In this document: one piece after another, positions 1-33,476 of the stretch
Layout: each line of letters opens with the position of its first letter
How positions within the stretch are numbered: the stretch's first letter is position 1
Assembly: GCA_001603275.1 (NCBI GenBank)
Contig: LUYM01000009.1
Location: 1 to 33,476 of the forward strand
Direction of reading: 5' to 3'
Source of the DNA: Actinomycetales bacterium Actino_02
GTDB taxonomy: Bacteria; Actinomycetota; Actinomycetes; Propionibacteriales; Propionibacteriaceae
DNA length: 33,476 nucleotides
The notes under the pieces: generated by a model
What the model was told of the DNA's origin: nothing
The model's database searches: none
The model's input: the letters and a program-made list of their open reading frames with translations, nothing else
Made by a program: the position numbers and the translations under genes

Positions 1-927
1 CCGCAGAGCGGCGGCGGCGTGGCCTCGGGCCTGGGCCTGCCGGTACAGCCGGCCCAGGCCCGAGGAGACTTCGGAGGCCGGCATGGCCACCGGCAGTTGC
101 TCGGCCACCAGCGGGCCGAACCGGCGTCCACGCCAGATCGCCGCTGCCGCCAGCGCCACCAGGAACAGGGCTCCGGCCGGCCAGAACCAGCCGGGCAGCA
201 GCGAGTACGGGTCGATCTGCATGGTCGTCCCGGTCTGGGTGAGGGCGTCCGCGCCGGGCAGGTACCAGGTCAGCTGTGCGTGCCGGCCCAGCACCCGCAG
301 GGCCAAGGCGGCATTGCCGTAGTCGGTGATCGTGTCGTTGCGCAGCCAGCTACTGCCGGCGATCACGGCCACCCGGTGGTTCGGGGCGTCCACTGTCGCG
401 TAGAGGCCGTAGCCGGACGAGTCCAGGAAGCAGGGCCGCACCTCGCTGCCGATCGCGTACAGGCCCAGGTTGGACGGGCTGATCCGTCCGGCGGCGCGGG
501 CATCCTCATCGGGGCACCCGACCGGCGGGTCCTTCTTCTCCCGCCACCAGTAGGTGGTGCCGATCTTGCCGTCGCTCAACTCGGCCACGCTGGCGATCGG
601 CCCGGTGGCGGCGTAGAAGATCACCAGGTCAGCACCGGACGCCTGCAGTCGGGACACCGCAGCCTCGGACAACTCCTCGGTGATCGCGATCGCCAGCGTC
701 GAACCGGCCGGAGCCTGAGCGGCCTCGTCCAGGCTGGTCACCTGACGCACCTGGACGCCCTGGCTGCCCAGCACCTGAGCCAGCGCCATTACCCCGTTCG
801 GCCGCGGATTGGTCACCGACCAGGGCAGCCGATCCGCGCTGGTCGGCAGCAGGATGCTGGTCGCCACTACAGCTGCGAACAGGACCACGACGATCCCGAC
901 GCCGATCGCCCAGCGACGCCGGTTCAT
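1..927 (-). CDS. DUF4350 domain membrane protein (3' end outside window)
   Basis: The first 309 residues are visible and the C-terminus runs off the window. An N-terminal membrane segment lies at about residues 7-28 and is followed by an extracytoplasmic domain with the PNG(V)xAL...L...G pattern of DUF4350 (about 38-110). A second membrane segment lies at about 247-265 and is followed by a basic cytoplasmic stretch. The start ATG overlaps the stop of the upstream DUF4129 gene as ATGA, so the two are translationally coupled. DUF4350 and DUF4129 proteins usually lie together in actinobacteria, often beside MoxR ATPase and DUF58 genes that would fall beyond the left edge. The biochemical role of the family is unknown. 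DUF4350 resembles a glutamine-amidotransferase-like or flavodoxin-like fold of the kind found in GldG/IFT-type proteins, so a structural or sensory envelope role is plausible but only inferred. Confidence 0.8.
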   Translation of the reverse strand, partial: MNRRRWAIGVGIVVVLFAAVVATSILLPTSADRLPWSVTNPRPNGVMALAQVLGSQGVQVRQVTSLDEAAQAPAGSTLAIAITEELSEAAVSRLQASGADLVIFYAATGPIASVAELSDGKIGTTYWWREKKDPPVGCPDEDARAAGRISPSNLGLYAIGSEVRPCFLDSSGYGLYATVDAPNHRVAVIAGSSWLRNDTITDYGNAALALRVLGRHAQLTWYLPGADALTQTGTTMQIDPYSLLPGWFWPAGALFLVALAAAAIWRGRRFGPLVAEQLPVAMPASEVSSGLGRLYRQAQARGHAAAALR

Positions 928-1580
928 GGGGCCACCTCGACCGAGACCGCGGACTCGGACCTCGAGTGGAGCGGGGTCGGCTTGGCTGCGGCCACGGCCG
1001 CGTCCAGCTCGACCAGCAGTTGGTATTGGGCTGCGCTGCCGGACTGGTGGCCGTAGGCGACCGCGTCGAAGTCGCGGGCGGCCAGGGCCAGCCGGTCGGC
1101 GAACTCGGGCAGTCGTCCGGCGGCCAGCGCGCTGGCCTCGTCCGCGGTCATCCCGGCGAACTCCTCGATGACGACGCGCTCGCTGAGCGATCGGATCATG
1201 GCCCGGAACAGCTCGATCATGGCCGGGCCCCATTCGCCGGACGCAGCCAGGGCGGCGGCCACGCTGCGCAGGTCGGACGAGCTGCGCAACTCGTTGTCGA
1301 AGAGCTCTCGGGCTTGGCGACGTTCGGCGCGCAGCGGACCGGCCAGCGCCCAGATCACCACCAGGATCACCACGGCGATGCCGAAGCCGATCCACAGCCC
1401 CTGCCCGGTGCTCAGTGGAGCACCGCCGGGGCCCGGTTGCGGCGACTGGCTCAGCCAGTCCATCAGCTTGTGCAGCTGATCGACCAGCCAGTTGCGGGCA
1501 TCCAGATAGATCGGCTTGCCCAGTTCGTCGGAGAGCAGCCGGCGCGCCTCGTCGGCGCTCGGGGTCAGCGGCGGGCTCAT
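924..1580 (-). CDS. DUF4129 domain-containing membrane protein
   Basis: This is a 218-residue protein. The N-terminal 50 residues include the pattern ARRLLSDELGKPIY, typical of the region before the membrane helix in DUF4129 proteins. One transmembrane helix spans residues 61-83 and is followed by a cytoplasmic basic stretch and the DUF4129 domain proper at about 110-205 (helix pairs around AMIELFRAMIRSL and EEFAGMTADE). The frame stays open far upstream, to 2249, but that extension lies inside the neighbouring gene and has the wrong composition. The ATG at 1578-1580 overlaps the upstream stop as ATGA and is the credible start. In other bacteria the domain is found at the end of transglutaminase-like envelope proteins, which suggests an envelope role here; the function is not established. 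Confidence 0.85.
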   Translation of the reverse strand: MSPPLTPSADEARRLLSDELGKPIYLDARNWLVDQLHKLMDWLSQSPQPGPGGAPLSTGQGLWIGFGIAVVILVVIWALAGPLRAERRQARELFDNELRSSSDLRSVAAALAASGEWGPAMIELFRAMIRSLSERVVIEEFAGMTADEASALAAGRLPEFADRLALAARDFDAVAYGHQSGSAAQYQLLVELDAAVAAAKPTPLHSRSESAVSVEVAP

Positions 1581-2557
1581 CCGAACAGCTCCTCGCTGAG
1601 CTCCAGGTCGAAGGCTTCGGCCCGAATCCGGGCGTCCACGTAGATCAAGGTGGCCAGGGCGCTGGTCAGCGGCAGGCTGAACACGGCACTGGTCAGGGTT
1701 GATGCGCTCAACACGATGGTGGAGGCCAGCTCGGTGTTCCCGGCGGCGATCAGGGCACTGGCCAGGGTGAACACGGTGGAGAGGACATTGGTGGCCATCC
1801 AGATCAGCATCACGCTGCCCAGATAGATGCCGACGATCCGCCAGAAGCGGCCGCGGGTGAGGAACCAGCTGCGCCGGATGGCAGCGAACGGCCCGCGATT
1901 CTCGATGGCGACCACGCAGGGGGCCAGGATCAGCCGCACGCTCAGCCATGCCATCACTGTGGCGAGCACCAGCGTGGCCGGAATCGCCACGGCCGGGCTG
2001 ACGCCGTCCGGGTTGTCGGCGAAGCTGGGAGCCAGCACCAGGATCAGCGCCGTGACCGGGGCCGCCCAGATCAGCAGCATCACGGCATACAGCCCCACCA
2101 TCGCCCAGAATCGGCGGACGATCTGGCGGGCCGCGTCCAGCGGGGCTGCCTTCTTGGCCAGAACCGCCTGGAAGGTGGCCCAGCGCAATCCGATCCCGGT
2201 GATCAGTTCGGCGAAGCTCGTCGCAGCAAGTCCGATCAGGCTGGCCCACGACAGGGTCGGCAGGCCCGACTCGTCCTCAGCGAGCGGATCGAAGCCGAAC
2301 TCCTGGCCGAGCAGGTAGCCCACGCCGATGCCGATCAGTTGGGCGGCAAGAGTCAGCACCACCGTCAGGCCGAACATCGTTCCGGGGGAGTAGCGGACGG
2401 CGCTGAAGATCCCACCGAGGATGTCGCCGAAGGAAAGCGGACGAGGCTGGATGATCCCAGGCTCACCCGTCGGCGCAGACCAATCGGTCCGAACCGGCTC
2501 GGGTGCCAACTGGGCGGCGAAGTACTTCGGCCCGTCCCAGCCGGTCGGGAAGGTCAT
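1577..2557 (-). CDS. Multi-pass membrane protein, first gene of the DUF4129/DUF4350 operon
   Basis: This 326-residue protein has a soluble N-terminus of about 40 residues, then about six hydrophobic segments: around VLTLAAQLIGIGVGYLL, the LIGLAATSFAELIT region, LYAVMLLIWAAPVTALI, ATLVLATVMAWLSV, IVGIYLGSVMLIW and the helix near LTSAVFSLPL. The PRPLSFGDILGGIFSAVRYSP stretch, cut here to its pattern LxFGDILxxxF, is typical of actinobacterial proteins related to the glycerophosphoryl diester phosphodiesterase membrane domain (DUF7847-like). A GGGAG ribosome-binding site lies about seven bases before the ATG. The downstream DUF4129 gene starts in an ATGA overlap. No catalytic motif is visible, so the function is unknown. 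Confidence 0.8.
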   Translation of the reverse strand: MTFPTGWDGPKYFAAQLAPEPVRTDWSAPTGEPGIIQPRPLSFGDILGGIFSAVRYSPGTMFGLTVVLTLAAQLIGIGVGYLLGQEFGFDPLAEDESGLPTLSWASLIGLAATSFAELITGIGLRWATFQAVLAKKAAPLDAARQIVRRFWAMVGLYAVMLLIWAAPVTALILVLAPSFADNPDGVSPAVAIPATLVLATVMAWLSVRLILAPCVVAIENRGPFAAIRRSWFLTRGRFWRIVGIYLGSVMLIWMATNVLSTVFTLASALIAAGNTELASTIVLSASTLTSAVFSLPLTSALATLIYVDARIRAEAFDLELSEELFG

Positions 2558-2670
2558 TCACGCTCTCCCAGGGGTGTCGTTGGCCCGAGTCTATGGGACC
2601 GGACACCGCAGGAAGAGGCTCCTGGTCAACGGGCGCAGCGCTCGGCCGGATTGGCCGGATTCTGACCGCT

Positions 2671-2703
2671 GGGGACGGTTCCATTACCGTCCATCCTGGT
2701 CAG
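2671..2703. repeat. 33-bp palindromic repeat, copy 1
   Basis: This copy contains a perfect 7-bp inverted repeat, GGACGGT and ACCGTCC, around the 6-base loop TCCATT, followed by a C/T-rich tail ending CTGGTCAG. It matches copy 2 at 31 of 33 positions. It lies in the gap downstream of typA and upstream of the membrane-protein operon, so it could also act as a weak transcription terminator for typA. Confidence 0.75.
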
Positions 2704-2726
2704 AGCCAGATGCCCGAACCGCCCCC

Positions 2727-2759
2727 GGGGACGGTTCCAATACCGTCCACCCTGGTCAG
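2727..2759. repeat. 33-bp palindromic repeat, copy 2
   Basis: This is the second copy of the repeat, 56 bp after the first and in the same orientation. The stem GGACGGT/ACCGTCC is unchanged around the loop TCCAAT. The two differences from copy 1 lie in the loop and in the 3' tail, so the stem is conserved while the rest varies, as expected of a REP-like element. Confidence 0.75.
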
Positions 2760-2796
2760 GGCAAGAGGGAGGAAGCGTCCCCAAAGGTTGGCGAGG

Positions 2797-4659
<1,863 letters not shown>

Positions 4660-4691
4660 GCGGGACTCCGGTCTGAAGCGGGAACCCGCTA

Positions 4692-4697
4692 AGTCTA
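4692..4697 (-). promoter_or_regulatory. Candidate -10 element of typA
   Basis: The minus strand reads TAGACT, which fits the actinobacterial TANNNT -10 pattern, and lies 32 bases before the typA ATG. No good -35 is visible, so this is a moderate call. Confidence 0.4.
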
Positions 4698-4768
4698 CCG
4701 GTCCGGCCGTTCGGCGATTTCGGGGTGCCTGCGCCTAACCGTCCAACGCACTGCTGTCGGCAGCTGAA

Positions 4769-4811
4769 TGGGCCGGACGACCCTCGAGGAGGAGAGGGTG
4801 GGTCCGGCCCA
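4769..4811 (-). terminator. Terminator hairpin of the APC permease gene
   Basis: TGGGCCGGAC (4769-4778) pairs perfectly with GTCCGGCCCA (4802-4811). An inner stem, ACCCTC with GAGGGT, extends the helix to about 16 pairs around a short loop. It lies 55 bases past the permease stop and before typA, both on the minus strand. There is no long T-run, which is common in high-GC actinobacteria. Confidence 0.75.
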
Positions 4812-4865
4812 CGTTCAGGTCACCGCGCCCGGCTCAGCAGCCCCGGCGCGGACGAGCGGAGCCGG

Positions 4866-6392
4866 TCAGCGCAGGTCGTCCGGATGGATGATTCCAGACT
4901 CCATGGCTGCCGCGATGTCGGGGTGAATCGGCTTACCGGTGGCCAACCGCGAGTTGCGGAAGGAGTAGGCGAAGTAGATGACGAAGCCGATCGCCAGCCA
5001 GATCACGAACCGCAGCCAGGTCTCCACCGACAGGTTGAGCATCAGGTAGCCACAGATCAGCGCGGACGCGATCGGCAGCACCGGCACCCACGGCACCCGG
5101 AAGGCGCGGGGCAGATCGGGGCGCTTGTGGCGCAGCAGGATCACGCCGATCGAGACCAGCACGAAGGCCGAGAGCGTGCCGATGTTCACCATCTCTTCGA
5201 GCACGCCGACCGGAGTGAAGCCGGCCACCACGGCCACGGCGGCCGTGACGATGATGGTGATCAGCCATGGCGTGCGGAACTTCGGGTGCACCTTGGCCAG
5301 GCCCATCGGCAGCAGGGCGTCCCGGGACATGGCGAAGATCAACCGGGTGGCGCCGATCATCAAGGTCAGCACCACCGTGGTCAGGCCGGCCACGGCGCCC
5401 GCGGCGATCAGCGTGGCCATCCAGGCCTGGCCGTGGTAGGCGAATGCGTTGGCCAGTGCGGCGGACGGGTCGAGCTTGTCGTAGGGCACCATGCCGGTCA
5501 CGACCAGCGCCACCGCGCCATAGAGCACCGTGCAGATGATCAGGGACGCGATGATGCCGATCGGCAGATCCCGCTGCGGGTTCTTGGTCTCCTCGGCGGT
5601 GGTGGCCACCACATCGAAGCCGATGTAGGCGAAGAAGACCAGCGCCGCACCGGAGAGGATGCCGCCGATGCCGAAGCTGGACGGCGCGGCCCCGGTCAGG
5701 AACTGCAGCAGCGGCTGGGTCAGCCACTTGGTGGCGTCTGCGGCCGCGCTCGGGACGGCCGCGGGGATGAATGGGGAGTAGTTGGCCGGGTTGATGAAGA
5801 AGATGCCGGCGACGATCACGAACAAGACGATGAACAGCTTCAGCCCGACCAGGACCAGGTTCACCCGCAGCGACTCCTTGATCCCGAAGGTGACTAGGAC
5901 GCCCAGGACGAGCACCAGCACGACTGCGGGCAGATCCACCACGCCGCCGTAGCTGAGCGCTGCCGGCAAGGTGATGCCGAGCTTGCCGAGGAAGGCGCCG
6001 AAGTAGGCGCTCCAGCCTTGGGCTACCACGGACGCGCCCAGGAACATCTCCAGGATCAGGTCCCAGCCGATGATCCAGGCGAAGATCTCGCCCAGTGAGG
6101 CGTAGGAGAAGGTGTAGGCCGAGCCGGACACGGGCACCGTCGATGCGAATTCCGCATAGCACATGGCCGCCAGCGCGCAGGCGAGCGCCGCAATCACGAA
6201 GCTGATCACGATGGCCGGCCCGGCGACGTTGTGGGCGGCCCGTCCGGTGAGGGTGAAGATGCCGGCGCCGATCACCACGCCGACCCCGAATACGGTCAGA
6301 TCGAGGGCGGAAAGCGACCGTTTGAGCTGGTACTCCGGCTCATCGGTGTCGGCGATCGACTGTTCGATCGACTTGGTGCGTAGCAGGCTCAT
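4866..6392 (-). CDS. APC-superfamily amino-acid permease (CAT/YfnA-like)
   Basis: This 508-residue integral membrane transporter of the amino acid-polyamine-organocation superfamily has about 12-14 hydrophobic helices. The first helix carries the GxxIGAGIF signature (GVVIGAGIFTLTG), the substrate-backbone binding loop of APC proteins. The conserved helix 3 pattern (SGSAYTFSYASLGE) and helix 6-7 region (FFAYIGFDVVATTAEE) match the cationic amino-acid transporter subgroup. The exact substrate cannot be read from sequence. The frame is open 153 bases further upstream, but the ATG at 6390-6392 has a GGAGAG site six bases before it and starts the typical MSLLRTKSIE N-terminus. The longer form begins with unrelated low-complexity sequence. 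Confidence 0.93.
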   Translation of the reverse strand: MSLLRTKSIEQSIADTDEPEYQLKRSLSALDLTVFGVGVVIGAGIFTLTGRAAHNVAGPAIVISFVIAALACALAAMCYAEFASTVPVSGSAYTFSYASLGEIFAWIIGWDLILEMFLGASVVAQGWSAYFGAFLGKLGITLPAALSYGGVVDLPAVVLVLVLGVLVTFGIKESLRVNLVLVGLKLFIVLFVIVAGIFFINPANYSPFIPAAVPSAAADATKWLTQPLLQFLTGAAPSSFGIGGILSGAALVFFAYIGFDVVATTAEETKNPQRDLPIGIIASLIICTVLYGAVALVVTGMVPYDKLDPSAALANAFAYHGQAWMATLIAAGAVAGLTTVVLTLMIGATRLIFAMSRDALLPMGLAKVHPKFRTPWLITIIVTAAVAVVAGFTPVGVLEEMVNIGTLSAFVLVSIGVILLRHKRPDLPRAFRVPWVPVLPIASALICGYLMLNLSVETWLRFVIWLAIGFVIYFAYSFRNSRLATGKPIHPDIAAAMESGIIHPDDLR

Positions 6393-6444
6393 AGGGCTCT
6401 CCGGGACGGGGGACGCGACTGTGCGTCCGCAGGCAAACCCCGAA

Positions 6445-6450
6445 AGCGTA
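6445..6450 (-). promoter_or_regulatory. Candidate -10 element of the APC permease
   Basis: The minus strand reads TACGCT (TANNNT pattern) 52 bases before the chosen permease ATG. This supports the shorter start, because the longer start would lie upstream of this promoter. Confidence 0.35.
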
Positions 6451-6567
6451 GAACCGGCACTGCGTGATTCGTAGCCATGGTCACTATCTGAGGCGCAGGG
6501 GACGGCCCGAGGTCCAGCCCGGGGACGCTCAGGGGCCCACCCCATCGTCCGGCAACGACCGGTTGCC

Positions 6568-6573
6568 TAGGCT
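6568..6573 (+). promoter_or_regulatory. -10 element TAGGCT, leaderless promoter of the GTPase gene
   Basis: TAGGCT ends seven bases before the ATG at 6581, so transcription would begin at or next to the start codon. No Shine-Dalgarno sequence is present. The same hexamer occurs at almost the same spacing before the genes at 28019 (minus) and 31987. Confidence 0.55.
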
Positions 6574-6580
6574 CGATGCC

Positions 6581-7702
6581 ATGACGCAGTGGTTCACCGA
6601 GTCGTTTCGGGCCGAGTTCGAGAAGCAGGCCGCCGAACTGGGCCGGGTCAACATCGCCGTCTTCGGCAAGACCGGGGTCGGCAAGTCGACGTTGGTCAAC
6701 GCCATCTTCGGCACCCCGGTCGCCGCGACCGGCATCGGCGCTCCGGTCACTGTCGGCTCCCATCTCTACCTGGACGCGCGGGGCAGCCTCGGCATCCTGG
6801 ACAGCCACGGTCTGGAGATCGGACGCGACGACGACACGCTGATCAAAGAGCTCACCAAGCTCGTGAAAGACAGTCGCCGCAAGCCGCTCGACGAGCAGAT
6901 TCACCTGGCCTGGTACTGCGTGCGCGGCATGGATCGCCGCTTCGAGGAAGCCGAGCAGCGGTTCATCAGAACCCTGGACGAACTCGGCCTGCCGGTGATC
7001 TGCGTGCTCACCCAGGTTCCGATGCGCGATGGCCAGTTCCACCCGGACGCGGTCGCCCTGGCTCGGCACATCGAATCCCTCGAACTGCCGATCTACGGCG
7101 GACGTCCCTTCCTGACCTACGCGATGAGGGACCAGTTCACCGGTCAGCCGGCCTACGGCTTGATGGAGCTCCTCCAGGGCACCTTTCAGCTCACTCCGGA
7201 CGCGGTCCAAGGGGCCCTCGTCGCCGCGCAAGAGATCGATCTTGGGCTCAAGGCCAACCGCTCGAAAGCGGCCATCGCGGCAGCGGTGACCGCCGCAGCA
7301 GCCGCAGCCGCAGTGCCGATCCCGTTCTCCTCGGCAGCGATCCTGGTGCCGATCCAGCTGTCGATGATGGCCAAGATCGCCCAGCTGCACGGGCTGGGCC
7401 TGGACAAGTCGGCCCTGCTGGCGGTGGCGTCCACCTCGGTCGCGACGGCGGCCGGACGGGCGGCGGCCACCAGCCTGCTGAAGTTCCTGCCCGGTGCCGG
7501 CACCATCGCGGGCGGGGTGATCAATGCCTCGGTGGCTTCGTCGTTCACTCTGGCGATGGGCCAGGCCTGGCTGACGGTGTGCCGGCAGGCGCAGACGAAG
7601 TCCCTGCCCATGCTGGACGGGCGCTTCGACCCAGCCGGCGTCCGCCAGCTGTTCGAGGCGGAGATGGCCAAGCGACTGCCGAAGATCCGAACCAGCGCCT
7701 AG
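6581..7702 (+). CDS. DUF697-type GTPase (YcjX/Era-like, membrane associated)
   Basis: This 373-residue protein has an N-terminal GTPase domain of the 50S-ribosome-binding/dynamin-like class, with P-loop GKTGVGKS at residues 29-36 and a switch II motif DSHG at 74-77. The usual NKxD base-specificity motif is replaced by TQVP at about 144-147, so nucleotide preference may be relaxed. From about residue 220 an alanine-rich, hydrophobic C-terminal half (AAVPIPFSSAAILVPIQ, then the SVATAAGRAAA and LPGAGTIAGG segments) matches the DUF697 domain, which inserts into or contacts membranes. The ATG at 6581 lacks a ribosome-binding site but sits seven bases after a TAGGCT hexamer, which favours leaderless translation over the in-frame ATG at 6464. 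The cellular role of this family is not settled. Confidence 0.85.
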   Translation: MTQWFTESFRAEFEKQAAELGRVNIAVFGKTGVGKSTLVNAIFGTPVAATGIGAPVTVGSHLYLDARGSLGILDSHGLEIGRDDDTLIKELTKLVKDSRRKPLDEQIHLAWYCVRGMDRRFEEAEQRFIRTLDELGLPVICVLTQVPMRDGQFHPDAVALARHIESLELPIYGGRPFLTYAMRDQFTGQPAYGLMELLQGTFQLTPDAVQGALVAAQEIDLGLKANRSKAAIAAAVTAAAAAAAVPIPFSSAAILVPIQLSMMAKIAQLHGLGLDKSALLAVASTSVATAAGRAAATSLLKFLPGAGTIAGGVINASVASSFTLAMGQAWLTVCRQAQTKSLPMLDGRFDPAGVRQLFEAEMAKRLPKIRTSA

Positions 7703-7721
7703 CCGCGCGCTGGTTCGGATC
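7684..7721. terminator. Bidirectional terminator between convergent genes
   Basis: This is a perfect 15-bp inverted repeat: GATCCGAACCAGCGC (7684-7698) with GCGCTGGTTCGGATC (7707-7721) around an 8-base loop. The left arm forms the last codons of the GTPase gene, whose TAG stop begins at the loop. The right arm ends just past the stop of the response-regulator gene on the other strand, so one structure can serve both. Confidence 0.8.
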
Positions 7722-7725
7722 GGGC

Positions 7726-8415
7726 TCAGGCGGCCGGCTTGCCGCCGGCCTCGAGGCGGCGATCCAGGCCGTTGCGCAACCCCCACAGGGCCAGCGCCGT
7801 CCGGTTCGCCGTCCCTGTCTTTCGCAGACTCTGGGCGATCTGGGCGCGCACCGTGTTCACGCTGATGCTCAGCTGGGTGGCGATCTCCTCGTTGGTGGTG
7901 AAGCCGCCACTCAGGTGGGAGACCACGGCCAGTTCGGCGGGGGAGAGCACCGTCCCGCCGGCCGGGCCGACGCCTTCGGGGCGCAGCTGCCGGCCACGTC
8001 GGACGAACTCGCGCACCACCTTGGTCACCACCCGGCTCGAGATCACGGCGTGGCCCTTGGCGGCGCTGCGAATCGCCGGGCCGAGATTGGGCAGGTCGTG
8101 ACGCCGCACCAGATAGCCGATCGCTCCGCAATCCAGGGCATTGGCCACCTGCTCGCGTTCGGAGTGGTCGCTGAGCACCAGTACCGGCACGGGCGAGTCG
8201 CCGGAGGTGATCGCTCGGATGGCTGCGAAACCTTCCGGCCGTTGCGGCTGCAGATCCAGCAGGACCAGATCCACCCGCTCGGAGCGAGCGATCCGGACCG
8301 CGTCCGGGTAGCTGGCCGATTCGGCGACCACCGCGACCCCGTCCGTGCCGTTCAACTGGTGCCGGATCAGCCGCCGATCTGCGCGATTGGCGTCGACGAC
8401 CAGGAGCCGAACCAT
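7726..8415 (-). CDS. NarL/LuxR-family response regulator with atypical receiver
   Basis: This 229-residue protein has a receiver domain (about 1-120) and a LuxR-type helix-turn-helix (about 155-215; LSPAEL at 157-162, recognition region around NEEIATQLSISVNTVRAQ). The phospho-acceptor position is kept as D54 (VLLDLQ). The usual acidic pair after beta-1 is reduced to D8-A9, and the invariant lysine of the YLxK motif is an arginine (YLVR, R104). These changes suggest weak or phosphorylation-independent signalling. The ATG at 8413-8415 follows a GGAGG site by five bases, which fixes the start although the frame is open upstream. No histidine kinase is adjacent. The gene is divergent from the phosphate operon, so it could regulate it, but nothing in the sequence proves this. 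Confidence 0.88.
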   Translation of the reverse strand: MVRLLVVDANRADRRLIRHQLNGTDGVAVVAESASYPDAVRIARSERVDLVLLDLQPQRPEGFAAIRAITSGDSPVPVLVLSDHSEREQVANALDCGAIGYLVRRHDLPNLGPAIRSAAKGHAVISSRVVTKVVREFVRRGRQLRPEGVGPAGGTVLSPAELAVVSHLSGGFTTNEEIATQLSISVNTVRAQIAQSLRKTGTANRTALALWGLRNGLDRRLEAGGKPAA

Positions 8416-8965
8416 GCCACCTCCGTGGATGCGGGAGTTGCGGGCGCGGTCGCGCCCAGACGGGAGTGCCCCCGCCTGAGGCAGAGTGTCGCGGGTCAAT
8501 CTGAACGCAAGATGACGGGCCGGTGAGCGCCCGGTGCGGGCTGCAGAAGGGGGTCTCCGCGGCGTGCTTTCGCGGCTATCCACGCGGACGAAATCGCATA
8601 GAACCGGTCCCACGCCCGGGTGACGGCATCCTGAGGATCTGCTGAGCGCTTTCTGGCCGGGACGCGCTGTGGGCCGCGAAAGATAGCCGGGCAGTCGAGC
8701 CTGCGCAATAGCTGCGCCGATGGCTTCCGACGCTGTTCATCTCGGGCCCACTTGGCGTCCATCTTCGCTCGCGGCGGCCTCGACACGTGGGTGGAGCCAC
8801 TCATGCCAGGCTGCCATCGGCCCGGCCAATCACCGGGTTGTGAACGGGGGATTTCCGAACGTGATCGGCGCGCAGATTGGTGGCTGGAAGGCCGCAATCC
8901 GGCGGGTGGCGACGATCGAGGCCGGTGGGTCGGCTGCAGTCGCGACTTGGCTTCCGGCGTCCACC
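8416..8965. other. 550-bp intergenic region between the divergent regulator and pstC
   Basis: I see no convincing gene here. Open frames on both strands have no ribosome-binding site and no recognisable domain. The region holds the candidate PHO box (8735-8767). The stretch from the box to about 8860 contains no TANNNT hexamer, so the pst promoter probably depends on an activator. Confidence 0.6.
8735..8767 (+). promoter_or_regulatory. Candidate PHO box (PhoP site) upstream of pstC
   Basis: Three contiguous 11-bp units are present: GTTCATCTCGG, then GCCCACTTGGC, then GTCCATCTTCG. Compared with the actinobacterial PHO unit G(G/T)TCAYYYR(G/C)G they match at 10, 8 and 9 of 11 positions. Tandem 11-bp units are the known arrangement for Streptomyces PhoP. 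The box lies about 200 bases before the pstC start. Confidence 0.6.
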
Positions 8966-9955
8966 ATGGAGCCGGCTGGAGTCGAGACCAAGCGACGCCT
9001 CGACGGCCGCGAGGTGCTGGCCGATCAGATCTTCCGCCGCACCGCCTTTGCCTCCGGGATCATCACCGTGGGGATCATGCTGGCGGTCGGTGTCTTCCTC
9101 ACCCTGCGGGCCTCCGATGCGCTGCGGGCGACCGGCCTGTCCTTCCTCTCCACCCAGGCCTGGTCGCCGGAGACCGGAACCTTCGGCGTCGCCGCGGTGT
9201 TGTTCGGGACGGTCTCGATCGCGCTGATCGCCTTGGCGGTGAGCCTGCCGCTGTCGCTGGGGACGGCCATGCTGCTGTCGGAGGTGGTCTCCGGACGCGT
9301 CCGCGGAATCCTGGTCTCTCTGGTCGACCTGATGGCCGCGGTGCCGAGCATCGTGTTCGGCCTGTGGGGGGTCTACTTCCTGCAGGCGGCGATCATCCCG
9401 GTCTCGCACTGGATCTCGGTGTGGCTGGGCTGGATCCCGATCTTCGCGGTCACCGATGCGGCCGGTCAGCAGGCCAGCGATGCCAGCGCCTTCACCTCCT
9501 CGGCGTTCATCGCCGGCATCGTCGTCGGGTTCATGGTCGTCCCCACCCAGACCTCGATCATGCGCGAGGCCTTCACCCGGGCACCGATCGGCGAGCGCGA
9601 GGGCGCCTACGCCCTGGGCGCGACCCGCTGGGGAATGATCCGCTCGGTGGTGCTGCCGTTCGGCAAGGGCGGCATCATCGGCGGCACCATGCTCGGCCTG
9701 GGCCGGGCACTGGGTGAGACCATCGCCGTCTACATGATCATTTCGCCGATCTTCACCATCAACTGGCAGGTGCTGAAGACCGGCACCAACTCGGTGTCGG
9801 CGCTGATCGCGCTGCGCTACGGCGAGGCCAGCGAGTTCGGGCTGTCTGCGCTGATGGCGGCCGGCCTGGTGCTGTTCCTGCTCACCTTGGTGATCAACTT
9901 CACGGCGTCCTCGGTGGTGGCCCGGTCGCGGTCGGGGGCGCAGAGCGATGGCTGA
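8966..9955 (+). CDS. pstC: Phosphate ABC transporter permease PstC
   Basis: PstC is one of the two membrane subunits of the high-affinity phosphate importer and pairs with PstA and the ATPase PstB. With the start at 8966 it has 329 residues and about six helices. The ABC-permease EAA loop is clear: EREGAYALGATRWGMIRSVV, followed by LPFGKGGIIGG. The PstC-type helix pattern SLPLSLGTAMLLSEVV and the ending GLGRALGETIAVYMII are also conserved. The start is uncertain. ATG 8966 lacks a strong ribosome-binding site, and a GTG at 8861 preceded by GGGGGA would add 35 residues; the region upstream of the first helix is poorly conserved in this family. The stop overlaps pstA by 8 bases. Confidence 0.93.
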   Translation: MEPAGVETKRRLDGREVLADQIFRRTAFASGIITVGIMLAVGVFLTLRASDALRATGLSFLSTQAWSPETGTFGVAAVLFGTVSIALIALAVSLPLSLGTAMLLSEVVSGRVRGILVSLVDLMAAVPSIVFGLWGVYFLQAAIIPVSHWISVWLGWIPIFAVTDAAGQQASDASAFTSSAFIAGIVVGFMVVPTQTSIMREAFTRAPIGEREGAYALGATRWGMIRSVVLPFGKGGIIGGTMLGLGRALGETIAVYMIISPIFTINWQVLKTGTNSVSALIALRYGEASEFGLSALMAAGLVLFLLTLVINFTASSVVARSRSGAQSDG

Positions 9956-11189
9956 CATCTACCGCACCGAGGTGCTGCCGAGCGTCCGCACCACCCTGCC
10001 CGGCACCAAGACCGAGGACGACGGGCCGCGCCGTCAGGTGCACGGCTTCACCGCGGCCCAGCGTTACGACGTATTCGGTGCGGCGGCTGCCGGGGTGGCC
10101 CTGGCCACCTTGCTGTTCGGCTGGTTCGCCCCGCTGAGCGGAGCGATCGGCTGGACCGTGGTGGCGTTCCTGGCCTTCCTTGGGCTGTACATGCTGCTGA
10201 TCTGGCTGCACTCGGACTTCGAAGAGGTCAAGGATCGCCTGATCACCACGCTGTTCGGGGCAGCCGGGACGCTGCTGTTCACGGTGCTGGTGTTCATCGT
10301 GATCTACACGCTGGGCCGCGGAACCGAAGCGCTCGGCCACCTGAACCTGTTCACCCAGACCATGAAGGACGCCGGCCCGCTGGACGGGCTGGACGTCGGC
10401 GGCATCCTGCACGCCATCGTCGGAACCCTGATTCAGATCTCGATCGCGCTGGCCATCACCATCCCGCTCGGGATCGGCACGGCGGTCTTCCTCAACGAGG
10501 TCGGCGGCAGGTTCGCCCGCTTCGTCCGAACGATCTCGGACGCCATGACCGCACTTCCCTCGATCGTGGCCGGCCTGTTCGTGTACGCGGCGGTCATTCA
10601 AGCCATCACCCACGAGCGCTCCGGGCTGGCCGCTGGCATTGCCATCACCGTGATGATGCTGCCGATCGTGATCCGCTCGGCCGACGTCGTGCTGCGGCTG
10701 GTGCCGCAGAACCTGCGCGAGGCGTCCTATGCGCTGGGGTCGTCGCGCTGGCAGACGGTCTGGCAGGTGGTGCTGCCGACGGCGCGCTCCGGCCTGGTCA
10801 CCTCGGTGATCCTGGGGACTGCGCGCGGTATCGGCGAAACCAGCCCCGTCCTGCTCACCTCGGGAATCACGGCCGCCATGAACGTCAACCCGCTGGCCGG
10901 CCCGATGATCTCGCTGCCGCTGCAGGTGTTCGACTTCGTCCGCTCGCCCGAGCCGACCATGGTGGCCCGCGGCTTCGGTACCGCCGCCGTGCTGCTGCTG
11001 CTGGTCCTCGTCTTGTTCCTGCTGGCCCGGGGCTTGGGCGGACGCGCCCCCGGCGAGCTTTCCGATCGTCAACAACTGGCCGCGCGCGCCGCCTCGCTGC
11101 GTGACCTGAAGCGGTTCGAGGCCCGTCGTCCGCTGGTCGCCCCGGTGGTCGCGGCCCGCGTCGGTGTGCGCAGTGAGGAGCAGTCATGA
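9948..11189 (+). CDS. pstA: Phosphate ABC transporter permease PstA (extended)
   Basis: This is the second membrane subunit of the phosphate importer. At 413 residues it is about 100 longer than typical PstA. The extra length is an N-terminal region with two additional hydrophobic segments (about 44-60 and 67-88) and a basic C-terminal tail after the last helix. The core is canonical: the GIGTAVFLNEVG helix, DAMTALPSIVAGLFVY, and the EAA loop REASYALGSSRWQTVWQVVL followed by GIGETSPVLLTSG. It overlaps pstC by 8 bases and pstS by 4 (ATGA), so the first three pst genes are tightly coupled. Confidence 0.95.
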   Translation: MADIYRTEVLPSVRTTLPGTKTEDDGPRRQVHGFTAAQRYDVFGAAAAGVALATLLFGWFAPLSGAIGWTVVAFLAFLGLYMLLIWLHSDFEEVKDRLITTLFGAAGTLLFTVLVFIVIYTLGRGTEALGHLNLFTQTMKDAGPLDGLDVGGILHAIVGTLIQISIALAITIPLGIGTAVFLNEVGGRFARFVRTISDAMTALPSIVAGLFVYAAVIQAITHERSGLAAGIAITVMMLPIVIRSADVVLRLVPQNLREASYALGSSRWQTVWQVVLPTARSGLVTSVILGTARGIGETSPVLLTSGITAAMNVNPLAGPMISLPLQVFDFVRSPEPTMVARGFGTAAVLLLLVLVLFLLARGLGGRAPGELSDRQQLAARAASLRDLKRFEARRPLVAPVVAARVGVRSEEQS

Positions 11190-12796
11190 GGTCGTCCCAG
11201 AGCAATCAGCATGCCGTCCGTCCGGGCTGGCGGCGGCTGGTCCGGCTGTCGGCGGCGCTGATCGCGCTCGGCCTAGCGCTGCCCTGGTCGGCCAGTCAGG
11301 CCGTGGCGGCCAGCTACTACCCGATCACCGGTTCGGGCTCGACCTGGTCACAGAATGCGCTAGATCAGTGGCGGGCCAATGTGGCCAAGAACTACGCCAT
11401 GACCATCAACTACTCCGGGATCGGCTCAACCTCCGGCCGTCGGGACTTCATCGACGGCACCGTCGACTTCGCCATCTCGGAGATCCCGTTCCAGGCCAAG
11501 CCGGAGGACGGTTCGGCGCCGGAGAAGCCGACTCACGACTACGCCTACATGCCGATCGTGGCCGGTGGCACCAGCTTCATGTACAACCTGAAGATCGGCG
11601 GCAAGCGGGTCACCAACCTGCGGCTGTCCGGCGACACCGTGGCCAAGATCTTCACCGGCGCCATCACCAAGTGGAACGACGCGGCCATCCAGGCCGACAA
11701 CCCGGGCCTGGCCATGCCGGCCAAGACGATCGTCCCGGTGATCCGCTCCGACGGCTCCGGAACTTCGGCCCAGTTCACCTTGTGGATGAGCAAGCAGTAC
11801 CCCTCGATCTGGAAGACCGGGATGACCTCCCAGTTCCCGAGCTTCGGCAACTCGAAGGCACAGAAGGGTTCCGACGGCGTGGCCGGCTATGTCTCGCAGA
11901 ACTACGGCGAGGGCGCCATCACCTACGTGGAGTACTCCTACGCCAAGAAGGCCGGCTTCCCGGTGGTGAAGCTGCTGAACAAGTCCGGCTACTACGTGGA
12001 GCCGACCGCTTCCTCGGTGGCGGTGGCCCTGATGCAGGCCAAAATCAACACCGACAAGTCGTCCGACAACTACCTCACCCAGATCCTGGACGGGGTCTAC
12101 AACGCCACCGACAAGCGGGCCTACCCGCTGTCGAGCTACTCCTACGCCATCGTGCCGACCGAGGTGGCCGGCATCTTCAACACCAACAAGGGCAACACGC
12201 TGGCCGCCTTCATGCGCTACGTGCTCTGCGAGGGTCAGCAGCAGGCCGGCACGCTGGGCTACTCGCCGCTGCCGATGAACTTGGTGATGGCCGGCTCGGA
12301 TCAGATCAAGCTGATCCCCGGCTCCGGCGGTAAGGGTGTGGATACCGGCAAGTGCAACAACCCGACCTTCAAGGCCGGGGATTCGCCCTCGAAGAACCAG
12401 CTGGCCCTGACGGCGCCCTACCCGGCCGACTGCGACAAGAAGGGGCCGACCCAGTGCACCATCGGTACCGGCGGCGCGAGTGCGTCCACCCCGACCTCGG
12501 GGCAGTCCGGGAACCCGAGCGCCAACCCGACCACGGGTGCGGGCACCGGCACGGGGACCGGGACCGGAACGGGGACGGGCTCGTCAGGCGGGGACGTCCC
12601 GACCTATGACGAGAACGGCAACCTGGTCAGCGGTGGCAGCGGGGACGGTGCGGTTTCCAAGCCGTTCACCCTTCCCGATCAGGGGATGGGGGCTTCACAA
12701 GGCCTGATGCTGGGAGCCGCACTGTTCCTGGTGGCTGCCGTGATCGTCCCGCCATTGGTCGGTCAGTGGCTCAAGACCGGGGGCCAGGGTGTCTAG
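11186..12796 (+). CDS. pstS: Phosphate-binding protein PstS, C-terminally membrane anchored
   Basis: This extracellular phosphate receptor delivers substrate to PstC/PstA. It has 536 residues, against about 370 for common PstS. A signal peptide (about 1-42, AVA-AS cleavage pattern) has no lipobox cysteine, so it is not a lipoprotein. The PBP fold follows, with phosphate-contact loops GSGST (49-53), GIGSTSGRRDF and DGSGTSAQF. After about residue 425 comes a Ser/Thr/Gly-rich linker containing a run of Gly-Thr dipeptides, then LPDQG, a hydrophobic helix (about 508-527) and a short tail. This looks like a membrane tether or a degenerate cell-wall sorting signal. The start overlaps pstA (ATGA) and the end overlaps the next gene by 8 bases. 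Confidence 0.95.
   Translation: MRSSQSNQHAVRPGWRRLVRLSAALIALGLALPWSASQAVAASYYPITGSGSTWSQNALDQWRANVAKNYAMTINYSGIGSTSGRRDFIDGTVDFAISEIPFQAKPEDGSAPEKPTHDYAYMPIVAGGTSFMYNLKIGGKRVTNLRLSGDTVAKIFTGAITKWNDAAIQADNPGLAMPAKTIVPVIRSDGSGTSAQFTLWMSKQYPSIWKTGMTSQFPSFGNSKAQKGSDGVAGYVSQNYGEGAITYVEYSYAKKAGFPVVKLLNKSGYYVEPTASSVAVALMQAKINTDKSSDNYLTQILDGVYNATDKRAYPLSSYSYAIVPTEVAGIFNTNKGNTLAAFMRYVLCEGQQQAGTLGYSPLPMNLVMAGSDQIKLIPGSGGKGVDTGKCNNPTFKAGDSPSKNQLALTAPYPADCDKKGPTQCTIGTGGASASTPTSGQSGNPSANPTTGAGTGTGTGTGTGTGSSGGDVPTYDENGNLVSGGSGDGAVSKPFTLPDQGMGASQGLMLGAALFLVAAVIVPPLVGQWLKTGGQGV
12541..12582 (+). repeat. Gly-Thr coding microrepeat in the PstS linker
   Basis: A run of GGNAC(C/G)-type hexamers encodes alternating Gly and Thr just before the C-terminal helix of PstS. 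It makes a flexible spacer and is a likely site of length variation by slippage. Confidence 0.6.
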
Positions 12797-15047
12797 TCGC
12801 ACGATGCGCCGTCCGCTGGCTGCGGCCCTGCTGATCCTGATCATGCTGAGTCTGTCCGGGACGCCGCTGGCCGCCACCTCGGCCCGTGCCGACAGCGGTA
12901 CGGGGTCAGCCGTGACCGTCCGCGCCGCCGACTACGACCCGGACGTCGCCGACTCGCCCTTCCCGAACCTGGCCGTCACCGTCTCCCAGACCAAGGATCT
13001 GATCCAGCAGGGCATCACGGTGAGCTGGACCGGCGGCAAGCAGTCGACGGTTCCGAGCACTCAGACCGGCGGGGAGAACTTCCTGCAGATCATGCAGTGC
13101 TGGGGCGACGAGCCCGGCAGCAACGGCACCCGTCCGGACCGGACGACCTGTCAGTATGGCGGGCTGAATGTCCCCGGCGACTCACGCTGGTCTACCCGGA
13201 CTCCAGAGACCCAGATCCCCCCGCAGGACACCGATATCACCGCTATCGGCGAGGACTACTTCCACCCGACGGTCACGGCGGTGCCGTTTCGATCGGCAAC
13301 CGGAGTGACCTTGGCCAGTGTCGCCGGCGGGGCCCGGGTGCCCGATGCGCCGGACCTCAACAGCAATGAGTTCTTTACTCGCTACACCACCAATGAGGTC
13401 TCCTGGGCAGGTTCAGATGCCGACGGTAAGGGTTCGGTGTCCTTCGAGCTCCAAACTGCGCAGGACTCACCGGGACTCGGCTGTGGCGCTGCGGTCACCG
13501 GTGCCGACGGCGCTGTGTCGGGTGCCTCCTGCTGGCTGGTGATCGTTCCTCGCGGCGATGCGGATGCATCGTTGACCAGCATCACGAAGTCGGGGTTGTT
13601 CTGGGAGACCTGGAAGCACCATCTGGCTGTTCGGCTCAGCTTCCAGCCTGAGGGAGTGCGCTGTGCGATCGGTGCCGCCGAGCGTCAACTCTCCGGCAGC
13701 GAGCTGATGCTCGGCGCAGTGGGCCAGTGGCAACCGACGCTCTGCGGGCGGTCCGGTGGAGCTGTCTACTCGCTGCTCACCGGCCCGGAGTCCGACGCCG
13801 CGCTGGCCGCCAACGGAACCGATCCGGCCCCGTTGGCCCTCACTTCCCAGGCGCTGGCCACGGATGGCGGGTCGGACTCGCTCGCCTATGCCCCGATCGC
13901 CGTCACCGGCGTTTCTGTTGCTTTCGCGATTGATCGCAAGGCGCGAGTGATCGGCGCGCCGGTGCCCGCAGAGGTGGCCGCTAAGGAGCGTCAGGCCTTC
14001 AGCAGCATGAAGCTGACTCCCCGACTGCTTGCCAAGCTGCTGACCGGCTCCTACACCGATGCTCTGCCACTCGGCGCGAATCTGTCGCACATCTCGAAGA
14101 TTCGCAACATCACCCAGGACCCCGATTTCCTGGCGATCAACGACCCGGAGTGGGCGTCGATGAACATCACTGGCCCCGGCGTTGGTGACCTGCTGGTGCC
14201 GCTGGGCCGCTCTGATGCCGCTGTCGCCGTCTGGAAGTACATCCTCGCCGACCCGGACGCGGCAGCCTTCCTCGCTGGCAAGCCTGACCCGTGGGGAATG
14301 AAGGTAAACCCCTACTACTCGACAAATGCCAAGGTCAATCCGACCAAGGCCGCCCTCGGGCTGCCCGCTCAGGACTTCCCCAAGGCCGATCCGGTGGAGT
14401 TCAAGGGCACGGCGAACTATGACTATGCCGACTCCATCAATCTGGTCACCTGGCGCCCGTACACCTCCGGTCTGCAGATGGGTGCCTACCGGGTGCTCAC
14501 CGGAGACCCCCAAGCGCTCGGAGGTTGGGATCCCAACTCGCAGCCGCCGAAGTACGGCAAGGGCAGCCGAGCGCTGGTCGGACTGCAGGCGGTGATCGGA
14601 CTCACTGACACCGCCTCCGCCGAGCAGTATCAGGTGGTGCAGGCCTCGCTGCGGAATCCCGCAGGCAGGTACGTCCTGCCCAGCGCCAGTTCGCTCTCCG
14701 CAGCGGCCTCGGCAATGGTCAAGGACAAGAAGCAGCCGCAGGTCGTCGGCTTCGACCCGACCTCCACTGCGGCCAAGAAGGCAGCTGCCGCCTACCCGCT
14801 CACCATGCCGGTATACGCGGCAGTCAACCCGGCCATGAAGGATGCCGCCGTACGTGCGGACTACGCGAACTTCATCACCTTCGCAGCAGGAAGCGGACAG
14901 CAGCCCGGCACCGGCGACGGCCAGCTTCCTGCTGGTTACACGCCGCTTCCCGACTCGTGGCGAGCGCAGGCGCGAGAGCGGCGGGTTCCCGCCGGAGCCG
15001 ACTCCGAACCCCACGACGGCGATTCCGACGTCTGCGGCTACCGGTAA
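12789..15047 (+). CDS. Large PstS-like substrate-binding protein (reading frame breaks near the 3' end)
   Basis: This frame encodes 752 residues from a GTG that overlaps pstS by 8 bases. A signal peptide (about 1-35) is followed by a unique domain of about 300 residues with conserved-looking cysteines (MQCWGDE, TTCQYGG, GLGCG, GASCW). A PBP-type segment follows (YAPIAVTGVSVAFAID and KLTPRLLAKLLTGSY, the PstS hinge patterns). The last 24 residues after WRAQAR look non-natural. From 14974 a +1 frame continues as a proline/threonine-rich linker and a membrane anchor, so the native protein is probably about 820 residues. It is likely an auxiliary phosphate receptor tethered to the membrane. It could equally bind another oxyanion or play a structural role. 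Confidence 0.8.
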   Translation: MSSRTMRRPLAAALLILIMLSLSGTPLAATSARADSGTGSAVTVRAADYDPDVADSPFPNLAVTVSQTKDLIQQGITVSWTGGKQSTVPSTQTGGENFLQIMQCWGDEPGSNGTRPDRTTCQYGGLNVPGDSRWSTRTPETQIPPQDTDITAIGEDYFHPTVTAVPFRSATGVTLASVAGGARVPDAPDLNSNEFFTRYTTNEVSWAGSDADGKGSVSFELQTAQDSPGLGCGAAVTGADGAVSGASCWLVIVPRGDADASLTSITKSGLFWETWKHHLAVRLSFQPEGVRCAIGAAERQLSGSELMLGAVGQWQPTLCGRSGGAVYSLLTGPESDAALAANGTDPAPLALTSQALATDGGSDSLAYAPIAVTGVSVAFAIDRKARVIGAPVPAEVAAKERQAFSSMKLTPRLLAKLLTGSYTDALPLGANLSHISKIRNITQDPDFLAINDPEWASMNITGPGVGDLLVPLGRSDAAVAVWKYILADPDAAAFLAGKPDPWGMKVNPYYSTNAKVNPTKAALGLPAQDFPKADPVEFKGTANYDYADSINLVTWRPYTSGLQMGAYRVLTGDPQALGGWDPNSQPPKYGKGSRALVGLQAVIGLTDTASAEQYQVVQASLRNPAGRYVLPSASSLSAAASAMVKDKKQPQVVGFDPTSTAAKKAAAAYPLTMPVYAAVNPAMKDAAVRADYANFITFAAGSGQQPGTGDGQLPAGYTPLPDSWRAQARERRVPAGADSEPHDGDSDVCGYR

Positions 15048-15252
15048 CCCGGTGCCCACCGTGGCCGACACCACCGCGGCCAGTGACCCGACAGCGACTG
15101 GAAACGAAGCCGGCCAGCTGGCCGGGCCGACCACGCCCGCCGACCCAAATCTCGGCGCTGCGGCCACGGTGGTTCCGGCGACAGCAGCGGTGGGTATGGC
15201 GGCCGTCCTCGGGGTTCCCTTCATGTCCCGCTTCCGGCGGAGACGACTATGA
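14974..15252 (+). pseudogene. Out-of-frame C-terminal anchor of the large PstS-like gene
   Basis: Read one base ahead of the upstream gene, this segment encodes 92 residues: a Pro/Thr-rich linker beginning ESGGFPPEPTP, then a hydrophobic helix (about VVPATAAVGMAAVLGVPF) and a basic tail SRFRRRRL. Its codons keep the G/C third-position bias of real genes here. The design (linker, helix, basic tail) is what the truncated upstream product lacks and what PstS has. This indicates a 1-base insertion (real or from sequencing) or +1 programmed frameshifting somewhere in 14960-14980. Confidence 0.7.
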
Positions 15253-15277
15253 CGGCCACTGCCGTCACCACAGACAA

Positions 15278-15314
15278 CCGGGCGGGGGCCGCCTTGGAAA
15301 ACGCCCCCGCCCGG
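15278..15314 (+). terminator. Hairpin between the second and third PstS-like genes
   Basis: A perfect 12-bp GC-only stem, CCGGGCGGGGGC with GCCCCCGCCCGG, encloses a 13-base loop. It lies 50 bases before the next start codon. It could be a terminator or attenuator, or an mRNA processing or stability element that makes expression of the downstream secreted proteins different from that of the transporter genes. Confidence 0.65.
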
Positions 15315-15364
15315 AGGGTCGCCGCGTCCGCGGACGACCAGGTACTGCAAGGAAAGGATCTCAC

Positions 15365-16528
15365 ATGAAGATCAAGAGGCCTCTGGTCCTCGGTGTGGCT
15401 GCAGGAATCATCCTGTCGACCGTCGCCGTGGTGACCCCGGCTTTCGCTGACCCGGTCTCCAACAGCTACGCAATCGTTGGCTCGGATACCCTTCAGTCCG
15501 CCGTTGACGCTCTGACCAATGGGACTGACGCCACCGGCGCGCGGGTTCGCATCCTGGCCGGCAGCGCGAGCATCGGCAACTTCGACGCTTTCGCTCCCGG
15601 CTACAACGTGGCCGGCGGCACCATTCAGACCAAGCCGGCCGGGAACGCCTTTGCCCGTCCGAGCGGCTCCGGGGCTGGCGTGGACGCGCTGGTCGCCTCC
15701 ATCAACAACACCACCTACGGCGCGAATGGCGTCGCGGCGGTGAACGTCGGCGGCCTGGTCGACATCGCTCGGTCCTCCGCCCCGCCGGCGAGCCCGAAGG
15801 CCAACGGAATCCTCGCCTGGGTGCCGTTCGGCCGAGACGCTGTTGCCTACGCCTATGTGGGCGGTAGTGAGGCTGACGCCACCAACGTGGCCAACCTCTC
15901 GGCTTCTCAGCTCAACGCCATCTACGGCGCGAGCTCTGACCAGGTCATCAACGGGACCACCATCAAGGCCTACCTGCCGCAGAGTGGCTCTGGCACGCGC
16001 AAGTTCTTCCTCGGTGCGATCGGTATCTCCAACAACACCGCTGGCACCGCCGTCTACACCAACAGCAACACCTTGGCCGAGAACGATGCGACAGTGTTCC
16101 CCACATCGATCCCGAGTGGCACTGCCTACATCGTGCCGTTCTCCGCGGCGAACTGGGTTTCCCAGAAGAACGGCGTGGCTCCGAACACCATTCCGGCCTC
16201 GGGTGCGGTTCGGCTTGGCACGCCGCTCAAGGACGGATCGGACAACCCGATTCCGGCCGTGACCGGAACCAGCCCGCTGGCTCCGAACCCGACCTACTAC
16301 TCCAACTCGACCTTCGGCCGGGACACCTACCTGGTGGTTGAGGCTGCGCGGATCGACTCGACCAATACCGCCAAGTACGACGCCACGCTGGCCAAGCTGC
16401 TCGACCCGAGCCGCCCGTCCAGCCTGGTCAACATGAGCACCTCGGCATCCTCGGCCGGTGGAGTGAAGCGTGTTTACGGCTTCCTCACTGTGTCCGACAC
16501 CACGGTGCTGCGTTCGGACACCAAGTGA
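15365..16528 (+). CDS. Secreted PstS-like (PBP-fold) protein
   Basis: This 387-residue protein starts at an ATG preceded by the ribosome-binding sequence GGAAAGGA. A signal peptide (about 1-29, ending AFA-DP) lacks a lipobox, and no C-terminal helix is present, so it should be released or held by other proteins. The PBP-like pattern is visible: IVGSDTLQSAVDALTNG near the N-terminus, RPSGSGAGVDAL, then VPFGRDAVAYAYVGG and LPQSGSGTRKFFLGAIG, equivalent to phosphate-contact loops of PstS. The second Ser-Gly-Ser-Gly-Thr loop is well kept, so oxyanion binding is plausible. It sits between the anchored binding protein and the WxL-domain gene, 35 bases upstream of the latter. Confidence 0.82.
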   Translation: MKIKRPLVLGVAAGIILSTVAVVTPAFADPVSNSYAIVGSDTLQSAVDALTNGTDATGARVRILAGSASIGNFDAFAPGYNVAGGTIQTKPAGNAFARPSGSGAGVDALVASINNTTYGANGVAAVNVGGLVDIARSSAPPASPKANGILAWVPFGRDAVAYAYVGGSEADATNVANLSASQLNAIYGASSDQVINGTTIKAYLPQSGSGTRKFFLGAIGISNNTAGTAVYTNSNTLAENDATVFPTSIPSGTAYIVPFSAANWVSQKNGVAPNTIPASGAVRLGTPLKDGSDNPIPAVTGTSPLAPNPTYYSNSTFGRDTYLVVEAARIDSTNTAKYDATLAKLLDPSRPSSLVNMSTSASSAGGVKRVYGFLTVSDTTVLRSDTK

Positions 16529-16563
16529 TCCCGGCCCATCACGACTCTTCGAAAGGTACGACT

Positions 16564-18237
16564 ATGAACGCTTCATTGCGTCGTATCGGGGCGGGCACGC
16601 TCGCCGCCCTGATCGCATCCGTCGGCTTCGCCGGCACGGCCTTTGCAGCAACCGAGCCCACCACCTTCCCGTCGGGTTCTGATGCTCCGGTGTACCTGGT
16701 GGATGCCGACACGAACACGGGTTACGCAGCGGGCACGCAGCTCGAGTGGGACTCTCCGCTCGGCGTCGTCCTCTCTGCTGTTGCCGCCCCGACCGCCCCG
16801 ACCGACACCGCTCCGATGCGGCTGCCGTTCGTCTCGGGATCTCTCACCGAGACGCCGTTCATCTCAGCTCCGGGTGCGGAGCGCACGCCGTCCAGCTGGA
16901 AGGCCTGGGCCGACGAGGTCAACCTGAACAACAAGGGCGCATTCCTCCCGAACGTCACTCCGATCGGTCTGGGGTACGGCAGCCAGTCGAGCATCCTGAG
17001 TGCCGGTGGCACCTTCAGCCTGGGCGTTGCCTACCGCAGCGGCCCCACCACGGTGACCGCTGCGTACTTCACCACGATCAACGTGGACGCCACGACCGGC
17101 ACCTGGAAGTTCGCCACTCCAGTCACCATTACAGACGTGGCCACCACCACCACGCTGGCTGCCGACGCGACCTCGGTCGACCTCGGTAACTCGGTCACCC
17201 TGACCGCGACTGTGGCCGCCTCGGGCAAGACCCCGTCGGGCAACGTCGAGTTCTACAAGGGCGCCACCAAGCTGGCTACCCGGGCACTGTCCAGCGGCTC
17301 CGCGTCCTATGCGGTGACCCCGGATGCCACCGGCACCCAGACCTACTCGGCCAAGTTCGTCGAGAACACCGTCGGCAGCGACAAGTTCCTGGCATCTACC
17401 TCGTCCGACCTGTCGGTCGAGGTCACCACGCCGCCCCCGCCGGTCGTTCCGAATGCTCCCACCGAGGGTGCGCTGAACTCCGGCACGGCCAACGGCGCCA
17501 CGGCGAGCTACGACGCCACCACGCACAAGGTCACCCTGAACGTGGACGCGGCGAACAACGCGAAGTCCGTGAACGTGTTCGCCTACTCCACCGCGACCTT
17601 CCTCGGTACTCAGACCGTGACCGACGGCAAGGTGGTGGCTGATGCCTCCGGCCTCGCCGCCGGCACCCACAAGGTGGCCATCGTCGACCCGACGACCTAT
17701 GAGGTCATCGCCTGGGCCGACTTCGACAAGACCGACGCCGCGATCAGCCCGTCGATCACCAAGACCATCAACGCCGAGGCCGCTGCGGTGGCCCCGAGCG
17801 ACGGTGAGTTCTCGCTGACCAACCTCAGCGGCGACACCGTGAACCTGACCAACCCGGCGATCGTCAACGGCAAGTCCGTCGTGTCCGGCACCCTGGGCAG
17901 CTTCAAGGTGACCGACCTGCGTCAGGTCTCCAAGCCGGGCTGGAACCTCCAGACCAGCGTGACCGACTTCACCAAGGGCACCGACACGATCGCGGCCTCC
18001 GCGCTCGGCATCAAGCCCAAGGCCGTCTCTCAGGTCGGAACCGACGCCACCGCTCCGACCCTGGGTGACGAGCAGGTCTCGGGCAGCGCCAGCTACCCGT
18101 GGTACTTCGCCACCCTGGCTGCCGGCAAGTACTCCGGTACCAGCACCTACGATGCCGACCTCACCTTCACCGCTCCCGCGGGCAAGCCGGCCGGCACCTA
18201 CACCTCCACCCTCACCCTGACGCTGATCTCCCAGTGA
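16564..18237 (+). CDS. Surface protein with Ig-like and C-terminal WxL-like domains
   Basis: This 557-residue secreted protein starts at an ATG with GAAAGG about eight bases upstream. It has a signal peptide (about 1-29, TAFA-AT), an N-terminal domain (30-195) of unknown family, a bacterial Ig-like domain of the Big_3 type (about 200-295: TTTTLAADATSV, NSVTLTATV, GNVEFYKGATKL), a proline linker (TPPPPVVPNAPT) and a second beta-rich domain. The C-terminal 150 residues resemble a WxL domain: W460-N-L462 followed by TSVTDF, and a final YTSTLTLTL motif at 546-554 that mirrors the distal YxAxLTWTL motif. WxL domains bind peptidoglycan non-covalently in Firmicutes. A DUF916 partner gene follows, as in classical WxL loci. 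A strong hairpin lies downstream. Confidence 0.8.
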   Translation: MNASLRRIGAGTLAALIASVGFAGTAFAATEPTTFPSGSDAPVYLVDADTNTGYAAGTQLEWDSPLGVVLSAVAAPTAPTDTAPMRLPFVSGSLTETPFISAPGAERTPSSWKAWADEVNLNNKGAFLPNVTPIGLGYGSQSSILSAGGTFSLGVAYRSGPTTVTAAYFTTINVDATTGTWKFATPVTITDVATTTTLAADATSVDLGNSVTLTATVAASGKTPSGNVEFYKGATKLATRALSSGSASYAVTPDATGTQTYSAKFVENTVGSDKFLASTSSDLSVEVTTPPPPVVPNAPTEGALNSGTANGATASYDATTHKVTLNVDAANNAKSVNVFAYSTATFLGTQTVTDGKVVADASGLAAGTHKVAIVDPTTYEVIAWADFDKTDAAISPSITKTINAEAAAVAPSDGEFSLTNLSGDTVNLTNPAIVNGKSVVSGTLGSFKVTDLRQVSKPGWNLQTSVTDFTKGTDTIAASALGIKPKAVSQVGTDATAPTLGDEQVSGSASYPWYFATLAAGKYSGTSTYDADLTFTAPAGKPAGTYTSTLTLTLISQ

Positions 18238-18312
18238 TCTGGGACGGGTGAGGGCAGGCCGTCTTTCGCCAGCGGTGACTGTCCCCATCCGTTCAGATCA
18301 GCGTCAGTCCCA

Positions 18313-18355
18313 GGCGCGTCCGCACGCGGGTTTCAGCCCCGGGTGCGGACGCGCC
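18313..18355 (+). terminator. Strong hairpin after the WxL-domain gene
   Basis: A perfect 13-bp stem, GGCGCGTCCGCAC (18313-18325) with GTGCGGACGCGCC (18343-18355), has a 17-base loop. A second small hairpin, CCCC-TTTT-GGGG, follows immediately. It should end or attenuate transcription before the next promoter region. Confidence 0.8.
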
Positions 18356-18384
18356 GCCTGCCCCTTTTGGGGGTCGTCGATTTC

Positions 18385-18417
18385 GTTCGTCCGCCGTTCA
18401 CCCGGCGGTCTGATAGC
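18385..18417 (+). promoter_or_regulatory. Candidate second PHO box, upstream of the DUF916 gene
   Basis: Three contiguous 11-bp units are present: GTTCGTCCGCC, then GTTCACCCGGC, then GGTCTGATAGC. They match the PHO unit G(G/T)TCAYYYR(G/C)G at 9, 10 and 7 of 11 positions. The second contains the exact GTTCACC core. The site lies 39 bases before the start codon and just after the hairpin, as expected for an internal promoter that reaches pstB. Confidence 0.55.
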
Positions 18418-18456
18418 CGCCACACAACAGATTTGTGAAGGACAAAGGGTAGAGCC

Positions 18457-19620
18457 ATGACCTCTGCGACCCTCCGCCGATTCGGCGCTCTGATCGCTGC
18501 AGCAGTACTCGGCCTGGGCGGCGTGGTGCTGACGACCGGAGTGGCGCACGCCGAAGACACCGTCGGGATCGGCATCTCGCCGGCCGACACCAAGGGCAAG
18601 CCGGACGGCCGCAGCCGGTTCACCTATCAGGCCAAGCCCGGCCAGACGCTGACCGATCACGTCCGAGTGACCAACACCGGTTCCTCCAAGATCGAGGTCA
18701 CCCTGTACGCGGCGGACGCCTACAACGACGAGAACGGCGACTTCGCCCTCGCCGACGGCTCGGAGAAGAAGACCGGTGCGTCCGCCTGGGTCACCTTCGA
18801 CGGACGTCCCAAGCTGGGCCTGACCCTCAAACGTGGCGAGTCGAAGACCGTCCCGTTCACCGTCACCATCCCCGCCGACGCCGGCCCCGGCGACCATCCG
18901 GCCGGCGTGATCGCCTCCGCGGTCACCAGCGGGCAGGTCACCGTCGAGCGCCGCATCGCGAACCGGATGTACGTCCGGGTATCCGGTGACCTCCAGCCGA
19001 TCCTCACCATCACCAGCTTCTCCGGGGTCTACCACTCCGGGCTGAACCCGCTGGACGGCTCGATCAGCGTGACCGCCACCATCACCAACAGCGGCAACGT
19101 CGCCCTGGAAGGCGCGACAACGCTCACTGCCAGCACCTGGTTCGGGGCTGCCATCGGACGCACCTCGCGAGCCGAACTGCCCGAGATCCTGCCCGGCAGC
19201 ACCACCACGGTGAACTACGAGATCACCGGCGTCCCGCAGGTCGGCTTCGCCTCGGTCCGGATGCTGCTCCAGGGCGGCATCTCCGGCGATGCCCCCGACC
19301 CCGGCCCGCTGCCGGTGATCCAGCGTGACCTGCTGATCGCCGCCATCCCGTGGGCGATCGTGGCCGTGCTGCTGCTCGGCGGTGTGGTCTGGCTGGTGCT
19401 GTGGCTGCGTCGCCGCCGCGAGGACCGCTATGCCCGGGAGTGGATGGCCCACACCGAGGCCGAGGCGGCGGCCCGGGCCGCTGAGGCCGATGCCCAAGAG
19501 TTGGCTGTGGCGGTGGCGTCCGGATCGCTGGCCGCACAGCGGGCGATCCTGCCCGACGACGTCGCCGGCGGCTCGGTGTGGACGCACAGCGATGATCCCG
19601 ACGGGCAGGACCCCCAGTGA
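18457..19620 (+). CDS. DUF916-type (WxL-interacting) membrane-anchored surface protein
   Basis: This 387-residue protein has a signal peptide (about 1-30, AHA-ED), a DUF916-like beta-sandwich (about 32-160: IGISPAD, FTYQAKPGQTLTDHVRVTN, GESKTVPFTVTIPAD) and a second immunoglobulin-like domain similar in placement to DUF3324 (about 170-275). A membrane helix follows at about 290-314, then RRRR and a cytoplasmic alanine/glutamate-rich coil. In Firmicutes, DUF916-DUF3324 proteins (WxIP) bind both WxL proteins and peptidoglycan, so this is the expected partner of the upstream WxL-like protein. An AAGGG sequence precedes the ATG. The stop overlaps the next start as GTGA. Confidence 0.85.
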   Translation: MTSATLRRFGALIAAAVLGLGGVVLTTGVAHAEDTVGIGISPADTKGKPDGRSRFTYQAKPGQTLTDHVRVTNTGSSKIEVTLYAADAYNDENGDFALADGSEKKTGASAWVTFDGRPKLGLTLKRGESKTVPFTVTIPADAGPGDHPAGVIASAVTSGQVTVERRIANRMYVRVSGDLQPILTITSFSGVYHSGLNPLDGSISVTATITNSGNVALEGATTLTASTWFGAAIGRTSRAELPEILPGSTTTVNYEITGVPQVGFASVRMLLQGGISGDAPDPGPLPVIQRDLLIAAIPWAIVAVLLLGGVVWLVLWLRRRREDRYAREWMAHTEAEAAARAAEADAQELAVAVASGSLAAQRAILPDDVAGGSVWTHSDDPDGQDPQ

Positions 19621-20408
19621 GGCGCAGACGCGCCCGTGAGCTGACACCGCTGCTGCTGGGCCTGGTGCTCAGTGGCAGCCTGTTGCTGGCCGCCTCCGGG
19701 CTGGCCCCACGGGCGAGCGCCGATGACAGCATCGGCCTGAGCGTGGACGTCTTGTCGACCAGTCCGTCGCCGAGCTCGACCACATCGTCCACTCCGAAGG
19801 CATCGTCCACCTCGTCGTCGAGTTCGAGCGCTCCCGAGCCGACCGTGGCCGGCACCGAGGGCACCGGCACGCCTACCGACGGGCCGAGTACGGGTGAGGT
19901 GGAACTGGGCGGGCTGCTCTACGTCAGCGGTTTGGGCTGGAGCTACACCCCGTCGCTGAACCCGGCGGCCGGTGCGCTGGAGTTGAACTTCACCGTCCGC
20001 AACGCCTTCACCAAGCCGGTCGACGCCAGTGCCCAGTTCTGGGTGACCGGGATCTTCGGCCAGGTGATCGGCCAGTCGGCCACCGTCGGCGTGCTCAGCC
20101 TGCAGCCGGGGGAGACCCGGACGGTCTCGACCACGATCAGCGGAATGGCGCAATGGACGGTGGTGACGGCCCGAATGGTCTTCACCCCGCCGCCACGGCT
20201 CGGTTCGCAGAGCCTCAGCCCCGTCCATCGCGAGGAGGTGGTCTGGTTCCTGCCCTGGTTCGTGATCCTGCTGGCCGCGCTCGGAGGCGCCGGCTTCGTG
20301 GGCTGGCGCTGGTGGCGGGGACGTTCCGGCAACCCGGACGAGGCTGCAGCCGAAGCCACGCCGGACCCTGCCGGTGACCAGCCCGCGCCGGAAGCCGGGG
20401 TCGAATGA
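19617..20408 (+). CDS. Membrane-anchored extracellular protein, second WxIP-like subunit
   Basis: This 263-residue protein starts at a GTG overlapping the upstream stop. A basic N-terminus and signal helix (about 10-33, cleavage near RASA-DD) lead to a Ser/Thr-rich linker (about 45-80, likely extended and possibly glycosylated). A single beta-sandwich domain (about 95-200) follows, with the LNPAAGALELNFTVRN and LQPGETRTVSTTISG patterns that also occur in the second domain of the upstream DUF916 protein. A membrane helix at about 210-230 leads to an acidic Pro/Ala-rich cytoplasmic tail. It looks like a shortened paralogue that keeps only the membrane-proximal domain. No enzymatic motif is seen. 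Confidence 0.78.
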   Translation: MRRRRARELTPLLLGLVLSGSLLLAASGLAPRASADDSIGLSVDVLSTSPSPSSTTSSTPKASSTSSSSSSAPEPTVAGTEGTGTPTDGPSTGEVELGGLLYVSGLGWSYTPSLNPAAGALELNFTVRNAFTKPVDASAQFWVTGIFGQVIGQSATVGVLSLQPGETRTVSTTISGMAQWTVVTARMVFTPPPRLGSQSLSPVHREEVVWFLPWFVILLAALGGAGFVGWRWWRGRSGNPDEAAAEATPDPAGDQPAPEAGVE

Positions 20409-21421
20409 GTCAGCATTTCGGGGCCGCAGGAGCCGGCGCCGTCCTGGAGGCGCCGCGTCCGTCCGCTGCAGAGCCGGGTCGCCGCTCCAGCGGCACGGTG
20501 GCCCCCGGCACCCCCGACCGTTTCCGGCGTCCGCCCAAGCGGCTGCCCCGCCAACTCCCGCAGTATGCGCCGCTGACCCGCACTCAGCTGCTGATCCGCG
20601 GCAGTCTCGGGCTGGTGGCTGCACTGCTGGCCGCCTTCCTGATCGACCTGGTCGGGCTCAGCCACCTGCAGCACGTGATCGCGCAGCAGCAAGCCAGAGA
20701 CCTGTTCACCGCCCAACTGGCCGACGGCACCGCCCCGGTCAACGAGGGCGATGTGGACGGCGTCCTGCTCGCCGACGGTGCTCCGGTGGCTCGGCTGGAG
20801 ATCCCGGCACTGGGGATCAGCGAGATCGTCGGCGAGGGCACGACGTCGTCCGTGCTGGCCAAGGGGCCCGGCCATCGCCGGGACACCCCACTGCCGGGAC
20901 AAGGCGGCGTCAGCGTGATCATGGGTCGGGCCAGTGCCTTCGGCGGTCCGTTCGCCAGGATCCAGGAACTGCCTCCCGGCGAGGCGATCAGTGTGGTCAC
21001 CGGCCAGGGGGAGCAGCTGTTCCGGGTGATCGGAGTGCGCTACGCCGGCGATCCAGCGCCGGCCGCACCGGCCACCGGACGCTCCCGGATGGTGCTCGAG
21101 ACGGCGCGCGGCGGACCCTACTTCCCGCAGGGCGTGGTCCGAGTGGACGCCGAACTGGTCTCGGCCACCCAGGCCAACGGCGGCCGGATGACCACCTCCG
21201 CCTCGCTGCCGGGCAATGCCCGCGAGCTGGCCGGCGACTTCAGTAGGGCCTGGGCCTTGGTCTTCGCGCTGCAGCTGCTGGTGGTCGCCGAAATCGCTGC
21301 CAGCTACGCCTATCGCCGGTTCGGCTGGTCGCGAACCTGGGTGGTGTTCGTCCCGGTGCTCACCCTGAGCTGTCTGCTGGTCGCCGACCAGATCGTCCGA
21401 TTCCTGCCCAACCTGCTATGA
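20405..21421 (+). CDS. Sortase-fold membrane protein lacking the catalytic residues (pseudo-sortase)
   Basis: This 338-residue protein overlaps the upstream stop (ATGA). A Pro/Arg-rich cytoplasmic region (1-58) is followed by a membrane helix (62-84), an extracellular domain (about 110-255) and two C-terminal helices (about 283-303 and 311-334). The middle domain aligns well with class E/F sortases: VARLEIPALGI, EGTTSSVLAKGPGH, TPLPGQGGVSVIMG and FGGPF. At the catalytic histidine (sortase GH-R) it has R175, at the TLxTC cysteine it has A234 (LETA), and the following arginine position is G243. It therefore cannot be a transpeptidase by the known mechanism. A scaffold or ligand-binding role in the pst/WxL assembly is inferred from context. 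Confidence 0.82.
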   Translation: MSQHFGAAGAGAVLEAPRPSAAEPGRRSSGTVAPGTPDRFRRPPKRLPRQLPQYAPLTRTQLLIRGSLGLVAALLAAFLIDLVGLSHLQHVIAQQQARDLFTAQLADGTAPVNEGDVDGVLLADGAPVARLEIPALGISEIVGEGTTSSVLAKGPGHRRDTPLPGQGGVSVIMGRASAFGGPFARIQELPPGEAISVVTGQGEQLFRVIGVRYAGDPAPAAPATGRSRMVLETARGGPYFPQGVVRVDAELVSATQANGGRMTTSASLPGNARELAGDFSRAWALVFALQLLVVAEIAASYAYRRFGWSRTWVVFVPVLTLSCLLVADQIVRFLPNLL

Positions 21422-21473
21422 GCTCGACCCAGGCGGACGACACCGCCGAACTGATTGTGAGGACTACTAGCCG

Positions 21474-22460
21474 ATGAGCGTACCTGACCGAGTGGTTGAA
21501 CCGACCCAGCCGCTGCCGGCCGTCCCCGCGCCGACGCCGAGTTGGACGGCGACGGTCGCCCCAGCCATGGCCGAGCCGGTGTCGCCGGTGCCGCCGACGC
21601 CGTTGCGTGCCGGTGGGCACCCCGCCCCGGCACCGATCGCCCCCGCACCGATGGCCCCGGCACCGATGGCCCCGGCGATGCCGAAACTCTCCGGGCTCGA
21701 AGCCCGCGCGATCTCAGCCTGGTTCGGTGAGCGCAAGGTGCTCGACCGGGTCTCACTCGACATGCCGCCGGGGGTGATCACCTCGCTGATCGGTCCGTCC
21801 GGCTGTGGCAAGTCCACCTTCCTGCGAATCCTGAACCGGATGCACGAACTGGTTCCGTCCGCGTCTCTGGCCGGTGAGGTGCTGCTCGACGGCGACGACA
21901 TCTACGACCGACGCCACAAGCTGGTCGATGCCCGCAAGAAGATCGGCATGGTCTTCCAGAAGCCGAATCCGTTCCCGGCCATGTCGATCTACGACAACGT
22001 CGTGGCCGGGCTCAGCCTGACCGGGGTGAAGGTCGATCGGGATCACCGCGACCAGCTCGTCGAGACCAGCCTGGCCCGGGCCGGGCTGTGGAACGAGGTC
22101 AAGGACCGGCTGCGTCAGCCCGGCGGCGGCCTGTCCGGTGGCCAGCAGCAGCGGCTCTGCATCGCCCGGTCGCTGGCCGTGAAGCCGGCGATTCTGTTGA
22201 TGGACGAGCCCTGTTCGGCGCTCGACCCGACCTCGACCCGAGTGATCGAGGAGACCATGCTCGAGTTGCGCAACGAGGTGACCATCGTGATCGTCACCCA
22301 CAACATGCAGCAGGCCCAGCGCGTCTCCCAGCAGTGCGCGTTCTTCCTTGCCGCGCAGGGCCAGCCGGGCGTGATCGTCGAGCACGGCGATACCGACGCC
22401 ATGTTCTCCACTCCGCAGGATTCCCGGACGCATGACTACGTCACTGGCCGATTTGGCTGA
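21474..22460 (+). CDS. pstB: Phosphate ABC transporter ATPase PstB with a long N-terminal extension
   Basis: PstB hydrolyses ATP to drive phosphate import through PstC/PstA. The ABC core starts at about residue 72 and is complete: Walker [10 protein letters not shown] (107-115), Q-loop [10 protein letters not shown], signature LSGGQQQR, Walker B ILLMDEP, then SALDP and the switch histidine in IVTHNM. The protein has 328 residues against about 255 for usual PstB. The extra 70 N-terminal residues are Pro/Ala-rich and include a tandem API/APM repeat. A GAGGA site precedes ATG 21474; an internal ATG near 21678 would give a standard-length protein. It lies 52 bases after the pseudo-sortase gene and overlaps the transglycosylase gene by 29 bases. 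No phoU is seen in the window. Confidence 0.95.
21630..21674 (+). repeat. 15-bp tandem repeat in the pstB extension
   Basis: Three 15-bp units lie head to tail, GCACCGATCGCCCCC and then twice GCACCGATGGCCCCG. They encode the Ala-Pro-Ile/Met-Ala-Pro repeat of the PstB N-terminal extension. Confidence 0.85.
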
Positions 22461-23355
22461 CCCGCTCGCCGCGGCTTCGGACCCAGCTCGCACGTCTGTT
22501 CCGGCCGCGGAGCAGACGCCGGCAGCCGTTCCCGGGGGAGGGGGACGGCGCTGGCGCTCGGTGGTCACCAAGCTGGTGTCGGTGGTGCTGGTGTTCGCCG
22601 CCGCGGCCGGTGGGATCGTGGTCCTGGCCGCAAGCGCATCCGCCCGGACGGTGAACCCGGAGATCCCGGTCGCGCAGCCGGCCCCGGTGATCGGCGAGCC
22701 GGTGACCGACGAGGCCGTGGCCGAGGAGCCGGTCTCGGATCAGGCTTCGCCGAGCCCGACGGCAACGAGTGCGCAGTCGACCTTCGCGCCGCGGTACACC
22801 GCGGACACCGGGTGGCTGCGCCGCGTCGCGGCTGCCACCGGGATCCCGACGCGTGCCTTGGCCGGCTATGCCTCGGCGGCGATCGGCCTGACCAAGGAGC
22901 AGCCGGCCTGCGGACTGTCCTGGAACACGCTGGCCGCGATCGGTGCCGTCGAATCCAGTCACGGCCAACATCAGGACGGGCAGTTGCTGGAGTCGGGTCT
23001 GTCCAGTGTGCCGATCCGCGGCCCGGCTCTCGACGGCAGTGGATTGGGCATGATCCGAGACTCCGACAACGGGGTCTGGGACGGTGACAGCACCTGGGAT
23101 CGAGCGGTCGGGCCGATGCAGTTCATTCCAGCCACCTGGCGGCGCTGGGGTGCCGATGGCAATGGGGACGGCAAGGCCGATCCGAACCAGATCGACGACG
23201 CCGCGCTGGCCGCCGGCCGCTACCTGTGTGCGTCCGGGTCGTTGCGCAGCCCGTCCGGGTGGCGGACCGCGATCTACTCCTACAACCACTCCGACGCCTA
23301 CGTCGACAAGGTCGCCGGCGTCGCCAACAGCTATGCGGCGGCCAGCGCCGGCTGA
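22432..23355 (+). CDS. Lytic murein transglycosylase (MltB/SLT type)
   Basis: This enzyme cleaves the MurNAc-GlcNAc bond of peptidoglycan, forming 1,6-anhydro ends. The 307-residue protein has a single N-terminal membrane helix or uncleaved signal (about 44-69), a Pro/Glu/Ser-rich linker (70-120) and a catalytic domain (about 125-300). The general acid is E174 in [13 protein letters not shown]. The family motifs [13 protein letters not shown] and [23 protein letters not shown] are intact, followed by [15 protein letters not shown]. The start overlaps pstB by 29 bases, so it belongs to the same transcript. Wall cleavage could make room for the envelope-anchored phosphate-binding assembly. Confidence 0.92.
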
Positions 23356-23604
23356 GTGTTGTGCGAGTCGGCTGCCGCTGGATGAGGCCACCTGCCGCCC
23401 AGGGATGTGGCCCGCGGCGCGAGGCCGGTATCGAGATTCTCCGAACCTGTCGGGCCGCGTCGCCCGAGGCGGAGCGGGAACTCCCGCGGATGGCCGAGGA
23501 TCTCGGCGACACGGTCACCTGGATCGCCGGCCGTCCGACCCGAGTGTGGGTGAATGGGCTGGTCATCAGTTCGACGACGAACGCCAACCACGCCCGAGGT
23601 GGAC

Positions 23605-24501
23605 ATGACAGCAGAGCGATCGCTGCTGGTGCTGGGCAGCGCCAACATGGATCTGGTGGTGAACGCCGCTCGTCATCCGGAGCCCGGCGAGACGGTCTTC
23701 GGTGACTCGTTCACCACGGTTCCTGGCGGCAAGGGCCTCAACCAGGCGGTCGCGGCCGCCCGAATGGGTGCGCGGGTCAGCTTCGTCGGTGCGGTCGGCC
23801 GTGACCTGTACGGCGACCGGCTGATCGAGTTGTTGGCCACGGCCGGCATCGACACCACCGCGGTGTTGCGTTCCGAGCTCACCACCGGGACCGCGCACAT
23901 CACAGTGGACGGACGAGGCCGCAACAGCATCGTGGTGGTGTCTGGAGCCAACACCGAGCTCACGCCGGCCGCGCTGGCTCAGCTCCGCCCGGAGCCGGAC
24001 GGGTGGTTGCTGACCCAGCTGGAGGTCCCGCTGCCGACGGTGGTGGCCGCGCTGGCCTGGTGCCGGCGCCACCGGGTGCGATCGATGCTCACTCCGGCTC
24101 CGGTGACGGCTCTGAGCGAGGAGGTGCTTGCGCAGGTCGATCTGTTGGTCCCCAACGAGATCGAGGCCGCCCAGCTGGCCGGTGCCGCGTCGCCGGAGGA
24201 GGCCGCTCGTTGGCTCAGCCGGCGTTGTGGGGACGTGGTGGTGACCCTGGGGGCGGACGGATCCCTGTGGGCCCGCGCCGGACGGATCGTCCATCACGAG
24301 CCATCCCGACGAGTGTCGCCGGTGGACACCACGGCGGCCGGGGACACCTTTGTCGGTGTGCTCGCCACCCGGCTCGCCGAGGGAGCCGAGCTCCCCGAAG
24401 CCATGCGTTGGGCCAGTGCGGCAGCCGCCATCGGGGTCACTCGGGCCGGCGCATCCTCATCGATGCCGGCCCGCAGCGAGGTTGTCGCCCTGCTGGGCTG
24501 A
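23605..24501 (+). CDS. rbsK: Ribokinase-family (PfkB) sugar kinase
   Basis: This 298-residue kinase probably converts ribose, or a related sugar or nucleoside, to the 5-phosphate. The PfkB signatures are present: GSANMDLVV at the N-terminus, PGGKGLNQAVAAARMGA (signature 1), GAVGRDLYGD, and the ATP/catalytic motif DTTAAGDTFVG with the catalytic base at about D247. The VTLGADGS stretch is typical of ribokinase. The ATG at 23605 has a GAGG site five bases upstream, which favours it over an in-frame ATG at 23554. The gap to the transglycosylase gene is 249 bases, so it may be transcribed separately. The exact substrate is uncertain. Confidence 0.88.
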   Translation: MTAERSLLVLGSANMDLVVNAARHPEPGETVFGDSFTTVPGGKGLNQAVAAARMGARVSFVGAVGRDLYGDRLIELLATAGIDTTAVLRSELTTGTAHITVDGRGRNSIVVVSGANTELTPAALAQLRPEPDGWLLTQLEVPLPTVVAALAWCRRHRVRSMLTPAPVTALSEEVLAQVDLLVPNEIEAAQLAGAASPEEAARWLSRRCGDVVVTLGADGSLWARAGRIVHHEPSRRVSPVDTTAAGDTFVGVLATRLAEGAELPEAMRWASAAAAIGVTRAGASSSMPARSEVVALLG

Positions 24502-24568
24502 GGCTTCATCGCAGAGATCTACGACGCCGCACAGATGGACGACGCCGCGGGGCATCCGGTTCGTGTCA

Positions 24569-24650
24569 GGTTCGACCGTTGGCTACCGACCTCATCCCGT
24601 TCGCTGCCCGGTTCGACCGTTGGCTACCAAGCTCGTCCGGTTCGCTGCCC
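24569..24650. repeat. Tandem duplication, two 41-bp units
   Basis: The units at 24569-24609 and 24610-24650 are head to tail. Both start GGTTCGACCGTTGGCTACC and end GTTCGCTGCCC, and they differ only in the middle. A partial third copy of the end (CCGGTTCGTGTCA) lies just upstream. The array fills most of the gap between the ribokinase stop and the end of the HNH gene. Confidence 0.85.
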
Positions 24651-24656
24651 CACGAC

Positions 24657-26030
24657 TCAGGCGGCCGTCGGTGGGCCGGTGTCGAGTCGGGGTGGCGAGG
24701 CGGCGGCCGGGGTCGGCGAAGACTCTGCGGGCCTTCTCTTGTGGCGGGCGTGACGCACGGGTCGCTGTGCCGGGTCGATTCGGGCTGGTGGGGTGAACTC
24801 GGGGAGGCCGTCGGGGGCGATGTGGAGTTGCCATTGGTCGCGGAGCGGGCCGTGGGCGGGTTCGATCAACGGGTGGTGGCTGTGGCACAACAAGGCGAGG
24901 TTCGATAGGGCGGTTCGGCCGCCGGCCCACCAGGGAATGATGTGGTGGGCTTCACAACGGGCGGCGGGAGCGTCACAGCCGGGGAACACACAACCCTGAT
25001 CCCGAACAACGAGCGCGGTCCGGATCGCCGGAGTCACCAGCCGTACGGACCGTCCGACGTCCAACACTTCCGAGTGGGTGCCGAGGACGACGGGGATGAG
25101 GTCGGCGTCGCAGCAGATCCGACGCAGCTCGCCGGCCGACAACTGCCGCCCATCGCCCACAAGCCCGGCGCCGGCAGCACCAGCCACCAACTGGTTGTAG
25201 TCGAGCTGGACCAGCACCCGGCCACCCCAGGACTCTTTGCCCTTGCCACCAGCCTCGATGAGCGCGATCAGAGCGTCGGCTCGTCGCTGCTCGGCGGTGG
25301 GCATCACAGCCAAACGGTCGCGGCGTTCCAGCAGCGTCCGCCTGGTCTGCTCAGCCATCCCGTCGAGCTGTGCGATCCAGGCCTCCGCCGCAAGGCGGGG
25401 CAGCGAGCCATCGAACCGGACCGAGGCACCCTCGAAGAAGAACCGCAACGACCGCTGCCGATGCGCCATCTCAGCCTCACGCTGCAGCCGGGTCTCCATC
25501 GTCTCGGCCGCCGTCGCCGGGGCAACCGCAGCCAACACCTTGCCGGCCGACCGGGTCAGCTGATCGGCGTCGAGTTCACGGGCCCAGCCGACCATGAGCT
25601 CCTCGGCGTGCGCGACCTGCTCAGAGTTCAGCTGCGGTGCGAGACCGTCCAGCACTCCGGTGATCGCCCGCACCTGCCCAGTTCCGAGCTTCCCGGCCAC
25701 CGCAGCCTCACCGACAGCTGGGTGCGAACCCAGCGCCCGGGCCTGACGCACCGCGCCGGCAGCTTCACGACGAGACAGTGTCTCGCCCGTGCCCAGCCAT
25801 GACGCCATTGGAGCACCCGCAGCTTTCTCCGCCGCATGGGCCTGCTCAGCCTCCGCAGTCACCAGCGACGCCAGAGCGTCCACCCGACCCCGCACCCGCC
25901 GAGCCAACCGCACCAGCACCAACCGCTCGCCAGCATCCATGTCCGGGCCGCGCGGCGCCACCCGATCAAGCAGCGCATCAACCTCAGCCAGCACCTGGCT
26001 GGCCGGAAGAAGACTGCTGCTCGTCGTCAT
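24657..26030 (-). CDS. DUF222-HNH endonuclease-like protein (13E12 repeat family)
   Basis: This 457-residue protein has an N-terminal DUF222 domain (about 10-330), rich in helices, and a C-terminal HNH nuclease motif (about 355-400): the zinc pair in DQGCVFPGCDAP, then CEAHHIIPWWAGG and NLALLCHSHH, with all His and Asn ligands present. The last 50 residues are a disordered basic Pro/Ser tail. Actinobacterial genomes carry many paralogues of this family, some of them mobile or repeated, and no defined biological substrate is known. ATG 26030 is preferred over the GTG at 26036. A LexA-type palindrome lies 36 bases upstream, suggesting DNA-damage induction. Confidence 0.9.
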   Translation of the reverse strand: MTTSSSLLPASQVLAEVDALLDRVAPRGPDMDAGERLVLVRLARRVRGRVDALASLVTAEAEQAHAAEKAAGAPMASWLGTGETLSRREAAGAVRQARALGSHPAVGEAAVAGKLGTGQVRAITGVLDGLAPQLNSEQVAHAEELMVGWARELDADQLTRSAGKVLAAVAPATAAETMETRLQREAEMAHRQRSLRFFFEGASVRFDGSLPRLAAEAWIAQLDGMAEQTRRTLLERRDRLAVMPTAEQRRADALIALIEAGGKGKESWGGRVLVQLDYNQLVAGAAGAGLVGDGRQLSAGELRRICCDADLIPVVLGTHSEVLDVGRSVRLVTPAIRTALVVRDQGCVFPGCDAPAARCEAHHIIPWWAGGRTALSNLALLCHSHHPLIEPAHGPLRDQWQLHIAPDGLPEFTPPARIDPAQRPVRHARHKRRPAESSPTPAAASPPRLDTGPPTAA

Positions 26031-26063
26031 GAACACAGTCCACCACGAGCCACCGACACTTTT

Positions 26064-26079
26064 ACGAACACCTGTTCGA
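26064..26079 (-). promoter_or_regulatory. LexA (SOS) box upstream of the DUF222-HNH gene
   Basis: The sequence contains GAACACCTGTTC, a perfect GAAC-N4-GTTC, and extends to 15 of 16 positions of the actinobacterial SOS palindrome TCGAAC-N4-GTTCGA. It lies 36 bases before the start codon, where LexA would block transcription. Confidence 0.7.
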
Positions 26080-26104
26080 ATGAAGAACCCGAGTATTCAG
26101 GCCA

Positions 26105-26150
26105 CACGCTGTGAGCTTCCCGGCGTCATCGACGGACAACTCACAGCGTG
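26105..26150 (-). terminator. Terminator hairpin of the LRR gene
   Basis: CACGCTGTGAG (26105-26115) pairs perfectly over 11 bp with CTCACAGCGTG (26140-26150), with a 24-base loop. It lies ten bases past the stop of the LRR gene on the minus strand. Confidence 0.7.
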
Positions 26151-26159
26151 CGAGTCGGG

Positions 26160-28019
26160 TCAGCGCTTGGGTCGAACCACCTTGGTGTAGACGAAATACG
26201 AGTGGTAGCCGTACTGAGTTCCGGTGACCTTGACCTCGATCCGGGCTCGCGCGTCCTTGGCGTGGAGTTTGTAGGTGAGCCCGGTCGCTCCCTTGATCGC
26301 ATGCCCGTTGCGCAGCCACTGGTAGCGGAGCGCGGTTCCGGGCGTCCAGGTGCCAGGCTTCAGGGTGAGGGTCTTGCCGACCGATGCCGTCCCGGTGATC
26401 TTTGGTGCGGTCCACACATCCAGATCGCCGAGCCGTACTGGCTTGCTCTGGCTCGAGCACACCTTGGCATCGGTGTACCCGTTGTGGTGAGCGATGACGC
26501 AGACCTTCACCCGCTTGCCGAGGTCGGACGGCGTGATGTTGTAGTAGAAGCCCTCGAACTCGGCTCCCGATCCGGGCACCCCGTTGACGTACCACTGATA
26601 ATCGATCGAGGTCGGCGTGGGCGACCAGGTCCCGCTGATATCGGAGCGCAGGGACAGCCCCACCTCGGTGTTCCGATCGCTCAGCTTCGCGACCTTGGCG
26701 ACCTTCGTGAAGGCGAGGTCGGGCCCGGCGTGCTGTGTGAAGAAGAGCGACAACCCGCCCCCCTGGTCGTTGGTGGACAGATGAACGGAACCGTGGTGGA
26801 GGCCGGGACTGGCGTAGGTAACCCTGCCCGCACTGCAGGTGGCCGCTGTCGAGTCAATCTCTGGGCAGATGGGCGAATCATCTATCCACCTGATGCCGAG
26901 GTCGGTCGGAGTGTTGATGTCGACGGACGGCAGTTCGCCCAGGCGTTGGTTGTGGGCCCAGATTGCGGCACCGTCTGGCAGTGCACTGAAGTCGCGGATC
27001 GAGTTCTCATTCAGGTACACCGTCGCGTCGGCGGCAACCTCGCTCAGGTCGGCGACGTCCGTGAGCTTGTTGTCGCCGATGCTGGCGAAGGTCAGCTTGG
27101 CGCCAGCCAGGGCTTCTACCGATTGGAGCTGGCCGCCGTCGAGGGTGACGCTGGTGAGCTGGCTGAGCGCGCCTCTGGGGCCGAGAGCGGTGAGCTCGTT
27201 GTCGGAGGCGTCGAGTATGCGCAACTGACGCAGCCCGAAGACCGGCGACAGATCGCGAATCGCGTTGTTGCTCACGCCCAGAGTTACCAGCGAGGTCAGC
27301 CCGCCGAGTGCAGAGAGGTCGGAGACATGGTTGAAGCCGACGTACAAGTACTTCAGTGCGCTGAGCCCGGACAGGGGGCCAAGGTCTCGGACATCGGCCT
27401 TTTCGACCCTGAGTGTCGAAAGTCGATCCAGGCTCGACAAGGGGCCAAGGTCCGGGATCGAGTTGAGTGAGAGGACCAAGTACTCCAAGCCGGTCAGACC
27501 TGCCAATGGTGAAATCGATGTGATTCGATTTGAACTCAGGACGAGCTTGGTGAGGCCGGTTCGTCCGGCTAGACCGGCGAGATCGGCGATCCGATTATTC
27601 GACAGATCCAGTTCGGCCAGCGCGGGAAGCGGTGGTAGTGAGTCGAGACTGGTTAGTTGGCTGCTCCCGGTCACCCACAGGCTGCGCAGCCGCGATGCTC
27701 CCGCCAGCGGAGCGAGGTCGGCGACCTCGGCTGAGGACAACGCGAGCCTGGTGAGTGAGGTGAGTTCGCCGATGCCGGTGAGATCACTGACGTGAGCACA
27801 GCTCAGCGAGTCCAGCCTCGCCAGGTTGGTGGCAGTTAGTTCGGTCTCGATCCCCTCGGATTTGAGCTCGGCGGCGAGGCAAGCGGCCAGCTTCGCGTCC
27901 GGGACGTCCACAAGGTCGGACGCATGGGCCGGGCCCACCCCGCCAATGGCCAGAGCGAGGCTCAATGAGGTCACTGCGAGGATTCGAGTCAGCAGCGTCA
28001 GGCTGCGGGGGCGGGTCAC
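26160..28019 (-). CDS. Secreted leucine-rich-repeat (internalin-like) protein
   Basis: This 619-residue protein starts at a GTG. It has a signal peptide (about 1-33, AHA-SD), a short cap with the cysteines of ACLAAEL and LSCAHV, and about ten to twelve 21-23-residue leucine-rich repeats (about 65-350), with the internalin-type pattern LxxLxxLxLSxNxIxDLxxL. A C-terminal region (about 430-619) holds two beta-rich modules with YQWYVNGVPGSG and YQWLRNGHAIKGATG, the tandem Ig-like repeat common in actinobacterial exoproteins. No LPxTG, membrane helix or other anchor is seen. It probably mediates surface or matrix binding; the ligand is unknown. A TAGGCT hexamer six bases before the GTG suggests a leaderless transcript. 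Confidence 0.88.
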   Translation of the reverse strand: MTRPRSLTLLTRILAVTSLSLALAIGGVGPAHASDLVDVPDAKLAACLAAELKSEGIETELTATNLARLDSLSCAHVSDLTGIGELTSLTRLALSSAEVADLAPLAGASRLRSLWVTGSSQLTSLDSLPPLPALAELDLSNNRIADLAGLAGRTGLTKLVLSSNRITSISPLAGLTGLEYLVLSLNSIPDLGPLSSLDRLSTLRVEKADVRDLGPLSGLSALKYLYVGFNHVSDLSALGGLTSLVTLGVSNNAIRDLSPVFGLRQLRILDASDNELTALGPRGALSQLTSVTLDGGQLQSVEALAGAKLTFASIGDNKLTDVADLSEVAADATVYLNENSIRDFSALPDGAAIWAHNQRLGELPSVDINTPTDLGIRWIDDSPICPEIDSTAATCSAGRVTYASPGLHHGSVHLSTNDQGGGLSLFFTQHAGPDLAFTKVAKVAKLSDRNTEVGLSLRSDISGTWSPTPTSIDYQWYVNGVPGSGAEFEGFYYNITPSDLGKRVKVCVIAHHNGYTDAKVCSSQSKPVRLGDLDVWTAPKITGTASVGKTLTLKPGTWTPGTALRYQWLRNGHAIKGATGLTYKLHAKDARARIEVKVTGTQYGYHSYFVYTKVVRPKR

Positions 28020-28025
28020 AGCGAA

Positions 28026-28031
28026 AGCCTA
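28026..28031 (-). promoter_or_regulatory. -10 element TAGGCT, leaderless promoter of the LRR gene
   Basis: The minus strand reads TAGGCT six bases before the GTG start codon, and no ribosome-binding site fits between them. It matches the arrangement before the GTPase and dehydrogenase genes. Confidence 0.55.
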
Positions 28032-28198
28032 GGGACGAGGCTGTGGCCGCAGCGAGCGGGCGCTGGCTTCGTCCGCGAACTGACAACTGCGCAGCGCATT
28101 CGTGCCCCTTTTCTCACAGGTCAGACCATTCGTCTCACGCCTGTCCGCAATCGGACGTCGACGACAAGCTGTAGTAGTGGGGATGGGAGGATGGACCC

Positions 28199-29695
28199 AT
28201 GAGTCAGCGAACCATTGGTGTTACCGAGGTAGCCCTCCGCGACGCCCACCAGAGCCTGATGGCCACCCGAATGGCCATGGAGGACATGGTCGATGCCTGT
28301 GCCGACATCGACGCAGCCGGCTACTGGAGCGTGGAATGTTGGGGTGGCGCTACCTACGATTCCTGCATCCGATTCCTCAATGAGGATCCCTGGGTCCGTC
28401 TTCGGACGTTCCGGGAACTGATGCCCAACTCCCGCCTGCAGATGCTGCTGCGCGGCCAGAACCTGCTCGGCTACCGCCACTACGAGGACGGCGTCGTCGA
28501 TCGCTTCGTGGACAAGTCGGCCGAGAACGGCATGGACGTGTTTCGCGTCTTCGATGCCCTGAACGACCCCCGCAACATGGCCCGTGCGATGGCTGCGGTC
28601 AAGAAGACTGGCAAGCACGCCCAGGGCACCATCTGCTACACCATCTCCCCGCTGCACACCGTCGAGGGCTACGTGAAGCTGGCCGGCCAGCTGCTCGACA
28701 TGGGTGCCGAGTCGCTGGCCCTGAAGGACATGGCTGCACTGCTGCAGCCGCAGCCGGCCTACGACATCATCCGCGGCATCAAGGAGACCTACGGCGAGGA
28801 CGTCCAGATCAACGTCCACTGCCACTCCACCACGGGCGTCACCCTGGTGACCCTGATGAAGGCGATCGAGGCCGGTGCGGACGTCGTCGACACCGCGATC
28901 AGCTCGATGTCGCTCGGCCCGGGCCACAACCCGACCGAGTCTCTGGTTGCGATGCTGGAGGGCACGCCCTACACCACCAACCTGGACGCCGATCGGCTGC
29001 TCAAGATCCGCGACCACTTCGCCAAGATCCGTCCGAAGTACAAGGCGTTCGAGTCGGCCACCCTGGTCGACACCGACATCTTCTCCTCCCAGATCCCCGG
29101 CGGCATGCTCTCCAACATGGAGTCGCAGCTGAAGGCGCAGGGCGCCGGCGACCGGATCAAGGAAGTCATGGAGGAGGTCCCGCTGGTCAAGGCCGACGCC
29201 GGACACCCGCCGCTGGTCACCCCGTCCTCGCAGATCGTGGGCACCCAGGCCGTGTTCAACGTCCTGATGGGCCGCTACAAGGTGATGACCGGTGAGTTCG
29301 CCGACTTGATGCTCGGCTACTACGGCGAGTGCATGGGCGAGCGCAACCCCGAGGTGGTCGCTATCGCTCAGGCTCAGGCCAAGAAGGAGCCGATCACTCA
29401 GCGTCCGGCCGATCTGCTGGAGCCGGAGTGGGAGAAGCTGTCCGCTGATGCCGCCAAGCTCGAGGGCTTCGACGGCACTGACGAGGACGTCCTCACCTAC
29501 GCGATGTTCCCCGGTGTCGCGCCCGGCTTCTTCAGCACTCGTGACGAGGGCCCGAAGAATGTCGGCAAGACCGCCGAGCAGCTCAAGGCAGAGGCCGATG
29601 CGGCCAGTGGCGCCGCTAATGCAGTCCGCGGCCCGATCAAGTACAAGGTCTCCCTCGGCGGACGCGACCACAGCGTCACCGTAGAGATGGCGTGA
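28199..29695 (+). CDS. Methylmalonyl-CoA carboxytransferase 5S subunit
   Basis: This subunit carries out the second half-reaction of transcarboxylase, transferring the carboxyl group from biotin on the 1.3S subunit to pyruvate and giving oxaloacetate. The 498-residue TIM-barrel protein matches the 5S subunit of Propionibacterium freudenreichii. The metal and catalytic residues are kept at a constant offset of 8 from the described enzyme: D15 in RDAHQSL, the carbamylated lysine K176 in LKDMAAL, and H207 and H209 in HCHSTTG. The C-terminal helical PycB-like domain is complete. A GGGAGG site lies about ten bases before the ATG. It is the first gene of the four-gene transcarboxylase operon, ten bases ahead of the 12S gene. 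Confidence 0.96.
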   Translation: MSQRTIGVTEVALRDAHQSLMATRMAMEDMVDACADIDAAGYWSVECWGGATYDSCIRFLNEDPWVRLRTFRELMPNSRLQMLLRGQNLLGYRHYEDGVVDRFVDKSAENGMDVFRVFDALNDPRNMARAMAAVKKTGKHAQGTICYTISPLHTVEGYVKLAGQLLDMGAESLALKDMAALLQPQPAYDIIRGIKETYGEDVQINVHCHSTTGVTLVTLMKAIEAGADVVDTAISSMSLGPGHNPTESLVAMLEGTPYTTNLDADRLLKIRDHFAKIRPKYKAFESATLVDTDIFSSQIPGGMLSNMESQLKAQGAGDRIKEVMEEVPLVKADAGHPPLVTPSSQIVGTQAVFNVLMGRYKVMTGEFADLMLGYYGECMGERNPEVVAIAQAQAKKEPITQRPADLLEPEWEKLSADAAKLEGFDGTDEDVLTYAMFPGVAPGFFSTRDEGPKNVGKTAEQLKAEADAASGAANAVRGPIKYKVSLGGRDHSVTVEMA

Positions 29696-29705
29696 GGGGA
29701 AGCAG

Positions 29706-31265
29706 ATGAGCAAGAAGCCAGAAACCATGAGCAAGCGCGTCGAAGCGCTGCACGAAGCTGAGGCCAAGGCCCGGCTCGGCGGCGGCGAGGCGCGGCTGGC
29801 CAAGCAGCACGAGCAGGGCAAGATGTCGGCCCGCGAGCGGTTGGACGCCCTGCTGGATCCGGACAGCTTCGAAGAAGTGGGCCTGTTCCGTCGGAACCGG
29901 ACCACCACCTTCGGCATGGACGTCGCTGACATGCCGGCCGATGGCGTGATCACCGGCTGTGGCACCGTGCTGGGTCGTCCGGTGCGGGTGGCCAGCCAGG
30001 ACTTCACCGTGGCCGGCGGTTCAGCCGGCGAGACCCACAACAAGAAGGTTGTGGCGATGATGCAGTCCGCGCTGGAGAACGGCACGCCGTTCATGTTCTT
30101 CAACGATTCGGGCGGCGCCCGGGTCCAGGAGGGCATCGACTCGCTGTCCGGCTACGGCCAGGTGTTCTACGCCAACGTCCTGCTGTCCGGTGTGGTTCCG
30201 CAGATCTCGATCATCGCCGGCCCCTGCGCCGGTGGCGCGGTCTACTCCCCGGCGCTGACCGACTTCATCATCCAGACCCGCAAGGCCCACATGTTCATCA
30301 CCGGGCCGAACGTCATCAAGCAGGTCACCGGTGAGGATGTCACCCAGGATCAGCTCGGCGGCGCCGACACGCACATGTCGGTCTCCGGCGTGAACAGCTT
30401 CGTGGCCGACGACGACGAGCAGGCCATCCTGATCGCCAAGAAGCTGCTCAGCTTCCTGCCCCAGAACAACGCCGAGGACGCTCCGATCGTCCCGGGTGAG
30501 TACAACCTGGACTACGACGAGGAGATCGGCGACATCGTCCCGGTGGACGGCAAGGCCGGCTACGACGTCCGCGACATCATCGGACGGATCGTCGACAACG
30601 CCGACTTCCTCGAGGTTCAGGCCGGCTACGCCACCAACATCGTGGTGGGCTTCGCCCGGATCAACGGACGCAGCGTCGGCATCGTCGCGAACCAGCCGAA
30701 CTCGCTGGCCGGTGTCCTCGACATCAACGCCTCCGACAAGGGCAGCAAGTTCATCCGCTTCCTGAACGCGTTCAACATCCCGATCGTCACCTTGGTGGAC
30801 GTCCCCGGCTACCTGCCCGGTGTCGCCCAGGAGTACGGCGGCATCATCCGCCACGGCGCCAAGATGCTGTACGCCTACTCGGCAGCCACGGTTCCGAAAC
30901 TGACCGTGGTGCTGCGCAAGGCTTACGGCGGCTCCTACCTGGCCATGTCGGCCAAGGATCTGGGCGCTGACCGGGTGTTCGCCTGGCCGACCGCCGAGAT
31001 CGCCGTGATGGGTGCCGAGGGTGCGGCTGCTGTGGTCTTCCGCAAGGAGATCGCGGCCGCCGATGATCCCGAGGCCAAGCGCGCCGAACTGGTCGAGGAG
31101 TACCGCAACACCTTCGCCACTCCGTTCATGGCAGCCTCCCGCGGCCTGGTCGACGAGATCATCGATCCCGGCGACACCCGCAAGGCGCTGGCCATGGCTC
31201 TGGAGAACCTGGCGAGCAAGCGGGTGCTTCGTCCGGCCAAGAAGCACGGCCTGGGCCCGGTGTGA
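29706..31265 (+). CDS. mmdA: Methylmalonyl-CoA carboxytransferase 12S subunit
   Basis: This is the carboxyltransferase of the crotonase fold (PF01039) that takes the carboxyl group from methylmalonyl-CoA, releasing propionyl-CoA and charging biotin on the 1.3S subunit. The 519-residue length agrees with known 12S subunits. The N-terminal ARLGGGEARLAKQHEQGKMSA pattern (AxxGGGxxRIxxQHxxGKxTA), the first oxyanion loop in NDSGGARVQEGIDSL, and the second in AYGGSYLAMSAKDLGAD are intact. GPCAGGAVYSPALTDF forms the CoA site. The stop overlaps or adjoins the small downstream gene. A paralogous propionyl-CoA carboxylase beta subunit would look similar, but the linked 5S and 1.3S genes decide the call. 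Confidence 0.96.
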   Translation: MSKKPETMSKRVEALHEAEAKARLGGGEARLAKQHEQGKMSARERLDALLDPDSFEEVGLFRRNRTTTFGMDVADMPADGVITGCGTVLGRPVRVASQDFTVAGGSAGETHNKKVVAMMQSALENGTPFMFFNDSGGARVQEGIDSLSGYGQVFYANVLLSGVVPQISIIAGPCAGGAVYSPALTDFIIQTRKAHMFITGPNVIKQVTGEDVTQDQLGGADTHMSVSGVNSFVADDDEQAILIAKKLLSFLPQNNAEDAPIVPGEYNLDYDEEIGDIVPVDGKAGYDVRDIIGRIVDNADFLEVQAGYATNIVVGFARINGRSVGIVANQPNSLAGVLDINASDKGSKFIRFLNAFNIPIVTLVDVPGYLPGVAQEYGGIIRHGAKMLYAYSAATVPKLTVVLRKAYGGSYLAMSAKDLGADRVFAWPTAEIAVMGAEGAAAVVFRKEIAAADDPEAKRAELVEEYRNTFATPFMAASRGLVDEIIDPGDTRKALAMALENLASKRVLRPAKKHGLGPV

Positions 31266-31270
31266 TCGGT

Positions 31271-31528
31271 ATGTCCACCAATGAGGAACTGCTGGATCTG
31301 GTCAAGTCGCTGACTGACCGGATCGAGGGGCTCGAGGTCAAGATCAAGAGCCTCGAGGTCCACTGCCAGGACGTCCCGGAGGAGACCATGGTGGCGATCG
31401 CCGCCGCCGTGGCCGCCTACCTGGGTCACCGCGCCAAGCGACGTCAGCCGCACTTCACCACTACTCAGGGCTGGAAGGCGAGCACCCGGCGTTCCCAGCT
31501 TTCCCACCACCCGCTGTACACCCGCTGA
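31271..31528 (+). CDS. Small conserved protein of the transcarboxylase operon
   Basis: This 85-residue protein lies between the 12S and 1.3S genes. The N-terminal half ([24 protein letters not shown]) is a predicted heptad coiled coil. It is followed by [24 protein letters not shown], a pattern seen at the C-terminus of small epsilon/gamma-like subunits of biotin-dependent decarboxylases and acyl-CoA carboxylases, and by a basic, aromatic tail. A GTG at 31262 that overlaps the 12S stop would add three residues. The conserved position suggests a part in assembly or stability of the complex, but no function can be read directly. Confidence 0.75.
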
Positions 31529-31547
31529 CGGCGCGGAAGGAAGACCA

Positions 31548-31913
31548 ATGAAACTGAAGGTAACTGTCAACGGAATCCCCTACGACATCGATGTAGAGGT
31601 CGAGGAGAACGAAGCTCCGCAGCTCGGCCCGATCATCATCGGTGGTTCGGGTGCCGGTTCGATCGTGGTCCCGACCACCGCTTCGGTGAGTGGCGCCTCG
31701 GCGAACGCCGTGACCGCGCCGCTGGCCGGCTCGGTAGCCCGGGTGCTGGTTGAGGAAGGCCAGGAGATCACCGCCGGAACGGTGCTGCTGGTCCTGGAGG
31801 CCATGAAGATGGAGACCGAGATCACCGCGCCGCGCGACGGCAAGGTGGCCCGGATCCTGGTCGAGAAGGGCACGGCTGTGCAGGCCGGCGAAGGCCTGGT
31901 CGAGGTCGACTGA
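31548..31913 (+). CDS. Methylmalonyl-CoA carboxytransferase 1.3S biotin carrier subunit
   Basis: This 121-residue biotin carboxyl carrier protein shuttles the carboxyl group between the 12S and 5S subunits. It starts [16 protein letters not shown], almost as in the P. freudenreichii 1.3S subunit (123 residues). A Gly/Ala/Ser-rich hinge (about 28-54) and the biotinyl domain follow. The biotinylated lysine is K87 in EAMKMET. A GGAAGGAAG ribosome-binding site lies just before the ATG. It is the last gene of the operon, with the terminator 14 bases past its stop. Confidence 0.96.
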
Positions 31914-31927
31914 GTCTGACTCACGCG

Positions 31928-31959
31928 AAGGACCCGTCCCCTCAGGGGCGGGTCCTTTT
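31928..31959 (+). terminator. Rho-independent terminator of the transcarboxylase operon
   Basis: AAGGACCCG-T-CCCC pairs with GGGGCGGGTCCTT with a single bulged T and a 3-base loop, followed by TTTT. It is the only hairpin in the window with a clear T-run. Confidence 0.92.
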
Positions 31960-31973
31960 GCATGCGCGCGGGT

Positions 31974-31979
31974 TAGGCT
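31974..31979 (+). promoter_or_regulatory. -10 element TAGGCT, leaderless promoter of the dehydrogenase gene
   Basis: TAGGCT ends seven bases before the ATG at 31987, the same spacing as before the GTPase gene. No Shine-Dalgarno sequence is present. Confidence 0.55.
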
Positions 31980-31986
31980 GCCCGGC

Positions 31987-32886
31987 ATGAGCCGGATCGC
32001 ATTCATCGGACTGGGCCGGATGGGCTCAGGCATGGCCGGACGGCTGCTGGCAGCCGGCCATGAGGTCGTGGTCAGCAACCGGACGCCCGAGCGGGCCCGT
32101 CCACTGCTCGATAAAGGTGCCGAGTGGGCGTCCACTCCCGCGGCGGCCGTGGCCGACGCCCAGGCGGTGTTCACGATGCTCAGCGACGACGAGGCGTCCC
32201 GTGCGGTATGGGACGGCCCGGACGGGGTGCTGGCCGGACGCCCGGAGCCCGGCACCTTCGCCGTCGAGCACTCCACCCTGTCCGCGGCCCGGGTGCGGGA
32301 ACTCGCCGACGCTGCTACAGCGGCCGGCATGCGCTACCTGGACTGTCCGGTCACCGGGCTTCCGGAGGCGGCCGCTGCCGGTGCGCTGACCTTGCTGGTC
32401 GGCGCCGATGAGGCCGACCTCGAGGCCGCTCGCGCCCTGCTGGAGCCGCTGGCCAGCGACCTGTTTCACTTCGGGCCGGTCGGGGCCGGCACTGCCTACA
32501 AGCTGATCGTGAACCTGATTGGCGCCGTCCAGATCGCCGGGGTGGCCGAGGGCCTGGCCATGGCCGAGCGAGCCGGCCTCGACCCGGCGCAGGTGGCCAC
32601 GGCGCTCGCTCTGGGGCAGGCGGCCAGCCCTCAGGTCGTCCGCAACAGCCAGCGGATGGTGGCCGCCGATCACGACGCCAACATCGCCTTCTCCGGACGG
32701 CTGCGCCACAAGGACACCGCCTACGCGATGACCCTTGCCGACGAGCTCGGCGTGGGCGCCCCGTTCGGCCAGGTGGCCCTGGACGGTCTGGACGAGCTGC
32801 TCGCCCAGGGGATGGGGGAGCGCAACGAGAGCGCCATCATCGAGGTGGCTCGGCGGCGGCGTCCGTCCGGCGCGCCTCCGGCCTAG
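31987..32886 (+). CDS. NAD(P)-dependent beta-hydroxyacid dehydrogenase
   Basis: This 299-residue protein of the 3-hydroxyisobutyrate dehydrogenase/6-phosphogluconate dehydrogenase superfamily oxidises a beta-hydroxyacid or reduces the matching semialdehyde. The Rossmann motif is GLGRMG (8-13), preceded by IAFI, and NRT at about 36-38 suggests NADP preference over NAD. The substrate loop DCPVTGLPEAAAAGAL corresponds to DAPVSGG, with the usual Gly-Gly altered. The catalytic lysine lies in AYKLIVNLI. The C-terminal helical domain has the expected KDTAYAM motif. Because the substrate loop deviates, the exact substrate is open. It converges with the next gene, and the two stop codons overlap. Confidence 0.88.
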   Translation: MSRIAFIGLGRMGSGMAGRLLAAGHEVVVSNRTPERARPLLDKGAEWASTPAAAVADAQAVFTMLSDDEASRAVWDGPDGVLAGRPEPGTFAVEHSTLSAARVRELADAATAAGMRYLDCPVTGLPEAAAAGALTLLVGADEADLEAARALLEPLASDLFHFGPVGAGTAYKLIVNLIGAVQIAGVAEGLAMAERAGLDPAQVATALALGQAASPQVVRNSQRMVAADHDANIAFSGRLRHKDTAYAMTLADELGVGAPFGQVALDGLDELLAQGMGERNESAIIEVARRRRPSGAPPA

Positions 32887-33476
32887 TAGCGCCGAGCGGC
32901 CCGGACGGCCTGCTCGCCGTAGCCGCCGCCGAACAGGGCGGCGTGCGCCAGCAGCGGGTGGAGCTGGTGAAGCCCGAGCAGGTCGGTCCAGTCGTCGGCC
33001 AGTGGGAAGGCGTCGGCGTATCCGGCGTAGACCTCGGCCAAATGCGGCAGCCCGAACAGGGCCAGCATGGCCAGGTCGGTGATCCGATGGCCGCCGTGGG
33101 CGGCCGGATCGATCAGCACCACCGAGTCGCCGCTGAACAGCACGTTGCCGGCCCACAGATCGCCATGCAGCCGGGCAGGAGGCAGCTCGTCGTCGAGTTC
33201 GCCGGCACTCAGGCGCTCGGCCAGGGCTTCGATCACGCCCAGGCCGGCGCTGTTCAGCGCGCCGTGCTGATGGGCGGTTCGGGCATACGGCAGGACGCGC
33301 TGCTCGGCGTAGAACTCACCCCAGCGCGGCGTCGGGCGCAGGCTCAGCGGGGCGTCGCCGATGAAGCCGTCACCCGACCAGCCGTCCGGCCCGACCCCGA
33401 AGGCGCTGGCTCCGGCGCTGTGGGTGGCGGCCAGCTGGCCGCCGAATCGTCGGGCCGCCGCCGCGCTCGGTGGGAC
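32883..33476 (-). CDS. Fructosamine kinase-family protein (5' end outside window)
   Basis: The visible 197 residues are the C-terminal two thirds of a protein of the fructosamine/ketosamine-3-kinase family, which phosphorylates sugar-lysine adducts so that they break down. Family landmarks are FGGQLAATHSAGA, the GWSGDGFIGD pattern, LRPTPRWGEFYAEQRVLPYAR, the catalytic loop HGDLWAGNVLF and the metal-binding DPAAHGGHRITDLAM (DFG-like position). The start lies beyond the right edge; the internal ATG at 33236 is not the true start because the conserved sequence continues upstream of it. The stop codon overlaps that of the convergent dehydrogenase gene. Related aminoglycoside phosphotransferases are the main alternative. 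Confidence 0.88.
   Translation of the reverse strand, partial: VPPSAAAARRFGGQLAATHSAGASAFGVGPDGWSGDGFIGDAPLSLRPTPRWGEFYAEQRVLPYARTAHQHGALNSAGLGVIEALAERLSAGELDDELPPARLHGDLWAGNVLFSGDSVVLIDPAAHGGHRITDLAMLALFGLPHLAEVYAGYADAFPLADDWTDLLGLHQLHPLLAHAALFGGGYGEQAVRAARRY

Follow-up and report, generated by a model that had tools for sequence, protein, structure and literature searches.

Many actinobacteria carry a second pump that, judged from its genes, is built with wall-binding proteins, a sortase-like protein free of an active site and two odd proteins resembling phosphate-binding proteins. The cluster that encodes it looks like a route to phosphate through the thick cell wall. On balance we take it to be a phosphate-starvation-induced second Pst importer of Actinomycetota with its own wall-spanning capture apparatus. 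The window, the whole 33,476-nucleotide stretch of DNA analysed here, is contig 9 of a 3.05-Mb assembly.

A pst cluster with wall proteins inside

All genes named in a first-pass annotation of this DNA are present in the open reading frame list and the profile matches, on the + strand at about 8966–23355. Their order is pstC, pstA, pstS1, pstS2, pstS3, a WxL-like gene, wxlip, a partner gene, a pseudosortase gene, pstB and a transglycosylase gene, with the following features:

8966..9955, +, pstC permease (TIGR02138 233 bits, cut-off 196.45)
9948..11189, +, pstA permease (TIGR00974 225.8 bits, cut-off 193.45)
11186..12796, +, pstS1, phosphate-binding protein carrying a signal peptide and anchored in the membrane at its C-terminus (TIGR00975 233.5 bits, cut-off 205)
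12789..15047, +, pstS2, large protein of predicted PstS fold; frame broken near 14972, anchor in the other frame to about 15250
15365..16528, +, pstS3, PstS-like secreted protein whose pocket is altered (PF12849 29.6 bits, cut-off 27)
16564..18237, +, secreted Ig-like (Big_3_5) and C-terminal WxL-like protein (PF16640 52.4 bits)
18313..18355, +, 18-nt inverted repeat, terminator-like hairpin between two gene groups (z −4.1 for 18290–18380)
18385..18402, +, PHO-box-like direct repeat, 12/14 matches by repeat scoring, 72 nt upstream of the WxLIP start
18457..19620, +, WxLIP (DUF916) protein with C-terminal membrane anchor (PF06030 40.6 bits, cut-off 27.3; hydrophobic stretch 287–319)
19617..20408, +, membrane-anchored partner resembling the second WxLIP domain (BLAST likeness to WxLIP residues about 180–335)
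20405..21421, +, pseudosortase (PF04203 42.6 bits, cut-off 26.6; PDB 5uus E 1.1e-13)
21474..22460, +, pstB ATPase, extended at its N-terminus by about 70 residues (TIGR00972 343.0 and 343.7 bits, cut-off 343.2)
22432..23355, +, lytic transglycosylase, an optional member (PF13406 35.6 bits)

The start of pstC at 8966 comes from comparison with relatives; longer reading frames begin at 8720. Overlaps of 4–8 nt, previously ascribed to most junctions, are found at only 5 of the 10, counted with three gene starts shifted by one codon, so 'most' was too strong. Of the remaining junctions, four are gaps (about 317, about 35, 219 and 52 nt) and one is an overlap of 29 nt; the largest gap is due in part to the break in the pstS2 frame. 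In-frame likeness of PstS2 to a same-genus relative ends near 14972 and resumes at 14974 in another frame, continuing to the C-terminal anchor. The family relatives that were read have this gene intact in a single frame, and the break in the window is either a mutation or an assembly error.

Conservation and rearrangement

Conservation in relatives, on which the first-pass annotation had staked its reading, is borne out: the cluster is found again in several families, and with its genes reordered in a second class, and the arrangement is more than chance. Within the family, the DUF916 protein is matched in 16 of 117 genomes, the window's own included; 17 DUF916 regions fetched from other genomes comprise 8 with the whole Pst arrangement and 9 in which WxLIP occurs without pst. 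A sortase-fold alignment scan of named genomes yielded 256 relatives. The best 80 of these 256 were analysed and include Propionibacteriaceae, Microbacteriaceae, Cellulomonas, Streptomyces, Jiangella, Kineosporia and Amycolatopsis; pstB is present in 79 of these best 80 loci, and the exception, L120, stops at a contig edge.

When 394 genomes of the class were searched with PstS2, 111 had matches at E ≤0.001, the weak ones mostly covering the PstS-like end, and 53 genomes with 14 family labels had strong matches (<1e-40), at 60 places. Outside the window there are 59 strong places; 40 were fetched, and 29 of these extend 7.5 kb or more downstream. All 29 of these full loci contain PstA, PstS1 and the pseudosortase; pstB and PstS3 occur in 27 and WxLIP in 14.

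The pooled set holds 124 pseudosortase loci, 62 of them with enough flank (34 from the best 80 of 256 in the named scan, 27 from other genomes, and the window). PstS2 is present in all 62, PstS1 in 61, PstS3 and pstB in 59 each, PstA in 54 (PstC was left out of the count), WxLIP in 37, the WxL-like protein in 36, the partner in 33 and the transglycosylase in 23. The locus sets overlap somewhat, as the same genome can occur twice (116 of the 124 rows for the pseudosortase are distinct), and they are weighted towards Microbacteriaceae and Streptomyces. One of the three full loci counted without pstB, L054, has the gene in two pieces. The transglycosylase, earlier given a part in the assembly, is thus not a core member.

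A sample of 198 genomes across the phylum gave 4 that pass 1e-30, two of which, of one genus, come from another class. There the order is pstC-pstA-pstS1-pstS2-pseudosortase-pstB-pstS3, with WxLIP last. That linkage is kept despite the changed order argues for a joint function.

A second Pst system beside the ordinary one

The cluster is a second Pst system that coexists with another, a point which the first-pass annotation had missed. TIGR00972 identifies an ordinary pstB at another place in the genome, on contig 7 of G000, next to pstS-pstC-pstA. Among 14 family genomes tested, all 10 that bear the cluster have a second pstB, scoring 358–380 bits with the same profile. Twenty genomes of other families that bear the cluster, picked from the 53, each have one pstB of 330–351 bits and another, strong one of 365–387 bits, so that another strong pstB is present in 30 of 30 cluster-bearing genomes tested. 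In a tree, the ordinary PstB proteins of the family form one clade, set apart from the cluster PstB by a branch length of 2.0. The neighbourhood of the ordinary pstB was read in 8 regions, all from the window's genus. A gene near the ordinary pstB of G000 looks, from a reading of its translation, like a polyphosphate kinase.

Binding proteins and a sortase fold with lost residues

PstC, PstA and PstS1 exceed the cut-offs of the TIGR equivalog profiles for phosphate transporters. PstS1 matches the PDB PstS structure 8ods at E 1.2e-35 and has hydrophobic stretches at 18–36 and 501–530. Its phosphate site keeps the equivalents of T10 (T or S), S38, R135 and SG(T/S) in nearly all rows and has Glu at the equivalent of E. 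coli PstS Asp56 in 106 of 114 rows; all these residues are numbered as in E. coli PstS. As PstB straddles its family cut-off and PstS1 has this Glu, something other than plain phosphate may be carried.

The predicted structure of PstS2 shows a PstS fold with an extra N-terminal domain and a membrane anchor. Its phosphate site appears to be gone: GSTW is replaced by GSEL (E305, invariant in 61) and RSDGSGT by GRSDxA, in a residue correspondence to PstS taken from an hhalign alignment whose probability is 44%. PstS3 has the near-invariant motifs GSDT, RPxGSGxG, ARSS and QxxSGTR across 110 rows; it retains a near-invariant Arg and has no equivalent of Asp56.

The pseudosortase has one N-terminal membrane helix, a predicted sortase fold (PF04203; PDB 5uus) and two C-terminal membrane helices. 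Neither the catalytic His nor the catalytic Cys of sortases is kept in any of the 124 aligned rows (116 distinct). The His place is taken by R in 122 rows and K in 2, the Cys place by A in 113, S in 9, T in 1 and V in 1.

An exchangeable wall module

Of the proteins between PstS3 and WxLIP, previously described as WxL-like, 14 of 45 aligned domains match Pfam WxL, the best at 5.1e-7, while the window's own domain falls below the Pfam threshold. The structure model of the window protein has a pLDDT of 93.7. The next protein but one had been called a second anchored beta-sandwich protein; it is indeed anchored and follows the DUF916 protein, and its likeness is to the second domain of the DUF916 protein itself, at 23–33% identity.

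A slot protein, lying between PstS3 and either WxLIP or the pseudosortase, is found in 74 of 81 loci, 57 with WxLIP and 17 without, and PF13731 (WxL) is matched by 10 of 73 slot proteins. In the WxLIP-free loci, 10 of the 17 slot proteins have an LAxTG-type motif at the C-terminal end by a simple pattern. Two further Cryobacterium loci (L076 and L078) contain an LASTG protein, though the automatic slot choice picked the wrong gene. The mode of anchoring varies while other parts stay, which suggests that the job of the slot protein is wall anchoring. The wall module is optional and exchangeable; since WxLIP is missing from many loci in both the pooled and the PstS2-led sets, the module cannot be needed for the core function.

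PHO boxes and a hairpin

According to a passage in PMC4415409, a PHO box consists of two GTTCACC-like units with an 11-nt period. We scored matches to two GTTCACC units at that period, 14 being perfect. Ordinary pst genes score 12–14 upstream in 8 of 8 regions, all of the window's genus. Upstream of the first gene of the cluster, a score of at least 12 is reached in 16 of the 52 loci that have that stretch, against 0 of 260 simple shuffles. The 320 nt upstream of wxlip are likewise enriched, with at least 12 in 17 of 85 (null 2/425) and lower scores in the other 68. Sites of this strength precede pstS2 in 6 of 118 loci (null 1/590), pstS3 in 8 of 122 (null 0/610) and pstS1 in 1 of 109; there are none upstream of the partner gene (70), the pseudosortase gene srt (121) or pstB (118).

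In the interval from −150 to −60 of wxlip, picked after the 320-nt result was seen, the 78 distinct stretches include 31 that score at least 11 and 16 that score at least 12, compared with 5 and 0 of 1560 shuffles and with 1 and 0 of 78 in a control interval. None of nine WxLIP genes without pst scores above 9 in this interval. The repeats upstream of wxlip appear to be an independent link to phosphate. PHO boxes typical of the Pho regulon are thus found in the locus set; the window's sole site of at least 12, at 18385, is an imperfect copy, and the best score upstream of the window pstC is 10, with no PHO box found there. In the two other-class loci a single site of 12 is present, in L213; L214 has no such site.

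The window hairpin lies just upstream of its PHO box, with its z value measured over a 91-nt stretch. Stems of at least 12 pairs occur in 50 of 67 distinct gaps; 125 of 1340 simple shuffles reach the stem value of their own gap, all in gaps with stems below 10. The window hairpin has no clear T-run and is absent from the 5 sites of a terminator scan, so its terminator role is one that we infer. The cluster had been read as an operon. Since the 219-nt gap before the DUF916 gene contains both the inverted repeat of 18 nt and the window's single PHO-box-like site of at least 12/14, it is probably not a single one.

Discussion

The simplest account of the cluster is an importer that is equipped with an apparatus for capture across the wall and is switched on by phosphate starvation. 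Gene content, conservation and linkage, coexistence with a further pstB, residue loss, predicted folds and the enrichment of PHO boxes and hairpins are what the analysis shows; the cargo, the scaffolding, the complex, the wall anchoring and the induction are our interpretation. PstC, PstA and PstB would form the importer, to which PstS1, held at the membrane by its C-terminal helix, would pass phosphate. The secreted PstS3 probably captures an oxyanion inside or outside the wall. PstS2 and the pseudosortase may be non-binding and non-catalytic scaffolds that position the binding proteins above the importer in one complex, and the WxL protein, WxLIP and the small partner would tie this assembly to peptidoglycan; in other lineages a surface protein with an LAxTG-type end would do the tying instead. 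Transcription is probably split, with one unit running from pstC to the WxL gene and ending at the hairpin, and a putative PhoP-driven promoter downstream of it serving wxlip, the partner, the pseudosortase and pstB. The wall-linked phosphate-capture assembly on a Pst importer proposed in the first-pass annotation survives in outline, given its conservation in relatives and the PHO-box-like repeats. It is altered in that the Pst system is a second one with an optional, exchangeable wall module, the transglycosylase is no core member, PstS2 appears to lack a phosphate site, and a hairpin and PHO box probably divide the cluster in two.

The strongest rival concerns the cargo, which might be another phosphorus compound, such as organic phosphate, polyphosphate fragments or wall-polymer phosphate, released in the wall, in some species with the aid of the transglycosylase, and caught by PstS3 and PstS1. 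We regard this as unlikely, if a serious contender. The presence of another pstB in every cluster-bearing genome tested would fit it, as would the Glu of PstS1 and a PstS3 that keeps its Arg and has no Asp56 equivalent; however, the rest of the PstS1 phosphate site is retained, PstC, PstA and PstS1 pass the equivalog cut-offs for phosphate transporters, and the transglycosylase is optional. It is also conceivable, with rather low probability, that the cluster is a sensor and not a bulk importer, in which PstS2, PstS3 and the pseudosortase signal wall-side phosphate via PstB to the Pho system. Pst transporters are known to signal in that system, and the parts that the cluster retains most constantly include two protein families that lack binding or catalytic residues. 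Yet a profile scan found no PhoU, kinase or regulator among the window's cluster genes, the neighbouring regulator at 7726–8613 has a LuxR-type (GerE) domain, and a complete PstC/A/B set suggests transport.

We give little credence to a surface or adhesion cluster that has merely come under common regulation with Pst and plays no role in uptake. WxL and WxLIP proteins do occur without Pst, as in the 9 of 17 fetched family regions, but in the 29 PstS2-led loci PstS2 is always accompanied by the pseudosortase, PstS1 and PstA and in 27 by PstS3 and pstB, and the linkage persists in the other class despite its changed order. Chance juxtaposition or an assembly artefact, which the one broken frame in the window might bring to mind, has next to no probability: recurrence of the arrangement in many genomes, across named-genome and PstS2-led loci, refutes it.

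In our judgement, little is understood of the way in which bacteria with a single membrane bring their binding proteins into contact with substrates across a thick wall. A second Pst system that is widespread and has its own wall proteins, a sortase-fold protein with no active site in any row seen and a PstS-fold protein that appears to lack the phosphate site would open such cross-wall capture to genetics. The cluster would also enlarge the Pho regulon of actinobacteria, a regulon known to influence antibiotic production in Streptomyces, and would link WxL and WxLIP proteins with a defined cellular process. Among the matches listed for open-licence full text we found no description of the cluster; subscription papers or preprints may have one. 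The relevant text of a paper on Herbiconiux, a carrier genus, only lists pst genes (PMC10011130).

Comparison with known systems

The cluster has the PstC, PstA and PstS1 families in common with ordinary PstSCAB systems, along with a PstB that scores at its family cut-off and, in part of the loci, an upstream PHO box. It differs in its C-A-S…B order, in the C-terminal helix that holds PstS1, and in having two extra PstS-fold or PstS-like proteins, a pseudosortase and a wall module inside. Several PstS proteins in one organism are familiar from mycobacteria; structure-database searches matched PDB entries 1pc3 and 4lvq, which we take to be tied to mycobacterial PstS. Unlike these, two of the cluster's three have a lost or changed pocket, and they stand alongside wall proteins. 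The pertinent section of a review of Streptomyces and related bacteria names only PstSCAB and Pit as universal (PMC7866108).

The pseudosortase shares its predicted fold with class E sortases, as seen in the match to 5uus and a class_E_sortase score of 46.9 bits, which is far under the class E cut-off of 160 bits. It departs from them in lacking the catalytic His and Cys throughout and in adding two C-terminal membrane helices.

The wall module resembles the Csc/WxL gene clusters of Firmicutes, which, in the portion of a WxL survey that treats them, contain a small WxL, a large WxL and a DUF916 protein, often with LPxTG (PMC9772566). That survey places more than 91% of WxL sequences in Firmicutes and describes Firmicutes clusters, and a word search of its text returned neither 'actinobact' nor 'phosphate'. 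The common feature is a DUF916/WxLIP protein, identified in the window by its PF06030 match, adjoining a protein with a C-terminal WxL-like domain. WxLIP_HBD (DUF3324) is not among the profile matches in the window cluster, which has one WxL-like protein and no small WxL where the Csc/WxL clusters have both a small and a large one; and, in contrast to those clusters, its genes are joined to Pst.

Cluster copies and gene order

The frame of pstS2, which encodes a large PstS-fold protein lacking a phosphate site, is broken at window positions 14930-15250, and relatives have unbroken copies. One genome (G016) holds two copies of the cluster, L031 and L034, whose PstB proteins are almost identical; their PstS2 proteins are strongly divergent, with about 62% and 30% identity to that of the window. 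The pstB genes of G016 may have undergone gene conversion or been exchanged recently. In two further genomes, pseudosortase-bearing clusters (L174 in G175, L175 in G250) have no pstB nearby, and each genome holds another cluster with pstB. Gene order differs in L196, L197 and L201, where pstB lies 5′ of pstA/pstC.

Genes with sortase-like motifs and neighbouring features

Two loci, from Streptomyces and Jiangella, carry a gene with sortase-like motifs 3′ of pstB:

L116:11701-12444, gene with sortase-like motifs, 3′ of pstB
L115:14407-15675, gene with sortase-like motifs, 3′ of pstB

Read by eye in the translations, both have GHD and LQ(S/T)C motifs; neither product matched the Pfam sortase families. 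The products could be active partners for the LAxTG surface protein.

Fairly close to the Pst/wall cluster in the window lies one further gene:

26160-28019, minus strand, leucine-rich-repeat protein (PF12799) with a signal-peptide-like N-terminal start

A tRNA-Asp predicted by ARAGORN within pstS1 (window 11657-11729, minus strand) lacked Rfam support.

WxLIP genes outside Pst loci

Nine regions (L032, L035-L042) hold WxLIP (DUF916) genes without pst, and in four of them a WxL-like domain adjoins WxLIP. These regions are a distinct actinobacterial WxL cluster.
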